Below are positions 1 through 61,715 of a stretch of DNA of 61,715 nucleotides, piece after piece. Each line of letters begins with the position of its first letter. Positions within the stretch are counted from its first letter, which is position 1. The notes under the pieces are model-generated. The model had not been told where the DNA came from. It ran no database searches and saw nothing but the letters and a program-made list of their open reading frames with translations. The translations under genes and the position numbers were made by a program. This DNA comes from Bacteroidaceae bacterium (GTDB taxonomy: Bacteria; Bacteroidota; Bacteroidia; Bacteroidales; Bacteroidaceae): contig JAFZFO010000004.1 of NCBI GenBank assembly GCA_017555845.1, forward strand, positions 1-61,715, given 5' to 3'.

Positions 1-78
1 GCTGAGGGAATCATCCTACTTTTTGTCCAATAAGAGTTTTTTCAACTCAAATCATCCTACTTTTTGTCCAGGTAACCT
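1..78. repeat. Left arm of 78-bp terminal inverted repeat, probable IS end
   Basis: This arm is the exact reverse complement of 61575-61652. It contains a 21-bp direct repeat (9-29 and 50-70, 41-bp period) with core atcatcctactttttgtcc. Repeated subterminal motifs like this are known at ends of IS21-type elements, where the transposase binds several sites. No transposase is visible at this end, so the family is a guess. The window edge lies inside the element. Confidence 0.7.
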
Positions 79-1011
79 CTGTTTGTGATTGGGTAAAGAT
101 TAAAAAAGGGGGCTCACCTGCAAACTCTGTGGGGATGCATATAAAGATTTAATTTAATCGTCGATTTTTACCATTAATCAGTTGTCTTATATTCTTTTTA
201 TAGTCTTGCTCTACCTACTTTCTGTGCGACAGAAAGTAGCAAAGAACTCGGCACACGGGAAAAATCTTCACAAGCGCCCTTTGTTCACGCCACATACTGT
301 GAGCCCTCAGTCGGGCACTTGCTCGTCTCTCCAGGCTTTCGCGATGCAGAATCTCGGCTGCACTCGGCATAATACAAGTAAACTTGTCTTCTGCCCTCAT
401 TGGCGCGAGATTTCGCTTGTTTTCAGGGTGCTGCGGAACTTGATTTGCACGGCTATATAAGGAAAGTTATACCCGTGCAAATCTTCAGACAGTCCTCGCA
501 CAATGGCCTGCTGCCGACATGGCTCTCCGCAGTGTTGCTTACGGTGCCGTTTTCGCTGGATTTCCTTTGTTCACGAACTTTACGCGCACTAATGGTAATA
601 TCAAAGAAAACCGGCACTGTGTGAGCAACAGTCATTGTTAGCGGCAAATAAGGAGAAAGAATGGGTGATGTCTGAGCGGTGCATTTTTGCGATGGCGTTT
701 TTGCGTGAAGAGCGAGTTCTCCCATTCCCGAATTTGCCGCGTCAAGACAATGACGGCGAGAATAAAGCGACCGAGTTATGTTGCATTGCAACTCACGAGC
801 AAAGCTTTATTCGAATTGTAAACTCTGTGCCGGGCGCTTTTTGGTTACTTTTTCGCGCGACGAAAAAGTAATGAGAGAAAGACTTGAAGAAAATACAAGT
901 GAACGATTAAGGTTGAGAACTGTCATGGAATATAATGGTGAGCGAAAGCGACTCTTCCTTATACATCCCCCCCCCAGCTTTTGCAGGTAAGCTGTAAAGT
1001 ACGGGTTCAGT
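79..1011. other. Long gene-free region with hairpin-bounded repeat-like sequence
   Basis: No open frame here has a convincing start, a recognisable product or neighbour support; the short frames on both strands overlap each other and look like chance. The stretch 215-871 is bounded by two similar hairpins: 11-bp arms at 215-225/229-239 (ctactttctgt) and 11-bp arms at 845-855/861-871 (ttactttttcg). A second small palindrome, acaagtaaacttgt, is at 374-387 and recurs at 43630-43643. The motif cggcacacggg at 249-259 recurs at 56797-56807, also next to a tacttt-type hairpin. I read this as dispersed noncoding repeat or decayed element sequence. Confidence 0.5.
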
Positions 1012-1041
1012 AGAAAAAAGTGCTCCTTTCGAGAGCACTTT
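1012..1041 (-). terminator. Rho-independent terminator after lrgB
   Basis: A 9-bp stem (aaagtgctc at 1017-1025, gagcacttt at 1033-1041) with a 7-nt loop is followed on the minus strand by a run of six T. It lies about 35 bp past the lrgB stop and should end the lrgAB transcript. Confidence 0.8.
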
Positions 1042-1075
1042 GATTTATTGGTTTATTCTGATAACTATTGCGTTG

Positions 1076-1768
1076 TTATATCAACCCTTGAAAAAGTATT
1101 GCAGCACCTACTGTCATTGCGCCGGCTACGGCAACCGAGAGGCTGCTCATGGCACCCTCTATCTTTCCAAGCTCCATAGCCTTTGATGTTCCCATTACGT
1201 GTGATGCCGTGCCAATGGCAATGCCTTTGGCTATGGGATTCTTGATGCCGAGAATGCGGCATAGCACTCCACCGGCAATATTGCCGAAAAGCCCGGTAAT
1301 CATTATTGCCGCTACGGTTATAGGTACAATTCCGTTGAGTTCGGCCGACAGGTCCATGCCAATTGCTGTGGTAATTGATTTTGGCAGCAAGGTCACGTAC
1401 TCGATATGTCCAAGCTTGAACAGCAAGGACATGGCAAAGATTGTGATACCGCTTGTGAGCACTCCTGATGCAATGCCTACAAGTATGGCCGTGGGGTTCT
1501 TCTTGATGATTGCGACCTGCTCATAGAGTGGAATGGCAAGCGCTACCGTTGCCGGGGTAAGCAGGTAACTCAGATATTTTGCACCTTCGTAATATTCCTT
1601 ATATTCAATGCCCGAAACAAGCAGGGTGGCGATAGTGAGTATGATTGCCAACAGCAGCGGGTTGAAGAGGAAAAAGTTTACTCTTTTTTTGATGGCTACG
1701 CCAAGCAGGTATGTACCGACGCTTATGCCCACACCAAAGAACAATGATGTTGCAAATATCTCTTTCAT
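1076..1768 (-). CDS. lrgB: LrgB/CidB family membrane protein
   Basis: This 230-residue polytopic inner-membrane protein is of the LrgB/CidB (YohK) family, which pairs with a small LrgA/CidA holin-like partner. The family has been linked to control of autolysis and, in some bacteria, to export of overflow metabolites such as pyruvate or glycolate. The sequence is hydrophobic throughout and rich in Gly/Ala helices. The stretch MGTSKAMELGKIEGAMSSL near the C-terminus is family-typical. The ATG overlaps the end of the upstream lrgA-like gene by 4 bp, so the two are translationally coupled. The family call is firm; the physiological role here is not known. Confidence 0.9.
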   Translation of the reverse strand: MKEIFATSLFFGVGISVGTYLLGVAIKKRVNFFLFNPLLLAIILTIATLLVSGIEYKEYYEGAKYLSYLLTPATVALAIPLYEQVAIIKKNPTAILVGIASGVLTSGITIFAMSLLFKLGHIEYVTLLPKSITTAIGMDLSAELNGIVPITVAAIMITGLFGNIAGGVLCRILGIKNPIAKGIAIGTASHVMGTSKAMELGKIEGAMSSLSVAVAGAMTVGAAILFQGLI

Positions 1769-2127
1769 TGTTTCTTCCTCCTTTGTTTAAAGTTGATGAT
1801 GTGCTGTGTCGTGTGTCCTGAAGCAAAGATGACAACAATGGTTGAGACAAGCGAAATGACAATTATGGCAGTGAGGAAACTCTGCATCTCCTCCCACTTT
1901 TCAAGCAGGCCGACAGTTGCCGGGATGAACATCATCGGCAACATCTGCACGAGGAAATAGCCCGTCTCCTTTACGGCAGAGAGTTTTATGACTCCGGTGC
2001 ATAGCGCTGTGAAAAGAATTATCATGCCATATATGCTTGCAGGGATGGGCAATGGTATGAGACGGTTCAGCAGCTCGCCGATGAGCGATATTGCCAATAT
2101 TATTTCGAATTGCTTTATGTATTTCAT
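1765..2127 (-). CDS. lrgA: LrgA/CidA family holin-like protein
   Basis: This 120-residue protein has about four predicted membrane helices and is of the CidA/LrgA (YohJ) family. The segment LIPLPIPASIYGMIILFTAL is typical: LrgA proteins carry a conserved P-x-P/S-x-x-G-M motif there. It is the first gene of a two-gene lrgAB operon and overlaps lrgB by 4 bp. A terminator of the preceding gene lies between 2144 and 2168, so this operon needs either its own promoter in a very short gap (about 20 bp) or readthrough. I did not find a clear TAnnTTTG box there. Confidence 0.9.
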   Translation of the reverse strand: MKYIKQFEIILAISLIGELLNRLIPLPIPASIYGMIILFTALCTGVIKLSAVKETGYFLVQMLPMMFIPATVGLLEKWEEMQSFLTAIIVISLVSTIVVIFASGHTTQHIINFKQRRKKQ

Positions 2128-2143
2128 AGCTTGTGTGGTGCGT

Positions 2144-2168
2144 AAAAAAGCCTCCGGCTGGAGGCTTT
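2144..2168 (-). terminator. Terminator between the DUF4919-like gene and lrgA
   Basis: A perfect 9-bp stem (aaagcctcc at 2147-2155, ggaggcttt at 2160-2168) with loop ggct is followed on the minus strand by TTTTTT. It lies directly after the stop of the upstream gene and 17 bp before the lrgA start. Confidence 0.85.
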
Positions 2169-2173
2169 AGGTG

Positions 2174-2830
2174 TTATTCCCTTGAGGCTTGGGACAGGAA
2201 CAGGCTGATGTCAAAATATACTCGGTGGCCTGTGAATCTGTCCGATGGCTTGACTGTTACGATGTTGCACAGGGTTTCGGTGTCAAGTGTCTGGGAAATG
2301 ACGTTCTCAATCTGCAGCTTGCCGTACATGATGTAGTCCTGGTCATCGGGGGTAATGATGCGGAATGCGGTCTCGCTGCTTTTGCCGTCGCCGTAATGAC
2401 ATATCATGTCAATGATGCTCTGGTATTTCTTCAGGTATGAGATGCATTCCTCGTCGCTCTTGCCCAACTCCTTTGACGCAATGTAGATGCTGAAAAGTGC
2501 ATTGAGGCTTACGGGGTTGTAGGTAAGGATCTTCTTCGCCACATTGTACATCTCTACATTTTTTTTCTCCTCGTAAAGCTTTTTGAGCGCCTGCTCATTC
2601 TCATCCTTTCCCGGACGGTACTGTGGCAGGAATGCCTGGCCATAGTATATGAGCGCAATGTCATCGATGCGCAACATGGGATCATCGTTCCTGTATATTT
2701 CGGTTATCTGGTCGAAATATGTGCGCTCGTTCTTTACGATATCCTCAATGATCTCATTGTCGAGCACAACCTGGCTGTTGGCTGTGGCGCAGACAATGAA
2801 AAACATTATAAGTGAAAATATTCTCTTCAT
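2174..2830 (-). CDS. Secreted DUF4919-like protein
   Basis: This 218-residue protein has a clear Sec signal peptide (MKRIFSLIMFFIVCATANSQ). The mature part resembles the Bacteroidota DUF4919 family: an early IYYGQAFLPQY segment, a helical YNVAKKIL...NPVSLNALF segment, then a C-terminal beta-rich part. The ATG at 2830 is preferred over an in-frame TTG at 2836 because it begins the signal peptide directly and avoids overlap with the upstream amylase. It is the last gene of a fabD / GH13 / DUF4919 run on the minus strand. Function is unknown, probably envelope or periplasmic. The DUF assignment is from memory of the motif pattern. Confidence 0.75.
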   Translation of the reverse strand: MKRIFSLIMFFIVCATANSQVVLDNEIIEDIVKNERTYFDQITEIYRNDDPMLRIDDIALIYYGQAFLPQYRPGKDENEQALKKLYEEKKNVEMYNVAKKILTYNPVSLNALFSIYIASKELGKSDEECISYLKKYQSIIDMICHYGDGKSSETAFRIITPDDQDYIMYGKLQIENVISQTLDTETLCNIVTVKPSDRFTGHRVYFDISLFLSQASRE

Positions 2831-2832
2831 GT

Positions 2833-4518
2833 TCAAATGTTGAATTTAATGATAACACCACTGTTGGCGGGTATTGTCAACTCAATCTTGTCATATGGAT
2901 TGAGTGGCAACTGCAATTTCTCGCCGGTCAATAGTTCAACAGCGTTGTGTGTTGTATTGTTGTGGGTTATTCCGTAATATGCAAATGCCTCCTCTGGGAT
3001 TGTTATGCCACACTCCTGAGCGTTGTCACTGAAGTTGGTGGCGATGAGCAGCAACTCATTCTCGGTACCTCTCAGGTATGAGAAGATGTGGTGGCTGTCA
3101 TACTGTCCGCTCTGTGGGTTGGCATACTGCAAGCCGTAGAACTGTCCGCTGCGGAGAGCCTCGTCGCTGTTGCACAGGTTCAAAAGGCGTGCGTAGAAAG
3201 CCTGCAGGGCCTTCTCGTCATCGGTAAGCTCGGTGCCTTTGTAGTCGCCATTGCCTTTCCAGCGGCGCAGGGTGTCCACGCTCCAATAGTCGAAGATTGT
3301 GGTGCGGCCGTCTACACCGCTGTAACCCTCCTTGTCCATACCGCGCTCGCCAAGTTCCTGTCCTGCATAGAGCATGAAAGGTTCGGTACCGGTTGTTGTT
3401 GAGACAATGAGTGCCGCAAGTGCGCGCTCGGCCTTTGCTGCGAAGAAATCCGAAGCGATACGCTGCTCGTCGTGGTTCTCAAGGAATGTGAGCATGTTGT
3501 TGCGGATATCGGCAGTGTTCTGCAATGGGTAGCTGATGTCGTTTGCCGATGTTTGTCCGTTCATCACTGCGCGCAGTGTGTCGTAAAGACCGACCTTGTC
3601 ATAGAGGTAATCAAAATGTCCGTCTTTAATGAATGAACGGTAGATATGTGGCTGGTATATCTCGCCAATGAAGATTATTCCGGGGAACTCCTCCTTGATC
3701 TTTGGTACAGCCCAACTCCAGAATTCAACGGGTGTCATCTCTACCATGTCGCAACGGAATCCGTCAATCCCCTGTGATGCCCAGTACTGCAATATCTTGA
3801 GCATCTTTACCCATGTGTTGGGAACGGGAGAGAAACGGCGGTTGCCGGTGCGGTAGTCGATACCGTAGTTGAGCTTTACGGTATCGTACCAGTCGTTGCG
3901 GCCCGGAGAACCGAAACAGTCGTTGCCTGTTGCACGCAATGGGCTCTCGGTGTACTCCTCATCGGCGCAGTCCTTTGCGTCGATGTTGCAGCCATATGAG
4001 TGGTCGCCAAGGTAGTAGAAATTATTGTGTCCTACAAAAAAGACATTCTTGTCATCGTGCTCGCCAAAGCTGTATGTGCCTTTGGGGGTGTTGTCGCTGC
4101 AGTAGTGGCGTGCAACGTGGTTGGGGATGAAGTCCATGATGACCTTCATGCCGGCCTTGTGGGTGCGGTCTATGAGTGCCTTGAACTCCTCGCGGCGCTT
4201 TTCTACGTCAACGGCAAGGTCGGGGTCATTGTCATAGTAATCCTTGATGGCATATGGAGAGCCGGCCTCGCCCTTTACGATGGCAGGGTGGTCGGTTGGA
4301 ATGCCATATTTGCTGTAATTGCTGCGGGTAGTGTGTTCAATGACACCTGTGTACCATACATGGGTTGCGCCCAATTCGCGTATGGCCTTCAGGGCCTTTG
4401 ATGTTATATCGTTGAACTTGCCGCAACCATTCTGCTCGATGGTTCCGTTTGTTACACACTGTGCATTGCTGTTGCCAAAGAGGCGTGGCAGAAGCTGATA
4501 AATTATTATTCGTGACAT
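2833..4518 (-). CDS. GH13 alpha-amylase family glycoside hydrolase
   Basis: This 561-residue protein has all four GH13 signature regions: DFIPNH (129-134), GFRCD with the nucleophile Asp257, IGEI with the acid/base Glu286, and FLENHD with Asp350. It is therefore expected to be an active alpha-glucan hydrolase. No signal peptide is visible (MSRIIIYQLLPRLFGN), which suggests a cytoplasmic enzyme acting on glycogen or imported maltodextrin. The C-terminal 100 residues look like the usual beta-sandwich domain C. It begins 23 bp after the fabD stop and ends 2 bp before the next gene, so it probably belongs to the fabD transcript. The exact linkage specificity cannot be read from the sequence. Confidence 0.93.
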   Translation of the reverse strand: MSRIIIYQLLPRLFGNSNAQCVTNGTIEQNGCGKFNDITSKALKAIRELGATHVWYTGVIEHTTRSNYSKYGIPTDHPAIVKGEAGSPYAIKDYYDNDPDLAVDVEKRREEFKALIDRTHKAGMKVIMDFIPNHVARHYCSDNTPKGTYSFGEHDDKNVFFVGHNNFYYLGDHSYGCNIDAKDCADEEYTESPLRATGNDCFGSPGRNDWYDTVKLNYGIDYRTGNRRFSPVPNTWVKMLKILQYWASQGIDGFRCDMVEMTPVEFWSWAVPKIKEEFPGIIFIGEIYQPHIYRSFIKDGHFDYLYDKVGLYDTLRAVMNGQTSANDISYPLQNTADIRNNMLTFLENHDEQRIASDFFAAKAERALAALIVSTTTGTEPFMLYAGQELGERGMDKEGYSGVDGRTTIFDYWSVDTLRRWKGNGDYKGTELTDDEKALQAFYARLLNLCNSDEALRSGQFYGLQYANPQSGQYDSHHIFSYLRGTENELLLIATNFSDNAQECGITIPEEAFAYYGITHNNTTHNAVELLTGEKLQLPLNPYDKIELTIPANSGVIIKFNI

Positions 4519-4541
4519 TGTTATGTTTGTTTCCTTTGTTC

Positions 4542-5417
4542 TTATAGGCCTGCAGAGGCTTTAATTTTCTTGATCAATCCTTGCTGTACATTGCCGGGGC
4601 CGCACTCAATGAATTCGCTTGCTCCGTCGGCAATCATCTGTTGTATTGTCTTTGTCCAGCGTACAGGTGCTGTAAGCTGTGCAATGAGGTTCGCTTTTAT
4701 CTCCTGGGGTGAAGTATATGGCTTGCCGTCGACATTCTGGTATACAGGGCAACGTGGTGCCGATAGCTCGGTGGCGTTGATGGCTGCTTCAAGTTCTTCC
4801 TTGGCAGGCTGCATGAAAGGGGAGTGGAATGCTCCGCTCACGCTCAATGGCAACGCGCGCTTTGCGCCAGCCTCCTTGAGCTTTTCACAAGCTTTGTTTA
4901 CACCCTCGATGCTTCCCGAGATGACTACCTGTCCAGGGCAGTTGTAGTTTGCTGCCAACACGGTGTCGCCGTTGTTGCTTATCTGGTTGCAGATCTCCTC
5001 CACGACCTCATCCTCAAGTCCAAGTATGGCTGCCATGGTGGACTGCTGCATTTCGCAGGCTTTCTGCATTGCGAGTGCGCGTGTGTAGACGAGCTTCAGA
5101 CCGTCCTCAAAAGTGAGGGCTCCGGCAGCAGTGAGTGCCGAGAATTCGCCGAGCGAGTGTCCGGCTACCATCTGGGGCTTGAACTCCTCGCCCTGTGCTA
5201 TTGCCGAGATGACCGAGTGGAGGAATACTGCAGGCTGTGTGACCTTTGTCTGTCTCAATTCCTCGTCGCTGCCGGCGAACATTATATCTGTGATACGGAA
5301 TCCCAATATCTCATTTGCTTTTTCAAAATACTCCTTTGCGATGGGGTTGGTGTCATAAAGTTCCTTTCCCATTCCGCTGAACTGGGCTCCTTGTCCTGTA
5401 AATACGTATGCTTTCAT
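4542..5417 (-). CDS. fabD: Malonyl-CoA:ACP transacylase FabD
   Basis: FabD transfers malonyl from CoA to acyl carrier protein, feeding type II fatty-acid synthesis. At 291 residues it has the normal length. GQGAQ lies at residues 8-12 and the nucleophile elbow GHSLGE has Ser88 as active site; a later AFHSPFM segment carries the catalytic His. The open frame extends upstream to 5564. I chose ATG 5417 (MKAYVFTGQG) because a Bacteroidota -7 box TATCTTTG lies at 5451-5458, placing transcription start near 5444; ATG 5441 would be almost leaderless. It is the first gene of a run with the amylase and the DUF4919-like gene. Confidence 0.93.
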   Translation of the reverse strand: MKAYVFTGQGAQFSGMGKELYDTNPIAKEYFEKANEILGFRITDIMFAGSDEELRQTKVTQPAVFLHSVISAIAQGEEFKPQMVAGHSLGEFSALTAAGALTFEDGLKLVYTRALAMQKACEMQQSTMAAILGLEDEVVEEICNQISNNGDTVLAANYNCPGQVVISGSIEGVNKACEKLKEAGAKRALPLSVSGAFHSPFMQPAKEELEAAINATELSAPRCPVYQNVDGKPYTSPQEIKANLIAQLTAPVRWTKTIQQMIADGASEFIECGPGNVQQGLIKKIKASAGL

Positions 5418-5450
5418 GTCTTTACAATATTCGTTTGCCATGTTATTCCG

Positions 5451-5458
5451 CAAAGATA
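5451..5458 (-). promoter_or_regulatory. Promoter -7 box of fabD
   Basis: TATCTTTG on the minus strand matches the Bacteroidota -7 consensus TAnnTTTG. The upstream -33 element is not obvious. It argues against the long N-terminal extension of the fabD frame. Confidence 0.55.
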
Positions 5459-5576
5459 ATGTTTTTTTCCGGTTGTTTATATATATAATATAATTTAACT
5501 TAAATATTAGCAATATATAAAGAAAGACATCCGACACGTCAACGTGCCGGATGTCATTATACATGTTGAAAAATGT

Positions 5577-6620
5577 TTACTTGCTTGTAACTTCGAGCAA
5601 CTCAACATCGAAACGCAATGCCTGGTTTGGACCGATGTCCTGGCCGGCACCCTGCTGTCCGTATGCAAGCTCCGATGGAATCCACAATGTGATCTTGCCT
5701 CCCTTGCCGATGAGCTTCATGCCCTCGGTCCAACCCTTGATGACGCGGTTGAGTGGGAACTCGATTGGGTTGTCCTTCTCGGCCTGGTCGGGCTGATATG
5801 ACTTGATCATCTCCTGGCGCTCCTTTGGCATGTCGCTCCAGCGGTTGCTGTCGAATACCTTACCATCCTTTGTGCGGCCTGTGTAGATTACCTTAACCAC
5901 ATCTTCATCCTTTACGGCCTTCACTTTCTTGTCGCCGTCTTTCTCTATCTTATAAAGGATGCCACTTTCTGTTTTCTTTACACCTCTCTGCTTGGCAACC
6001 TCTGCAAGCCACTGCTCAGACTCCTTCTTGTTATTCTCGGGGATAACCACTGTGAAGTAGTTGCGTGTGAACTCCATGGCAAACTCGTTTGACAACTTTG
6101 CGTTACCGTTGTGGATGTCGTTGATGGCTGTCAAGAGTGAACGGTGCTCCAACTCGAACTGTACATTTGATGCGCTGTATGCAATGTCGGCGCCAAGGAT
6201 TGCCGAAACGATGTTCTTCTCCTTCTCGTCGGTGTAGATGGTTGCTGTGCTGTCGCCGCGTGCAGCCATAATACGGCTCTGGAGATCGTTGCTCATGTAC
6301 TTGTCGCCAATCTCACGGAAGTTCTCCTTTGTGAATGTTTCGCCTTCAATCTCTATTGTGGCATTTGGATTGAGCGCCTGCACCAAAGCTGTCATCATTA
6401 CATCGTAATTTACCCTGAACATAGGAATCATGTTCATCTCGATGCTGTTGGCGATGTCCATACCTACAATGTATGACAAAGTATCGATCTTCTCATTCTC
6501 TGCGAGCAACAGCTGGTTCATGTCTGTCACAACGGCGTCGTTTCCTTTTTCTTCCTTGCAACTGCATGATACAACAATAGTTGCGAGGCATACTAAAATT
6601 GATAAAAATGCTTTTTTCAT
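5577..6620 (-). CDS. FKBP-type peptidyl-prolyl cis-trans isomerase, lipoprotein
   Basis: This 346-residue envelope protein assists folding by isomerising prolyl bonds. The N-terminus MKKAFLSILVCLATIVVSCS is a lipoprotein signal with the lipobox cysteine around residue 19-21. Residues 40-220 form the helical FKBP-N dimerisation/chaperone part. From about residue 230 to the end is an FKBP domain: VIYTGRTKDGKVFDS, then RVIKGWTEGMKLIGKGGK and IPSELAYGQQG, all typical active-site strands. The start at 6620 is used because a longer frame (6650) would overlap the upstream kinase gene; with 6620 the gap is 4 bp. It probably shares a transcript with that gene. Confidence 0.92.
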   Translation of the reverse strand: MKKAFLSILVCLATIVVSCSCKEEKGNDAVVTDMNQLLLAENEKIDTLSYIVGMDIANSIEMNMIPMFRVNYDVMMTALVQALNPNATIEIEGETFTKENFREIGDKYMSNDLQSRIMAARGDSTATIYTDEKEKNIVSAILGADIAYSASNVQFELEHRSLLTAINDIHNGNAKLSNEFAMEFTRNYFTVVIPENNKKESEQWLAEVAKQRGVKKTESGILYKIEKDGDKKVKAVKDEDVVKVIYTGRTKDGKVFDSNRWSDMPKERQEMIKSYQPDQAEKDNPIEFPLNRVIKGWTEGMKLIGKGGKITLWIPSELAYGQQGAGQDIGPNQALRFDVELLEVTSK

Positions 6621-6624
6621 GATA

Positions 6625-7467
6625 TTATTTGTTTTGTTTATGATATTCAATCAATCCGTTCATTGGGCTATCTACAATGTTGCCTATAGACAAACCGAGG
6701 CTTTCGGCAGTCTCCTTGATCTCCTCACTGAAATGGATGCCGATGTTGCCTATTATGTGTATGGGTAGCCATGAACGACGGTAGGTCATTGTGTTGCGCT
6801 GGAAGAACTGTGTGAAACAGTGCTTTAGCATCATCTTGATCTCGGGAACGTTCTTGTTCTCGCTGAGGAATGGTGTGAAGCTTGCAAGCCAGCGGTTGGG
6901 CAGCGAGCTGTGGTATGTCTTCTCGAGTATTGTCGCTATGTTAAGGTCATACTGCTCAAAGAATTTCTCGCGTACCTTGCTTGGCAACTGCTTCTTCAGG
7001 CAGTCGCTCAAAAGCTGCCTGCCAAGGTGTGCGCCACTGCCTTCATCGCCAAGAATGTAACCCAACGATGGGGTGTTCTCTATGATTTTTTCTCCATCGA
7101 ACAGGCATGAGTTCGAGCCGGTGCCCAGTATGCATGCAATGCCTTCTTCGCGCTTGCATAATGCGCGTGCTGCAGCCAAGAGATCGCTGTTTATGTGTAT
7201 CTCCTTGGTGTCGAAGATGTTCTCAAGCGCTTGGCGCATACGGTTGTTGGCTGTATCATAGGCGCAGCCTGCTCCGTAGAAATATATCTTTTCGGGTTTG
7301 TGTGCTGTAATCTCGTCAGTGAGCTCGGTTGTGAGAATTTCAAAAATCTCTTCGCTCTCCTGATGAGTAGGGTTAAGGCCTTGTGTCTTTACTCTCGCAA
7401 TGACATCGTCGCCTTCGCACAATACCCAGTCGGTCTTTGTAGAACCGCAATCTGCTATAAGTATCAT
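6625..7467 (-). CDS. BadF/BadG-type sugar kinase (N-acetylglucosamine kinase-like)
   Basis: This 280-residue ASKHA-fold kinase starts MILIADCGSTKTDW, the phosphate-1 loop of BadF/BadG/BcrA/BcrD-type ATPases. The second phosphate motif ACILGTGSNSCLF and the LGDEGSGAHLGR motif match the N-acetylglucosamine kinase-like branch. It likely phosphorylates an amino sugar in the cytoplasm. The upstream neighbour is an AmpG-like permease, suggesting salvage of cell-wall sugars. ATG 7467 is preferred over 7488 because the -7 box TATATTTG at 7497-7504 puts the transcript start near 7490. The true substrate is inferred only. Confidence 0.85.
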   Translation of the reverse strand: MILIADCGSTKTDWVLCEGDDVIARVKTQGLNPTHQESEEIFEILTTELTDEITAHKPEKIYFYGAGCAYDTANNRMRQALENIFDTKEIHINSDLLAAARALCKREEGIACILGTGSNSCLFDGEKIIENTPSLGYILGDEGSGAHLGRQLLSDCLKKQLPSKVREKFFEQYDLNIATILEKTYHSSLPNRWLASFTPFLSENKNVPEIKMMLKHCFTQFFQRNTMTYRRSWLPIHIIGNIGIHFSEEIKETAESLGLSIGNIVDSPMNGLIEYHKQNK

Positions 7468-7496
7468 ATTTTTTGCTATATTTTGCAAGTAAACTA

Positions 7497-7504
7497 CAAA
7501 TATA
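7497..7504 (-). promoter_or_regulatory. Promoter -7 box of the sugar kinase gene
   Basis: TATATTTG on the minus strand matches TAnnTTTG and lies at the border of the upstream transporter stop codon (7507). It suggests that the kinase-FKBP pair can be transcribed independently of the transporter. Confidence 0.5.
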
Positions 7505-7506
7505 TA

Positions 7507-8778
7507 TCATTTTTGCTTTTTGCCAAAACCGGGGTCGATTTTTATGAGTGCCGACACGGCAAAAGTTATTGCCGTGCACGCTGTTACCCAAATGAAAAAG
7601 TTTTCATAACCTATCCACTCCTGCAATTGTCCTGCAAACATTCCTGGCAGCATCATACCAAGTGACATGAAAGCCGTTGAGATTGCAAAATGCGCAGTGG
7701 GGTATTTGCCCTGGGCAAAATATATCATATATAAGGTATATGCTGTGAAGCCGAATCCGTAACCCAACTGCTCAATGAATATGCAGCTGCTTATGACCGT
7801 CATGTTTTCGGGCAATGCGCTACTCATGTATATATATACGGCGTCGGGCAATGAAATTGCTATGACCATTGGCCACAACCAGTATTTGAGTCCCTTGCGC
7901 GATATGCATATTCCACCAGCAATACCGCCGATTATAAGACCAATGACGCCAAGCACGCCGTAGATGAAACCTATTTCGCCCTTGTCAAGAGCCAGACCTC
8001 CCTTTGCGGCTTCGTCCATAAGAAACAGCTTGCCAAGTTTCGCAAGTTGTGCCTCTGGGAAGCGGAAAAGCAGGAGAAATAGCAATGCCTGCCATATTCC
8101 GGGCTTCTGGAAATAGCTTTTGATGATGTCGCCATAGTTGTGGAAGGCGCTTTTTATGCTTTTGGTAGTACGTGCGGTGTCGCTCACGGGGCTGGGCATG
8201 GCCTTGGTGTGGTAGAGCCAAAGGACAAGCATGATTATTCCTGTTACTGCAAATGTGGCACTCCATGCAATTGCGTCATTGCCGAAATGGTGCCCGAGTT
8301 TGTTGGCGAGCATCACGAGGAAACCCGAACTGAACACGGTTGCAATGCGGTAGAATGTGTTTCGTATTCCCGAGAAGAATGACTGTTTTTCTTGGGGTAA
8401 ACCAAGCATGTAGAAGCCGTCGAGCGCAATGTCATGGGTCGATGATACAAAGGCGCCTACAAAGAGTGCTGCAAGCGTGAGTATCAGAAAGTGGTTGGAT
8501 GGCACAGCCAAGGCAATGGCTGCAAAGCATATTGCAAGCAGCAACTGCGATGTCAGTGTCCATTTGCGTCGGGTGCTTACCATCTCTACAATGGGGCTCC
8601 ATAGCGGTTTTATTGTCCAGGGGATTAGCAACAGACTGGTGTACATGGTAATCTTGTCGTTGCCGATGCCCATGTCCTTGTACATTATGTCCGATATTGA
8701 TGTGATTGCATGGTAGGGGAGTCCCGATGCAAAATAGAGCGTCGGGATCCACAGCCAGGCATTTGATTTCTTTAGCAT
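7507..8778 (-). CDS. AmpG-like MFS permease
   Basis: This 423-residue major facilitator superfamily protein has about 12 membrane helices. The N-terminal WIPTLYFASGLPYHAIT and the segment WTIKPLWSPIVEM are typical of the AmpG group, which imports anhydro-muropeptides released from peptidoglycan. A DIALDGFYM segment (HDIALDG) is also AmpG-like. It lies 39 bp upstream of a BadF-type kinase, a pairing that fits uptake and phosphorylation of cell-wall amino sugars. It could transport another oligosaccharide, as substrate specificity in this group is not readable from sequence. Confidence 0.82.
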   Translation of the reverse strand: MLKKSNAWLWIPTLYFASGLPYHAITSISDIMYKDMGIGNDKITMYTSLLLIPWTIKPLWSPIVEMVSTRRKWTLTSQLLLAICFAAIALAVPSNHFLILTLAALFVGAFVSSTHDIALDGFYMLGLPQEKQSFFSGIRNTFYRIATVFSSGFLVMLANKLGHHFGNDAIAWSATFAVTGIIMLVLWLYHTKAMPSPVSDTARTTKSIKSAFHNYGDIIKSYFQKPGIWQALLFLLLFRFPEAQLAKLGKLFLMDEAAKGGLALDKGEIGFIYGVLGVIGLIIGGIAGGICISRKGLKYWLWPMVIAISLPDAVYIYMSSALPENMTVISSCIFIEQLGYGFGFTAYTLYMIYFAQGKYPTAHFAISTAFMSLGMMLPGMFAGQLQEWIGYENFFIWVTACTAITFAVSALIKIDPGFGKKQK

Positions 8779-8830
8779 ATTAGTCTCTTTGTCGTTCAGG
8801 TTGCTAAGATAGTAAAAAAGGTATATATGT

Positions 8831-8860
8831 AAAACAAATCCCGGTGTTTGCCGGGATTTG
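8831..8860 (-). terminator. Terminator after gdhA
   Basis: A perfect 10-bp stem (caaatcccgg at 8835-8844, ccgggatttg at 8851-8860) with a 6-nt loop is followed by TTTT on the minus strand. It is 33 bp past the gdhA stop. Confidence 0.8.
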
Positions 8861-8893
8861 TCACTGTATTATAAGGTAAATATGGTCTTTGTA

Positions 8894-10228
8894 TTATACG
8901 ATACCTTGTGCCATCATTGCGCGGGCAACCTTGAGGAAACCAGCAACGTTTGCACCCTTTACATAGTCAATGTAACCATCCTCGCAAGTACCGTACTTCA
9001 CGCATGCGCTGTGGATGTTGTGCATGATCTCGTGCAACATCTCGTCTACCTTTGCACTGCTCCAGTTGATCTTGCCTGAGTTCTGGCTCATCTCAAGACC
9101 CGATACTGATACGCCACCGGCATTTGATGCCTTGCCCGGTGCGTAAAGTATCTTTGCTGCCTGGAATGTGTGGATAGCTTCGGGAGTAGAAGGCATGTTG
9201 GCACCCTCGGATACTGCTATTACGCCGTTTGCAACAAGCGCCTTTGCATCGTCTCCGTTGATCTCGTTCTGGGTTGCCGATGGCAACGCGATGTCGCCTT
9301 TCTCGCACCATGGACGGGCATTCTCAACATATTTGCAACCATATTTGTCGGCATACTCCTTGATGCGTCCACGGCGAACGTTCTTCAACTCCATGATGAA
9401 GTCAAGCTTTTCACGGTCAATGCCATCTGGGTCATAGATGTAGCCGTTAGAGTCGCTCATTGTCACAGGCTTGCCGCCAAGCTGGATGATCTTCTCGACA
9501 GTGTACTGAGCCACGTTGCCCGAACCTGAGACAAGGCATGTCTTGCCTGCGATGTCGAGACCGCGTGTCTTGAGCATCTCCTGCAGGAAGTAGATATTTC
9601 CGTAACCAGTAGCCTCGGGGCGGATGAGCGAGCCGCCGAAGTCGAGTCCCTTACCTGTGAATACGCCGTTGAACTCGCGTGTGAGTTTCTTGTACATGCC
9701 GAACATGTAACCTACCTCGCGTGCTCCAACGCCGATATCGCCGGCGGGTACGTCCATTTCAGGACCGATGTGACGCCACAACTCTGTGATGAATGCCTGA
9801 CAGAAACGCATTACCTCGTTGTCGCTCTTGCCCTTGGGGTCAAAGTCCGAACCGCCCTTTGCGCCACCCATGGGAAGGGTTGTGAGCGAGTTCTTGAATG
9901 TCTGCTCAAAAGCAAGGTACTTCAGGATACCTACATTTACAGAGGGGTGGAAGCGGATACCGCCTTTGTATGGACCGATGGCGTTGTTGTGCTGTACGCG
10001 ATAACCGGTGTTTACCTGTACGTGGCCCTTGTCGTCCATCCATGTGACACGGAATGTGAAAACTCTGTCAGGGATGCAAAGACGCTCAATGAGGTTGTTC
10101 GCTTCAAACTCGGGATGTCTGTTGTACTCCTCCTCAATAGAGTGGAGCACCTCCTCTACGGCCTGGAAATATTCGGGTTCATTCGGGAATCTCTTTTTCA
10201 GGCTCTCTAATGTGGTTGCTACGTTCAT
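8894..10228 (-). CDS. gdhA: NADP-specific glutamate dehydrogenase
   Basis: GdhA interconverts 2-oxoglutarate plus ammonium and glutamate. The 444-residue length is that of the hexameric GDH-I family. PMGGAKGGSDFDPKGKSD carries the catalytic lysine region, and VSGSGNVAQYTVEKI is the dinucleotide-binding Rossmann motif. The NADP preference is inferred from the small hexameric class. It is a single-gene unit: a -7 box TACATTTG at 10267-10274 precedes it and a terminator follows. In Bacteroidales this enzyme is a main ammonium-assimilation route. Confidence 0.96.
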   Translation of the reverse strand: MNVATTLESLKKRFPNEPEYFQAVEEVLHSIEEEYNRHPEFEANNLIERLCIPDRVFTFRVTWMDDKGHVQVNTGYRVQHNNAIGPYKGGIRFHPSVNVGILKYLAFEQTFKNSLTTLPMGGAKGGSDFDPKGKSDNEVMRFCQAFITELWRHIGPEMDVPAGDIGVGAREVGYMFGMYKKLTREFNGVFTGKGLDFGGSLIRPEATGYGNIYFLQEMLKTRGLDIAGKTCLVSGSGNVAQYTVEKIIQLGGKPVTMSDSNGYIYDPDGIDREKLDFIMELKNVRRGRIKEYADKYGCKYVENARPWCEKGDIALPSATQNEINGDDAKALVANGVIAVSEGANMPSTPEAIHTFQAAKILYAPGKASNAGGVSVSGLEMSQNSGKINWSSAKVDEMLHEIMHNIHSACVKYGTCEDGYIDYVKGANVAGFLKVARAMMAQGIV

Positions 10229-10572
10229 TTTTATATTGTTTTTTTACTTTTTTCCGTATGTTTCTGCAAATGTAATACATTGTTTCTTGAAAATAAAGAA
10301 ATGTAAGCGTTTTTTTTAAATGAATAGCAAAATGATTGTTTTGGTTTGGTAAAAGTGTGTGTTTTTTAATGTATTTAGTGTAAATTGTGGAAAAATGTAT
10401 TTTGTTTTTTCTTTTTGCTATGATGATTGTTCATTTTTGTCGTTATTACCAAAAAAAGATGTAAAAATTCAATTTTTACGATTTTTCAACTAACTTTGCC
10501 CCGATTTATGTACTTGTGCATACTGTTTTTGCGTGGGTAATTACTATGGAAATATAAATTATAAATAAGGAA
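10229..10572. other. Divergent promoter region between gdhA and the modular secreted protein gene
   Basis: This 344-bp AT-rich intergenic region has no gene. It holds a minus-strand -7 box TACATTTG (10267-10274) for gdhA and a plus-strand -7 box TAACTTTG (10491-10498) for the downstream gene. A small inverted repeat, gtaaaaatt/aatttttac, lies at about 10461-10479, upstream of the plus-strand box where a regulator or the -33 region would be. Nothing else is recognisable. Confidence 0.5.
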
Positions 10573-13500
10573 ATGATGAAGAAATTTTTTACTACATTAT
10601 TTACTTTGGCTGCCTTGACTGTTCAGGCGCAGTATATTCCTAATGGAAGTTTTGACAGCTGGAAAGGAAGTTGTGGCAGTACTTACCAATCATCCAACGG
10701 TAATGAAATGAGAAAACGTCCTGGAGATGAGCCTACAAGTTGGAATGGCTCAAGTATAAACCAAAAGGTGAAGGTTCTCTTTAATGTTACAAAGGAGGAA
10801 ACTCTGATTTATAAATCTACAGGCCGTAATGGTTCGGCTGTCAAAATGCAGAATAAATGGGTAGGTGCTGCCGGTATCGGTTCCAACGCTCCGGGCTTCA
10901 TCTCGTTTGCGACCCCTTGGGTATATGCTGTTTCTACGGTTTCCGATTGCGATGGCGGTATGTATGGCGGTATATCCTTTAGCCACAAGCCCGATGCCAT
11001 AAAGGGCTGGTATAAGCGTACCGGTGGTACTGGCGAAAAAGCACATATCATTGTATATCTGTGGAAAGGTACATTCAAGAACAATATTACATCATCCAAG
11101 TCCAATGATACAAAGGACGATACAGATCGTGCCGTTATGGGAAAAGTATCGAGTACCGGTGATGGCGTAAGAATTGCAAGTTGTGACTACACATTCACGA
11201 CTACTACAAACAATGATTGGCAAGAGATTGTTGTGCCATTGAATTATGAGAATGATTATACTCCTGAAAAGGTCAATGTGATTCTCTCAAGCGGTGACTA
11301 TTGGACAAGGGGTAATGTCAAAGAAGGCAGCGTTCTTGAAGCTGATGATGTGGAGTTTGTATATTACTCGGAGCTTGCCTCACTTGTATATAATGGCAAG
11401 AACTATTATCAGGCTGGCAAGACATCTTATACTATTGACGAGTTCTACGATGAGAGCAAGCTCTCTCTTACTTCAAACGGTCGTGGCGCGGTCATTGAAA
11501 AAAGCTTTGATTCAACAACTAATGTGTTGACAATTACAGTCAAAGGAAACGATTGTGCTACAAGTGCAAACAAAATCAGCGCATACAGAATCGATGATAT
11601 TCTCGCTCAGATAAAGGAGATGACCTTGACAAGCAGCAATTATCACACATATACTGTCAACTTCAAGACCGAGGAGCCTTTGGCAGTGGTTTCTGTCACA
11701 CCAGACGAGGCTGTAGAGTCTTTGAAGACAATCACGGTTGAGTATAGCGACGAGATTGCCGGTACATACAGCGCAAGTGCCGCATCAAAGATATATGTAG
11801 GTTCAAGCAATAACACTGCTTCGTTCAGTGTGAGCGGCAAGATGCTTACAATAACATTGGACAAGGCGATTACAACTCAGGGCGAGTATGCACTTTATAT
11901 TCCTGAGGGGCTTGTTACACGTAAGAGCAATGGAAAGGCTGTGACTTGCAACGGTGAGGTCAAGTTTGCAGTCATTGAGCCATTTGAGGTTGTGGCTGTA
12001 ACTCCAAATGAGGCTGTTGATTTCCTGAAAACAATCACTGTTGAGTATAACGATGAGATAGCCGGTACATACAACGAGGGTGCTGCATCCAAGATTTATG
12101 TAGGCTCAAGCAGCAACACTGCATCGTTCAGTGTAAGCGGCAAGGTGCTTACAATAACATTGGCCAATGCCATCACTGTTCCTGGTAAGCATGCGCTTTA
12201 CATTCCTGCAGGTCTTGTCACACGCAAGGTAAACGGTGCTGCGGTAACATGTGACGGAGAGATCAAATTCTCAGTGAAGGAACCTCCTGTTGATGCTCCA
12301 TTGTTGGTGGTTGCAACCACTCCAAGTGAGGCTGTCGAGTCTTTGAAGACAATTACAATTGAATACAATGAGGAGATTGCGGGTACATACGATGCAAGTA
12401 CAGCATCAAAGATTTACGTAGGTTCAAGCAGCAACACTGCATCGTTCAGTGTCAACGGCTCGGTACTTACAATAACTTTGGATAATGCCATAACAACTCC
12501 GGGCGAGTATGCATTGTATATTCCTGAGGGACTTGTCACACGCAAGAGCAACGGAAAGGCTGTTACATGTGACGGCGAGCTTGAATTTACTGTAAAGGCT
12601 ATACCTTTAGCAGTTGTGGCAGTTACTCCAAATATCGCAGTAGAGTCTTTGGAGAGAATGACAATTGAATATAATGATGAGATTGTGGGTGCATACAATG
12701 CCGGAGCTGCATCAAAGATATATGTGGGCTCAAGCAGCAATACCGCTTCGTTCAGCGTCAGCGGTAAGGTGCTTACAATTACATTGGACAATGCCATTGC
12801 AACTACAGGCAAGTATGCGCTGTACATTCCAGCGGGTCTCATTACACGCAAAATCAATGGCGAGGCTGTGACCTGCAACGGCGAGATCAAATTCGCTGTT
12901 GATGCCGATGTCGATTATACACCGCCGTTCACCGGCAGAAAGACAAGAACTGAACGCTATATCAGTTCGGTAACTCTGTCAAGCGGCAGATATCCGGAAA
13001 CTTCGTCGAATACATTCACTGTTGACAACAGCGAGCATCTCTGCTACAGCGATTATACATCAAGCGTAGTCATGAAGGCTGCTCCCGGTGAGGCTTTGAC
13101 ACTTACCATCAATGATGATGATGCTACAATGTGGATGCATGCGTATGCGTACATCGATGCCGATGAGGATGGCTTTACTGCCGAAATTGCAGCCGGCAGC
13201 AACTGGGAGCCTGCGGGCGATCTTGTCTCATACTCATTCTACAACAATGATGCAAGCAGTGATGACAGGGGCTGGAACAGTGTGGGAGAGAGTATCAGCG
13301 GAGATGAGAGAAGCACTGTGACATTGCCGGGATTCGAGGCTCCTGCAGAGCCCGGACTGTACCGTATGCGTGTAAAACTTGACTGGTGCAATATTGATCC
13401 GGCCGGTGACAGCGATGGCAAGTTCGGCGACTTTATGGATAATGGTGGCCACATTGTTGACTTCATGCTGTTTGTTATTGATGAGGAAGTTGCAAAGCCT

Positions 13501-14205
13501 GACGTTGACGTTGATTACACACCGGCATATAGCGGTACAAGAAATTACAGCGAGCGTGATATCAATTCAATAAGCTTAGCAAGTGCCGAGTATGGCGACG
13601 AGTCGTATGACCTTAATGCATCGCAGCGTGCAAGCGAGTATCTCGACCTTACCGAGACTGTTGCCTTTATGGCGGCTCCGGGCGAGGAGGTTACTGTTGG
13701 CCTTGCAACTGGTGGCTCATGGATAAACCATTATGTCTACATCGATTATGATGCCGATGGCTTTACTGCAGAGATTGAGAGCGGCAGTAACTGGAAGCCT
13801 GCAGAGGATCTTGTTTCTTACTCGTTCTATAACAACGGCGGCAGCAGCGATGAAAGCGGCTGGAACAGTGATGGCCAGACTGTTACAGGCGATGGCCGCA
13901 GCTATCCGAGACTTCCTTCGTTCCATGTTCCGGCTGAGCCTGGTGTATATCGTATGCGTATCAAGCAGGATTGGTGCAGTATTGACCCTGCCGGTGACAG
14001 CGACAGCAACTTCGGCGGTACATTCTCTAATTATGGAGGCCAGATAATTGATGTGCTGCTCAATGTCCTTGATCCTACAAGTATTGAGGATGTAGAGGCT
14101 GAAAGCGAGGTTAAGGGTATCTATGATATGCAGGGCCGCAAGTTGAGCGAGATTGTAAAATCAGGTATATACATAATCAACGGCAAGAAAGTGCTTGTAA
14201 AGTGA
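10573..14205 (+). CDS. Large secreted modular protein with Ig-like and GEVED-like repeats
   Basis: This 1210-residue protein has a signal peptide (MMKKFFTTLFTLAALTVQAQ). Residues 21-270 resemble the PCMD-type beta-sandwich domain found in Bacteroidota surface glycan-related proteins. Four highly similar Ig-like (SbsA/Big_5-type) repeats of about 100 residues begin near 368, 469, 575 and 677, each with a TPxEAVESLKTIT start and IYVGSSxNTASFSV core. Two 200-residue units begin near 780 and 980 (VDYTPxxxG), each with a GEVED-like core (YIDADEDGFTAEI). The last 40 residues (IYDMQGRKL ... GIYIINGKKVLVK) are the sorting-like tail common in Bacteroidales. Exported or surface-attached; ligand unknown. 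Monocistronic, ending at a strong terminator. Confidence 0.85.
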   Translation: MMKKFFTTLFTLAALTVQAQYIPNGSFDSWKGSCGSTYQSSNGNEMRKRPGDEPTSWNGSSINQKVKVLFNVTKEETLIYKSTGRNGSAVKMQNKWVGAAGIGSNAPGFISFATPWVYAVSTVSDCDGGMYGGISFSHKPDAIKGWYKRTGGTGEKAHIIVYLWKGTFKNNITSSKSNDTKDDTDRAVMGKVSSTGDGVRIASCDYTFTTTTNNDWQEIVVPLNYENDYTPEKVNVILSSGDYWTRGNVKEGSVLEADDVEFVYYSELASLVYNGKNYYQAGKTSYTIDEFYDESKLSLTSNGRGAVIEKSFDSTTNVLTITVKGNDCATSANKISAYRIDDILAQIKEMTLTSSNYHTYTVNFKTEEPLAVVSVTPDEAVESLKTITVEYSDEIAGTYSASAASKIYVGSSNNTASFSVSGKMLTITLDKAITTQGEYALYIPEGLVTRKSNGKAVTCNGEVKFAVIEPFEVVAVTPNEAVDFLKTITVEYNDEIAGTYNEGAASKIYVGSSSNTASFSVSGKVLTITLANAITVPGKHALYIPAGLVTRKVNGAAVTCDGEIKFSVKEPPVDAPLLVVATTPSEAVESLKTITIEYNEEIAGTYDASTASKIYVGSSSNTASFSVNGSVLTITLDNAITTPGEYALYIPEGLVTRKSNGKAVTCDGELEFTVKAIPLAVVAVTPNIAVESLERMTIEYNDEIVGAYNAGAASKIYVGSSSNTASFSVSGKVLTITLDNAIATTGKYALYIPAGLITRKINGEAVTCNGEIKFAVDADVDYTPPFTGRKTRTERYISSVTLSSGRYPETSSNTFTVDNSEHLCYSDYTSSVVMKAAPGEALTLTINDDDATMWMHAYAYIDADEDGFTAEIAAGSNWEPAGDLVSYSFYNNDASSDDRGWNSVGESISGDERSTVTLPGFEAPAEPGLYRMRVKLDWCNIDPAGDSDGKFGDFMDNGGHIVDFMLFVIDEEVAKPDVDVDYTPAYSGTRNYSERDINSISLASAEYGDESYDLNASQRASEYLDLTETVAFMAAPGEEVTVGLATGGSWINHYVYIDYDADGFTAEIESGSNWKPAEDLVSYSFYNNGGSSDESGWNSDGQTVTGDGRSYPRLPSFHVPAEPGVYRMRIKQDWCSIDPAGDSDSNFGGTFSNYGGQIIDVLLNVLDPTSIEDVEAESEVKGIYDMQGRKLSEIVKSGIYIINGKKVLVK

Positions 14206-14224
14206 TTTTATGAAACTATAAATC

Positions 14225-14260
14225 AAGCAGCGGACGCATCGCGTCCGCTGCTTTTGTTTT
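14225..14260 (+). terminator. Terminator after the modular secreted protein gene
   Basis: A perfect 13-bp stem (14225-14237 with 14241-14253, core agcagcggacgc) with a 3-nt loop is followed by TTGTTTT. Confidence 0.9.
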
Positions 14261-14339
14261 GGCTTTTGCGAAATAATCTTTAACAAATTCCTGTTTTTAC
14301 ACTAACTTGTGTTATATTCGCGGTCAAAGTTTTTTTTAG

Positions 14340-15755
14340 ATGGAAAAATTGAAGGATTTATATATAAAAACATATGGAAGTGAACCTCTTTCGGTTGTGA
14401 GGTTGACCGGCGATGGCTCCAATCGTGTGTATTACCGCATTTCGGGTGTTGTGCCAGTAATGGGTGTCGTGGGGACTTCCATGGAAGAGAACAGGGCTTT
14501 CATTGCTCTTTCAAAGGCTTTCAAGGCGTCTGGAGTGGCTGCTCCTGTGGTACTTGCGGTCTCTGATGACGGGTTCCGCTATCTACAGGAGGATTTGGGC
14601 GATGCCACACTTTATGGAGCAATGGCTGCGGCGCGCGAGAATGGCGCTTTTGAAGCCGAGGATATGGCGTGCCTGCGCAGCGTGATTGAAGAGCTTCCAA
14701 AAATACAGTTCGGGGTGTCGCAGAATTTTGACTTTTCCCTGTGTTATCCTGTAAGTGATTTCAACGAGCGTACGGTAATGTGGGACTTGAACTACTTCAA
14801 GTATTGTTTTCTTAAAGGCGTGGGCGTTGAGTTCAATGAAAACCGTCTTGAGGATGAGTTCGTGAAATTGACCGCTATGCTGTTGAGCGACAATGACAAT
14901 GTGTTCCTTTATCGCGATTTCCAGTCGCGTAATGTGATGCTCAAGGATGGCGAACCATATTTTATTGATTTTCAAGGTGGCCGAAGGGGACCTATATATT
15001 ACGATATAGCATCGTTTGTGGGACAGGCGCGTGCTAAATATACAGACGCAGCGGTTGATTCAATGGTCGAAGCCTATCTGGCGGCTCTTGCTCAATACAA
15101 GAGTGTCGACAGGGAGCATTTCATGAAGATGTTGCGGCTGTTCCGTGTCTTCAGGCTACTGCAGAACCTTGGAACGTATGGCTATCGCGGGCTTTTTGAG
15201 CGCAAGAAAGCGTTTGTCGAGAGTATCCCGGCAGCGTTGGAGCAACTGTCGCAGTTGCTGGCTCAGGTGGGCGGTTTTGAGTATATTCATTCATTGGTTG
15301 ACGAGATAGCGGCATTGCCTATGTTCGTGCGCGATGACTCAAAGGAGTTGACCGTGGATGTCATGAGCTTTTCGTACAAACGTGGTATTCCCGATGATAT
15401 ATCGGGCAATGGTGGCGGCTTTGTGTTCGATTGCCGTGCTATACACAATCCGGGACGTTATGAGCCGTACAAGAAACTCACAGGAATGGATGAGCCTGTA
15501 ATCAGGTTCCTTGAGACTGAGAGCAACATTGCTGAGTTCCTGGAAAATGCCTACGCTCTTGTCGACAATATGGTTGACACTTACAAAAAACGCGGTTTTA
15601 CCCACGTTCAGGTGTGTTGCGGCTGTACCGGCGGGCAGCATCGCTCGGTGTACAGTGCCGAACATATAGCCCGTCATGTTGCCGATAAATTTGGCGTGAG
15701 GGTGGTGGTTACGCACAAGATGCAGGGTGTACATTATGTCATTGAGGCCAAATGA
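14340..15755 (+). CDS. Fusion of APH-like sugar kinase and RapZ C-terminal domain
   Basis: This 471-residue two-domain protein has residues 1-310 as an aminoglycoside-phosphotransferase-fold kinase: the Brenner-type catalytic segment YRDFQSRNVML is near residue 190 and the metal-binding FIDFQGGRRGPIYYD near 210. This branch resembles AmgK-type kinases that phosphorylate MurNAc/GlcNAc at C1. Residues about 335-471 match the C-terminal domain of RapZ, with FVFDCRAIHNPG and CCGCTGGQHRSV; in E. coli that domain binds glucosamine-6-phosphate. The N-terminal P-loop domain of RapZ is absent. A natural reading is a kinase controlled by an amino-sugar phosphate, but this is inference. Probably monocistronic, upstream of ileS. 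Confidence 0.85.
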   Translation: MEKLKDLYIKTYGSEPLSVVRLTGDGSNRVYYRISGVVPVMGVVGTSMEENRAFIALSKAFKASGVAAPVVLAVSDDGFRYLQEDLGDATLYGAMAAARENGAFEAEDMACLRSVIEELPKIQFGVSQNFDFSLCYPVSDFNERTVMWDLNYFKYCFLKGVGVEFNENRLEDEFVKLTAMLLSDNDNVFLYRDFQSRNVMLKDGEPYFIDFQGGRRGPIYYDIASFVGQARAKYTDAAVDSMVEAYLAALAQYKSVDREHFMKMLRLFRVFRLLQNLGTYGYRGLFERKKAFVESIPAALEQLSQLLAQVGGFEYIHSLVDEIAALPMFVRDDSKELTVDVMSFSYKRGIPDDISGNGGGFVFDCRAIHNPGRYEPYKKLTGMDEPVIRFLETESNIAEFLENAYALVDNMVDTYKKRGFTHVQVCCGCTGGQHRSVYSAEHIARHVADKFGVRVVVTHKMQGVHYVIEAK

Positions 15756-15812
15756 TGCATTTTGAGGTGTGAGAACAAATGGAATGGCCTAAACTATTCT
15801 ATGTGTGTATCT

Positions 15813-15844
15813 TTTGCATTTACGGAAAAATTTAGGTAACTTTG
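15813..15844 (+). promoter_or_regulatory. Promoter of the ileS operon
   Basis: A TTTG at 15813-15816, a 20-bp spacer and TAACTTTG at 15837-15844 match the Bacteroidota TTTG/TAnnTTTG promoter well. Start of transcription is expected near 15851, giving a leader of about 28 nt. Confidence 0.75.
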
Positions 15845-15878
15845 CAAAATTGAAAAGAAAATAAACGTTTATTATAAT

Positions 15879-18800
15879 ATGAAGAAGAAATTTCCTGTAT
15901 ATAATCAGTTGAACCTGCCTCAGATTAACAAGGAGGTTTTGAATGAGTGGGAGAAGAACGACCTGTTCTCAAAAAGTATGACGGAACGCGAGGGCGCTCC
16001 TTCGTTTGTATTTTTTGAGGGTCCTCCTTCAGCTAACGGTATGCCTGGTATCCACCACGTGATGGCGCGTAGTATCAAGGATACTTTCTGCCGTTTCAAG
16101 ACAATGAAGGGCTTCCAGGTAAAGCGTAAGGCCGGTTGGGATACACACGGTCTGCCCGTTGAGCTTGGCGTGGAGAAGAAACTGAATATTACAAAAGAGG
16201 ATATCGGCAAGAAGATTTCAGTAGACGACTATAACCGCAACTGTCGCGAGGAGGTCATGAAGTACACACGCGAGTGGACCGACCTTACCCGCAAGATGGG
16301 TTATTGGGTTGACCTTGAGAATCCATATATCACATACGAGAATAGCTATATCGAGTCATTGTGGTGGTTGTTGAAGCAGCTCTACAACAAGGACCTGCTC
16401 TACAAGGGCTACACAATCCAACCATATTCGCCTGCTGCAGGTACAGGATTGAGCTCGCACGAGCTTAACCAGCCCGGTTGCTACCGCGATGTAAAGGATA
16501 CCACAGCTGTCGCGCAGTTCCGTATGCTTGACCCTAAACCAGAGATGACTGCATGGGGTACCCCATACTTCATCGCATGGACAACAACTCCATGGACATT
16601 GCCTTCAAATACAGCACTTTGCGTTGGCCCAAAAATTGACTATGTTGCAGTACAGACATATAATGCGTATACAGGCCAGCCTGTGACATTGGTTCTTGCC
16701 AAGGCTTTGTTGGCGGCTCACTTCAATCCTGCAGGTGCAGAGATGGCGCTCGAGGATTACAAGGCGGGCGACAAGGTTGTTCCTTACAAGGTAATAGCCG
16801 AGTACAAGGGTAGTGATCTCGTTGGTATGCACTATGCACAGCTGTTCCCATGGGTAAAACCAGTGAGAAAGGATGGCGACTGCGTTGTAGATGCATCGGC
16901 CGAGGCTTTCCGAGTTATCCCCGGCGATTATGTCACAACTGAGGATGGTACAGGTATCGTTCACATTGCTCCTACATTCGGTGCCGATGATGCTTTTGTA
17001 GCAAAGGCTGCCGGCATTCCTTCACTCTTCATGATCAACAAGAAGGGCGAGACACGTCCTATGGTTGACTTTACAGGTAAGTTCTGGGCAATTGACGAAC
17101 TTGATGATGATTTCGTTGCAAACTTTGTAAATGTTGACGAGTATGCAAAATTCGCTGCTGCTTATGTGAAGAATGCATACGACCCACAATATACCGTTGA
17201 TGGCCGTTACGATGACAAGGCTGCCGCAAAGGCCGAGACACTTGATGTAGTGCTCTGCATGGTGCTCAAGCAGGCCGGTCTTGCATTCAAGATTGAGAAG
17301 CACGTACACAACTACCCACACTGTTGGCGTACTGACAAGCCCGTGCTCTACTATCCGCTCGACAGTTGGTTCGTGCGTGCATCACAGATGAAAGAGCGCA
17401 TGAGCGAACTCAACAAAACCATCACATGGAAACCCGAATCTACCGGTACCGGCCGTTTCGGCAAGTGGCTTGAGAACTTGAACGACTGGAACTTGAGCCG
17501 TAGCCGCTATTGGGGTACTCCATTGCCAATATGGACAAGTGAGGATGGCGAGGCTATCTGCATCGGTTCAGTGGCTGAACTCTATGATGAGATTGAGAAG
17601 GCTGTTGCTGCCGGTGTAATGGCAAGCAACCCATACAAGGATAAGGGGTTCGTTCCTGGCGACTACAGCAAGGCTAACTATGACAAGATTGACCTGCACC
17701 GTCCATATGTTGATGATATCAAGCTTGTATCTTCGACCGGCAAGGTAATGACACGTGAACTTGACCTCATTGACGTGTGGTTCGACTCTGGTGCCATGCC
17801 TTATGCGCAGATCCACTATCCATTCGAGAACAAGGAGACCCTCGACAGCCGTGCGGTATATCCAGCCGACTTCATTGCCGAGGGTGTCGACCAGACACGT
17901 GGATGGTTCTATACCTTGCATGCTATTGCAACAATGGTATTTGACAGCGTTGCATACAAGACTGTAATTTCAAACGGTCTCGTGCTTGACAAGAACGGCG
18001 ACAAGATGTCAAAACGTCTTGGCAATGCGGTTGACCCATTCGATACAATCGAGAACTACGGTAGCGACGCTTTGCGTTGGTACATGATTACCAACTCGGC
18101 TCCTTGGGATAACCTCCGTTTCAATGAGGAGGGTGTGAAGGAAGTTACCCGTTCATTCTTCGGTAAGTTGTACCAGACATACAGCTTCTTTACAATGTAT
18201 GCTAATGTTGACGGCTTTACATATTCAGAGCCCGATGTTCCTTTGGCAGAGCGTCCAGAACTTGACCGTTGGATATTGTCGGCACTCAACACATTGGTAA
18301 AGAATGTGAACGGTTGCCTGAACGACTACGAGCCTACAAAGGCCGGCCGTCTGATCCAGGATTTTGTCATTGACAATGTAAGTAACTGGTTCGTACGTCT
18401 CAGCCGCAAGCGTTTCTGGGGTTCAGAGCAGAGCACAGACAAACTCTCGGCATACCAGACTCTCTATACATGTCTTGAGACTGTAGCACGCCTTATGGCA
18501 CCTATCGCTCCGTTCTATGCAGAGCGTCTGTATCAGGATTTGACATCTGTGACCGGCCGTGGTGATGCTGCATCGGTTCATCTTGCAAAGTTCCCAGAGT
18601 GTGACGAGCAGAGCGTGGACAGCGAGCTTGAGTATCGCATGGTATTGGCACAGCAGATTTCGTCTATGGTGCTTGCTCTCCGCAAGAAGGAGGCGCTCAT
18701 CGTGCGTCAGCCACTGCAGAAGATTGCAATCCCTGCTGCCGATGAGGTTATGAAGTCACGCATTGAGGCTGTCAAGCAGCTTATCCTTAATGAGGTGAAT

Positions 18801-19361
18801 GTCAAGGAACTGGTGTTCGTTGAGGGCGACGGTATCCTTGTGAAGAAGATCAAGTGTAACTTCCGTACTCTTGGAAAGAAGTTCGGCAAGCTCATGAAGA
18901 GCGTGAACGAGGCTGTTACAAACATGTCTCAGGAGCAGATTGCCGAGCTCGAGAAGAATGGCAACATTACATTGCAGGTTGAGGGTGTTGATGCACTCAT
19001 TGAACTTGCCGATGTTGAGATCTTCAGCGAGGATGTCCCAGGCTGGACTGTTGCCAATGAAGGCGCATTGACAGTGGCACTTGATGTTGAGGTTACCGAT
19101 GACTTGCGTCGCGAGGGTATTGCACGTGAAATTGTCAAGAAGATTCAGGCAATGCGTAAGGATAGCGGTTTTGACATCGTTGACCGCATCGCAGTCGAGA
19201 TTGCAAGTAGCGAGGCTACCGATGCTGCCGTTGAACAGTTCAATGGCTACATCTGCAATCAGGTGCTTGCCGATGAACTGAAGATAAGCGACAGCGTGGA
19301 TGGCGACAATGTCGTTGAACTCGACAACGTGGCTGTGAAGCTGTCTGTAAGAAAACTTTGA
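15879..19361 (+). CDS. ileS: Isoleucyl-tRNA synthetase
   Basis: This 1160-residue class I aminoacyl-tRNA synthetase charges tRNA-Ile. The HIGH-type motif is GMPGIHHVMAR near residue 50 and the KMSKS motif is KMSKR at about 709-713. The region from 180 to 450 is the CP1 editing domain that hydrolyses Val-tRNA-Ile (GTGIVHIAPTFGADD). The protein is of the long, eukaryote-like IleRS type, with an anticodon-binding part and an extended C-terminal region and no C-terminal zinc-binding cysteines. It heads an operon with the DksA-like gene, lspA and the DUF4296 gene, an order I associate with Bacteroidales. Confidence 0.97.
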   Translation: MKKKFPVYNQLNLPQINKEVLNEWEKNDLFSKSMTEREGAPSFVFFEGPPSANGMPGIHHVMARSIKDTFCRFKTMKGFQVKRKAGWDTHGLPVELGVEKKLNITKEDIGKKISVDDYNRNCREEVMKYTREWTDLTRKMGYWVDLENPYITYENSYIESLWWLLKQLYNKDLLYKGYTIQPYSPAAGTGLSSHELNQPGCYRDVKDTTAVAQFRMLDPKPEMTAWGTPYFIAWTTTPWTLPSNTALCVGPKIDYVAVQTYNAYTGQPVTLVLAKALLAAHFNPAGAEMALEDYKAGDKVVPYKVIAEYKGSDLVGMHYAQLFPWVKPVRKDGDCVVDASAEAFRVIPGDYVTTEDGTGIVHIAPTFGADDAFVAKAAGIPSLFMINKKGETRPMVDFTGKFWAIDELDDDFVANFVNVDEYAKFAAAYVKNAYDPQYTVDGRYDDKAAAKAETLDVVLCMVLKQAGLAFKIEKHVHNYPHCWRTDKPVLYYPLDSWFVRASQMKERMSELNKTITWKPESTGTGRFGKWLENLNDWNLSRSRYWGTPLPIWTSEDGEAICIGSVAELYDEIEKAVAAGVMASNPYKDKGFVPGDYSKANYDKIDLHRPYVDDIKLVSSTGKVMTRELDLIDVWFDSGAMPYAQIHYPFENKETLDSRAVYPADFIAEGVDQTRGWFYTLHAIATMVFDSVAYKTVISNGLVLDKNGDKMSKRLGNAVDPFDTIENYGSDALRWYMITNSAPWDNLRFNEEGVKEVTRSFFGKLYQTYSFFTMYANVDGFTYSEPDVPLAERPELDRWILSALNTLVKNVNGCLNDYEPTKAGRLIQDFVIDNVSNWFVRLSRKRFWGSEQSTDKLSAYQTLYTCLETVARLMAPIAPFYAERLYQDLTSVTGRGDAASVHLAKFPECDEQSVDSELEYRMVLAQQISSMVLALRKKEALIVRQPLQKIAIPAADEVMKSRIEAVKQLILNEVNVKELVFVEGDGILVKKIKCNFRTLGKKFGKLMKSVNEAVTNMSQEQIAELEKNGNITLQVEGVDALIELADVEIFSEDVPGWTVANEGALTVALDVEVTDDLRREGIAREIVKKIQAMRKDSGFDIVDRIAVEIASSEATDAAVEQFNGYICNQVLADELKISDSVDGDNVVELDNVAVKLSVRKL

Positions 19362-19400
19362 AAAAACTTATATTACTAACCATAATAATTGATAAGAGAT

Positions 19401-19775
19401 ATGTCAGAAAAAGTTCGTTATTCAGATGCGGAGTTGGAAGAATTCCGTGCAGTGATTTTGCAGAAACTGGAACTTGCAAAGAGAGATTATGACCAGATCA
19501 TGCGCGCATTGCGTCATGAGGATTCCAATGATGTTGCCGATACATCCCCAACATACAAAGGACTCGAGGATGGCAGTGATGCTGCTTACCTTGAGGAGCA
19601 GATGCAGATTGCCAGCCGTCAGGCAAAATTCATCCAGGGTTTGCAGGCTGCGCTCATCCGCATTGAGAACAAGACATATGGCGTTTGCCGCGAGACCGGT
19701 AAACTCATTGCAAAGGAGAGATTGATGGCAGTGCCACATGCAACTCTCAGTATTGAAGCAAAGAAGAATAGATAA
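19401..19775 (+). CDS. DksA/TraR-like protein lacking the zinc cysteines
   Basis: This 124-residue protein has a long N-terminal helical hairpin (residues 8-75) and a C-terminal DksA/TraR-type tail YGVCRETGKLIAKERLMAVPHATLSIEAKK. Canonical DksA has four zinc cysteines; only one (Cys in GVCRETG) is present here, so zinc binding is unlikely. DksA proteins bind the RNA polymerase secondary channel and act with ppGpp; this short form probably does something related. ATG 19401 is used because the in-frame upstream codon is TTG (19389). It lies 39 bp after ileS and 7 bp before lspA. Confidence 0.85.
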   Translation: MSEKVRYSDAELEEFRAVILQKLELAKRDYDQIMRALRHEDSNDVADTSPTYKGLEDGSDAAYLEEQMQIASRQAKFIQGLQAALIRIENKTYGVCRETGKLIAKERLMAVPHATLSIEAKKNR

Positions 19776-19782
19776 GTAATTT

Positions 19783-20385
19783 ATGGCAACATGTTCTAAA
19801 GGACGTTGTCGCTTTATATGGATCTCGGTTTTACTTGCAATCGTTATCGATCAAGTGATAAAGATTGCAGTAAAAACGAGTATGCCATTAGGCGGCGGCT
19901 TTTCTGTATTTGGAGATTGGTTCCAGATCCGTTTCATTGAGAACAATGGAATGGCATTCGGTATGGAGTTGTTCAACAAACTGTTCCTTACAGGATTCCG
20001 TATAGTTGCTGTTGCCTTTCTTATATATTTGCTGATAAAGCTTATCAAGGACAAGGAATATCCTACTGGCTTTGTCTTTGCAGTGGCAATGATTCTGGCC
20101 GGTGCCGCAGGCAATATTATAGATTGTCTGTTCTATGGCGAGATCTTCTCGTCCAGCTATGGCCAGGTTGCCCATTTTGTCCCTTGGGGCGAAGGATACT
20201 CCTCTTTCTTTGAAGGAAGGGTAGTGGATATGTTCTATTTCCCTCTTTTTACCTGGCCCGAATGGATGCCGCTTATCGGTGGTGACATTTTCTTCGGTCC
20301 TGTCTTCAACTTTGCCGATGCGTGCATCAGCTGCAGTGTCGTGGCCATACTTGTGTGGTATAGAAAGTTCCTTTTCAGTAATTAA
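19783..20385 (+). CDS. lspA: Signal peptidase II (lipoprotein signal peptidase)
   Basis: LspA is an inner-membrane aspartyl protease that removes signal peptides from diacylglyceryl-modified prolipoproteins. The protein has 200 residues and four membrane helices. The catalytic aspartates sit in GNIIDCLF and FNFADACIS, and ENNGMAFG is the conserved loop. It is longer than the E. coli enzyme because of an extra loop between the two catalytic motifs, usual in Bacteroidota. The next gene, a lipoprotein, starts at the base following the stop codon. Confidence 0.96.
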   Translation: MATCSKGRCRFIWISVLLAIVIDQVIKIAVKTSMPLGGGFSVFGDWFQIRFIENNGMAFGMELFNKLFLTGFRIVAVAFLIYLLIKLIKDKEYPTGFVFAVAMILAGAAGNIIDCLFYGEIFSSSYGQVAHFVPWGEGYSSFFEGRVVDMFYFPLFTWPEWMPLIGGDIFFGPVFNFADACISCSVVAILVWYRKFLFSN

Positions 20386-21207
20386 ATGCAGGCAATGCGT
20401 CATCGTGCAGTAAAGACAGTAGCACTCCTGTTGCTCGTATTGTTGGTCTCATGTAAGGTTGAGATGCCCAAGAGTGTGCTTCCGCCCGAAAAGATGGAGG
20501 CTATACTGTATGATTATCATTTGACGGAGTCCATGACATCTACATTTGCATCGGTTGACTACAAGGAGAAACTGATGTATATCTATGTCTATGAAAAACA
20601 TCATATCAGCAAGGAAATGCTTGACTCGTCGCTTGTGTGGTACAGCCGTTATCCCAAACATCTGAAGGAGGTGTACAAGAGCCTTGAAGCCCGTTTGCAG
20701 AGTGAGGTGGATTCGTTGGCGGAGTCAAAGGTGGCAAAAAGCGAACTTGTGGATCTGGATATGGCATATCTGGCACCTGATGTCGCTGAATTGTGGACCG
20801 GACATCCCGTAAAGATGCTCACTGCTACACCCCTTGGCAATAAGATCAATTTCTCCTTTGATGTTCCCAAAGACTCATCATTTGTCGTTGGAGACAGCCT
20901 GGTGCTGTCATTCAAGTCCCTGTTCGTGGCAAGGGATACCTTGAGTGTAAAACAGGAGGCTTATGCTGCCATAACACTTGAGTATAGCGATGATGCATAC
21001 TCTATGGCCGGCGTCAGTGTTAAGAAATCGGGTAACTTTGCTGTTGCGGCGCCAAGGAATGTACAAAGCCGTTTAAGGTCGATGTCCGGTTATATATATT
21101 ATTTCGACAACGATACGGCGAACTCATCAAAATTGATCCTTAGTGGATTGTCTCTCAAGAGAATTCATGCTGTTCAGCCTGCAAAGAAAGAAATCGGGCA
21201 GAAGTGA
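20386..21207 (+). CDS. DUF4296 domain lipoprotein
   Basis: This 273-residue predicted lipoprotein has a signal MQAMRHRAVKTVALLLLVLLVSCK with lipobox LVSC. The following region (LPPEKMEAILYDYHLTESM ... YEKHHISKEMLDSSLVWYSR) is the DUF4296 domain, known in Bacteroidota next to lspA. Residues 150-260 are beta-rich. Function is unknown. Its start directly abuts the lspA stop, so expression is coupled; the protein is itself an LspA substrate. ATG at 20395 is an alternative start. Confidence 0.85.
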   Translation: MQAMRHRAVKTVALLLLVLLVSCKVEMPKSVLPPEKMEAILYDYHLTESMTSTFASVDYKEKLMYIYVYEKHHISKEMLDSSLVWYSRYPKHLKEVYKSLEARLQSEVDSLAESKVAKSELVDLDMAYLAPDVAELWTGHPVKMLTATPLGNKINFSFDVPKDSSFVVGDSLVLSFKSLFVARDTLSVKQEAYAAITLEYSDDAYSMAGVSVKKSGNFAVAAPRNVQSRLRSMSGYIYYFDNDTANSSKLILSGLSLKRIHAVQPAKKEIGQK

Positions 21208-21413
21208 AACACAATCTAAAGCAATATTTGGCACGTAGGCTGCATCTGCCCACCGGGGAGGTGTTGGAAAGATACGTTGTACATGTACGTGATGGCATAG
21301 TTCTGGACTGGCATCCATTTGAGCATGAAAGCCAGTCAATGATTCTTGTAGAAGAATTTTATGCCAGCGCAGGAATTGACGGTACGCTTGTGCTGGAGAG
21401 TGTGAACCTTTAA
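21204..21413 (+). CDS. Small conserved-looking protein in the lspA operon
   Basis: This 69-residue ORF uses a GTG start that overlaps the preceding stop by 4 bp. It has no signal peptide or membrane helix. The segment VHVRDGIVLDWHPFEHESQSM looks structured and resembles the N-terminal strand layout of amidohydrolase-type proteins, but it is far too short for an enzyme. The 4-bp overlap and absence of a gap before the convergent gene support it as real. It converges with, and overlaps by 4 bp, the SpoU methyltransferase gene. Function not recognised. Confidence 0.6.
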   Translation: MKHNLKQYLARRLHLPTGEVLERYVVHVRDGIVLDWHPFEHESQSMILVEEFYASAGIDGTLVLESVNL

Positions 21414-22162
21414 TTGCGGCGACGGAACTCGCTGCATATGATGGCTGTGGCAACAGAGACGTTGAGTGATTCTGATGTCTCACGGCCCAATGGGTAGTTG
21501 GGGATGAACAGCCTTTCGTTGATGTGCTTGCCACATTCATTGCTAATGCCGTTGCCTTCGTTACCCATAATTATCAATCCGTTGTTTTTCAACTCTTTCC
21601 TGTAGATGTCCTCTCCATCGAGGAATGTTCCGTACAATGGTGCCTTTTCCTTGATTGATTCAATGAACGCGGGTAAGTCGACATAGTGTACTTTTACGCG
21701 GCCAATGGCTCCCATTGTAGCCTGTACTGTCTTGGGGTTGTAAATATCGGCTGTGCCAATTGAACAGAAGATGTTTTCTATTCCGAACCAGTCGGCAATG
21801 CGTATTATGGTACCCAAGTTTCCCGGATCCTGTACGTTGTCGAGTGCGAGACATAATTCGCGTTGGGGGGCTGATGGGTCCATGTTGTGTTGTGGTTGAC
21901 GGAATATGCCCATGACGCCTTGTGGTGCTTGCTGGAAACTTATGCGGCGCATCTCTTCGTTGCTCACTTCAATGATCTCGGCGTCAGTGTGGAGATGGTG
22001 CTCCTGTAGCCATTCGGCTGTTGCAATCAGCTTGTCGGCCTTCAGGCCTGCAGCTATTAGGTCAAGGACGGTCTTGCCGCCTTCAGCGACAAAGAGACCG
22101 CTCTCTTTTCTATGTTTTTTATTTTCGAGTGCCGATATTCGTTTTTGAAGTGCTTTGCTCAA
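21410..22162 (-). CDS. TrmH/SpoU family RNA 2'-O-methyltransferase
   Basis: This 250-residue SPOUT-class methyltransferase has an N-terminal substrate-binding domain (KHRKESGLFVAEGGKTV) and a C-terminal trefoil-knot domain with the three motifs LALDNVQDPGNLGTIIRIADW, IIMGNEGNGIS and IPNYPLGRETSESLNVSVA (each abbreviated here to its core). It should 2'-O-methylate rRNA or tRNA; the target is not readable from sequence. ATG 22162 is preferred over 22183 because a -7 box TAGATTTG at 22198-22205 would leave only about 8 nt of leader for the longer form. Confidence 0.9.
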   Translation of the reverse strand: MSKALQKRISALENKKHRKESGLFVAEGGKTVLDLIAAGLKADKLIATAEWLQEHHLHTDAEIIEVSNEEMRRISFQQAPQGVMGIFRQPQHNMDPSAPQRELCLALDNVQDPGNLGTIIRIADWFGIENIFCSIGTADIYNPKTVQATMGAIGRVKVHYVDLPAFIESIKEKAPLYGTFLDGEDIYRKELKNNGLIIMGNEGNGISNECGKHINERLFIPNYPLGRETSESLNVSVATAIICSEFRRRN

Positions 22163-22197
22163 CATCTTTTTTTGCTTTTGCATATATTAAAGTGGTG

Positions 22198-22205
22198 CAA
22201 ATCTA
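22198..22205 (-). promoter_or_regulatory. Promoter -7 box of the SpoU methyltransferase gene
   Basis: TAGATTTG on the minus strand matches TAnnTTTG. Transcription is expected to begin near 22191. Confidence 0.5.
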
Positions 22206-22303
22206 CCCTAAATCTTTCAAGTTTTTACTATATTTGTAAATTATTTTTAGTATAATACCATAATTAGGGGATTTTAGGGTTCCGCAATCAATATTTTAGT
22301 GTG

Positions 22304-24610
22304 ATGGCATTGTTGAGAAAGATGATTTTTGCGCTTTTGGGCGCGCTTCTGCTGCTCTCGTGCTCGGTGAAAAAGTTCATTCCCGAGGGCGAGTATCTGC
22401 TCAACGATGTTTCTGTAGTTTCCAATACCAATAGCGAGAACGCATCCAAGGCCAAGAATTATATCAGACAGAAACCCAATGCAAAGTGGTTCAGCCTTGT
22501 AAAGGTTCCATTGTATACCTACTCCCTCTCGGGTCTCGACTCTACAAAGTGGGGTAACCGTGTATTGCGTCGTCTTGGCGAGAAGCCTGTGATCTATAGC
22601 CATAAACTTGCCGAGGCAACACGCTACAATATCCAGCAGATGCTTTTGAACGACGGTTATCTGCATGCACGTGTCGACCTTGAAACGCTTGTCAACGAGA
22701 AGAAGCGTCGTGCTAAGGTCACATATTATCTGCATGAGAAAGAGAGATATTACATATCTGACATTGCGATTGTGTGTGAAGACAGCGCTTTGCTCAATAT
22801 TTTTGTGGCCGATTCAGCATCCTCTACAATAAAGGCCGGAATGCCGTTCAGTGTCGATGGTATGGAGATGGAGCGTCGTCGTGTGGCCGAACTGATGAGA
22901 AACAACGGATATTATCGCTTCCAGAAGGAGCACATCACATATGTTGCCGACACAGCCCATCATTCCGACAAGGTAAGATTGACCATGAATATTGCCGGCT
23001 TTACACCTGCTGCCAATGTTGAGCCTGTCAACCATACGGCATACCGCATAGGCAAGATCTATTACGTGGCAAATGCAGGTCTTCATCTTGACGATGCTCT
23101 GCTCGAACAGTGCGATACCATTGAACATGATGACTTTTCTATTCTCTACAATGAGTCACAGGTGGTGCGCACAAAGATATTGTTGGAGAATACATATATT
23201 ACTCCCGGCGAACTGTACTCTCAGGAGAATGTCGACAAGACATACAACTCATTCTCGCAGCTTTCGGCGTTGAAATATACGACTGTGAGAATGCAGGAGC
23301 GTCCCGATACGGCTCTTCTTGATTGCTATATCATGTATGAAAAGAGTAAGCGTTGCACGGTCGGTTTTGACCTTGACGGCACCAATACTGCCGGAAACTT
23401 CGGTGCTCTGGCGTCGGTAACCCTGTCGGACAAGAATCTTTTCAAAGGATCCGAGAAGCTTGCCCTGAGACTTTTCGCTGCGTACGAGGCCGTATCGAAC
23501 CTTCGCGGATACAACGGAAACAAATTCTTTGAATATGGTGCCGAGTTGAGCCTGCGTTTCCAGGGTGGTATCATCTCGACCTTGGTTCCTGCCGATAAGA
23601 GAAAGCTTGTTTCATCATCGCTGTTCTCGCTCAAATACAACTCGCAGGACCGTCCTGAGTTCAACCGCAAGCTGATTTCGGGAACATGGAGCTACATGTG
23701 GAGCCGTTATAAAGAGACGCAGCACAAATTGGATGTCCTTGACCTGAACTATATCTATGTGCCTTGGATTGCCGAGACTTTCAAGGAGGAGTATCTTGAC
23801 AGTATCTCTAACCGTAACTCAATCCTCAAGTACAACTATGAGAACCTGTTGATTACAAAACTTGGATATTCATACTCATACAACTCCTCTTTGAAGGATG
23901 CCAACCGCTTCAAGCGTGTGGTCTATTCATTGAGGACAAACGTGGAGTGCTCGGGCAATGTACTCTATGGCATTAATTCAATGTTCAATAGCCCAAAGAA
24001 TGAGGAGGGACAATATACGTTCATGAACATTGCCTATGCCCAGTATGTAAAGGGTGATTTTGATATTACCACGCACATCAAGATGGATGACAGGAACTCT
24101 ATGGTAATGCATTTCGGATTCGGAATTGCCTATCCATATGGAAACTCGCGTATCCTGCCTTTTGAGAAACGTTATTTCTCGGGTGGTGCAAACGGTATGC
24201 GTGGATGGACTGTGCGCACTCTTGGCCCCGGTAGTTACAGGAACAGCAACAAGAATATCGATTTCATAAACCAGTCGGGCGACATCAAGCTTGACATGAG
24301 CATTGAATACCGTTCGCGTCTGTTCATGATGGTGCATTCTGCGGTGTTCATTGATGCCGGAAACATATGGACTATCCGTAATTACGAGGAGCAACCTGGC
24401 GGACAGTTCAAGTTTACTACATTTTACAAAGATATAGCACTGTCTTACGGCCTTGGATTGAGATTGGATTTCGATATGTTCGTATTCCGTCTCGACGCCG
24501 CAATGAAGGCCATTAACCCGGCTTACACCGGAAAGGAGAAGTTCCCGATCATTACCCCGAACTTCAACCGCGACTTTGCCTTGCATTTTGCAATAGGCTA
24601 CCCCTTCTGA
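22304..24610 (+). CDS. tamL: TamA/BamA-like outer-membrane lipoprotein (TamL)
   Basis: This 768-residue Omp85-superfamily protein begins with a lipoprotein signal (ALLGALLLLSCSVKKFIPEG), so the mature protein is lipidated as well as being a barrel; this is the TamL arrangement described in Bacteroidota. POTRA-like repeats fill about residues 25-350 (EATRYNIQQMLLNDGYLHARV is a typical POTRA helix). The barrel follows, with the Omp85 loop RYFSGGANGMRGWTVRTLG near 625 carrying the VRGF-like motif as MRGW. It probably takes part in outer-membrane protein or lipid traffic with a TamB-like partner not in this window. ATG 22304 is used; a GTG lies one codon upstream. Confidence 0.88.
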   Translation: MALLRKMIFALLGALLLLSCSVKKFIPEGEYLLNDVSVVSNTNSENASKAKNYIRQKPNAKWFSLVKVPLYTYSLSGLDSTKWGNRVLRRLGEKPVIYSHKLAEATRYNIQQMLLNDGYLHARVDLETLVNEKKRRAKVTYYLHEKERYYISDIAIVCEDSALLNIFVADSASSTIKAGMPFSVDGMEMERRRVAELMRNNGYYRFQKEHITYVADTAHHSDKVRLTMNIAGFTPAANVEPVNHTAYRIGKIYYVANAGLHLDDALLEQCDTIEHDDFSILYNESQVVRTKILLENTYITPGELYSQENVDKTYNSFSQLSALKYTTVRMQERPDTALLDCYIMYEKSKRCTVGFDLDGTNTAGNFGALASVTLSDKNLFKGSEKLALRLFAAYEAVSNLRGYNGNKFFEYGAELSLRFQGGIISTLVPADKRKLVSSSLFSLKYNSQDRPEFNRKLISGTWSYMWSRYKETQHKLDVLDLNYIYVPWIAETFKEEYLDSISNRNSILKYNYENLLITKLGYSYSYNSSLKDANRFKRVVYSLRTNVECSGNVLYGINSMFNSPKNEEGQYTFMNIAYAQYVKGDFDITTHIKMDDRNSMVMHFGFGIAYPYGNSRILPFEKRYFSGGANGMRGWTVRTLGPGSYRNSNKNIDFINQSGDIKLDMSIEYRSRLFMMVHSAVFIDAGNIWTIRNYEEQPGGQFKFTTFYKDIALSYGLGLRLDFDMFVFRLDAAMKAINPAYTGKEKFPIITPNFNRDFALHFAIGYPF

Positions 24611-24652
24611 TTTTTCGGAAGGCTTGATTTGAAAGAGAAAACAAAATATATA

Positions 24653-25456
24653 ATGGAGATTCGATTTATGAGCATTGGCAGCGGAAGCTGCGGAAATAGT
24701 TACTACCTTGGGGTGGGCGACTATGGTATTCTCATAGATGCCGGAATACCGTCAAAGACCATAAGGATGGCTTTGAAAAAAGAGGGAATTGCTTTTGAAA
24801 GCATATGTGCGGTGTTTATCACGCACGATCATGCCGACCACATCAAATCAGTTGGTGTGATATCATCAAAAGCCAATATCCCTGTATATGCAACCAAGGA
24901 GGTGCATAAAGGCATCACGCAGAACTATTGCGTTTCAAAACCCATTGATCCGTCATACGTGAGGTATGTCCAGAAGGAAGAGCCTATCACATTGAGGGAT
25001 TTTGTCATCACTCCTTTCGAGGTGCCCCATGACGGCAGTGACAATGTGGGCTATTTCATTGAGGTGGGCGACAAGAAATTCTGCATTGCTACCGATTTGG
25101 GCGAGATAACACCAAATGCCTCATATTACATTGACCAGGCCAACTATCTTGTCATTGAGTCGAACTATGAGGAGCAGATGCTTGCCATGGGCCGTTACCC
25201 GGAATTCCTGAAGGTGCGAGTGTCGGGTCCACGAGGCCACATGAGCAACCAGGCTACGGCAAAATATCTTGCATCGCATTTCAATGAACACTTGAAAAGC
25301 ATCTGGCTTTGCCACTTGAGCGAGGAGAACAATCATCCTGAATTGGCATACAAGGCCGTGACGATGGAGTTTGGAGATTATGGTATAATTGCGGGCAAGG
25401 ACGTGCAGCTCATTGTGCTGAAGCGTGCCACACCATCACTGCTATACCGTTTGTAA
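24653..25456 (+). CDS. WalJ/YycJ-like MBL-fold hydrolase
   Basis: This 267-residue metallo-beta-lactamase-fold protein has MSIGSGSCGNSYYL at the N-terminus, the metal-binding HDHADH motif at about residues 58-63, and later histidines in FEVPHDGSDNVGY and WLCHLSEENNHPE. This layout matches the YycJ/WalJ group, implicated in cell-wall or DNA-metabolism coordination in Firmicutes and common as a stand-alone gene in Bacteroidota. It is presumably a nuclease-like hydrolase. ATG 24653 is used; the open frame extends 8 codons upstream from a TTG. tyrS begins 35 bp downstream and may be cotranscribed. Confidence 0.88.
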   Translation: MEIRFMSIGSGSCGNSYYLGVGDYGILIDAGIPSKTIRMALKKEGIAFESICAVFITHDHADHIKSVGVISSKANIPVYATKEVHKGITQNYCVSKPIDPSYVRYVQKEEPITLRDFVITPFEVPHDGSDNVGYFIEVGDKKFCIATDLGEITPNASYYIDQANYLVIESNYEEQMLAMGRYPEFLKVRVSGPRGHMSNQATAKYLASHFNEHLKSIWLCHLSEENNHPELAYKAVTMEFGDYGIIAGKDVQLIVLKRATPSLLYRL

Positions 25457-25491
25457 TAAAAGAAGAAGAGTAATAATAAAAATATAAGATT

Positions 25492-26787
25492 ATGAATTTT
25501 GTACAGGAATTAAAATGGAGAGGAATGATCCAGGATATGACACTTGGAACAGAGGAACAGTTGCAGAAGGAGTTGACAAGTGCATACTTGGGTATTGACC
25601 CTACTGCCGATTCATTGCACATCGGTCACCTTGTGGGTGTGATGATGCTTCGTCACTTCCAGCTTTGCGGCCACAAGCCCATTGCCCTCATTGGTGGTGC
25701 TACCGGTATGATCGGTGACCCATCGGGTAAGTCTAAGGAGCGCGTGCTCATTGATGAGGAGAAGCTGCGTCACAACCAGGAGGCTCTCAAGAAACAGCTC
25801 GCCCGTTTCCTCGATTTCGACAGCGATGCTCCAAATGCTGCTGTGCTCGTCAACAACTACGACTGGATGAAAGAGTTCTCTTTCCTCGATTTCATCCGTA
25901 ACATCGGTAAGATGATTACCGTTAACTACATGATGTCAAAGGACTCTGTAAAGCGTCGCCTGTCGGGCGAGGCCGGTACTGACGGTATGTCATTTACAGA
26001 GTTTACATATCAGCTTCTCCAGGGCTATGACTATGTTCATCTCAATGAGACTCACGGCTGTAAGTTGCAGCTGGGTGGTGCCGATCAGTGGGGTAACATT
26101 ACAACAGGTACCGAGATGATCCGCAAGATGTCGGGTAACGAAGTGTTCGCTCTTACTTGTCCGCTTATCACAAAGGCCGATGGCAAGAAGTTCGGTAAGA
26201 CCGAGCAGGGTAACATCTGGCTCGACAAGCGTTATACATCGCCTTACCGTTTCTATCAGTTCTGGTTGAACGTAAGCGATGATGATGCCGAGAAGTATAT
26301 CAAGATCTTCACATCGATATGCCGCGAGGAGATTGAGGCTCTCGTTGCCGAGCATGCTCAGGCTCCACACTTGCGTCTGTTGCAGAAGCGCCTTGCAATG
26401 GAGGTTACAGTGCTTGTTCATGGCGAGGAGGAGTACAACAAGGCTGTTGAGGCATCTGGTATTCTCTTTGGCAATGCATCTACTGATGCTCTCCGTTCAC
26501 TCGATGAGGATACATTGCTTGCAGTGTTTGATGGCGTTCCACAGTTCGAGGTGTCACGCGAGGCTCTTGCCGAGGGTGTGAAGGCTGTAGATCTCACAAC
26601 AGACCTTGCTGCAATCTTCGCTTCTAAGGGCGAGATGCGCAAACTTGTTCAGGGTGGTGGTGTCTCTGTAAACAAGGAGAAACTTGCAGCTTTTGACCAG
26701 GTAATCAACAGTGAGAATCTGCTCAATGACAAGTATATTCTTGTTCAGAAGGGTAAGAAGAACTATTACCTGATCATTGCAAAGTAA
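25492..26787 (+). CDS. tyrS: Tyrosyl-tRNA synthetase
   Basis: This 431-residue class I synthetase charges tRNA-Tyr. The [10 protein letters not shown] motif is near residue 36 and the KFGKTEQ motif (the KMSKS equivalent) near 233. [12 protein letters not shown] and [10 protein letters not shown] are tyrosine-binding segments. The last 70 residues form an S4 RNA-binding domain ([17 protein letters not shown]). The gene ends at a strong terminator at 26813. Confidence 0.97.
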
Positions 26788-26812
26788 TGATATATAAAAT
26801 GTCATTTTGATG

Positions 26813-26855
26813 AATTCAGTGCTCACTTCGTATGATGTGAGCACTGAATTTTTCA
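26813..26855 (+). terminator. Terminator after tyrS
   Basis: A perfect 14-bp stem (aattcagtgctcac at 26813-26826, gtgagcactgaatt at 26837-26850) with a 10-nt loop precedes a short T tract. Confidence 0.85.
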
Positions 26856-26912
26856 CATAGGGCCGCTTTTTTGAAAAATTTTCGATATTGGTGTGAAAAA
26901 GTTTCTGTATAA

Positions 26913-26944
26913 TTTGGATAATAGTAAAAAAGTTCATACCTTTG
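26913..26944 (+). promoter_or_regulatory. Promoter of tRNA-His
   Basis: TTTG at 26913-26916, a 20-bp spacer and TACCTTTG at 26937-26944 form a near-ideal Bacteroidota promoter. Transcription should start near 26951, about 23 nt before the mature tRNA. Confidence 0.8.
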
Positions 26945-26973
26945 CATCGCTTTCGAAAAACAGAGAGCAATAT

Positions 26974-27048
26974 GGTGGCTGTAGTTCAGCTGGTTAGAGC
27001 GTCAGATTGTGGTTCTGAATGTCGTCGGTTCGAATCCGATCAGCCACC
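26974..27048 (+). tRNA. tRNA-His (GTG anticodon)
   Basis: A full cloverleaf can be drawn. The acceptor stem is gtggctg (26975-26981) with cagccac (27041-27047); the extra G at position -1 (26974) faces the discriminator C (27048), the identity element for histidine. The anticodon stem is tcaga/tctga around loop ttgtggt, giving anticodon GTG, and the T-arm loop is ttcgaat. CCA is not encoded. It has its own promoter and terminator. Confidence 0.97.
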
Positions 27049-27054
27049 CTCGAG

Positions 27055-27088
27055 TTAGGAAACAAGAAATTGTTTCCTAATTTTTTTT
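27055..27088 (+). terminator. Terminator after tRNA-His
   Basis: A perfect 10-bp stem (ttaggaaaca at 27055-27064, tgtttcctaa at 27071-27080) is followed by eight T. It starts 7 bp after the tRNA and isolates it from the next gene. Confidence 0.9.
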
Positions 27089-27105
27089 GCTCCAATTTAA
27101 AGTAT

Positions 27106-27113
27106 TATTTTTG
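27106..27113 (+). promoter_or_regulatory. Promoter -7 box of the TonB-C protein gene
   Basis: TATTTTTG matches TAnnTTTG. It lies between the tRNA terminator and the ATG at 27136, consistent with a leader of about 15 nt. Confidence 0.5.
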
Positions 27114-27135
27114 TTGTAACCAATGTGGCAACAAA

Positions 27136-27585
27136 ATGAAATACATAATATCTTTCATATTTCTATTGGTGTTCTCCATAATGCCTGTAAGCGAATCTTT
27201 TGCCCAGAAGGGTAAGGATAAGGTTGTTATGCCGCAGTTTCCCGGTGGCGAGGCCGAACTGCATAAATTCATAATCTCGGAACTGCAATATCCCATTGAG
27301 GCACGTGTCAACAAGGAGAGCGGCGAGGTTCTGGTTGCCTTTTCTGTAGGTATGGACGGCTATATAAGTGGTGTCAGGGTGGTGCGTTCTGTCTCTGAAT
27401 CTCTTGATGCCGAGGCAGTGCGTGTTGTTGGCAAGATGCCATCATGGATTCCTGGTAAAAAGAACGGACGTCCTGTCCGTGCCGAGATGACTATACCCAT
27501 AAACTTCAGGGTAAATTACGAGAACAAATTCATTGATGATGCCGAGGATCGCGAGAAAGCGCAAAAGGCAAGATTCAGATATTAA
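27136..27585 (+). CDS. Secreted protein with TonB C-terminal domain
   Basis: This 149-residue protein has a signal peptide (MKYIISFIFLLVFSIMPVSESFAQ). The mature part is a TonB C-terminal-type domain: PQFPGGEAELHKFIISELQYP, then GEVLVAFSVGMDGYISGVRVVRS and WIPGKKNGRPVRAEMTIPINF (segments run on in the protein and are shortened here). Bacteroidota have many such proteins without the inner-membrane anchor of true TonB, so energy transduction is uncertain. The frame opens further upstream inside the tRNA, but ATG 27136 starts the signal peptide. The next gene starts 13 bp after the stop. Confidence 0.87.
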   Translation: MKYIISFIFLLVFSIMPVSESFAQKGKDKVVMPQFPGGEAELHKFIISELQYPIEARVNKESGEVLVAFSVGMDGYISGVRVVRSVSESLDAEAVRVVGKMPSWIPGKKNGRPVRAEMTIPINFRVNYENKFIDDAEDREKAQKARFRY

Positions 27586-27598
27586 ACAAATACAGACC

Positions 27599-28768
27599 GT
27601 GAAACTGCATATCTTCAATCCCGAGAATGACCTTGCGCTTGCCGATGGTGGCTTCAGCTATTGCCCGCCACCGGCAGCCATGCGCATTGCTGGGGAACTG
27701 GCATCGTTGCCACTTTGGTATGCAGGCAATGATGATGTCATCTCTTTGCCCGATGAAGATGTCTCTTTCCGTAACGAAATGTCGTGTCTGTTCAATCTGC
27801 CTATGGCGTATGTTCCTGCAATGCGCAGCGCAGTCACTTCACTTTCTCCGTGGGGCTGGAGTGCGCAGATGCGTCATCGTTTCAAGGCTATGGGCTTTGC
27901 AAAGGAAATTCTACCCAATGATGAGGAGATTGAAAGAATGCGCTCCCTCTCGAGCCGAGTGCTTACTATTGATATACTCACAGCACTGCGCCAAGCCGGT
28001 GTTGACACTCCACCTATACCGCGTTATATTGACAACCTTGACGATGCCATTGCTTTTGTTGATGGCTGCGAGCGTTGTGTGGTAAAGGCTCCATGGTCGG
28101 GTAGCGGAAAAGGCATAATGTGGGGCATCGGTCGTGCCGAGGAACCTATGGTGCATTTCTGCAAAGGTGTCATCAGACGTCAGGGCGGTGTGGTATGCGA
28201 ACATTTCCTTAATGCTAAACAGGAGTTTGCAATGGAATTCTATGCCGATGCCGGGGATGTCCGCTTTGTGGGGTATTCATTGTTCACAGCCGAGAATGGA
28301 GCGTATGTAGGGAATATGCTCGCGCCCGATTCAGAAATAGAAAAGCATTTGACGGAATATATTTCAGTTGAGACACTTTATAAAGTCAAAGAGTGCCTGT
28401 GTGATATCATGCGAGGCCTTTTGGCCGATAGTGGCTATTGTGGCTACTTCGGCATTGATATGATGTTGTATGACAATGGCGACGGTTGCCGTCTGAATCC
28501 TTGTATGGAGGTAAATCTGCGCACGAATATGGGAGTAGTCTCTCGCCTTTTCTATGACCGTTTCGTGCATGTCGATAGCCGCGGAATCTATAGAGTCAGG
28601 TTCTTTAAACAGCAGGGCGAAGCTTGGGGTTTTCATCAGGAGATGCAGGCTTCCCATCCTTTGGAGGTTGAGAGTGGACGCGTTGTCAAGGGATATATGC
28701 ATCTTGCACCGGTTACTCCTGATAACAGATATATAGCTTATGTGATAATAGGTGGGGATATTTGTTGA
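27599..28768 (+). CDS. Uncharacterised ATP-grasp-like protein
   Basis: This 389-residue cytoplasmic protein has a GTG start 13 bp after the TonB-C gene; the open frame continues upstream into that gene but KLHIFNPENDLALA is the likely N-terminus. CVVKAPWSGSGKGIMWG near residue 160 resembles the ATP-binding lysine strand and Gly-rich loop of ATP-grasp enzymes. FGIDMMLYD and NPCMEVNLRTNMG near 280-310 resemble their C-terminal metal-binding D...E-x-N segment. It would then ligate a carboxylate to an amine or thiol, but the substrate is unknown. I do not recognise a named family; the fold assignment is inference from the motif order. Confidence 0.65.
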   Translation: MKLHIFNPENDLALADGGFSYCPPPAAMRIAGELASLPLWYAGNDDVISLPDEDVSFRNEMSCLFNLPMAYVPAMRSAVTSLSPWGWSAQMRHRFKAMGFAKEILPNDEEIERMRSLSSRVLTIDILTALRQAGVDTPPIPRYIDNLDDAIAFVDGCERCVVKAPWSGSGKGIMWGIGRAEEPMVHFCKGVIRRQGGVVCEHFLNAKQEFAMEFYADAGDVRFVGYSLFTAENGAYVGNMLAPDSEIEKHLTEYISVETLYKVKECLCDIMRGLLADSGYCGYFGIDMMLYDNGDGCRLNPCMEVNLRTNMGVVSRLFYDRFVHVDSRGIYRVRFFKQQGEAWGFHQEMQASHPLEVESGRVVKGYMHLAPVTPDNRYIAYVIIGGDIC

Positions 28769-28817
28769 AACTTATGTTTTTATTAGTATATTAGCACTGA
28801 ATTAAATAGATATTATA

Positions 28818-30599
28818 ATGAACAATACAATACAGGACAGAGTAGAGAAATTGCGCGCGTTCATGCGCGATGGAAATCTTGATGCGTTTATCATTGTGAG
28901 CAGTGACCCTCACAGCAGTGAATATGTTGCCGACTGTTGGAAGTCACGTGAGTGGATATCGGGTTTTGACGGTTCGGCAGGAACTGCAGTCGTAACAGCT
29001 GACAAGGCTTTGTTGTGGACCGACTCGCGCTATTGGCTTGCTGCTGACAAATCCCTTGCAGGAACAGGCTTCGAACTGATGAAGGACGGCGCAGCCGACA
29101 CTCCTTCCATTACAGCATGGCTTTGCGCCAACCTTTCCGAGGGTGCACGTGTGGGCGTTGACGGTACCGTATGTTCCATTGCAGAGACAAAAGCCTGGAA
29201 CAATGAACTCTCTGTTGCAGGTATTCTGCTTGAGGCAACAACCGATCCTTTTGCAACAATCTGGGACAACCGTCCAGAATTACCAATGGGAGAGGTCTTT
29301 CAGTTGCCATTGGAGTATTGTGGCGAAAGTACACACGATAAACTGGCACGCCTGCGCGAGGTTCTTGCTTCACAAGGTGCCGATGGCGTAATGCTCACAA
29401 TGCTCGATGAGGTTGCGTGGATGACCAATATGCGTGGCTCCGATGTGGACTACAATCCTGTTTTTGTTGCATATATGCTTGTTACTGCCAACGAGGCAAA
29501 ACTCTTTATAGAAAGTGCGAAGGTAAATGACGCTGTCAATGAGTATCTTGCCGGCGAAGGAATCACATTGGCCGAATATGGCGATGTGTGGCATGCTCTG
29601 CGTGAGTTTGACGGTGCGTCGCTACTGATGCAGCCCAACCGTTGCAACAGAGCTGTGCTCGAGAACCTGAACACTGCATGTTACCCAGTCTTTGCCGATT
29701 CCCCTGTTGCAATGATGAAGGCTGTGAAGAACGATGTGGAGATTGCCGGTTTCAAAAAAGCAATGCTGAGCGAGGGTATTGCAATGGTAAAATTCCTGCG
29801 TTTCCTGAAACCGGCTGTTGAGCAGGGTGGATTGACCGAAATTGATGTCGATACAATGTTGACTTGGATGAGAGGCAAGGATGCCGACTTCCGCGGTTTG
29901 AGCTTTGCAACCATTGCTGCCTACGGTGCCAATGCAGCCATTGTACATTATGAACCAACACCGGCCGATAATGCCGTGTTGCAACCGCGCGGTTTCCTGT
30001 TGCTCGATTGTGGCGGACAGTATGTTGGTGGAACAACCGACATTACACGTACAATTCCGCTTGGAGAACTGACTGACGAAGAGCGCGAGGACTATACACG
30101 TGTTCTCCGTGGTCATATATCACTTGCTATGGCAAAGTTCCCAAAGGGAACCTGTGGTACACAGCTCGATGTCCTTGCGCGTCAATGGTTATGGAGTGCG
30201 GGTGAGAACTATCTGCATGGTACAGGTCATGGAGTAGGGCATTTCCTTAACGTCCACGAAGGTCCTCACCAGATTAGAATGAACAATATGCCGGCTCACT
30301 TGCAACCCGGTATGACTGTTACCAATGAGCCCGGTCTTTACAAGGCCGGCCGCCATGGTATACGTATTGAGAATACAATGCTCGTAAAGCACTATTGCGA
30401 GAGTGAGTTCGGAACATTCTACGAGCTTGAGCCGTTGACATTGTGCCCAATTGATACAACTCCTGTCATTCCTGAGATTCTTGGTGCCGATGCCATCGCT
30501 TATCTCAACGCCTATAATGCAATGGTGTGCAAGACTCTCTCGCCATATCTAAATGACGAGGAGCGTACTTATCTTGAAGAGATTACACGTCCTATATAA
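28818..30599 (+). CDS. Xaa-Pro aminopeptidase (aminopeptidase P family)
   Basis: This 593-residue M24B metallopeptidase cleaves N-terminal residues preceding proline. Two creatinase-like N-terminal domains (residues 1-310) precede the pita-bread catalytic domain. The dimetal ligands are visible: Asp in LLLDCGGQYVGGTTDITRT (about 395-412), His in GTGHGVGHFLNVHEGP (about 468-483), Glu in TNEPGLY (about 504) and Glu in GIRIENTM (about 517). The three-domain length matches the eukaryote-like aminopeptidase P seen in Bacteroidota. It is followed after 2 bp by the GDPD-like lipoprotein gene. Confidence 0.94.
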   Translation: MNNTIQDRVEKLRAFMRDGNLDAFIIVSSDPHSSEYVADCWKSREWISGFDGSAGTAVVTADKALLWTDSRYWLAADKSLAGTGFELMKDGAADTPSITAWLCANLSEGARVGVDGTVCSIAETKAWNNELSVAGILLEATTDPFATIWDNRPELPMGEVFQLPLEYCGESTHDKLARLREVLASQGADGVMLTMLDEVAWMTNMRGSDVDYNPVFVAYMLVTANEAKLFIESAKVNDAVNEYLAGEGITLAEYGDVWHALREFDGASLLMQPNRCNRAVLENLNTACYPVFADSPVAMMKAVKNDVEIAGFKKAMLSEGIAMVKFLRFLKPAVEQGGLTEIDVDTMLTWMRGKDADFRGLSFATIAAYGANAAIVHYEPTPADNAVLQPRGFLLLDCGGQYVGGTTDITRTIPLGELTDEEREDYTRVLRGHISLAMAKFPKGTCGTQLDVLARQWLWSAGENYLHGTGHGVGHFLNVHEGPHQIRMNNMPAHLQPGMTVTNEPGLYKAGRHGIRIENTMLVKHYCESEFGTFYELEPLTLCPIDTTPVIPEILGADAIAYLNAYNAMVCKTLSPYLNDEERTYLEEITRPI

Positions 30600-30601
30600 T
30601 A

Positions 30602-31348
30602 ATGAAACATATTTTGCAGTTGTTGATTATATCCTTGCTTTTCTCCTGTGCCGAACAGGAGGAAAGCAAGGAATATTTTTCTCCCGAACTCATTGCCCAT
30701 GCCGGCGGCGCAATTGACAGCTGCATCTATACCAATTCACGCGAAGCTCTTGAACAGGCCTTTGAAAAAGGATACAGGTTCATTGAGCTTGACTTGCTCA
30801 TTACCAGTGACAGCGTTCTTGTTGCTGCCCATTCATGGGGCGAGTTCAACCAGATGACTGACAGCGCCCACCTTGGCGACACTGCACCTGCATTCAGTGA
30901 TTTTGCATCGCGAAAGATACTTGGCCGTTACACCCCGTTGAGCGCACATGATATCAATTCATTCTTTGAACAGCACGACAGCATCTTCCTTGTTACCGAC
31001 AAGGTTTCTTCCCTTGATATACTGAGCGAAAATTTCCCTGAAATAAAAGAGCGGATGGTGGTAGAGGCTTTCTCCTATCATGATTATTGCCGTCTCAAAG
31101 ACCATGGCTATTTTCGTGTCTTTTATTCCTGTTTGGCTCAGGATCTCACAGCCACAGTATTGCGTAATCTCTCCTCGGTTGAATGGATGGCACTGCATAC
31201 CAGTGTACTTGACAATCCTCTGTTCAGGCTCATGAACAAGCTTTGGGATTTCAATATCGCATTGTTCACTGTCGATGATAAGGAAAGTATAGCTGCATTA
31301 TATGAAGAAAGGGTAAAGATGGTATACACAAACTTCATTGAACCATAG
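30602..31348 (+). CDS. Glycerophosphodiester phosphodiesterase-like lipoprotein
   Basis: This 248-residue predicted lipoprotein has a signal MKHILQLLIISLLFSCAEQ with lipobox LFSC. The mature part has GDPD-type motifs: IAHAGG (the HRG equivalent), TNSREALEQAF, then FIELDLLITSDSVLVAAHSW with the E-x-D metal ligands. Family members hydrolyse glycerophosphodiesters or related lipids with divalent metal. The Arg of HRG is replaced by Ala, so activity may differ. The gene begins 2 bp after the aminopeptidase stop, so the two are an operon. Confidence 0.8.
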   Translation: MKHILQLLIISLLFSCAEQEESKEYFSPELIAHAGGAIDSCIYTNSREALEQAFEKGYRFIELDLLITSDSVLVAAHSWGEFNQMTDSAHLGDTAPAFSDFASRKILGRYTPLSAHDINSFFEQHDSIFLVTDKVSSLDILSENFPEIKERMVVEAFSYHDYCRLKDHGYFRVFYSCLAQDLTATVLRNLSSVEWMALHTSVLDNPLFRLMNKLWDFNIALFTVDDKESIAALYEERVKMVYTNFIEP

Positions 31349-31405
31349 AAAAGGATAGACGCTTCTTCCATTATGGCGCGGTTGTTGTCCAATTTCGTGG
31401 TTAAA

Positions 31406-31450
31406 TTTGGGTGTATCGTTTTTGATTTTGTAAATTTGTTCCAAAATCAA
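31406..31450 (+). promoter_or_regulatory. Promoter and inverted repeat upstream of the AraC-type regulator
   Basis: A TTTG at 31406-31409 and a -7 box TAAATTTG at 31431-31438 are separated by 21 bp. The -7 box is embraced by a 9-bp inverted repeat, ttgattttg (31422-31430) and caaaatcaa (31442-31450). This is a plausible operator for autoregulation. Confidence 0.5.
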
Positions 31451-31464
31451 ATTTTTGGAATTAT

Positions 31465-32304
31465 ATGAAGTTTGTAAACGATATCACTCATGCCCAATTG
31501 CTCACGCTGAACGAACTGGCTCCGTCAAAAGAACCGCTCCGTTTCAGGAATCTCGTACTCATGTTCTGCGAGAGAGGCGAATTGCTTTTTGAACTCAATT
31601 ACACCTCATACACATTAAGGGAAAATGGATTCCTCATCATAACTCCACTTGATATCCTCAGTTTCGAGGATGTCACAAATGATTTCAGCAGCACGGTCCT
31701 CGTATTGCCATCAGAAATATTCTCTCCTGTACTAAAGGATATCAATATGCTCAATTTCAAGTATATCAAGCAGTCGCCCGTAATATACTTGCAGAATGAG
31801 TATCTTGCATTGTACAAGCAGATTCTATCGACATTGTGGCATGTGAAGGGGATGGTTGCCGAGGAGGAGTTCGACAAGATTGCAAGCATGCAGATATCAT
31901 CGCTTTCCGTTGTGCAGCAGGACTACTACAACAAGTACATTGCCAAAAAGGAGAATGGCTATGAGTATATCCCACGCAAGAAGGAGCTGTTCCGTAACTT
32001 CATAAACAAGCTCGTGGAATCGCGACTGATATCGCGTGAAGTTTTGTTCTATGCCAATGAACTTGGTGTCAGCAGCGGATATCTCAATGAGGTGTGCAAC
32101 GAGGTGTCGGGACACTCGGCCAAGGCCATTATCGATTCTGCTGTGACTGCAAGTCTCAAGTACGAACTCTCCTACACAGCAAAGAGCATCCAGGAACTTG
32201 CCGAGGATTTCAATTTTCCCAGCCAGTCATACTTCACACGCTATTACAAACGCATGACAGGCCTTACTCCAAGCGAGTTCCGCAAGGAGAGGGCGATGAA
32301 GTAG
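31465..32304 (+). CDS. AraC family transcriptional regulator
   Basis: This 279-residue protein has an N-terminal cupin-like sensing part (residues 1-150, with FRNLVLMFCERGELLF) and a C-terminal AraC double helix-turn-helix DNA-binding domain (residues about 175-279). The second helix pair is SIQELAEDFNFPSQSYFTR followed by YYKRMTGLTPSEFRKER, the canonical AraC signature. It is transcribed alone and no target operon is adjacent: the next gene is a separate radical SAM protein. Confidence 0.92.
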   Translation: MKFVNDITHAQLLTLNELAPSKEPLRFRNLVLMFCERGELLFELNYTSYTLRENGFLIITPLDILSFEDVTNDFSSTVLVLPSEIFSPVLKDINMLNFKYIKQSPVIYLQNEYLALYKQILSTLWHVKGMVAEEEFDKIASMQISSLSVVQQDYYNKYIAKKENGYEYIPRKKELFRNFINKLVESRLISREVLFYANELGVSSGYLNEVCNEVSGHSAKAIIDSAVTASLKYELSYTAKSIQELAEDFNFPSQSYFTRYYKRMTGLTPSEFRKERAMK

Positions 32305-32354
32305 TGCCGGGTTATATCAGTACATTGTAATATTTTTTGTATCTTCGCGCATAT

Positions 32355-33299
32355 ATGCGTGAAGATACTTTTTTATATAACGAATTCGGCAGTTACCTGC
32401 GTGGCATCTTTGGCTGCAAGGTGCAGAAGATTACCATTGATGCCGGTTTCACTTGTCCTAACCGTGATGGAAAGGTAGGACGCGGCGGCTGTACGTTCTG
32501 CAATAACCAGACATTCAACCCTGCCTATTGCCACCGTAACCGCTCTGTCGCCGAGCAGATGAATGAGGGAATCTCTTTCTTTGCGCATAAATATCCCGAT
32601 ATGAAATATCTTGCCTATTTCCAGGCATATACCAATACCTACGATTCGCTCGATGTACTCAAACAACGCTACAATGAGGCTTTAGCCGTTGATGGCTGTG
32701 TGGGTATTGTCATTGGCACGCGCCCTGACTGCATGCCTGATGAACTGCTTGAATATTTGGCCGAACTGAATAAGACTACATTCGTACTTGTGGAATATGG
32801 CATAGAGAGCACTGATGATGTAACCCTTAAGCGTATCAACCGCGGTCATGATTATGCCTGTGCCGTTGATGCAGTAAGGCGCACTGTTGCTGCCGGTATT
32901 CCCGTGGGCGCTCATATAATTCTTGGTTTGCCGGGTGAACAGCGCGAGGATCTTATGCGCCAGGCTACGGAGCTGTCACGCCTGCCGCTCACTACGCTGA
33001 AACTGCACCAGTTGCAGATTGTGAGGGGAACACGCATGGCCGAGGAGTACATCGAAAACCCTGCCGATTTCCATCTTTTCGCAATGGAGGACTATATTGA
33101 GACTGTGATTGATTATATTGAGCGTCTGAATCCGACTTTGGTGCTTGAGCGTTTTGCATCGCAGTCGCCAAAGGAACTGCTCATTGCCCCCGATTGGGGA
33201 ATAAAGAACCACGAACTCGTTGACAAAGTGAAGGCGAGAATGAAGCAGAGGCAGACATGGCAGGGAAAATTGTATAAAACAATAGAGGAGAAATTTTAA
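32355..33299 (+). CDS. TIGR01212 family radical SAM protein (YhcC-like)
   Basis: This 314-residue radical SAM enzyme is of the YhcC/TIGR01212 type. The iron-sulfur region [19 protein letters not shown] supplies three cysteines in a C-x(n)-C-x2-C arrangement near residues 27-44. VLVEYGIES and HIILGLPGE are typical TIM-barrel SAM-binding segments. Its substrate is unknown; members have been suspected to act on tRNA. ATG 32355 is used because the upstream in-frame start is TTG. It converges with miaA and overlaps it by 4 bp. Confidence 0.9.
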
Positions 33300-34192
33300 A
33301 TTTTCTCCTCTATGTGTTTAAGTATTCCTTCTATATCATCAGGGTGGAACCACGTTATCTCCTCATCCTTCTGATACCATGTTACCTGTTTGCGCGAATA
33401 GATGCGTGTGTTCTGCTTTATCTTTTCAATGGCAAAGTCAAGCGTCCATTCGCCGTCGAGATATTTGAAAATCTCCTTGTAGCCTACCGTGTTCAGTGAG
33501 TTGTGTTCTTTGAGGTGTGCAAACTGTTTTACCTCCTCAACAAGTCCTTGTTCAATCATCATGTCAACACGGCTGTTGATGCGCGCGTATAGTTCCTCGC
33601 GGTCGCGGCGCAGTCCAATCTTGATTATGTTGAACGGGCGTTGCTTCTTTGTGCGTGTGCGGAACGAACTGTACTTCTTGCCTGTCATGTAGCAGATTTC
33701 AAGCGCATGCATTACACGCTTGGGGTTCTTTATGTCGGCCTCGGCATAGTATTCGGGGTCGAGCAGGCGAAGCTCAGCAGCAAGGCTCTCCAGCCCCTCG
33801 CGGTTGTATTTGTCAATGATGATGGCACGGGTCTCCTCGTCCACTGTAGGGATGTCATCAATACCATAACATACGGCATCGATATACATCATTGAACCAC
33901 CGGCAAGCAGCATTGTGTGGTGGTGCGGAAACTCCTTTTCAAGCAGGTCAAGCACATCGGCCTCATAACGTGCTGCGCTATAGTAGTCGCCTGGAGCAAG
34001 CTGCCCCACAAAATAGTGTTTGTGGCGGGCAAGCTCCTCTTTGGTAGGCATTGCTGTACCTATCTCCATTCCGCTGTACATCTGTCGCGAATCGGCCGAG
34101 ATGATGGGGCATTTGAAATGCTCGGCAATGGCAAAACTCGTTGCGGTCTTGCCAACTGCCGTGGGGCCTATAAGTACAACAAGGCTATTCAT
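33296..34192 (-). CDS. miaA: tRNA dimethylallyltransferase
   Basis: MiaA adds a dimethylallyl group to N6 of A37 in tRNAs reading UNN codons. The 298-residue protein begins [19 protein letters not shown], with the P-loop at residues 8-15. Next comes the [17 protein letters not shown] motif and later [11 protein letters not shown]-like ([12 protein letters not shown]) and [19 protein letters not shown] near the C-terminus, all family signatures. It is the last gene of the minus-strand lipid A cluster and follows the pRiA4b-like gene after 15 bp. Confidence 0.95.
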
Positions 34193-34207
34193 TCTCTCCT
34201 TTAATAA

Positions 34208-34774
34208 TTAATAAAGGTCATCGATTGAACTCATGTCGGCAATGTCGCCAATGCCGTAACCCTCGGGGTCAAGGTCATCCTCGTTGTAGCTGTCGCTACC
34301 ATAGAAATCCTCGTTGAAATCCTCTGATGCTTCAACGATTGGAGCCTTGTTCATGAGCTCGTCGAAGTTGAGCACCTGTGCAGGAGCATCGCCTACTGAC
34401 TTTGTGCAGACTGCCTGGTCAATGTCCTTGCCGAACTCGATCTTGCTGAGCTCCATATAGAATACACGGTCGCCGAGTGGGTCGAACACGTACATCAGCT
34501 TTTGCTTCTCCTCCTCGATGATGTCACCGATGACTGTGTCTGCCATTACGTAGCTCTCATCCTCGGACATGCCACCCATATCCTCGAGAGTGATCTCAAC
34601 TTCCTTTACCCAACGCTCGTTGCAGATGAAGAATGAGGTCATCTGATCATCGGGGTAGTTCACTGAATCGAGAATGGCCTTGTGAAGCTCAATGAATGTT
34701 GCATCAGAGTCAATCTCAATGTCTCTTCTGAAGTTATCAACTTCGTCTGATAAAAGTCTGAATTTGTATACCAT
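34208..34774 (-). CDS. pRiA4b ORF-3-like protein
   Basis: This 188-residue protein resembles the plasmid pRiA4b ORF-3 / IS1096 TnpR-like family: residues 1-130 with VYKFRLLSDEVDNFRRDIEID, ATFIELHKAILDSVNYPDDQ and LMYVFDPLGDRVFYMELSKI. The C-terminal 50 residues are very acidic and low in complexity (FYGSDSYNEDDLDPEGYG), probably disordered. Despite the family name nothing here is a mobile element; the gene is in a conserved-looking chromosomal position between lpxA and miaA. Function unknown. Confidence 0.8.
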   Translation of the reverse strand: MVYKFRLLSDEVDNFRRDIEIDSDATFIELHKAILDSVNYPDDQMTSFFICNERWVKEVEITLEDMGGMSEDESYVMADTVIGDIIEEEKQKLMYVFDPLGDRVFYMELSKIEFGKDIDQAVCTKSVGDAPAQVLNFDELMNKAPIVEASEDFNEDFYGSDSYNEDDLDPEGYGIGDIADMSSIDDLY

Positions 34775-34788
34775 AGTCGTGTATTTGT

Positions 34789-35562
34789 TTACTTTGATTT
34801 TCCAATAATACCTCTTGTCGATTTCTTCTCCACGAAATCTACAATTTCCTGTACTTCGGGAGTCATCGGCATTGTCTCTTTGATTTTTGCAAGGCCTGCA
34901 GTTACGGTTCCCTCGTAGAGCAGACGGTATGCGTTGTGTATGTTCCTGATTGTATCGTTCGAGAAACCACGGCGGCGCAATCCCACAATGTTCTCACCAC
35001 AATAGTGCAGTGGGTCGCGGCCGGCGATTACGAACGGTGGAACGTCCATGGTAGCCTTGCTGCCACCCTGTATCATGATGTGGCGTCCAATGTGGCAGAA
35101 CTGGTGCACGAGCACGCATGCGCTGAGGATTGCATGGTCCTCAATGACTACTTCGCCTGCAATCTTTGATGAGTTGCCGATGATGCAGTTGCTGCCAATG
35201 ACGCTGTCGTGACCTATGTGTGAGTTCTCCATAAAGAGATTGTTGTTACCGATGACAGTCTTGCCCTTTGATGCTGTACCACGGTTGAGGGTCACATTCT
35301 CGCGTATAGTATTATTATCGCCTATCTCAAGGGTGGTATCTTCGCCCACAAACTTCAGATCCTGTGGAATTCCGCCAACGACAGCGCCGTGAAAAACCCT
35401 GTTGTTGTTGCCCATGCGTGTTCCGCTAAGGATTGATGCGTGTGCCATGATGTGACAGTTGTCGCCTATGACGACATTGTCTTCAATGTACACAAATGGC
35501 TCGATAGTACAGTTCTCGCCTATTTTTGCACCGGGATGTATGTATGATAGTTGATTGATCAT
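34789..35562 (-). CDS. lpxA: UDP-N-acetylglucosamine acyltransferase
   Basis: LpxA performs the first step of lipid A synthesis, O-acylating UDP-GlcNAc from acyl-ACP in the cytoplasm. At 257 residues it has normal length. The left-handed beta-helix of hexapeptide repeats fills residues 1-180 and the catalytic histidine is in MENSHIGHDSVIG. The C-terminal helical part (GLRRRGFSNDTIRNIHNAYRLLY, abbreviated) is typical. It follows lpxC-fabZ after 17 bp. Confidence 0.96.
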   Translation of the reverse strand: MINQLSYIHPGAKIGENCTIEPFVYIEDNVVIGDNCHIMAHASILSGTRMGNNNRVFHGAVVGGIPQDLKFVGEDTTLEIGDNNTIRENVTLNRGTASKGKTVIGNNNLFMENSHIGHDSVIGSNCIIGNSSKIAGEVVIEDHAILSACVLVHQFCHIGRHIMIQGGSKATMDVPPFVIAGRDPLHYCGENIVGLRRRGFSNDTIRNIHNAYRLLYEGTVTAGLAKIKETMPMTPEVQEIVDFVEKKSTRGIIGKSK

Positions 35563-35579
35563 GATTGATTTATATTTGT

Positions 35580-36968
35580 TTATTCTTTGTTCTTGATTAT
35601 TTGCCCTACGAATGAAGCCTCGGCTGCCAGCTTCTCACCAACAAACACGTAGCCTTTCATCATGCTCAGACCATGTCGCAATGGTGCTGCCTGTTCAACC
35701 CTCATGATGAGTGTGTCGCCGGGTACCACCTTCTTGTGGAAAACGATCTTGTCAATCTTGACAAAATATGTCGAGTACTTTTCGGCATCTTCCAGTTGGT
35801 TCAGTACATGCAATGCTCCACATTGTGACATTGCCTCTACGAGCAGCACGCCTGGCATTATTGGCTCTTCGGGGAAGTGGCCCTCAAAGAACGGTTCATT
35901 CATTGTCACATTCTTTACGCCCACGATGTAGTCCGAACCGATTTCCGTTACCTTGTCTACAAGTAGCATTGGATTACGGTGGGGTAGAAGCTGTTTGATT
36001 TGCTTTATGTCGAGAACCGGCTCGCTGTTGGGGTTGTAGCTTGGTGCCTGTACCTTCTGCTCGCGTATGATCTTGCGCATTGCACGTGCGAACTTGTTGT
36101 TGATGGTGTGGCCCGGACAGGTTGCGATGATACGTCCCTGTAATGGCTTGCCGATGAGCGCAAGGTCGCCAATGATGTCGAGCAGCTTGTGACGTGCAGG
36201 CTCGTTGTTCCATACAAGTGGCTTGTGGTTCAGGTAACCCAACTTCTTCGCATCGATGTGTGGCACGCCAAGCACATCGGTAAGCTTGTCGAACTTCTCC
36301 TGTGGCATCTCACGCTCGTATATTACGATTGCGTTGTCAAGGTCGCCACCCTTGATGAGTCCAAGGTTGAGCAGCGCCTCAAGTTCACGTACGAAAACGA
36401 ATGTGCGGCTCGATGCTATCTCGGCCTTGAACTTCTTCATGTCCTCCAATGTGGCATATTGGTTGAAGAGAATGTCGCTGTCGTAGTGTACAAGGACATT
36501 GAGGCTGAACTTCTCGTCGGGGAGAATGATGATTGAGTTGCCAGTCCTGTCGTCCTTTATCTCAATCTTGGACTTTATTACAAAGACATCCTTCTCGGCA
36601 TTCTGCTCCTTTATTCCTACGCGCTCAATCTGCTCTACATAGTGGATTGCGCTACCGTCGAGAATGGGGAACTCGGGACCATTGACCTGCATGAGACAGT
36701 TGTCAATGCCAAGTGCGAACAGTGCTGCCATTGCATGTTCCACAGTGCTCACGCGTGCCTCGCCCTTTGTGAGGACTGTGCCACGTGTGGTCTCTGTTAC
36801 ATTCTCGGCTACGGCATCTATGATGGGTTCGCCGGGAAGGTCAATGCGCTGTATCTTGTATCCGTAGTTCTCGGGCGCAGGGTTGAAAGTCACAGTGAGG
36901 TTCAATCCTGTGTGCAATCCCTTTCCATAGAGGGAGAAACTGCCGTTAAGTGTCTTCTGTTTGTTCAT
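35580..36968 (-). CDS. lpxC-fabZ: Bifunctional LpxC deacetylase / FabZ dehydratase
   Basis: This 462-residue natural fusion is a hallmark of Bacteroidota. Residues 1-300 are LpxC, the zinc deacetylase that commits UDP-acyl-GlcNAc to lipid A: STVEHAMAALFALGIDN holds one zinc histidine and RHKLLDIIGDLAL holds the HKxxD zinc site. Residues about 310-462 are FabZ, the 3-hydroxyacyl-ACP dehydratase: LLPHRNPMLLVDKV, then GHFPEEPIMPGVLLVEAMSQ with the catalytic His and Glu. The fusion joins lipid A and fatty-acid synthesis, which compete for hydroxyacyl-ACP. It follows lpxD after 7 bp. Confidence 0.97.
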   Translation of the reverse strand: MNKQKTLNGSFSLYGKGLHTGLNLTVTFNPAPENYGYKIQRIDLPGEPIIDAVAENVTETTRGTVLTKGEARVSTVEHAMAALFALGIDNCLMQVNGPEFPILDGSAIHYVEQIERVGIKEQNAEKDVFVIKSKIEIKDDRTGNSIIILPDEKFSLNVLVHYDSDILFNQYATLEDMKKFKAEIASSRTFVFVRELEALLNLGLIKGGDLDNAIVIYEREMPQEKFDKLTDVLGVPHIDAKKLGYLNHKPLVWNNEPARHKLLDIIGDLALIGKPLQGRIIATCPGHTINNKFARAMRKIIREQKVQAPSYNPNSEPVLDIKQIKQLLPHRNPMLLVDKVTEIGSDYIVGVKNVTMNEPFFEGHFPEEPIMPGVLLVEAMSQCGALHVLNQLEDAEKYSTYFVKIDKIVFHKKVVPGDTLIMRVEQAAPLRHGLSMMKGYVFVGEKLAAEASFVGQIIKNKE

Positions 36969-36975
36969 GTAACTT

Positions 36976-38010
36976 TTATTTTCCGTTTTTTAAAGCTTCG
37001 AGCTCTTTTGTCAGCTCCTTTACCTTCTTGTCGAGTGCAGGCAGACGTTTGAGGTGTGCCATGGCACGCAGGAACTCCTTCATGTCCATTGCCGGTGTAC
37101 CCATGAGTGTGACACCGCTCTTTACATTGCCCAATGTTCCGCACTGGGGGCCGATAGTGGCACGGTCGCCGATGGTGCTGTGACCCGACACGCCGGCCTG
37201 GCCACCGAAGATGCACCATTCGCCAATCTTTGTAGAACCTGCGACTCCGGCCTGTGCTGCCATTGCCGTGTGGTTGCCAACTTCGGCATTGTGGGCAATC
37301 TGCACCAGATTGTCAATCTTCACGCCGCTGTGGATGGTTGTCGCTCCCATTGTGGCACGGTCGACACAAGTGTTTGCACCAATCTCTACATTGTCTTCAA
37401 TGACAACAATGCCGGTCTGCGGAATCTTGTTGTAACCGTTCAGGGTGGGGGCAAAGCCGAAACCATCGGCACCTATCACACAACCGCTGTGCAAAATACA
37501 ATCGTTTCCTATGCGGCAACCGTGATACACGGTAACATGTGCATAGAGCAGACAGTTGTTGCCGATCTTTGCTCCATCGCCAATGGAAACTCCATCGTGG
37601 ATGTAGCAGTTGTCGCCAATTTCACAACCTTCGCCAATGACAACAAACGGCGCAATGTAACAGTTCTCGCCAATCTTTGCACTTTCTGCAATTGATGCGA
37701 GCGAACTGATGCCCTGTTTCTTTGGCTTGCTCGCTTCGTACATCATCATCAGCGTGGCAAGGCTCTGGTAGGCATTGTCGACCTTTATGAGAGTTGCTGC
37801 AATTTCGCCTTTCTGCTCAAAGTCGCGGTTAACCAATACGACCGATGATTGGGTCGTATATATATAATCGGTATACTTTGGGTTGGCAAGGAATGACAAA
37901 GCACCGGGGATTCCCTCCTCAATCTTTGCAAAAGTGTAGACTTCGGCATTCTCGTTGCCGACAACCTCGCCATTGATGAAAGATGCAATCTGTTTTGCAG
38001 TAAATTTCAT
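36976..38010 (-). CDS. lpxD: UDP-3-O-acylglucosamine N-acyltransferase
   Basis: LpxD adds the second (N-linked) acyl chain in lipid A synthesis. The 344-residue protein has an N-terminal uridine-binding domain (residues 1-100), a left-handed beta-helix of hexapeptide repeats (105-290) with [14 protein letters not shown] carrying the catalytic histidine region, and a C-terminal helix. It is the first gene of the lpxD / lpxC-fabZ / lpxA / pRiA4b-like / miaA run. A -7 box TACTTTTG lies at 38058-38065. Confidence 0.96.
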
Positions 38011-38057
38011 ATCCTGTCAGGGGTGTTGATTTTATTAATTGGTTGTCCAGTTCTGAA

Positions 38058-38065
38058 CAAAAGTA
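38058..38065 (-). promoter_or_regulatory. Promoter -7 box of the lpx cluster
   Basis: TACTTTTG on the minus strand matches TAnnTTTG, with a partial TTG about 21 bp upstream. Transcription should begin near 38051, leaving a leader of about 40 nt before lpxD. Confidence 0.55.
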
Positions 38066-38172
38066 TTCAAAGGATATGGATTCGGACAACTTCTATTGCG
38101 AAGATAGTCATTATGCCCGAATCCCGATATGCCTTTTTAACAGAAATTATGGCCTATTTTTAGCCTTATTTG

Positions 38173-39003
38173 TTAAATGATGTTTCTCAACTTGAGCTCA
38201 TTCTCCATCTGCTGCTGGTAGTCATGAGCCTTCTCTGCTGCAACTGCTGCAAAGTTCTCGCTGCTGTCGGCAAAGATGATGGCACGGCTTGCGTTCACGA
38301 GCAATCCGCAGTCATCGTTCATACCATACTTGCATACCTCCTCGAGTGAGCCGCCCTGTGCGCCTACACCTGGAACAAGAAGGAAGTGTGTTGGTACGAT
38401 GCTACGTACATTCTCGAATGACTTGCCCTGTGTTGCGCCTACAACATACATCATGTTCTCGTCGCTTCCCCAGTTCTTTGATGTTGCAAGTACCTTCTCG
38501 AACAGCATTGTGCCGTTCTCGTCCTTTGTCAACTGGAAGTCGTGTGAACCTGGGTTCGATGTGAGTGCGAGTACAATTACCCAGCTGCCCTCGTAAGCGA
38601 GGAATGGCTTCACACTGTCTTCGCCCATGTATGGAGCAACAGTGATTGAGTCAACCTTCATCTCCTCAAAGAATGAACGTGCATAGAGTGATGAAGTGTT
38701 ACCGATATCGCCACGCTTGGCATCGGCAATGATGAAGATCTCGGGGTAGTTCTCCTTGATGTAGTTGACTGTCTTCTCGAAGCTTATCCAACCCTTTACA
38801 CCGCCTGCTTCATAGAATGCGAGGTTTGGCTTGTATGCCACGGTGTAAGCTGCTGTTGCATCGATGATAGCCTTGTTGAACTCGAAGATTGGGTCCTCGC
38901 AGCCAAGCAGGTGAGCCGGCAACTTCTTGATATCACTGTCGAGACCTACGCACAAGAATGAGCGCTTCTCCTTAATCTGGTTGATGAGTTCTTGTCTGTT
39001 CAT
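38173..39003 (-). CDS. pyrF: Orotidine 5'-phosphate decarboxylase
   Basis: PyrF converts OMP to UMP, the last step of pyrimidine synthesis. At 276 residues it is of the longer type-2 form. The catalytic segment [18 protein letters not shown] contains the D-x-K-x-x-D site. [11 protein letters not shown] is the phosphate-binding loop. It is the last gene of a purM-prfA-pyrF run, 20 bp after prfA. Confidence 0.96.
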
Positions 39004-39023
39004 AGCTTATATGTTTTAATTTG

Positions 39024-40133
39024 TTATAATTCCTGTTCTTTCATTCTCTCGGCGTTCTCGGCGATTATCAGGTGGTCAATGCAATCCTGGATGTCGCCAT
39101 TGACGAATGCGTTCAGATTATATATGGTATAGTTTATACGGTGGTCGGTAATACGTCCCTGTGGGTAGTTGTAGGTACGTATCTTTGCCGAGCGGTCACC
39201 GGTTGAAACCATAGTCTTGCGCTTGTTGGCTATGTCATCGGCATAGCGCTGGTGCTCGCGGTCGTAGATGAGGGTACGCAAACGTGCAAGTGCGCGCTCC
39301 TTGTTCTTCGGCTGGTCGCGTGTCTCGGTACACTCGATGAGTATCTCCTCAACCTGATTTGTCTCGGGGTTGAGCCATGGATAGCGCAGACGTACTCCCG
39401 ATTCCACCTTGTTGACGTTCTGTCCACCGGCACCGCTTGAACGGAATGTATCCCATTTGATGGCGCTTTCAGTGATTTCAACGTCAAAGGCCTCGGCCTC
39501 GGGCAGGACTGCCACCGATGCTGCCGATGTGTGTACGCGGCCCTGTGTCTCGGTCGCAGGCACGCGCTGCACACGGTGCACTCCCGATTCATATTTCAAC
39601 GTACCGTAAACCTTTTCGCCGGTCACAGTACAGATGATCTCCTTGTAACCGCCCGATGTTCCCTCGCTGCAACTTGAAACCTCAAGTCTCCAGCCCTTGC
39701 TCTCGCAATACTTGGTGTACATGCGGAAAAGGTCGCCTGCAAAGATTGCAGCCTCGTCGCCGCCGGTACCGCCACGTATCTCGAGGATGGCATTCTTGTC
39801 ATCCTGTGGGTCGGCCGGAATGAGCAGGAGCTTGATCTCCTCCTCGGTCGCGGGAATCTCCTTTTCGCAAGTGTCAATCTCCTCGCGTGCCATTTCGCGC
39901 AACTCGGGGTCGCTCTCGTTGGCAAGCAGGTCCTTGGCCTCGGCAAGGGTGGTGAGCAGGTTGATGTAACGCTTGCGTGCATCGAGAATCTGCTCCAGTT
40001 CGCGGTATTCCTTGTTGAGCCTTACATAACGCTTCATATCGGCAACGACCGAAGGGTCGGTAATCAGTGTCGACACCTCCTGGAATCTTGCCTCAAGATC
40101 GTTGAGCTTGCTCAGCAGTGAATTGTTCTCCAT
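39024..40133 (-). CDS. prfA: Peptide chain release factor 1
   Basis: RF1 terminates translation at UAA and UAG. The 369-residue protein has the GGQ motif in RSSGAGGQNVNKVESGV, which triggers peptidyl-tRNA hydrolysis, and the PAT tripeptide in RVPATETQGRVH, the codon-recognition element that distinguishes RF1 from RF2. It sits 44 bp after purM and 20 bp before pyrF. Confidence 0.97.
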   Translation of the reverse strand: MENNSLLSKLNDLEARFQEVSTLITDPSVVADMKRYVRLNKEYRELEQILDARKRYINLLTTLAEAKDLLANESDPELREMAREEIDTCEKEIPATEEEIKLLLIPADPQDDKNAILEIRGGTGGDEAAIFAGDLFRMYTKYCESKGWRLEVSSCSEGTSGGYKEIICTVTGEKVYGTLKYESGVHRVQRVPATETQGRVHTSAASVAVLPEAEAFDVEITESAIKWDTFRSSGAGGQNVNKVESGVRLRYPWLNPETNQVEEILIECTETRDQPKNKERALARLRTLIYDREHQRYADDIANKRKTMVSTGDRSAKIRTYNYPQGRITDHRINYTIYNLNAFVNGDIQDCIDHLIIAENAERMKEQEL

Positions 40134-40177
40134 TGTCTGTCATAATATATGCCTTGCGGCCACGCAAGGCATAATGA

Positions 40178-41344
40178 TTAATATTTGAATGTGCCGTAGG
40201 GGCTTTCAATAATCAACTCGTTGTGGTCGCATTCCTCTACGCGGCCAATGATCTGTGCATCAACTCCAAAGCTCTTGCTTATGGCGATGATCTCCTCGGC
40301 GTGCTCTGGCTTTACATAAACCTCGAGACGGTGGCCCATGTTGAACACCTTGTACATCTCGGCCCAGTCAGTACCGCTCTGCTCCTTGATAGCCTTGAAC
40401 AGCGGTGGGATGGGGAAGAGGTTGTCCTTGATGACCTTCTTGTTCTCAACGAAGTGCATAACCTTTGTCTGTGCACCACCTGAGCAGTGGACCATACCGT
40501 GGATCTCGGGACGCAATGCATCGAGAATCTTCTTTACGATAGGTGCGTATGTTCGTGTTGGCGACAATACCAGTTTGCCTGCATCGAGTGGAGAATCCTC
40601 GACCTCGTCGGTCAACTTGAGACCTCCTGAGTAGATAAGCTCTTCGGGAACTCCCTTGTCGTAGCTCTCGGGGTACTTCTCGGCAAGGTACTTGCTGAAT
40701 ACATCGTGACGTGCCGATGTCAAGCCGTTACTGCCCATACCGCCGTTATACTCTTTCTCGTATGTTGCCTGGCCATAAGATGCAAGACCGACAATCACGT
40801 CGCCACCTGCGATGTTCGCGTTGTCAATGACATCACTGCGCTTCATGCGGCAGGTTACGGTGCTGTCAACGATGATTGTGCGCACCAAGTCGCCTACGTC
40901 GGCAGTCTCGCCACCGGTTGCATATACGCCGACACCCATTTCGCGTAGCTCGGCAAGCAGTTCGTCAGTACCGTTGATGATGGCCGAGATCACTTCGCCC
41001 GGGATGAGCAGTTTGTTGCGGCCAATGGTTGATGAAACAAGTATGTTGTCGGTTGCACCCACGCAAAGCAGGTCGTCGATATTCATGATCAATGCATCCT
41101 GTGCAATGCCTTTCCAGACGCCAAGGTCACCGGTCTCTTTCCAGTAGAGATAAGCCAATGATGATTTTGTACCGGCACCATCGGCGTGCATAATGTTGCA
41201 ATACTCCGGGTCACCGCCAAGAATATCTGGGATGATTTTGCAGAATGCTTTTGGGTAAAGACCTTTGTCAATGTTCTTGATTGCGTTGTGAACATCCTCT
41301 TTCGACGCAGAAACTCCGCGCATCATATATCTTTGGTCGCTCAT
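40178..41344 (-). CDS. purM: Phosphoribosylformylglycinamidine cyclo-ligase (AIR synthetase)
   Basis: PurM makes aminoimidazole ribotide in purine synthesis. The 388-residue protein is longer than the E. coli enzyme, as usual for Bacteroidota. Motifs include HADGAGTKSSLAYLYW, ALIMNIDDLLCVGATD and YATGGETADVGDLV. The open frame extends to 41515, but ATG 41344 (MSDQRYMMRGVSASKED) is chosen because a -7 box TATCTTTG at 41375-41382 lies inside the extension and the extension is hydrophobic and unlike the family. It heads the purM-prfA-pyrF run. Confidence 0.93.
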   Translation of the reverse strand: MSDQRYMMRGVSASKEDVHNAIKNIDKGLYPKAFCKIIPDILGGDPEYCNIMHADGAGTKSSLAYLYWKETGDLGVWKGIAQDALIMNIDDLLCVGATDNILVSSTIGRNKLLIPGEVISAIINGTDELLAELREMGVGVYATGGETADVGDLVRTIIVDSTVTCRMKRSDVIDNANIAGGDVIVGLASYGQATYEKEYNGGMGSNGLTSARHDVFSKYLAEKYPESYDKGVPEELIYSGGLKLTDEVEDSPLDAGKLVLSPTRTYAPIVKKILDALRPEIHGMVHCSGGAQTKVMHFVENKKVIKDNLFPIPPLFKAIKEQSGTDWAEMYKVFNMGHRLEVYVKPEHAEEIIAISKSFGVDAQIIGRVEECDHNELIIESPYGTFKY

Positions 41345-41374
41345 TTTGTATAATGTTTTAGTGTATTTATTGTG

Positions 41375-41382
41375 CAAAGATA
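41375..41382 (-). promoter_or_regulatory. Promoter -7 box of purM
   Basis: TATCTTTG on the minus strand matches TAnnTTTG; transcription start is expected near 41368, about 24 nt before the chosen ATG. Confidence 0.55.
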
Positions 41383-41903
41383 ATAATAACGCGTGAATAG
41401 GCAAATAAAAACCGATAATTAAAAAGCCCAACATCTCTTTGCCTGATGTCGCTGTGGCAGTCTTTTGATTTAAGGGTGAAAAGTGCTGCGGTTTCCGCTT
41501 TTGACGTTTTGTCATTTGTAACGATAATATCTTAATTCTTGTTTAATGAATGGCGAATAATGCCAGCTTGCTTTATTGCTGTCGGTGTGTGCCGCTTTTT
41601 GTGTGAAAAAATGTTCAATATTTGCTTTTCTTGTGTCCTTTTTGGAAAATGAACCACGTATTATTTCAAATTACAATAGATTTTATCTATATTTGCGGTT
41701 GCTTGCGGAATCATGTGCTTTTGTGAAGTGTGTGCATTGCGTTGACTGGCCATAGTGCTTGACAAATGACAATGAATGGAGTTCCATTTGACATCTTTCC
41801 AAAACAGGCTCCCTGTGTCGTGGCTTCCTTAGCTGCGCATTGGGAAATGGAGCATCTTTGCTCTGCTTACGAGAATATTTATTAATTTTTAATCAATTTA
41901 TCT
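41383..41903. other. Intergenic region and long leader of the POT transporter gene
   Basis: This 521-bp gap between divergent genes has no credible ORF. The plus strand has a -7 box TATATTTG at 41688-41695, which would start a leader of about 200 nt before the transporter ATG at 41904. That leader contains short complementary stretches (for example atggagcatctttgctc) but I recognise no known riboswitch or RNA family in it. Confidence 0.4.
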
Positions 41904-43457
41904 ATGTTTAACGGACATCCTAAAGGTCTTTGGGCTTTGGCCCTCGCCAACACAGGTGAGCGTTTCGGCTATTACACCATGTTGGCTGTGTTCCTGTTCT
42001 TCCTGCAGGACAATTTCGGTTTCTCAATGGGAACCTCGAGTACTATCCAGGCTACTTTCCTGGGCGTAGTTTATTTCGTACCTCTTTTCGGTGGTATGCT
42101 TGCCGACAAGTTCGGTTTCGGTAAGATGGTAACAATCGGTATCAGCGTAATGTTCTTGGGTTATCTGCTGCTTGCATTGCCACTTGGCGCAGGCGCGACT
42201 GCACTTGCTGTCATGGTACTCGCGTTGCTGTTCGTGTGTGTAGGTACCGGTCTTTTCAAGGGTAACCTCCAGGTTCTTGTAGGTAACCTCTACGACGAGC
42301 CAAAGTATGCCGCAAAGCGCGACGAGGGTTTCAGCATCTTCTACATGGCTATCAACATCGGTTCTATGTTCGCTGCTGCTGCCGCTCTTGGCATCATGGC
42401 TTGGGTGCAGGCTGACTATGGTGTAAGCAAGGCCGATTCTTATCACTTCGCATTTGCCGTAGCTTGTGTATCTTTGATCGTTTCAATCATCATCTACTAC
42501 ACATTCCGTGCTACATTCGCTCACGCTGACCGTGCAAAGGTTGCTGTAAAGGGTGCTGCAGAGGTTGTTGAGGAGCAGTTGACTCCAGCACAGACAAAGG
42601 AGAGAATCATCTGCCTCTGCCTTGTATTCGCTGTGGTTATCTTCTTCTGGATGGCTTTCCACCAGAACGGTATCACAATGAACCAGTTCGCACGTGAGTA
42701 CACTGCAACTTCTGAGACAGGTTTCATGAGCCTCTTCCTCAGCAAGTCGTTCAGCTTCACCGATATGAGAAGCATCTGGAACCTCGTTGCAGTAATTCTC
42801 CTTGTATACGGTCTTCTCAACATCTTCCAGTCAAAGACTGTAAAGGGTAAGGCAATTGCTGCTGCTCTCTTCTTGGCTTCTGGTGGTCTGCTTGTTTACC
42901 GTGCATTGAACGTTACAGGTTCTGTAGATGTTGAAGCTCCTATCTTCCAGCAGTTCAACCCATGCTTCGTTGTTGCATTGACACCAATCATCATGCTTGT
43001 GTTCGGTGCTCTTGCAAAGAAGGGTAAAGAGCCTTCTTCTCCAATGAAGATCGGTCTCGGTATGCTTGTTGCAGCTGTTGCATTCGTGGTTCTTTTGGTT
43101 GGCTCATGGGGTCTTCCAATCCAGGCAGAGCAGTTGGCAAACGTTGAGGCAGGTACTGCCACATTGGTTTCTCCAAACTGGCTCATCAGCACATACCTTG
43201 TGTTGACTGTTGCTGAGTTGTTGCTCTCTCCAATCGGTATCTCATTCGTGAGCAAGGTTGCTCCTCCAAAGTACAAAGGTATGATGATGGGTGGCTGGTT
43301 CGTAGCTACTGCTATCGGTAACTTCCTCATCTCAATCCCAGGTCTCCTTTGGGGCAAGACAGAGCTTTATGTAGTATGGGGCGTGCTCATCGCAATCTGC
43401 CTTGTATCGGCTCTCTTCATCTTCTCAATCCTCAAACGTCTTGAGAAGGTTGCATAA
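41904..43457 (+). CDS. POT family proton-dependent peptide transporter
   Basis: This 517-residue MFS protein has the POT/PTR2 motif ANTGERFGYYTML at residues 15-27 (E-x-x-E-R-F-x-Y-Y form) and about 12-14 helices. The signature DKFGFGKMVTIG lies between helices 2 and 3, and a second PTR2-type motif FSIFYMAINIGSMFA near 146 is conserved. It imports di- and tripeptides with protons across the inner membrane, matching an asaccharolytic or peptide-using gut lifestyle. It is monocistronic with its own terminator. Confidence 0.93.
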   Translation: MFNGHPKGLWALALANTGERFGYYTMLAVFLFFLQDNFGFSMGTSSTIQATFLGVVYFVPLFGGMLADKFGFGKMVTIGISVMFLGYLLLALPLGAGATALAVMVLALLFVCVGTGLFKGNLQVLVGNLYDEPKYAAKRDEGFSIFYMAINIGSMFAAAAALGIMAWVQADYGVSKADSYHFAFAVACVSLIVSIIIYYTFRATFAHADRAKVAVKGAAEVVEEQLTPAQTKERIICLCLVFAVVIFFWMAFHQNGITMNQFAREYTATSETGFMSLFLSKSFSFTDMRSIWNLVAVILLVYGLLNIFQSKTVKGKAIAAALFLASGGLLVYRALNVTGSVDVEAPIFQQFNPCFVVALTPIIMLVFGALAKKGKEPSSPMKIGLGMLVAAVAFVVLLVGSWGLPIQAEQLANVEAGTATLVSPNWLISTYLVLTVAELLLSPIGISFVSKVAPPKYKGMMMGGWFVATAIGNFLISIPGLLWGKTELYVVWGVLIAICLVSALFIFSILKRLEKVA

Positions 43458-43483
43458 TAATTGCAATATCAAATACTTAATAC

Positions 43484-43512
43484 GAAAAGCCGGGTGTCAT
43501 GCCCGGCTTTTC
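43484..43512 (+). terminator. Terminator after the POT transporter gene
   Basis: A 10-bp stem (aaaagccggg at 43485-43494, cccggctttt at 43502-43511) with a 7-nt loop, with T residues in the 3' arm and beyond. Confidence 0.8.
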
Positions 43513-43579
43513 TGTTTGTATACAAATTCGACGGATTCAAAAAAAATGTTATAAAAGTTGCTTTTATAATATTAATTCA

Positions 43580-43587
43580 TAAATTTG
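43580..43587 (+). promoter_or_regulatory. Promoter -7 box of the lipoate ligase-gcv run
   Basis: TAAATTTG matches TAnnTTTG, with GTTG about 19 bp upstream as a partial -33 element. Transcription should start near 43594, giving a leader of about 110 nt that contains the hairpin acaagtaaacttgt at 43630-43643. Confidence 0.5.
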
Positions 43588-43705
43588 CACTTAAGCGCGA
43601 ATATGTACTGTGCTCGCTGTGTGAAATACACAAGTAAACTTGTTGTTTCTCGCCCGTTTGTTCCTGTATTTGCGCTATCCGATGGTGAGTTGCATTAATT
43701 CCTTT

Positions 43706-44677
43706 ATGATTTATGTAAAACTTCCAAATGCAAAGAGCCGCCGCTTGCCTTTTTATCTGGCAATGGAGGAGTATGTTGCACGGGAATTGCCCGCGCAAGA
43801 CTATTTTTTCATCTGGCAGGTGGAGCCGACAGTCATCTTCGGACGCAATCAACTCGTTGACAGCGAGGTTGATGTCAATTTCTGCCGTAATCACGGCATT
43901 CAATTCTATCGTAGAAAAAGTGGGGGAGGCTGCGTGTTCGCCGACCGCAGCAATCTGATGCTTTCATACATTACCCCAACCACCAATGTCAACTTTACCT
44001 TCAACCGCTATATGCTCATGGTTGAGGATGCCTTGCAACGCCTTGGAGTGGATGCCAGGACATCGGGACGTAACGATATTCTGATAGCAGGCAAGAAGGT
44101 GTCGGGTAATGCGTTCTATCATCTCCCCGGCCGCAGCATCGTGCATGGTACCATGTTGTATGATACCAATCTTGACTATATGCTCAATGCCACGACTCCA
44201 TCCCGGACAAAATTGCGCAGCAAGGGTGTTGAGTCGGTACGCCAGCACATCACGACACTCTGCAATCATATAAATCTTACCATCGAGCAACTCAAAGAGC
44301 ATCTCCGCACTGTGCTCTGCGACAGTGAAATTCTCCTTTCAGAAGCCGATGTTGCCGCAATAGAGCAGTTGGAGCAGGAGTATTACGATGACGCGTTCAT
44401 CTATGGCAACAACCCTGCCGCATCGCTCACCAAAGTGCAGCGCATTGAAGGCGTGGGTGAGTTCCATGTATCGCTCGATGTCAAAGAGAACAGGATACGC
44501 AAGGTGCTGCTTGCCGGCGATTTCTTCATTATAGGCGATCTGGATTCAATGTTGCTCTCAAAGCTCAAGGGGGTTGAATACTGTCGTGCAGCCATTGAAG
44601 AGGCGTTGGTCAATGTGGAGACCGCAGAGATAATAATGAACCTGAAGAAGGAAGAACTTATAAACCTACTAATATAA
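43706..44677 (+). CDS. lplA: Lipoate-protein ligase A family protein
   Basis: This 323-residue ligase attaches lipoate (or octanoate) to lysines of target proteins. FYRRKSGGGCVFAD is the RRxSGGG motif that binds lipoyl-AMP; TSGRNDILIAGKKVSGNAFY and HGTMLYDTNLDYM are further signatures. A C-terminal accessory domain is present, as in ATP-using LplA. Start ATG 43706 (MIYVKLPNAKSRRLPFYLAMEEY) fits the family N-terminus; ATG 43682 is possible. The gene lies 7 bp before gcvT, so it probably lipoylates the GcvH encoded two genes on. Confidence 0.92.
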   Translation: MIYVKLPNAKSRRLPFYLAMEEYVARELPAQDYFFIWQVEPTVIFGRNQLVDSEVDVNFCRNHGIQFYRRKSGGGCVFADRSNLMLSYITPTTNVNFTFNRYMLMVEDALQRLGVDARTSGRNDILIAGKKVSGNAFYHLPGRSIVHGTMLYDTNLDYMLNATTPSRTKLRSKGVESVRQHITTLCNHINLTIEQLKEHLRTVLCDSEILLSEADVAAIEQLEQEYYDDAFIYGNNPAASLTKVQRIEGVGEFHVSLDVKENRIRKVLLAGDFFIIGDLDSMLLSKLKGVEYCRAAIEEALVNVETAEIIMNLKKEELINLLI

Positions 44678-44684
44678 CTGACCT

Positions 44685-45773
44685 ATGGAGAATAAAAGAA
44701 CCTGTCTTTATGACAAACACGTTGCATTGGGAGCATTGATCAGCCCATTCGGAGGTTTTGACATGCCAATTCAGTACAGCAACATCGTTGACGAGCATAA
44801 TGCGGTTCGCCAGGCTTGTGGTGTTTTTGACGTATCGCATATGGGAGAGGTGCTTGTTACCGGCCCCGAGAGCGAGAAGTTTGTGAACCATATCTTTACC
44901 AATGACATTACCGATGCACCCGATGGAAAGATATACTATGGCATGATGTGCCATCCTACAGGTGGTGTAGTGGATGACCTGCTCGTGTACAAGATGGCTC
45001 CTCTGCGCTATTTCCTTGTAATCAACGCATCGAACATTGACAAGGATGTCGCATGGATTACAGAGCATGCAAAGGCGTTTGATGTCGTTGTCGAGCACCA
45101 GAGCGACAAGTATGGCGAGGTGGCTGTGCAGGGACCAAAGACCGAGGAGATTATTGAACGTGTGCTTGGCATTCCTTGCAAAGAGTTGGCTTTCTATACA
45201 TGTAAGGAGCTTGAATACAACGGCGAGACAATAATAATAAGCCGCACAGGTTATACCGGCGAGGATGGTTTCGAGCTATATGGCTCACATACCTTTACAA
45301 ATGAGGTGTGGGACAAACTGCTTGCTAGTGGTGAGGTAAAGCCATGTGGCTTGGGATGCCGCGATACATTGCGTTTCGAGGTGGGCCTGCCACTTTATGG
45401 CGATGAGCTTACCGATGAGATCACACCGCTTGAGGCCGGCTTGGGTATCTTCGTGAAGCTTGACAAGGATTTCATTGGCAAGGAGGCTCTTGCTGCGCAG
45501 AAGACCGAGGGACTTAAACGCAAGATTGTGGGTATTGAACTCAAGGACAAGGCCATTCCACGTCATGGCTACGAGGTAGAGGCTGACGGTAAGGTGGTCG
45601 GAGTCGTTACAACCGGCTACAACTCCATTTCAACTGGCAAGAGCGTGTGTATGGCAATGGTCGACATTGAATATGCAAAGCTTGATACCGAGGTGGCGGT
45701 ACGCATCCGCAAGAAGGTGTTCCCGGGTGTGGTGACAAAGAAACGTTTCTACGACAAGAACTACAAGAAGTGA
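44685..45773 (+). CDS. gcvT: Glycine cleavage system T protein (aminomethyltransferase)
   Basis: GcvT transfers the methylene group from aminomethylated GcvH to tetrahydrofolate, releasing ammonia. At 362 residues it has normal length. The N-terminal SPFGGFDMPIQYSNI and VFDVSHMGEVLVTGP are folate-binding motifs; SRTGYTGEDGFELY and DTLRFEVGLPLYGDEL are later signatures. It follows the lipoate ligase after 7 bp and precedes gcvH by 42 bp. Confidence 0.97.
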   Translation: MENKRTCLYDKHVALGALISPFGGFDMPIQYSNIVDEHNAVRQACGVFDVSHMGEVLVTGPESEKFVNHIFTNDITDAPDGKIYYGMMCHPTGGVVDDLLVYKMAPLRYFLVINASNIDKDVAWITEHAKAFDVVVEHQSDKYGEVAVQGPKTEEIIERVLGIPCKELAFYTCKELEYNGETIIISRTGYTGEDGFELYGSHTFTNEVWDKLLASGEVKPCGLGCRDTLRFEVGLPLYGDELTDEITPLEAGLGIFVKLDKDFIGKEALAAQKTEGLKRKIVGIELKDKAIPRHGYEVEADGKVVGVVTTGYNSISTGKSVCMAMVDIEYAKLDTEVAVRIRKKVFPGVVTKKRFYDKNYKK

Positions 45774-45815
45774 AAAAACAAAAACTTAATAACTAACCAA
45801 TAAAAACAACTTATT

Positions 45816-46196
45816 ATGAGTACAATTTTAGAAGGACTCCGCTATGCCGAGTCGCATGAGTATGTAAAGGTAGAGGGTGAATACGGCTATGTAGGTATTA
45901 CAGACTATGCACAGCATGAGCTTGGTAATGTGGTCTATGTAGATATGCCTGAGGTTGATGACGAGGTGACAGCAGGTGAGGATTTCGGTGCTGTGGAGAG
46001 CGTTAAGGCTGCCAGCGACCTCATTTCTCCTGTCAGTGGTGTTGTCGTTGAAGTAAAGGAGGCTTTGAACGACAGCCCGGAACTTGTCAATAGCGACCCA
46101 TATGCAAATTGGATCATCAAGGTCAAACTCAACGACCCTGCCGAGGCCGATGCATTGATGGATGCAGCAGCATACAAGGCGTTCATTAACGAATAA
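45816..46196 (+). CDS. gcvH: Glycine cleavage system H protein
   Basis: GcvH carries the aminomethyl group on a lipoyl arm between the P, T and L proteins. The 126-residue protein has the lipoylation motif FGAVESVKAASDLISPVSG with the modified lysine at residue 64. It lies between gcvT and gcvPA. Confidence 0.97.
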   Translation: MSTILEGLRYAESHEYVKVEGEYGYVGITDYAQHELGNVVYVDMPEVDDEVTAGEDFGAVESVKAASDLISPVSGVVVEVKEALNDSPELVNSDPYANWIIKVKLNDPAEADALMDAAAYKAFINE

Positions 46197-46203
46197 CTTA
46201 TCT

Positions 46204-46240
46204 GGAGCAACGGGGGCATGCTCCTGTTGCTCCGTTATTT
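46204..46240 (+). other. Intercistronic stem-loop between gcvH and gcvPA
   Basis: An 8-bp stem (ggagcaac at 46204-46211, gttgctcc at 46226-46233) with a 14-nt loop containing gcatgc is followed by GTTATTTT. It lies 8 bp after the gcvH stop and 9 bp before the gcvPA start. It could be a leaky terminator or an mRNA-stability element that raises GcvH relative to GcvP. Confidence 0.45.
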
Positions 46241-46248
46241 TCTCCATT

Positions 46249-47565
46249 ATGAAATATTTTCCTCATACCCAACAGGATATTGAGCAGATGCTTGAGGTTG
46301 CCGGACTGAAGTCAATGGATGACCTTTATGGCGAGATTCCGCAGCAGCTGCTCTTTGACCGTGAATTCGCACTCCCCGAGGCGATGTCCGAGGTGGAGGT
46401 GAGGCGGTTTTTTGAGACACTTGGCAACAAGAACGCTAAGCTTGCCTGCTTTGCCGGTGCCGGTGTCGAGGACCACTATTCGCCATCGGTCATAGCACCG
46501 ATCCTTTCACGTGGCGAATTTCTTACAGCATATACTCCATACCAGCCCGAGATTTCACAGGGTACATTGCAGTACATCTTCGAGTATCAGTCAATGATTT
46601 GCGAATTGACAGGAATGGATGTCACAAATGCTTCCATGTATGATGGTACAACTGCAACCGCAGAGGCTATGATGATGTGTGTTGCCATTGCAAAGAAACG
46701 CAATAAGGTACTTGTGTCGGCAACCATGAATCCAAGAGTGAAGCAAGTGGTTGAGACCTATGCAAAATATCAGGGTGTGGTAATTGAGACCATCGCCGAA
46801 AAGGATGGCGTTACCGACCTTGCTGACCTCGAAAGCAAACTTACCGGAGATGACGTTGCAGGTGTCATCCTCGCACAGCCTAACTACTATGGTATTGTAG
46901 AGGACTATACCGGTGTTGCCGATATGTGTCATGCAAAGAAGGCCATGTTCGTAATGAACTGCAAACCATCGGCTCTTGCAGTTTTGAAGACTCCCGCAGA
47001 GTGGGGTGCCGACATTGCTTGTGGCGATGCACAGTCTCTTGGCATACCTATGTGCTATGGCGGCCCATACGTGGGTTTTCTTGCCTGCACCAATGCCAAT
47101 ATACGCAAGTTGCCCGGCCGTATTGTTGGCGCAACAACCGATGTCGACGGCAAGCGTGCCTTTGTGCTCACATTACAGGCGCGCGAGCAGCACATCCGTC
47201 GTGAAAAGGCAAACAGCAACATCTGCTCTAACCAGTCGTTGATGGCTCTCTATGTAACCATCTATATGTCGGTCATGGGACAGAAAGGTCTGAAGGAGGT
47301 GTGCGAACTTTCGTATGGAGGTGCACATTACCTTGCCGACAGACTTGTTGCAACAGGCAAATGCTCAATGGTATATGACAAGCCTTTCTTCAATGAATTT
47401 GCCGTGCGTACGGCGGCTCCTGCTGCAAAGGTGCTTGACGCTCTCTGTGCAAACGGCATTCTTGGCGGTGTGCGCATTGCCGATGACATGCTGCTTGTGT
47501 GCGTTACCGAACAGCGTACCAAGGAGGAGATGGATAAGTTCGTGGAAATAGTGAATAACATCTAA
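46249..47565 (+). CDS. gcvPA: Glycine dehydrogenase (decarboxylating) subunit 1
   Basis: This 438-residue protein is the N-terminal half of the P protein, encoded separately. It starts [19 protein letters not shown], typical of GcvPA. It has the fold of a PLP enzyme but not the PLP lysine, which is on the partner subunit. Motifs include [15 protein letters not shown] and [20 protein letters not shown]. The ORF opens further upstream within gcvH, but ATG 46249 fits the family. It is followed after 17 bp by gcvPB. Split gcvP is standard in Firmicutes and archaea; many Bacteroidales have a single long gcvP. Confidence 0.95.
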
Positions 47566-47582
47566 TTAAGGGAGGAGATACT

Positions 47583-49055
47583 ATGATACGCAATTATGAC
47601 AAATTGATTTTCGAGCTCTCAAAAGAGGGCAGAACAGGATATTCCCTTCCAAAGAATGTTTTCAAGGAGAACTATTGCCCTTGCCAGTTGCCAGGCAATC
47701 TAAAGCGTGAGAGCAAGCCTCTGCTTCCCGAAGTCACCGAGTTTGACGTGGTGCGTCACTACACTAACCTCTCGAACAAGAATTTCGGTGTAGATACAGG
47801 TTTCTATCCCCTTGGCAGCTGTACAATGAAGTACAATCCCCGTCTCAATGAGGAAATCAGTGCATTGCCATCGTTTGCGGCACTACATCCCGAGGCGCCG
47901 GTTGAGGCGACACAGGGTGCGTTGGAGGTCTATTACAACCTTGCGGCTTCGCTTGCCGAAATAAGCGGCCTTGCAGCATTTACACTTAACCCTTATGCCG
48001 GCGCCCATGGCGAGTTGACCGGTCTGATGATCATGCGCTCATATCATGAGCAGCGTGGCGATACCAAGCGTACAAAGGTCATTGTCCCCGACAGTGCCCA
48101 TGGTACAAACCCTGCCAGTGCAGCAGTGTGCGGCCTTGAGATTGTGGAGGTAAAATCAACTGCCAACGGAACCGTCGATGTTGAGGACCTGAAGCCATTG
48201 CTTGATGACACCATTGCCGGTATAATGATGACAAACCCCAACACTCTCGGCATCTTTGAGACCGAGATACCCGAGATTGCACGCCTTGTACATGAATGTG
48301 GCGGTTTGCTCTATTATGATGGAGCCAACCTCAATGCCGTGCTGGGCAAATGTCGTCCAGGTGATATGGGATTTGACATTATGCACATCAATCTCCACAA
48401 GACATTCTCTACACCTCATGGTGGCGGTGGCCCCGGCGATGGTCCTGTAGGCGTGCGTGCCGGCCTCGAGGCCCTGTTGCCCAATCCACAGGTAAAGAAG
48501 GATGCCGGCGGCAAGTTCTACATTGATGCCGATGAAAAGTCTGCAGGCTATGTGTCGAACTTCCTTGGCAACTTTGGCGTGCTGTTGCGTGCCTATACCT
48601 ATATCCTCACTCTCGGTCGTGAGAATGTGAAGATGGTAGGTCCGCTTGCTGTGCTCAATGCCAACTATGTGAAGGAGTCTTTGAAGAATGAGTATTATTT
48701 GCCTATTGAGGGCGTTTGCAAGCACGAATTCGTGTTCGACGGCCTTGCCGACAAGTCGACGGGAGTCACAACACTCGACATTGCCAAGCGTCTGCTCGAT
48801 TACGGCTATCATGCACCTACAATATACTTCCCCTTGCTGTTCCATCAGAGCATCATGATTGAGCCCACTGAAACGGAGAGTAAGGAGACGCTTGATGAAT
48901 TCATCGCTGTGATGAAGAAGGTTGCAACCGAGGCAATAGAGAATCCCGATGTCGTAAAGAATGCTCCGCACAGCACACCTGTGCGCCGCCTTGATGAAAC
49001 GACAGCGGCACGTTCGCCCAAGACAACCTATAGACAGCTGAAAGGTGAAAGGTGA
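47583..49055 (+). CDS. gcvPB: Glycine dehydrogenase (decarboxylating) subunit 2
   Basis: This 490-residue protein is the PLP-binding half of the split P protein, which decarboxylates glycine and loads the residue on Gcv[19 protein letters not shown] carries the PLP lysine at about residue 273. [20 protein letters not shown] and [17 protein letters not shown] are family motifs. The gcvT-gcvH-gcvPA-gcvPB order completes the system except for the L protein (dihydrolipoyl dehydrogenase), which is not in the window. The last 10 residues (YRQLKGER) run into a repeat sequence and may be extended by it. Confidence 0.96.
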
Positions 49056-49275
49056 AAAGTGAAAGCCGAGGTTTGATAAAACCGAGGGTTCGACAATACT
49101 TGCAGCAATAGGTCACGCGCAGCAACGCTGTAGGTGTTGCCCGCGTGGGTTGCGATAAGCAAGTATTGTCAAAGCCACAAACCATAAAACCGAGGGTTCG
49201 ACAAAGTCGCGAGTAAGAGAAACATAGTTTTCCGCTTTGACTTTTCCGTTTTCCGCTAGAACCACGAAGTGGTTA
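49040..49275. repeat. Palindromic dispersed-repeat region after gcvPB
   Basis: The region begins with a gtgaaaggtgaaaagtgaaa-like run that overlaps the gcvPB stop. A 21-bp direct repeat (ataaaaccgagggttcgacaa) is at 49076-49096 and 49184-49204. Between them, 12-bp arms gacaatacttgc (49092-49103) and gcaagtattgtc (49159-49170) enclose further imperfect complementarity, so about 80 nt could fold as one hairpin. Similar words recur in reverse orientation at 55190-55270. It looks like intergenic repeat elements, not a gene. Confidence 0.55.
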
Positions 49276-49438
49276 ATAATAATAAATGAATTTGTGAATG
49301 GGAGGCAAGGAGAAATCTTTGCCTCCTATTGCATTTGTGACGGCGGTTGTTGGATAATATACCGCAATGCGGAATGGCTTTTACATAATTTTCACTATAT
49401 TCGCAGAATATTCGGAAAAAACATTAAAAATATAGAAA
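49276..49438. other. Remainder of the gcvPB-OPT gap
   Basis: This part of the 383-bp gap has no gene. A near-consensus -7 box TATATTCG at about 49397-49404 may drive the OPT transporter gene. Nothing else is recognisable. Confidence 0.35.
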
Positions 49439-51427
49439 ATGAAACAGGAAAATGAAAATCCGACGGGATTGCCCGAAAACGCGTTCCGTCCACTCAACGA
49501 GGGCGAGGAGTACAAGCCTCTGATGTCGCCCGACAAGAAATACCCAGAGGTAAACGCATGGTCGGTGACTTGGGGAGTGCTCATGGCGGTGCTGTTCTCT
49601 GCTGCATCGGCCTATCTTGGCTTGAAAGTTGGCCAGGTGTTTGAGGCTGCAATTCCCATTGCAATCATTGCCGTGGGTATGTCAACACTTACAAAGCGCA
49701 AGAATGCTCTTGGCGAGAATGTAATCATCCAGTCTATCGGTGCATGCTCGGGTGTAATTGTTGCGGGTGCAATCTTTACATTGCCGGCATTGTATATTCT
49801 CAAGGAAAAATACCCCGAAATGACCGTGACATTCATGCAGATGTTCATCAGTTCATTGCTTGGCGGTATTCTTGGTATATTGTTCCTCATTCCTTTCCGC
49901 AAGTATTTTGTAAAGGAGAAGCATGGCGAATACCCATTCCCAGAGGCTACAGCAAGTACACAGGTGCTTGTGTCTGGCGAGAAGGGCGGCAGCCAGGCGA
50001 AGCCTCTGCTCATCGCAGGTCTCATAGGTGGTCTGTACGACTTTATCGTTGCTACATTCGGCTGGTGGAACGAGAACGTGACAACACGCATAGTAGGTTG
50101 GGGCGAGGTAGTTGCCGACAAGGCAAAGGTGGTGCTCAAGATCAATACCGGTGCCGCCGTGCTTGGTCTTGGATGTATCATCGGTCTCAAGTATGCTATC
50201 ATCATCTGCGTGGGTTCACTCCTCGTATGGTTGGTAATTGTTCCCGGAATGGGATTGATATTCGGCGATCAGGTGCTGAATATGTGGAACCCTGCCATCA
50301 CTGAGACTGTAGGTCAGATGTCGCCCGAGCAGATCTTCAGCAACTATGCAAAGAGCATTGGTATCGGTGGCATTGCAATGGCCGGTATCATCGGTATCCT
50401 CCGTTCATGGGGAATCATCAAGAGCGCTGCAAGCCTTGCTGCACGCGAGATGGGCAGCAAGAAAAGCGACACCAAGGAGGTGCGTACACAAAAGGACCTT
50501 TCAATGAAGGTTGTGCTCTTTGGCTCTGCATTCACTCTGTTGATGGTCTTCGCATTCTTCTTCCTCGATGTAATGAACGGCAGTATCCTGCAGAGCACCG
50601 TCGCTGTATTGCTTGTTGCTGTAATTTCGTTCCTCTTTACAACTGTTGCAGCAAATGCCATTGCCATTGTGGGTTCTAACCCTGTATCGGGCATGACATT
50701 GATGACTCTTATCCTTGCTTCGGTGATTATGGTTGCCGTTGGATTGAAAGGTTCATCGGGTATGGTTGCTGCGCTCATTATGGGTGGAGTGGTATGTACA
50801 GCACTTTCTATGGCAGGTGGCTTTATCACAGACTTGAAGATTGGTTATTGGCTTGGCTCTACACCTGCAAAACAGCAGACATGGAAATTCCTGGGTACAC
50901 TTGTGTCGGCAGCTACCGTTGCCGGTGTCATCATGATTCTTGACAAGACTTATGGCTTTACAAGCGGTGAACTTGCTGCGCCTCAGGCAAACGCCATGGC
51001 TGCAGTGATTGACCCATTGATGAGCGGTGTCGGCGCGCCATGGTTGCTCTACGGCATTGGTGCTGCGCTTGCATTGGTTTTGACATTCTGCAAGGTTCCT
51101 GCATTGCCCTTTGCACTCGGTATGTTCATCCCGCTGGAGTTGAACCTTCCTTTGCTTGTAGGTGGTCTTATCAACTGGTATATAACAACACGCAGCAAGG
51201 ATGCTGCATTGAATGCCGAGCGTGGCGAAAAGTGTACACTTCTTGCATCGGGCTTCATCGCCGGTGGTGCGCTGATGGGTGTGTTGAGCGCCGGCTTGCG
51301 CTTTGGCGGCATAAACATGGTAAACGAGCAGTGGCTTGCAAATCCAGGCAGCGAGGCAGTCTCTTTGGCAATGTATGCGTTGCTGATTGTATACTTGGTT
51401 AAGGCAAGTATGAAGATCAAGCGATAA
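49439..51427 (+). CDS. OPT family oligopeptide transporter
   Basis: This 662-residue protein has about 15 membrane helices and belongs to the OPT superfamily. The N-terminal NAWSVTWGVLMAVLFSAASAYLGLKVGQ region (shortened) and GEYPFPEATASTQVLVSGE and ANAIAIVGSNPVSGMTLMTL are characteristic of bacterial OPT proteins. It likely imports oligopeptides or metal-chelate complexes. It is monocistronic and shares a bidirectional terminator with the convergent MBL gene. Confidence 0.92.
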   Translation: MKQENENPTGLPENAFRPLNEGEEYKPLMSPDKKYPEVNAWSVTWGVLMAVLFSAASAYLGLKVGQVFEAAIPIAIIAVGMSTLTKRKNALGENVIIQSIGACSGVIVAGAIFTLPALYILKEKYPEMTVTFMQMFISSLLGGILGILFLIPFRKYFVKEKHGEYPFPEATASTQVLVSGEKGGSQAKPLLIAGLIGGLYDFIVATFGWWNENVTTRIVGWGEVVADKAKVVLKINTGAAVLGLGCIIGLKYAIIICVGSLLVWLVIVPGMGLIFGDQVLNMWNPAITETVGQMSPEQIFSNYAKSIGIGGIAMAGIIGILRSWGIIKSAASLAAREMGSKKSDTKEVRTQKDLSMKVVLFGSAFTLLMVFAFFFLDVMNGSILQSTVAVLLVAVISFLFTTVAANAIAIVGSNPVSGMTLMTLILASVIMVAVGLKGSSGMVAALIMGGVVCTALSMAGGFITDLKIGYWLGSTPAKQQTWKFLGTLVSAATVAGVIMILDKTYGFTSGELAAPQANAMAAVIDPLMSGVGAPWLLYGIGAALALVLTFCKVPALPFALGMFIPLELNLPLLVGGLINWYITTRSKDAALNAERGEKCTLLASGFIAGGALMGVLSAGLRFGGINMVNEQWLANPGSEAVSLAMYALLIVYLVKASMKIKR

Positions 51428-51442
51428 TCATTATACGACAAT

Positions 51443-51478
51443 AAAATAGCCACGCAAATTTTGCGTGGCTATTTTCGT
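51443..51478. terminator. Bidirectional terminator between OPT and MBL hydrolase genes
   Basis: A nearly loopless palindrome with 16-bp arms (aaaatagccacgcaaa at 51443-51458, tttgcgtggctatttt at 51460-51475) has T runs on both strands. It serves both convergent genes. Confidence 0.9.
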
Positions 51479-52117
51479 TTATCTTAAATACATGTTGTTT
51501 GTTTTCTCGAACTCTATCGTCGTCTCGCGGTCGTGGCCGGGGTAGACCGTCGTGTCTTCGGGTAAGGTCAGCAGTTTCTCGCGTATTGAGTATATCAGTG
51601 CACGGTGGTTGCTGTCGGGGAAGTCGGTACGTCCTATGCTGCCGCGAAACAAAGCGTCGCCACTGAATAGCATCTTGGCCTGGGGTACGTGGTAGGCAAG
51701 GCTGCCGGGAGAGTGTCCTGGAACCGAAATGGCAACGATGCGGCTATTGCCAAAGAGTATCTCATCGCCGTCGTTCAGTACGCGTCCAAGTGGTGGCACA
51801 TCTTCATCGTATCTCACTCCAAAGCGTGCCACACGCTCCTTGATGTTCTCGGCCCATGGCCAATCGGCATCGTTTGCACTGGCCTTTACTCCAAATGTCT
51901 CCTCAACGAATGCATTGCCGAAGATGTGGTCAAAATGCAGGTGTGTATTGAGATGATGCTTGAGTGTCAGGCCATTATCCTCTATGAATTTCCTTATCTG
52001 CTCCCTCTCCTGTGGAAACCATGCTCCGCAATCAATGAGGAGAGCCTCTTTGGTGTCATCCCATAGCAGATAGCAGTTTACCTGTATGGGGTTTACTATG
52101 AATTTCTTGAGTTGCAT
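51479..52117 (-). CDS. MBL-fold metallo-hydrolase (glyoxalase II-like)
   Basis: This 212-residue metallo-beta-lactamase-fold protein has the metal-binding motif THLHFDH near residues 58-64, GHSPGSLAYHV and a final YPGHDRETTIEFE. This matches the small Bacteroidota group annotated as hydroxyacylglutathione hydrolase-like. The substrate is unknown; the lack of glutathione in this lineage makes true glyoxalase II doubtful. It follows rsmG after 6 bp on the minus strand. Confidence 0.88.
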   Translation of the reverse strand: MQLKKFIVNPIQVNCYLLWDDTKEALLIDCGAWFPQEREQIRKFIEDNGLTLKHHLNTHLHFDHIFGNAFVEETFGVKASANDADWPWAENIKERVARFGVRYDEDVPPLGRVLNDGDEILFGNSRIVAISVPGHSPGSLAYHVPQAKMLFSGDALFRGSIGRTDFPDSNHRALIYSIREKLLTLPEDTTVYPGHDRETTIEFEKTNNMYLR

Positions 52118-52123
52118 ATTGGG

Positions 52124-52744
52124 TTAAATCTGTACGTAAACAACCTTCTTGTCTTTAAAATACTCCTCGGCAAAGTATGTGCTTACGTCAATTATTTCGC
52201 AGCTGTTCTTGAATGGGCGTGTCTCGGCTGTCATGTCGCCACCTTTGAGGCATATGATGCCGTTGGGCAGGGCATTGAACTGCTCGTTCGAGATGTTCTT
52301 GCGGCAAATCTTTACCAGGTCGGGCAACTGCATCACGGCGCGGCTCACCACAAAACTGTACTTGTCCTTGATCTCCTCGGCGCGGCTGTGGCTTGTACGT
52401 ACGTTCTCAAGTCCGATAGCCTGTGCAATCTCGCCGGCTACGCGCACCTTCTTGCCGATGCTGTCGACAAGGTGGAACTCAACCTCGGGGAACATTATTG
52501 CGAGAGGAATGCCGGGGAAACCGCCACCGCAACCCATGTCCATGATTTTTGTTCCGGGCTTGAAAGTGATATATTTTGCAATAGCCAAAGAGTGCTGTAC
52601 GTGGTGGAGATAGAGGTTCTCGATATCCTTACGTGAAATCACATTTATCTTGCTGTTCCAGTCGTAGTATAGGTCATAGAGTGCAGCGAACTGTTCTTTC
52701 TGTTTGTCGCTGAGGCCCGGGAAATACTTTATTATGTTTTCCAT
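52124..52744 (-). CDS. rsmG: 16S rRNA (guanine527-N7)-methyltransferase
   Basis: RsmG methylates N7 of G527 in 16S rRNA. The 206-residue Rossmann-fold enzyme has the SAM motif KIMDMGCGGGFPGIPLAI and an N-terminal helix bundle. FVVSRAVMQLPDLV is a later family motif. It overlaps the upstream lipoprotein stop by 1 bp and precedes the MBL gene, so the three genes likely form one operon. Confidence 0.95.
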   Translation of the reverse strand: MENIIKYFPGLSDKQKEQFAALYDLYYDWNSKINVISRKDIENLYLHHVQHSLAIAKYITFKPGTKIMDMGCGGGFPGIPLAIMFPEVEFHLVDSIGKKVRVAGEIAQAIGLENVRTSHSRAEEIKDKYSFVVSRAVMQLPDLVKICRKNISNEQFNALPNGIICLKGGDMTAETRPFKNSCEIIDVSTYFAEEYFKDKKVVYVQI

Positions 52745-53559
52745 TATTTCATTATGTCTTTTAGTGTTTCGTAGTCAAGTGATATAAGTATGTCGCCCAT
52801 TGCATAAGGCGCTATCTCGTATCTGTTGTAGAGGAATGTGATGCTGTCATTGCCAAGAATGAAGTTATTTGTTATGTTCATCTCAATATCAATGAAGTAT
52901 CCTTTCTCGCCAAGTCCTTCAATGGTTGACACTCCTTCATCCTCCATGAGTTTGCGTGTAAGCATTGTGATCAATGTGTCTTCATAATCCTCTTTGAACA
53001 GGTTGTTGAGAGTTATTTCAGTTCCTGTTGCGGGGTCAAAGCAGACAATTGTGTTCACAGTGTTGGGGTGTGCACCTCCATGGTACTCCTCGCATGTCAT
53101 TATATAGCTGATGTAGCCTTTATAACCTGTGATTGTCTTACCGTTGATATCCCAATAACAGCCCATCATACCCGGTGGAATTCCACTTTCCTTGAGGTTC
53201 AGGTATTCGGCTTGCAGTTCGTTGAAAAACTCTTTCTGTGTAGCAACGCATTGGTTGCAGGCATCTTTCAACGTTGGAGCGTCACTAAAGAACAAGCCCC
53301 AGGCCAGTGTGCTGTCAAGCCTTGCGGTTGCCTGCTCATTGCCAAGGTCAAAACGTGGCAGAGTGATGTCTATTGTCAGTTTGGGAGCATTCTCCTTGTC
53401 GTAAGCAAAGGTGTATTGCTCGTGTATCCTTATTGTGTCAATTGTTATGGATTTTTCCTCAATAGAAGACAATTGCGCTGTGTTTTCCTTTTTGTCTATG
53501 TTACATGCAAAAAGGAAAAATAATGCTGAATAAATGATAATTGCAGTGCACTTTTTCAT
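52744..53559 (-). CDS. DUF3298-like lipoprotein
   Basis: This 271-residue predicted lipoprotein has a signal MKKCTAIIIYSALFFLFACN with lipobox LFAC. The C-terminal half (CEEYHGGAHPNTVNTIVCFD, then LNNLFKEDYEDTLITML) matches the DUF3298 / RsiV-like periplasmic family, and the N-terminal half resembles the associated DUF4163. Members such as RsiV bind lysozyme in other bacteria, but there is no sigma factor gene adjacent. It is first in a run with rsmG. A -7 box TACCTTTG lies at 53590-53597. Confidence 0.82.
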   Translation of the reverse strand: MKKCTAIIIYSALFFLFACNIDKKENTAQLSSIEEKSITIDTIRIHEQYTFAYDKENAPKLTIDITLPRFDLGNEQATARLDSTLAWGLFFSDAPTLKDACNQCVATQKEFFNELQAEYLNLKESGIPPGMMGCYWDINGKTITGYKGYISYIMTCEEYHGGAHPNTVNTIVCFDPATGTEITLNNLFKEDYEDTLITMLTRKLMEDEGVSTIEGLGEKGYFIDIEMNITNNFILGNDSITFLYNRYEIAPYAMGDILISLDYETLKDIMK

Positions 53560-53589
53560 ATCACAATTGTTTATCAGTTACAGGAGAAC

Positions 53590-53597
53590 CAAAGGTA
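53590..53597 (-). promoter_or_regulatory. Promoter -7 box of the DUF3298-rsmG run
   Basis: TACCTTTG on the minus strand matches TAnnTTTG, about 31 bp upstream of the start codon at 53559. Confidence 0.5.
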
Positions 53598-53726
53598 GTG
53601 CTTTTGGGATAAAACGGCAAGAAAGTAACAGTTGTTTTTCTTTTTGCACCATTATTTTCTGTGGCCCGGACAGACAAAACGGCATACATTGGGACCTGCG
53701 AGTGTTAACTGCTAAATTTTGTTTCT

Positions 53727-53936
53727 ATGAAAGTTTGTAATTTTTTGGCCTTTACCGGCGGAATGTTGGCCGGTGGTCTTGTGATGATGATGTTTGCGCC
53801 CAAGAAAGGCGAGGATATGCGCAAGGATATCAAGGAGAGACTTGGTGACTTGAAAAGACATTTCGACAATGCCGGCTGTTGCGGTAAGGAGGGATGCGAC
53901 TGCAAGGTAGAAGAAAAGATTGTAGTCGAAGAATAG
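53727..53936 (+). CDS. YtxH domain-containing small protein
   Basis: This 69-residue protein has one N-terminal membrane segment (FLAFTGGMLAGGLVMMMF) followed by APKKGEDMRKDIKERL, the YtxH signature. A C-terminal cysteine cluster, CCGKEGCDCK, is unusual for YtxH and could bind a metal. It leads a run of three small genes. Function unknown; YtxH proteins are often envelope-stress related. Confidence 0.82.
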   Translation: MKVCNFLAFTGGMLAGGLVMMMFAPKKGEDMRKDIKERLGDLKRHFDNAGCCGKEGCDCKVEEKIVVEE

Positions 53937-53961
53937 AATGCTTTTTTGAGGAATAGAATGT

Positions 53962-54315
53962 ATGGGATTTAGAGCCGATATTGAAAATATATCAAAGGAT
54001 GCTCTTGAGTATTTGAAGAGGGGCATAGATGGATGCAAATTGAGTCTGATTGAGAATCTGTCGCTTTTGTTCGGTGATATCATCTGCTTTTTTGTACTGT
54101 CTATGCTCCTCTTTGTTGCCTATCTGGCACTGATGGTGGCTATTGTCATTATGTTGTTGCCTGTGATTGGTCTGCCGTTGGCAATTGTTGCAGTAGCACT
54201 GTTGCTGTTTATTACGGCAATGGTGCTGTATGTGCTGAGGGAGCATCTTTTTGCAGACAGGATGGTAAAGCGTTTTGCAAAAATGTTTTTTGAGGAGAAG
54301 GGAGATGAAAAGTGA
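53962..54315 (+). CDS. Phage holin superfamily III-like membrane protein
   Basis: This 117-residue protein has two long membrane helices (about 38-62 and 66-92) after an amphipathic N-terminus (IENISKDALEYLKRGIDGCKL). It resembles the holin_3_6 / DUF1469 group, which is chromosomal and not necessarily phage derived. It follows the YtxH gene after 25 bp and overlaps the next small gene by 11 bp. In Bacteroidales this trio is typical and its role is unknown. Confidence 0.8.
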   Translation: MGFRADIENISKDALEYLKRGIDGCKLSLIENLSLLFGDIICFFVLSMLLFVAYLALMVAIVIMLLPVIGLPLAIVAVALLLFITAMVLYVLREHLFADRMVKRFAKMFFEEKGDEK

Positions 54316-54520
54316 TTTGGTAAGGATAACTTCGTTACGGGAGCTACGTACTGCACGCCAGGCAAATGAGAGGGCGCGCATGGCTGCATGTGAAAGGATG
54401 AAAAATAGGATAGATGAGGTGTTATCATTCGGCGGACTCTTTCTTGCGATAGTCAAGGAGTGTACTCCAATGGGCGTGAAAAGCGTAATAGAGAGAGTAT
54501 TTTCTTGTTTGAAGGAATAA
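54305..54520 (+). CDS. Small hypothetical protein of the YtxH cluster
   Basis: This 71-residue protein is basic at its N-terminus (LRELRTARQANERARMAACERMK) and has a short hydrophobic segment (SFGGLFLAIVK). ATG 54305 overlaps the end of the holin-like gene by 11 bp, supporting coupled translation. No domain is recognised. Confidence 0.65.
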   Translation: MKSDLVRITSLRELRTARQANERARMAACERMKNRIDEVLSFGGLFLAIVKECTPMGVKSVIERVFSCLKE

Positions 54521-54557
54521 TAAAGCCTTTTTATACTGCTTGCTGAACTTTTTTTTA

Positions 54558-54565
54558 TAGTTTTG
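54558..54565 (+). promoter_or_regulatory. Promoter -7 box of the GNAT gene
   Basis: TAGTTTTG matches TAnnTTTG; transcription would begin near 54572, about 18 nt before the proposed TTG start at 54590. Confidence 0.5.
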
Positions 54566-54589
54566 TATAGAACTATGAAATATTGAGCT

Positions 54590-55105
54590 TTGGCAAGACG
54601 CACAACCAACATAAACATACGCAAGGCGACAAGCGATGACGTTCCGGCGCTGATGCACTTATTTGAGTGTGCAAAGGCCATTATGCGTGCAAGTGGCAAC
54701 TTGCACCAATGGGGTGTAGGGTATCCGTCGGTCGATGTTGTGAGGCGTGATATTGAACAGGGGGTGTGTTATGTGGCAACTGATGGCGTAGATGGAGAAA
54801 TTGAGGCTACAATGGCGTTCATTGAAGGACCGGATCCTACGTATTCATATATTGAAAACGGAGCGTGGTTGAACGATGAACCGTATCATGTCATACATCG
54901 CATCGCTGTTGCCACACCGGGCAATGGGTATGCCAAGAATCTGCTTGATTGGGCATTCGGGCATACCGGAACAATCCGTATAGACACGCATCGTGACAAT
55001 GTCATAATGCGACACGTACTTGGCGAATACGGATTTGGATATTGTGGTGTGATCTATCTTGCAAATGGCGATGCACGTGATGCTTATCAGCTTACAATAA
55101 GCTGA
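54590..55105 (+). CDS. GNAT family N-acetyltransferase
   Basis: This 171-residue acetyl-CoA-dependent transferase starts NINIRKATSDDVPALMHLF; the acetyl-CoA loop is VATPGNGYAKNLLDWAF near residues 110-125. It carries a GYCGVIYL beta-strand at the end, typical of Bacteroidales GNATs. The only in-frame start that retains the whole first strand is TTG 54590. Substrate unknown. It is followed by repeat sequence, then the MATE gene. Confidence 0.87.
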   Translation: MARRTTNINIRKATSDDVPALMHLFECAKAIMRASGNLHQWGVGYPSVDVVRRDIEQGVCYVATDGVDGEIEATMAFIEGPDPTYSYIENGAWLNDEPYHVIHRIAVATPGNGYAKNLLDWAFGHTGTIRIDTHRDNVIMRHVLGEYGFGYCGVIYLANGDARDAYQLTIS

Positions 55106-55275
55106 AATGTTAAAACGGAAAACGGAAAGCTGCGAGTTGGCGATAATCACACGTTTCTACCTTTAATCACGCTGTCGTGTGCTTAAACCTCGGCCTCACT
55201 CGTTGCGTGTGTGAGCAGGCTTCAACCCTCTCGTTTTTACAAGTTTTCACCTTTCACCTTTCAGTTTTCAGTTTC
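55106..55275. repeat. Intergenic dispersed-repeat sequence before the MATE gene
   Basis: This 170-bp stretch contains gttaaaacggaaaacgg, aaacctcgg and ttttcacctttcacctttc, which are the reverse-complement words of the 49040-49275 repeat region. A partial stem uses cacgctgtcgtg at about 55169-55180. No gene is present. Confidence 0.5.
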
Positions 55276-55313
55276 AATTGTTATTTTTGCGGTAAATAGC
55301 AAAAATAACAATT
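55276..55313 (+). promoter_or_regulatory. Perfect inverted repeat covering the MATE promoter and leader
   Basis: 15-bp perfect arms aattgttatttttgc (55276-55290) and gcaaaaataacaatt (55299-55313) are separated by 8 bp and the right arm abuts the ATG at 55314. The left arm includes a -7 box TATTTTTG (55282-55289). This is either an operator for a dimeric regulator or an mRNA hairpin next to the start codon. Confidence 0.65.
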
Positions 55314-56669
55314 ATGGCAGGCAGAGACGATATAGATTTTGGAACCGCGAAGATATCGAGACTTTTTACAAAGATGTTCATTCCAACTCTGTTGGGAATG
55401 GTCAGCTGGTCATTGCTGACTGTGATTGACGGTGTTTTTGTGGGCCGTGGAGTAGGCAGCAACGGAATTGCGGCAATCAATATATGTTATCCTATTTTCC
55501 TTTTGCTTACAGGTTTTGCACTTATGGTGGGAATGGGTGCTTCAGTGGTGGCATCAATCCATTTGTCGCAGAACAATGTCAAAGCGGCACGCATAAACGT
55601 GACACAGGCAGTGTGGTTCTCTACATTTGTTGTAGTGGGAGCGATGCTGGCCGTAATGCTGGCTCCTGAGCAGTTGGCATATATGCTCGGCGCATCGGAA
55701 ACGCTGATGCCTTTGGTGAGGGACTATATGGTTTACCTTATCCCTTCGGGTATCATGCAGATGTGGTCTGTGGTGGGTCTGTTTGTCATTCGCCTGGATG
55801 GCTCGCCCAAATATGCAATGTGGTGCAACGTTGTACCGGCTGTACTCAACATCTTCTTTGACTGGCTTTTCATCTTCCCGCTTGGTATGGGTGTGAAGGG
55901 TGCTGCAATTGCATCGGCTATAAGTACGGTTATCGGTGGTTTGATGGCTTTCGTGTATTTGGTAAAATATGCACGTACGTTGAAGATGAGCGGAGTGAAG
56001 ATGTCGCCCGTCAGTCTGACACTTTCTATAAGAAATATCGCCTATCAATGCAAGATCGGATTCTCGGCTCTGCTTGGCGAAGTTACAATGGCATTGTTGC
56101 TGTTTGCCGGTAACTTTGTGTTTATGAAGCATCTTGGCGATGCCGGTGTGGGCGCTTATGGCGTTGCGTGTTACTATACGCCGTTTGTCTTTATGTTCGG
56201 TAATTCAATAGCGCAATCGGTACAGCCCATTGTGAGCTATAACTATGGACTTGGACGATGGGACAGAGTGAACAAAACTCTTTCAATCTCGCTGCGCGCA
56301 GCAGTGCTCAGTTCTCTTGTCTCAATTGTGGCATTTACGCTTTTCCCACAGCACCTTGTGCACCTGTTCATTGGCGATAGTGACCCGGCTGCACAGATTG
56401 CCATTGCCGGCTTCCCATATTTTGCAACAGGCTTCCTGTTTTTTATCACTAACCTGGTTGTGATAGGCTTTTTACAGAGTATAAAGAAATCGGCCCCAGC
56501 GACACTCTTTGCATTGTTGCGTGGAGTGGTGTTCCTGTTTCCGGCATTCTTCCTTTTGCCCGAAGTACTTGGAGTTAAAGGTATATGGCTTGCACTGCCG
56601 CTGTCGGAGTTGTTGACTTTTATTGTTGTGGTGTGCTATGCCTTTGTAGTCCGCAAGAGAAAGGTATAG
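55314..56669 (+). CDS. MATE family efflux transporter
   Basis: This 451-residue membrane protein has 12 predicted helices in two halves. LFTKMFIPTLLGMVSWSLLT and IDGVFVGRGVGSNGIAAINI (contiguous in the protein, split here) are typical MATE N-terminal motifs; AQSVQPIVSYNYGLGRWDRV is the second-half counterpart. It likely exports drugs or organic cations driven by Na+ or H+. The substrate is unknown. A symmetrical element over its promoter suggests tight control. Confidence 0.92.
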   Translation: MAGRDDIDFGTAKISRLFTKMFIPTLLGMVSWSLLTVIDGVFVGRGVGSNGIAAINICYPIFLLLTGFALMVGMGASVVASIHLSQNNVKAARINVTQAVWFSTFVVVGAMLAVMLAPEQLAYMLGASETLMPLVRDYMVYLIPSGIMQMWSVVGLFVIRLDGSPKYAMWCNVVPAVLNIFFDWLFIFPLGMGVKGAAIASAISTVIGGLMAFVYLVKYARTLKMSGVKMSPVSLTLSIRNIAYQCKIGFSALLGEVTMALLLFAGNFVFMKHLGDAGVGAYGVACYYTPFVFMFGNSIAQSVQPIVSYNYGLGRWDRVNKTLSISLRAAVLSSLVSIVAFTLFPQHLVHLFIGDSDPAAQIAIAGFPYFATGFLFFITNLVVIGFLQSIKKSAPATLFALLRGVVFLFPAFFLLPEVLGVKGIWLALPLSELLTFIVVVCYAFVVRKRKV

Positions 56670-56850
56670 TAGCAAATCAAAAAGAATGATTATTGAAACT
56701 AAGGTCTAACGGTAGCTTTTACCCTTAATCTTTGATTGTACATTCTTTTAAATTCTTTCAATCTTGTACTTTTTGAAAAAAAAGTACCAAAAATATCGGC
56801 ACACGGGCGCATCATTGCAATGATTTATTCATTGGCATGTTTCGCGGACT
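56670..56850. other. Gap with hairpin-associated repeat motif
   Basis: This 181-bp gap between the convergent MATE gene and the membrane-protein gene holds a hairpin with 9-bp arms gtacttttt (56766-56774) and aaaaagtac (56779-56787), followed by cggcacacggg (56797-56807). The same arrangement occurs at 215-259. It is a dispersed noncoding motif. Confidence 0.5.
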
Positions 56851-57564
56851 TTATCGCTGCCACCCCTCGACGCGGTACACCTTTTCCATCAGTTTGCGTT
56901 CCTTGCCTGTCTTGGCATCGTTGTGCCAAACCTCGATGCGAGCGGCGTAGTAATCGCCCCAATCACCGGGATAGATTTTGAAGCACTGCTTTTCAACTAC
57001 TTTTGAGAATGAAGTGGTAGAGGGTGTTGCTACCATGCTTGCGGCCGAAATGCGCTCGGGCGAGAGCGGTATGTTTTCAGTTGCCTCGTAGCAACGCAGG
57101 AATACTTCACCTTCTTCAAGTGCGGGGTAATAGAAGTCGTATGTGTACATTCCTCCTTGAAAGTCGTTCCAGATTTGCAGCCAGGTGTTAGATGCAATGC
57201 TGTCGATGGGGCAGGGCAGTTCTTCTCTTTCTTCAAAAGGAATATTGTATGCCAATGTGGTTGGTATGGGGTGCTCCTTGCCAAAATCATCAGGGCCGGG
57301 GTTGAACATTTGTTCTATACCTATGCATAACAAGTAGATAAAATAGATTACCGTCAGCGCTCCCAATATGAACGAAAACAGAAATCTCCACCACTTTTTG
57401 AATATGAGCAGCAGAACCCACGTCACGATCATTGCCACGAATGTCAGGAGTGATGAAATAGCCCAGAAATGTGGCGTTGTTAAAACGCATTTGATGGGAA
57501 TAAACAGCGATGCAGCAAAAAGCACTGGAAACAGCCACCAGAATCTATTGATGAAGTTTTTCAT
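56851..57564 (-). CDS. Membrane protein of unknown function
   Basis: This 237-residue protein has four predicted helices in residues 1-95 (FWWLFPVLFAASLFIPI, FWAISSLLTFVAMIVTWVLLL as two, then FLFSFILGALTVIYFIYLL), followed by a soluble domain of about 140 residues rich in Trp and Tyr (YYPALEEGEVFLRCYEATE, WGDYYAARIEVWH). I do not recognise a family. It is a single gene, and lies between the MATE gene and the right-end accessory cassette. Confidence 0.6.
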   Translation of the reverse strand: MKNFINRFWWLFPVLFAASLFIPIKCVLTTPHFWAISSLLTFVAMIVTWVLLLIFKKWWRFLFSFILGALTVIYFIYLLCIGIEQMFNPGPDDFGKEHPIPTTLAYNIPFEEREELPCPIDSIASNTWLQIWNDFQGGMYTYDFYYPALEEGEVFLRCYEATENIPLSPERISAASMVATPSTTSFSKVVEKQCFKIYPGDWGDYYAARIEVWHNDAKTGKERKLMEKVYRVEGWQR

Positions 57565-57703
57565 AGTTTTGTTTGTGTTTTGATTTTTTAATAAAACGCG
57601 CCCATTGTGAGTTTATTGCCATAAAGGAAGTTAAAGAATATTAATGCGGACGTAAAATATTTAAGTGGTCAAAAGTTTTTTTAAGCTATGCCATTATTTG
57701 GCG

Positions 57704-57722
57704 TAGGTTTGCTATATATTTG
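57704..57722 (+). promoter_or_regulatory. Overlapping promoter boxes of the WYL gene
   Basis: TAGGTTTG at 57704-57711 and TATATTTG at 57715-57722 both match TAnnTTTG. The second would start transcription near 57729, about 28 nt before the ATG at 57757. Confidence 0.5.
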
Positions 57723-57756
57723 CGATAAACTATGAAATTCGCGAAAAATTCCAACT

Positions 57757-58698
57757 ATGAACAATGACAAAGGGCAAGGCTTGATGAACAAATATGTGTG
57801 GGTAATAGAAACCATACATAGACACAAGAAACTTTCGTTCAGGGAACTGAATGAACTGTGGCTCAATGATGATATAAGCATGGGGGTAGAACTTCCTAAA
57901 CGTACATTCGATAACTGGAGATATGCCATCTGGGATATATTTGGGCTGAACATTTCAAACGAGCAAAAGGGTAGATACCGTTATTTTATTGAGAACGAGG
58001 AGGACATAACCGGCAATGGCCTTTCATCGTGGCTTTACAGCACGCTAAGCATTGCGAATACACTTTCCGGCAGCCAAAGTATAAAAGAACGTATTCTGCT
58101 TGAAAACATACCATCGGGGCAAGAGTACCTGCAGCCGATTATTGATGCAATGAAAGCAAACCTACAGCTGAATATCACTTACAAGAGTTATTGGAGTGAT
58201 GAAGAGTGCTGTTTTGATGTAAAACCTTATTGCGTAAAGCTATTCAAGCAGCGCTGGTATATGGTTGCGAAAAGCACTCACGCTTATTACAATGACAAGC
58301 CGCCGATGATTTATTCACTTGATAGAATATTGCAGCTTACGGTAAAGCAAGAAACATTTGAAATGCCGGCAGATTGGAATGCGCAGGAGTATTTTGAGGG
58401 GTGCTTCGGTGTTTGCCGCAGTATTGATATTGAACTCGTGAGATTGAAGGTGTCGGCAAAGCAAGCGAATTATATACGCGACCTGAAACTACACGATACA
58501 CAGGAAGAGGTTGAACACAACGATAAATTCAGTATATTTACATACCGCTTACGCCCGGAATATGACTTCCAACAGGAACTGCTACGCCATGGCGAAGATG
58601 TTGAAGTACTTGAACCGCAGTGGCTGCGCGAAGAGATAGCCGGGAAAGCAAAGCTGATGTGGGAAAAGTATGAGAGTGAAAAGAGAATGGGAGAATAA
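57757..58698 (+). CDS. WYL-domain transcriptional regulator
   Basis: This 313-residue protein has an N-terminal DNA-binding region (KLSFRELNELWLNDDISMGVELPKRTFDNWR, abbreviated to about residues 25-55, winged-helix-like) and a central WYL domain of about residues 130-200, with the signature RWYMVAK (the usual WYL reads WYM here) and PPMIYSLDRI. The C-terminal WCX-like part follows. WYL proteins sense ligands such as nucleotides and often repress or guide defence-island genes. It is 17 bp upstream of the nuclease gene and likely controls it. ATG 57784 is an alternative start. Confidence 0.88.
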   Translation: MNNDKGQGLMNKYVWVIETIHRHKKLSFRELNELWLNDDISMGVELPKRTFDNWRYAIWDIFGLNISNEQKGRYRYFIENEEDITGNGLSSWLYSTLSIANTLSGSQSIKERILLENIPSGQEYLQPIIDAMKANLQLNITYKSYWSDEECCFDVKPYCVKLFKQRWYMVAKSTHAYYNDKPPMIYSLDRILQLTVKQETFEMPADWNAQEYFEGCFGVCRSIDIELVRLKVSAKQANYIRDLKLHDTQEEVEHNDKFSIFTYRLRPEYDFQQELLRHGEDVEVLEPQWLREEIAGKAKLMWEKYESEKRMGE

Positions 58699-58715
58699 TA
58701 ACTATTATCATACTT

Positions 58716-60059
58716 ATGGAAAGCATAATAACTGATACACAAAAATTTGAAGACTATTCTTCAATTTTATCATTAGCAGAAAAGTATGTTGCCAAAAAAC
58801 ATGAAGTAATAAACAAATATCCTTATCATGTAAATCCCATTGAAGAATTACATGCTAAAGAAACTGCCAACAGCCGCATACTTTGTGCTATGCTACGTTA
58901 CCAACACAATGGGGAATATAAAATTTTGAAGAGCTTTGCAAGAAAGTTTATCACTGAATTTAACTCAAAATTAGATATAGGAACAAATCCTATAATTGAG
59001 GCCGAACAATATCGAATAGACTTATCAGTGCGTGAGCCTGGCAAGTATGCTCTTATTTTTGAAAATAAGATTCACGATGCAGTATTACAAAAAAACCAGT
59101 TAGCTCGATACATAAGAAAGCTGCAAACGGAGGAAGGGTTTAGACTTGATCAAATATATATTGTCTTTTTGCCATCTTCAAAAGACTACGAACCAAATGA
59201 TTGTAGCTGGCACGATTGGGAGGAGTGCTGTGACAAGTGCAATCAACAAGAATGCTCATTGAAGTACAAAAAACCAAAACTTCGCGAGGATTTTAAGAAT
59301 CGTTATCACACAGTCACATTTCGAGAGAATGTATTGAATTGGTTAAAAGAGGATGTTTTGCTTTCCGTGAACGAAAATGAGGTATTATTAAGATCGTCTG
59401 TGATACTTTATATTGACTATTTGGAAGGCCTCTTTGAATTAAGAACAAACGAAAAAGAAATGTATATGGAAATAAAAGATTTTATTGTTGAGAGATTAAA
59501 TCTTAACGATGAGGACCTAGAGGGTAAAATAAATGTCTTGCAGAAGAAAAAAGAAAACATTGAGAAACTAAATGGAGAGATTGAGAAACTGAGAGTTTTC
59601 TATATGCAGGAGCTAATAAAAGAGAAATTGGAACCTATTGTTGAAAATATTGCAAAATCCAAAGATTTGCAGTATGATTTGAGGATTTGTTATGATGAAA
59701 ATCGTATGTTTTGCATAGGTTTCAAAAAAGGAGATTGGGATTTGTATATTCTTTTTGATTGCTTTACGACTTACGGAATGACCTTTTATATTGGTAAACA
59801 TTTTTTGGAACCTATTAGTGGATATTCATGTCATAAATGTATAAATGGATGGAATGTTGATGATGATAAAGAAAAATATCCTCACGGATGGGAGTGGTTG
59901 AAAAAATACGAAAATAAAATATTAGATTTGCACCGTGATGTAACAGTAGATGATGGTGCTGAATTTAAAAGATTTTTAGAAGACAAATTGTATCGTACTC
60001 TTAAAGAGATAGAAGGGCATCCTAATGAAATAACTATGAAAATCTCTAGTTCTCAATAA
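58716..60059 (+). CDS. PD-(D/E)XK nuclease superfamily protein
   Basis: This 447-residue protein has a PD-(D/E)XK (PF14281-like) core: ANSRILCAMLRYQ at 51-63, then Asp102 in RIDLSV and Glu116-x-Lys118 in IFENKI, followed by QKNQLARYI. These are the D and E-x-K metal and catalytic residues. A cysteine-rich stretch (ECCDKCNQQEC) near 170-185 is a possible zinc site. Residues 255-300 are coiled-coil-like (KKKENIEKLNGEIEKL). The C-terminal 140 residues are a distinct alpha/beta domain (FCIGFKKGDWDLYILFD). The nucleotides are AT-rich compared with the core genes, which suggests acquisition. Likely a DNA-cleaving effector. It ends at a strong terminator. Confidence 0.85.
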   Translation: MESIITDTQKFEDYSSILSLAEKYVAKKHEVINKYPYHVNPIEELHAKETANSRILCAMLRYQHNGEYKILKSFARKFITEFNSKLDIGTNPIIEAEQYRIDLSVREPGKYALIFENKIHDAVLQKNQLARYIRKLQTEEGFRLDQIYIVFLPSSKDYEPNDCSWHDWEECCDKCNQQECSLKYKKPKLREDFKNRYHTVTFRENVLNWLKEDVLLSVNENEVLLRSSVILYIDYLEGLFELRTNEKEMYMEIKDFIVERLNLNDEDLEGKINVLQKKKENIEKLNGEIEKLRVFYMQELIKEKLEPIVENIAKSKDLQYDLRICYDENRMFCIGFKKGDWDLYILFDCFTTYGMTFYIGKHFLEPISGYSCHKCINGWNVDDDKEKYPHGWEWLKKYENKILDLHRDVTVDDGAEFKRFLEDKLYRTLKEIEGHPNEITMKISSSQ

Positions 60060-60087
60060 TAAAATATCCTTAATATTTATTTCTCTC

Positions 60088-60125
60088 GACCTCTGCCACA
60101 GCTTGGCAGAGGTCTTTTCTTCTTT
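60088..60125 (+). terminator. Terminator between nuclease and zincin genes
   Basis: A perfect 11-bp stem (gacctctgcca at 60088-60098, tggcagaggtc at 60104-60114) with a 5-nt loop is followed by TTTTCTTCTTTT. It lies 29 bp past the nuclease stop and 24 bp before the next start. It would separate the downstream genes unless there is readthrough; no clear TAnnTTTG box is seen for them. Confidence 0.85.
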
Positions 60126-60148
60126 TGTACGGAATTAATTTATGTAGT

Positions 60149-60550
60149 ATGAAAGTACAAGGAAAAACAACTGAAGATTTGAAAGCAATGCTTCTTGCTA
60201 TATATGATTGCAAGTTGCCTTTTGCTATTAGAATCTCAAAAAGAAAATGTAAAAGAATTCTTGCGTCATATACGCATCGAAATTCTACAATAACTATCTA
60301 TGACCTGAAAGGAACGGCCGATATTGTGCAGGTAGCGATACACGAATATGCGCACCATATAAATAGGACAGAGTGGTGGAATGGCGCCGCGCCTATGTCA
60401 AAATTTGAAACATCCCACGGGTATCGGTTCTGGTTCCTTTACAGTAGATTAGTGGAACTTGCAAATGAGAAAGGATATGCAGTCAAACCACATTATTACG
60501 GCAGAGCTGGGATTTCGTTTAAAAAGGAAATTTTAGGAATATGGGAATGA
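60149..60550 (+). CDS. HExxH zincin-like metallopeptidase domain protein
   Basis: This 133-residue protein has VAIHEYAHHIN with a consensus HExxH zinc site (His65, Glu66, His69) and a third candidate ligand in SHGYRFWFLYSRLVEL (His90). The HExxH...HGxxFW spacing resembles SprT-like and YgjP-like minimal zincins. It should be a small cytoplasmic metalloprotease with no signal peptide. ATG 60149 is preferred over the frame start at 60125. It overlaps the FtsZ-like gene by 4 bp (ATGA at 60547-60550), so the two products are probably made together. Confidence 0.8.
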   Translation: MKVQGKTTEDLKAMLLAIYDCKLPFAIRISKRKCKRILASYTHRNSTITIYDLKGTADIVQVAIHEYAHHINRTEWWNGAAPMSKFETSHGYRFWFLYSRLVELANEKGYAVKPHYYGRAGISFKKEILGIWE

Positions 60551-61500
60551 AAATTATTAAAGAAAAAAAAGAATTTGGTTTGTCAGATGTACTGATTGTT
60601 GGTGTAGGCGGTGGCAGTGGTAACATCATTAGTGACCTTGTTGGTTGGGGTATAGGTATTGATACCGCAGTTGTTGATAATACTGAACAACCCGATATTG
60701 ATGCATTATTAAATGAGGAAATACGAACGGTATTTATTGTAACTTGTCTTGGTGGTGAATATGGCTCAGCCGTTGCACCACAGATTGCTGCCGAATGCAG
60801 GAAAAGAAAACTAAGGACTATCGGTGTTGCTACATTGCCGTTTGAGTTTGAAGGTAGCGTGAAGGCACAGCGTGCGAAGGATGCCGCAAATGAACTTGCA
60901 AAGAATTGTGATTCCCTTAACCTTGTACATAATGAAATAATGTTGAAGAGCAATCAAGGCATTGCTGTAAATGAAGCATTTAAGGATATCGACATCTGCA
61001 TTCATGAGATTGTCACCAAAGAACTTTATTCAGTCCCTGAGTGGTTTTTTGGTGTAAGTCGTGGGTATGTTCTCAAGTGTTGGTTTAAGAAGTTTTTCGG
61101 GTGGTTACATAAGAATGATGGGGCTTTGGTTTGTAAATCTTTCAAAGAGAATGATTATAAGATAACCCGTTTGTGCATTGATATTGTGGAGCGGAAAGCC
61201 AAGAAGATTATGGGAAAAGAGTGGTTCCGTCACCTTGGAGACCACATAAAGTTTATAGCTTTGTGTAATACTATAATACATGAACTTATTGAAGAAAGTG
61301 GTTCGTTTTTATTGTGTGATAAAATTGTGAGTGATGTACTGACTATCACTAGAATATGGCCTATTGAAAGTTGGCTGCAATACTATGAAGAAGTAGATTA
61401 TAGCAAAATAGACGAACTTGAAAATGCACATAAGGCAAGTGCTAGAATATGTAAAAGAAAAAGAGAATTGCTCTCCTCGTTGAACAATGCTACCGAGTAA
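60547..61500 (+). CDS. Divergent FtsZ/tubulin-superfamily protein
   Basis: This 317-residue protein has an FtsZ-like N-terminal GTPase domain: VLIVGVGGGSGNII at about residues 15-28 (T1 loop, FtsZ GVGGGGGN) and VFIVTCLGGEYGSAVAP at about 62-78 (T4 loop, FtsZ GGGTGTG altered to GGEYGSA). VATLPFEFEGSVKAQRAKDA at about 94-113 and SLNLVHNE match the FtsZ PFxFEG helix and the base-binding Asn. The segment between strands 2 and 3 is shorter than in FtsZ, and the C-terminal half (160-317) has no T7 NxDxxD loop. GTP binding is plausible; polymerisation and hydrolysis are uncertain. It overlaps the zincin gene by 4 bp. Confidence 0.82.
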   Translation: MKIIKEKKEFGLSDVLIVGVGGGSGNIISDLVGWGIGIDTAVVDNTEQPDIDALLNEEIRTVFIVTCLGGEYGSAVAPQIAAECRKRKLRTIGVATLPFEFEGSVKAQRAKDAANELAKNCDSLNLVHNEIMLKSNQGIAVNEAFKDIDICIHEIVTKELYSVPEWFFGVSRGYVLKCWFKKFFGWLHKNDGALVCKSFKENDYKITRLCIDIVERKAKKIMGKEWFRHLGDHIKFIALCNTIIHELIEESGSFLLCDKIVSDVLTITRIWPIESWLQYYEEVDYSKIDELENAHKASARICKRKRELLSSLNNATE

Positions 61501-61517
61501 CAGAAATTATAAAATAT

Positions 61518-61601
61518 ATGGAAGAACAAACAACAGTCGGGTTTTATGCTTTTATATGCTGCTATTTCAAGGATAGGTTACCTGGACAAAAAGTAGGATG
61601 A
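61518..61601 (+). pseudogene. Gene truncated by the insertion-sequence end
   Basis: An ATG 18 nt after the FtsZ-like stop begins a frame MEEQTTVGFYAFICCYFKD whose 19 native codons end at 61574; the frame then runs 8 codons into the inverted repeat (RLPGQKVG) and stops at 61599-61601. The spacing and the coding-like composition suggest the next gene of the cassette, interrupted by the IS. The remainder is not in the window and its product cannot be named. Confidence 0.6.
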
Positions 61602-61652
61602 TTTGAGTTGAAAAAACTCTTATTGGACAAAAAGTAGGATGATTCCCTCAGC
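61575..61652. repeat. Right arm of 78-bp terminal inverted repeat, probable IS end
   Basis: This arm is the exact reverse complement of 1-78, with two copies of ggacaaaaagtaggatgat 41 bp apart. The junction with native sequence is at about 61575, where it interrupts the gene after the FtsZ-like gene. Confidence 0.75.
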
Positions 61653-61675
61653 AGAGCGCGCTCTGCTGAGGGAAT
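61642..61675. other. Perfect 34-bp palindrome in the IS end
   Basis: A loopless 17-bp-arm palindrome (half-site attccctcagcagagcg) overlaps the inner edge of the inverted repeat. It lies just after the stop of a minus-strand gene, so it may act as its transcription terminator; it could also be an assembly fold-back. Confidence 0.6.
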
Positions 61676-61681
61676 TCGCGC

Positions 61682-61715
61682 CTAATAATGCCTCATGATA
61701 TATTCATCCAACAAC
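61682..61715 (-). CDS. C-terminal end of an IS gene, partial
   Basis: On the minus strand the frame LLDEYIMRHY ends at a TAG at 61682-61684 and continues beyond the window. Its position inside the repeat side of the junction suggests a transposase or IS accessory protein. Too short to identify. Confidence 0.45.
   Translation of the reverse strand, partial: LLDEYIMRHY

What the first reader, a model, noticed from the sequence alone, without database searches (positions are those of the whole stretch)
57704..61601. Candidate undescribed cassette: WYL regulator, PD-(D/E)XK nuclease, HExxH zincin and FtsZ-like protein
Seen: four consecutive plus-strand genes, 17-bp spacing between regulator and nuclease, a 4-bp overlap between zincin and FtsZ-like genes, and AT-rich sequence next to an IS. 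Known: WYL regulators and PDDEXK nucleases are frequent in prokaryotic defence islands, and divergent FtsZ-like families with unknown roles exist. Inference: the nuclease is an effector, the tubulin-like GTPase a sensor or assembly scaffold, and the protease an activator or processor. I know of no named defence system with this exact composition.
Basis: partly seen in the sequence, partly recalled or inferred. Interest (0 to 1): 0.85.

Follow-up and report, generated by a model that had tools for sequence, protein, structure and literature searches.

The report
Defence locus with a truncated FtsZ
Beside a defence-type regulator and a nuclease, a gut bacterium carries a cut-down copy of the cell-division protein FtsZ paired with a small protease, both behind the same predicted regulator switch; related cut-down FtsZ genes sit in similar islands of other gut bacteria, suggesting that bacteria keep switchable fake copies of essential parts for conflict with phages.

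Summary
The four genes are real and where described, but they look like two units, not one cassette: WYL+nuclease and zincin+FtsZ-like. Each unit is preceded by a 27-bp palindrome (11-bp arms, 5-bp spacer, the geometry reported for the WYL regulator BrxR) with a Bacteroidetes-type -7 box at fixed distance. The exact four-gene order recurs in one of 43 other genus genomes searched; variants recur at two chromosomal sites, one of them empty (katA next to mutS) in 17 of 30 loci read.

The FtsZ-like protein is an FtsZ N-terminal domain without T7 loop and C-terminal domain. Nine such proteins, from three families of the order, separate from 27 full-length FtsZs (100/100). Their neighbours include WYL regulators, PD-(D/E)XK nucleases, DUF262-like proteins, a MoxR-vWA pair and HExxH zincins.

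Related islands hold truncated copies of GyrB, DnaB, DnaE and FtsK. I infer an inducible anti-phage locus whose FtsZ fragment is a counterfeit subunit, poison or decoy. Palindrome pattern and protein architecture are shown; WYL binding, phage defence and mechanism are inferred. No named system matched the set.

The parts
57683..57709 (+). 27-bp imperfect palindrome AAGCTATGCCA-TTATT-TGGCGTAGGTT upstream of the WYL gene; predicted WYL operator
   Evidence: PWM score 19.6 against a maximum of 13.5 in 20 shuffles of the window; arms 9/11 with TTTG at +10; same site in L003; also listed as terminator-like
57715..57722 (+). -7 box TATATTTG (consensus TAnnTTTG) of the predicted WYL-nuclease promoter
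   Evidence: consensus from a passage of PMC7366714
57757..58698 (+). WYL/WCX transcriptional regulator, 313 aa
   Evidence: Pfam WCX 1.2e-14, WYL 5e-10; solved WYL regulators at 2.7e-5 to 6.6e-5; dN/dS 0.08-0.10 for window against three relatives
58716..60059 (+). PD-(D/E)XK (PDDEXK_4) nuclease, 447 aa, D...ENK motif intact by eye
   Evidence: Pfam PDDEXK_4 6.7e-13; 66% identical to the L003 copy, whose PADLOC match is PDC-S26 1.2e-11
60088..60114 (+). perfect 27-bp palindrome GACCTCTGCCA-CAGCT-TGGCAGAGGTC; predicted second WYL operator (also reads as an intrinsic terminator)
   Evidence: PWM 38.3 (it was in the training set); arms 11/11, TTTG at +10; terminator-like
60120..60127 (+). -7-box-like TTCTTTTG of the predicted zincin-FtsZ promoter
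60149..60550 (+). small HExxH zincin, 133 aa (HEYAHH...SHGYRF), SprT-like by motif
   Evidence: alignment of 6 relatives with invariant H65, E66, H69, H90; dN/dS about 0.10 against G350 and G381 copies; relative in L039 matches SprT-like 2.8e-4, below cutoff
60541..61500 (+). truncated FtsZ ('FtsZ-N'), 319 aa: FtsZ N-terminal-domain region (about residues 1-160) without T3, T7 and C-terminal domain, plus a new C-terminal extension (about 161-319, 61021-61497)
61518..61582 (+). 5' fragment of a TIR-like gene (MEEQTTVGFYAFICCYFKD...); similarity to L003 ends near 61574
   Evidence: 79% identical to residues 1-24 of the L003 protein; rest not found in G000 at E<=1; break seen
61583..61715 (.). 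repeat-bearing sequence at the contig end (21-bp direct repeat, 34-bp perfect inverted repeat); possible insertion-element end, unidentified

Best explanation
An inducible anti-phage (conflict) locus in two operons under one WYL repressor. SHOWN by sequence: two units each preceded by an 11-5-11 palindrome and a -7-like box at fixed spacing; a PD-(D/E)XK nuclease with intact motif; a SprT-type HExxH zincin; an FtsZ reduced to its N-terminal domain. INFERRED: the WYL dimer sits on both palindromes and keeps both units off; infection (or DNA damage) releases it; the nuclease attacks nucleic acid; the FtsZ fragment stands in for FtsZ at one of its binding interfaces. Of the two ways that could work I put poison first: the fragment binds or caps the cell's own FtsZ and stalls division in infected cells (about 0.3). 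Decoy or guard comes second: it is bait for phage proteins that attack FtsZ (about 0.25). The zincin, probably co-translated with it, would cut the fragment or what it binds (weakest step).
For: Regulation: palindrome found before WYL genes and before FtsZ-bearing units in three families of the order; TTTG exactly at +10 in 23 of 27 site/direction instances, background 0.72%; palindrome with arms >=9/11 plus TTTG at +10 occurs at 2 places in the 61.7-kb window and 0 times in 509,140 strand-bases of 77 housekeeping loci; WYL paralogs of 32-33% identity have the same geometry in other letters (L031, L032, L034, L036); BrxR binds an 11-bp inverted repeat with a 5-bp spacer (passages of PMC9122601); CapW represses in both directions from a palindrome (passages of PMC9122588). 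FtsZ fragment: T7 and C-terminal domain absent; 9 short forms split from 27 full-length FtsZs at 100/100, again on the N-terminal domain alone. Context: short FtsZ with a zincin in 7 of 10 readable loci, with DUF262-like proteins, MoxR-vWA, PDC-S26-like nucleases. Truncated copies of GyrB, DnaB, DnaE, FtsK in related islands.
Against: No experiment shows phage protection, WYL binding, or any activity. Both window palindromes are also listed as terminator-like (5 such sites, shuffles mean 3.3). In the window's own genus T3 is deleted and T4 changed (GGEYGS), so GTP binding and GTP-dependent capping are doubtful there; that favours decoy over poison. No zincin close to FtsZ-N in G380, G081 or G274. 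Short FtsZ is sparse: 6 of 44 genus genomes (one a fragment), 5 of 261 family genomes, own + 4 of 393 order genomes. FtsZ-like dN/dS is 0.43 (window-L003), and 0.26-0.90 on a handful of changes among G350, G362, G381, against 0.10 for the window zincin: relaxed or diversifying. No box was found before the G501 copy; G274's is weak, and those before FtsZ-N in G081 and G185 score under the shuffle maximum on the letter model and pass only the geometry test.
Confidence: 0.5

Rival explanations
1. Decoy or guard reading: the FtsZ fragment is bait for phage-encoded FtsZ inhibitors, sparing the real FtsZ or signalling infection to the zincin (or, in G380, to the TIR-TM protein).
For: Kaur et al. 2020 report rare FtsZ/tubulin-superfamily effectors in MoxR-vWA conflict systems and propose that inactive enzyme copies are decoys (passages); one short FtsZ sits in an island with a bpMoxR-vWA pair; in the window's genus the GTP loops are degraded while the PFEFEG-T6 region is kept; phage T5 protein Hdi is reported to target FtsZ (start of abstract, PMC10714956).
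Against: A harmless decoy would not obviously need tight repression; short FtsZs outside the genus keep T1-T6; no phage partner is known.
Confidence: 0.25
2. One dedicated four-gene system: nuclease effector, FtsZ-like sensor or scaffold, zincin activator.
For: The exact order WYL-nuclease-zincin-FtsZ-like recurs in G381 at another chromosomal site; WYL, PDDEXK_4, zincin and a very divergent FtsZ-like ORF occur within about 6 kb in G461, in another genus.
Against: UDG-like gene in place of the nuclease in G350 and apparently G362, zincin missing in G380; separate boxed promoters for the two halves; short FtsZ without nearby zincin or PD-(D/E)XK gene in G081 (by eye).
Confidence: 0.12
3. The palindrome at 60088 is only an intrinsic terminator for the nuclease gene, and the WYL protein controls only its own operon.
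For: Stem of 11 pairs followed by T-rich DNA; the site before WYL is also listed as terminator-like, with 8 pairs.
Against: A palindrome of the same kind lies between the divergent WYL and GyrB-like genes in L012 and L042 (less regular in L010), where there is nothing to terminate; the TTTG position is fixed at +10 in 23 of 27 instances.
Confidence: 0.12
4. Decaying remnant: leftover defence genes losing function, with a broken TIR gene and a shortened FtsZ.
For: TIR-like gene cut in the window; FtsZ-like dN/dS 0.43 and 0.26-0.90; the L003 TIR-like protein lacks the Glu and the C-terminal half that five relatives keep.
Against: Window zincin dN/dS about 0.10 and WYL 0.08-0.10; short FtsZ kept open as one distinct group across three families; promoter pattern conserved.
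Confidence: 0.12
5. WYL-controlled stress (DNA-damage) locus with no specific role against phages.
For: Some WYL regulators respond to DNA damage or genotoxic stress (abstract starts in the listing: SiwR, PafBC, DriD); SprT-type proteases act on DNA-protein crosslinks (recalled).
Against: Patchy presence, swapping cargo, and DUF262-like, PDC-S26-like and MoxR-vWA neighbours in related loci are usual for defence islands.
Confidence: 0.1

Closest known systems
BrxR/CapW WYL repressors of defence loci
   Same: WYL plus C-terminal domain; palindrome at the regulator's own promoter; BrxR box is an 11-bp inverted repeat with a 5-bp spacer
   Different: Cargo is neither BREX nor CBASS; boxes precede several separate cargo units; Bacteroidetes-type -7 box
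FtsZ (TIGR00065) and tandem FtsZ paralogs of the same family of genomes
   Same: Glycine-rich T1 and T4 regions, T5 PFEFEG, T6 region
   Different: No T7 loop, no C-terminal domain; 64.1 bits against a cutoff of 295.2; distinct group
FtsZl1 and FtsZl2 (Makarova and Koonin 2010, PMC2875224, part 1 of 5 read)
   Same: Divergent FtsZ-tubulin relatives with altered C-terminal parts
   Different: FtsZl1 has a long coiled coil and an alpha-helical C-terminal domain, FtsZl2 a ~300-aa alpha/beta region and all loops; the window protein has no Tubulin_2 match at E<=1
MoxR-vWA and GAP1-N2 conflict systems with FtsZ/tubulin members (Kaur et al. 2020, PMC7159879, passages)
   Same: FtsZ/tubulin superfamily members and inactive copies of cell machines in conflict loci; one short FtsZ lies in an island with a bpMoxR-vWA pair (L172)
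   Different: No MoxR or vWA gene found at the window or seen by eye at L003, L010, L012
PADLOC candidate PDC-S26
   Same: Relatives of the nuclease match it (3.3e-32 in G381, 1.2e-11 in L003)
   Different: Window nuclease itself has no hit at E<=1
SprT-like / YgjP-like metallopeptidases
   Same: HExxH plus later HG motif; zincins near short FtsZ in L172 and L175 are YgjP-like
   Different: Window zincin matches no such Pfam model at E<=1

Membership tests
BrxR-type WYL regulator | WYL domain with C-terminal WCX domain | tested here: met
   Pfam WYL 39.7 bits (cutoff 21.8), WCX 54.8 (cutoff 23.9)
BrxR-type WYL regulator | 11-5-11 inverted repeat at the regulator's own promoter | tested here: met
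   57683-57709, arms 9/11; geometry from passages of PMC9122601
BrxR-type WYL regulator | protein binds the repeat and represses | not testable with these tools
   needs a binding and a reporter assay
cell division FtsZ (TIGR00065) | score above the curated cutoff | tested here: not met
   64.1 bits against 295.2
cell division FtsZ (TIGR00065) | T7 loop (GxxNxDFxDV-like in the three full-length rows aligned) and C-terminal domain | tested here: not met
   absent in the six short rows aligned and in those
FtsZl1 / Tubulin_2 (PF13809) | match to the family (link of PF13809 to FtsZl1 recalled) | tested here: not met
   no match at E<=1 for the window protein; 0.039 for one relative
PDC-S26 (PADLOC candidate) | match to a PDC-S26 model | tested here: inconclusive
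   window nuclease none at E<=1; 66%-identical L003 copy 1.2e-11
SprT-like protease | HExxH with a later HG | tested here: met
   HEYAHH and SHG, invariant H65, E66, H69, H90; meaning of the motif recalled
SprT-like protease | Pfam SprT-like above cutoff | tested here: not met
   window zincin none; L039 relative 21.1 bits against 25.6
MoxR-vWA ternary conflict system | bpMoxR and vWA genes alongside | tested here: not met
   no such Pfam match among 8 window proteins from 49439 to 57564 or the four cassette proteins; downstream is cut by the contig end; L003, L010, L012 judged by eye; present in L172
active TIR NADase | TIR glutamate | tested here: not met
   A where five relatives have E (column 101), in the L003 protein; the window copy is cut before it; role of the residue recalled

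The most novel reading that the evidence does not exclude
These bacteria keep switchable arsenals of counterfeit subunits: truncated, in part catalytically dead, copies of essential multimeric machines (FtsZ, GyrB, DnaB, DnaE, FtsK), some behind a WYL-boxed promoter and often near a SprT/YgjP-type zincin. When infection lifts WYL repression they poison the cell's own machines, on which the phage depends, or soak up phage proteins aimed at them. The window's FtsZ fragment is one of these.
Probability: 0.33. Interest if true: 0.92.

Novelty: new variant of a known kind. Interest (0 to 1): 0.72.

Why it matters
Two things become directly testable. First, a sequence signature (11-5-11 palindrome, then TTTG at +10) that tags WYL-type cargo promoters in these bacteria and could be used to list such cargo without knowing the proteins. 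Second, a distinct group of FtsZs reduced to the N-terminal domain, kept in defence-like islands, which asks whether bacteria use broken copies of their own essential machines against phages. In the library searched (open-licence papers only, mostly judged from listings) I saw no paper describing either.

Tried and rejected
Single conserved four-gene system: rejected because cargo is swapped between genomes. FtsZ-like+TIR as the conserved core: rejected because in the eight closest TIR loci read (about 1.5 kb either side) the neighbours, by eye, are other genes, in six of the eight a tetratricopeptide-type protein, and no FtsZ or zincin; only G380 and the window showed the TIR-like gene after FtsZ-like. 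Plasmid or phage origin: no near relative of the window FtsZ-like protein or zincin in PLSDB plasmids; listed hits are at most 41% identical (all records under 60%; one search listed 30 of 103) and look like ordinary FtsZ genes, many annotated ftsZ, others unannotated; I did not open those records. Viral contigs: FtsZ-like none, TIR none, exact palindrome none, zincin 2 loci. A simple best-palindrome search upstream of WYL genes gave mixed AT-rich palindromes and led nowhere; the motif-based scans replaced it. Structure prediction unavailable. Zincin profile against solved structures: nothing significant. L051 (phage zincin) has no related neighbours by eye. A first reading of 'stops inside' for a G362 WYL relative as a broken gene was dropped: the ORF is intact.

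Results against my reading: de novo palindrome geometry found upstream of only 11 of 25 WYL rows (some loci entered twice; one hit, L025/L043, looks unrelated); control 6 of 1166 stretches, 20 of 272 AT-rich ones, the window's own sites included. The PWM was trained on 14 sites that it then found, so only the TTTG position and the geometry scan are independent tests, and related loci are not independent of each other. Letter-model scores before FtsZ-N in G274 (11.8), G081 (13.3) and G185 (12.1), and before WYL in L174 (12.8, arms 5/11), are under the shuffle maximum of 13.5; G081 and G185 pass the geometry test, G274 (arms 8/11) does not. Nine control hits at PWM>=9 in 258,020 bases, one of them the cassette in L120. 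L120 was left out of the control because it contains the cassette; L112 and L113 likewise. The order search list was capped, and three places with open frames of 239-306 aa that score among the full-length FtsZs (G137, G084, G149) were not examined. E-values of rows that were in the query alignment (G461; window) are inflated by construction. The FtsZ-N of L172 was taken from an ORF whose first codon lies before the palindrome; an ATG follows the palindrome. L052, with the DnaE- and FtsK-like genes, shows no such palindrome and no WYL gene in the stretch read. The DnaB-like protein of L173 and the FtsK motor-like protein of L052 keep a P-loop-like motif by eye, so not all the copies look dead.
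Full report
WHAT IS THERE. The four ORFs are confirmed. The nuclease is PDDEXK_4, the regulator WYL+WCX, the third protein a 133-aa HExxH zincin, the fourth an FtsZ relative. Of the four only the WYL protein matches PADLOC models (E<=1). Region G+C is 0.367 against a mean of 0.474 in 107 other stretches. The eight genes tested before it (49439-57564) are ordinary: OPT transporter, metallo-beta-lactamase fold, GidB, DUF3298, MatE and others without a family above cutoff. After FtsZ-like, bases 61518-61582 are the start of a further gene. It matches Pfam TIR_2 only weakly (0.0035) but a Sinorhizobium TIR protein at 9e-13. Compared with five full-length relatives it lacks the glutamate column and the C-terminal half. 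In the window it is cut, and its remainder is not found at E<=1 in the 83%-complete genome.

RECURRENCE. A genus search (44 genomes, the window's included) found the FtsZ-like protein in 6, one of them a fragment at a contig end. G381 has the same four-gene order (L012). G350 has WYL, a UDG-like gene (Pfam UDG 0.0036, below cutoff), zincin and FtsZ-like. G362 shows WYL and the UDG-like gene on one contig end and zincin and FtsZ-like on another. G380 has WYL, nuclease, FtsZ-like and TIR-like, without zincin. The window, G380 and G365 share one site (MATE gene upstream; in G380 and G365 an ABC-F gene downstream). G350, G362 and G381 use another, between katA and mutS. Of 41 genus genomes with mutS, 30 loci were read: 3 hold the cassette, 17 have katA directly next to mutS (the window's own genome among them), 4 have lgt, 2 another gene, and 4 end. 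So the cassette is accessory at that site; I saw no integrase among the ORFs there (by eye). The empty state of the window's own site was not tested. In another genus of the family, G461 has WYL, a DnaQ-like exonuclease, an ATPase, a PDDEXK_4 nuclease, a zincin of the same family (36% identity) and a 169-aa ORF that I read as a very divergent FtsZ-like protein (20% identity, no Pfam match).

THE FtsZ FRAGMENT. The window protein aligns with FtsZ from the N-terminal domain up to about helix H7 (PDB FtsZ 1.2e-14, residues 35-158). Against the genome's own FtsZ (463 aa) it lacks the T3 loop, the T7 loop and the C-terminal domain, and carries a new C-terminal extension (loop names recalled). A profile search of 393 genomes of the order found four more short ORFs scoring above every full-length FtsZ listed (G151, G274, G081, G185; E 1e-45 to 1.8e-39); a family search found one more (G501). 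These five keep T3 and a GGGCGTG T4 loop, but also end before T7. Nine short forms lie on one side of a 100/100 branch from 27 full-length FtsZ rows (from 26 of 27 loci tried, one giving a tandem pair; L002 and every second locus of two fetched sets were used), and again with only the N-terminal domain (SH-aLRT 100). G362's near-copy, the G365 fragment and the G461 ORF were not in the trees.

ISLAND CONTEXT. Short FtsZ neighbours: G151, bpMoxR (1.1e-53), vWA, a YgjP-like zincin adjacent to FtsZ-N; G185, a nuclease with a weak PDC-S26 match (9.4e-5, no PDDEXK_4 hit), FtsZ-N, a 340-aa protein, a YgjP-like zincin, a UDG-like gene by eye, an AAA ATPase and a DUF2201 vWA protein; G081, two proteins that I read as DUF262-like (the first matches HEC-06, the second has no PADLOC hit), FtsZ-N, a 370-aa protein, WYL; G274, FtsZ-N, a DnaB-like ATPase, two DUF262-like proteins by eye. 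Of 12 short-FtsZ loci, 10 have readable flanks; 7 of these have a zincin close by (window, G350, G362, G381, G461, G151, G185) and 3 do not (G380, G274, G081); G365 and G501 are cut by contig ends, and G501 has no zincin of the window's family at E<=1e-3.

THE SWITCH. Between nuclease and zincin lies GACCTCTGCCA-N5-TGGCAGAGGTC (60088-60114); upstream of WYL lies AAGCTATGCCA-N5-TGGCGTAGGTT (57683-57709). The pattern recurs before WYL genes and before zincin- or FtsZ-bearing units across loci. In 23 of 27 site/direction instances TTTG starts exactly 10 bases after the palindrome (3 more at 11), against a background of 0.72% per position; the motif model did not include those bases. A letter-free test (27 bases, at least 9 of 11 arm pairs, TTTG at +10) finds 2 places in the window (one of them on both strands) and none in 509,140 strand-bases of 77 housekeeping loci. 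WYL paralogs of 32-33% identity show the same geometry with other letters in 4 loci. BrxR binds an 11-bp inverted repeat with a 5-bp spacer, and CapW represses from a palindrome in both directions (passages). TAnnTTTG is the Bacteroidetes -7 element (passage of PMC7366714); the box before WYL fits it fully, the one before the zincin lacks the TA and keeps the TTTG. One search lists both window palindromes as terminator-like; but in L012 and L042 one sits between the divergent WYL and GyrB-like genes, so there it cannot be just a terminator. Of the 10 units holding a short FtsZ whose upstream I could read, 8 have a box by the letter model or the geometry test (window, G380, G350, G381, G461, G151, G081, G185), G274 a weak one, G501 none; G362 and G365 were not readable.

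COUNTERFEIT COPIES. Next to the same WYL or zincin families lie other reduced copies of essential machines: a 371-aa GyrB-like protein in L010 and L012 (DNA_gyraseB 2.7e-18 and 3.9e-19; no Toprim match; in the PDB alignment for L010 GyrB's WEVVDN reads RGLLCC); a 145-aa DnaB_C fragment in L040 and a 203-aa one in L173 (L173 has neither WYL nor a zincin in view and is tied in by its FtsZ-N); and in L052 an FtsK_gamma protein, an FtsK motor-like protein and a 360-aa DnaE-like protein in which about 72 residues replace about 190 of the palm region ('palm' recalled). L052 shows no WYL gene or box in the stretch read. This is the ground for the novel case. It is a pattern across a handful of loci that I noticed while reading, not a counted enrichment.

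EVOLUTION. dN/dS: window WYL 0.08-0.10 and zincin 0.10 against relatives (0.24 and 0.21 between G350 and G381), nuclease 0.22, FtsZ-like 0.43 (window against L003 for the last two). FtsZ-like is mosaic: residues 48-160 are 98/113 identical to L003, residues 1-47 only 19/44, and 231-319 45/89. Among G350, G362 and G381 its dS (0.016-0.028) is far below that of the zincin (0.25) and WYL (0.13) of G350-G381, consistent with recent exchange of the FtsZ-like gene alone.

VERDICT. Observation confirmed; interpretation partly supported. Shown: two units with separate predicted promoters, shared palindrome geometry, a distinct N-terminal-only FtsZ group in defence-like islands, swapping cargo, an empty site. 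Inferred: WYL binding, induction by phage, and the role of the FtsZ fragment. Closest precedents are BrxR/CapW regulation and the FtsZ/tubulin members of conflict systems noted by Kaur et al. 2020 (passages only). I rate it a new variant of a known kind.

Noticed in passing
L010 6130-7245, L012 10853-11968, L042 1620-2735: GyrB-like 371-aa gene, divergent from WYL, without Toprim match (L010, L012) and with the ATPase Glu/Asn positions changed in L010
   Followed up: partly
L052 (G208:C52) 3076-6489: Run of FtsK_gamma, FtsK-motor-like and DnaE-like truncated genes just after a zincin of the window's family
   Followed up: partly
L043, L045, L046: Same WYL family followed by a DnaQ-like exonuclease (L043, L045) and two large genes that look like DUF262 (by eye)
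   Followed up: no
G491:C8, G408:C199, G543:C26, G517:C21, G477:C4, G556:C7, G501:C2: Two FtsZ matches about 1.2-1.4 kb apart, i.e. tandem FtsZ paralogs, in several genomes of the family
   Followed up: no
L054-L060, L071: TIR-TM proteins of 374-386 aa, mostly beside tetratricopeptide-type proteins; look like a separate conserved operon type
   Followed up: no
L050 (IMGVR_UViG_3300020112_002646) 1415-3195: UDG-like and PLD-like genes (by eye) and a zincin on a viral contig, with a same-geometry palindrome at 2768 just before the zincin
   Followed up: partly
L175 6377-7396 and L174 7206-8318: Uncharacterised 340/370-aa protein directly after FtsZ-N in two genomes of one family; no Pfam family above cutoff for the L175 copy
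   Followed up: no
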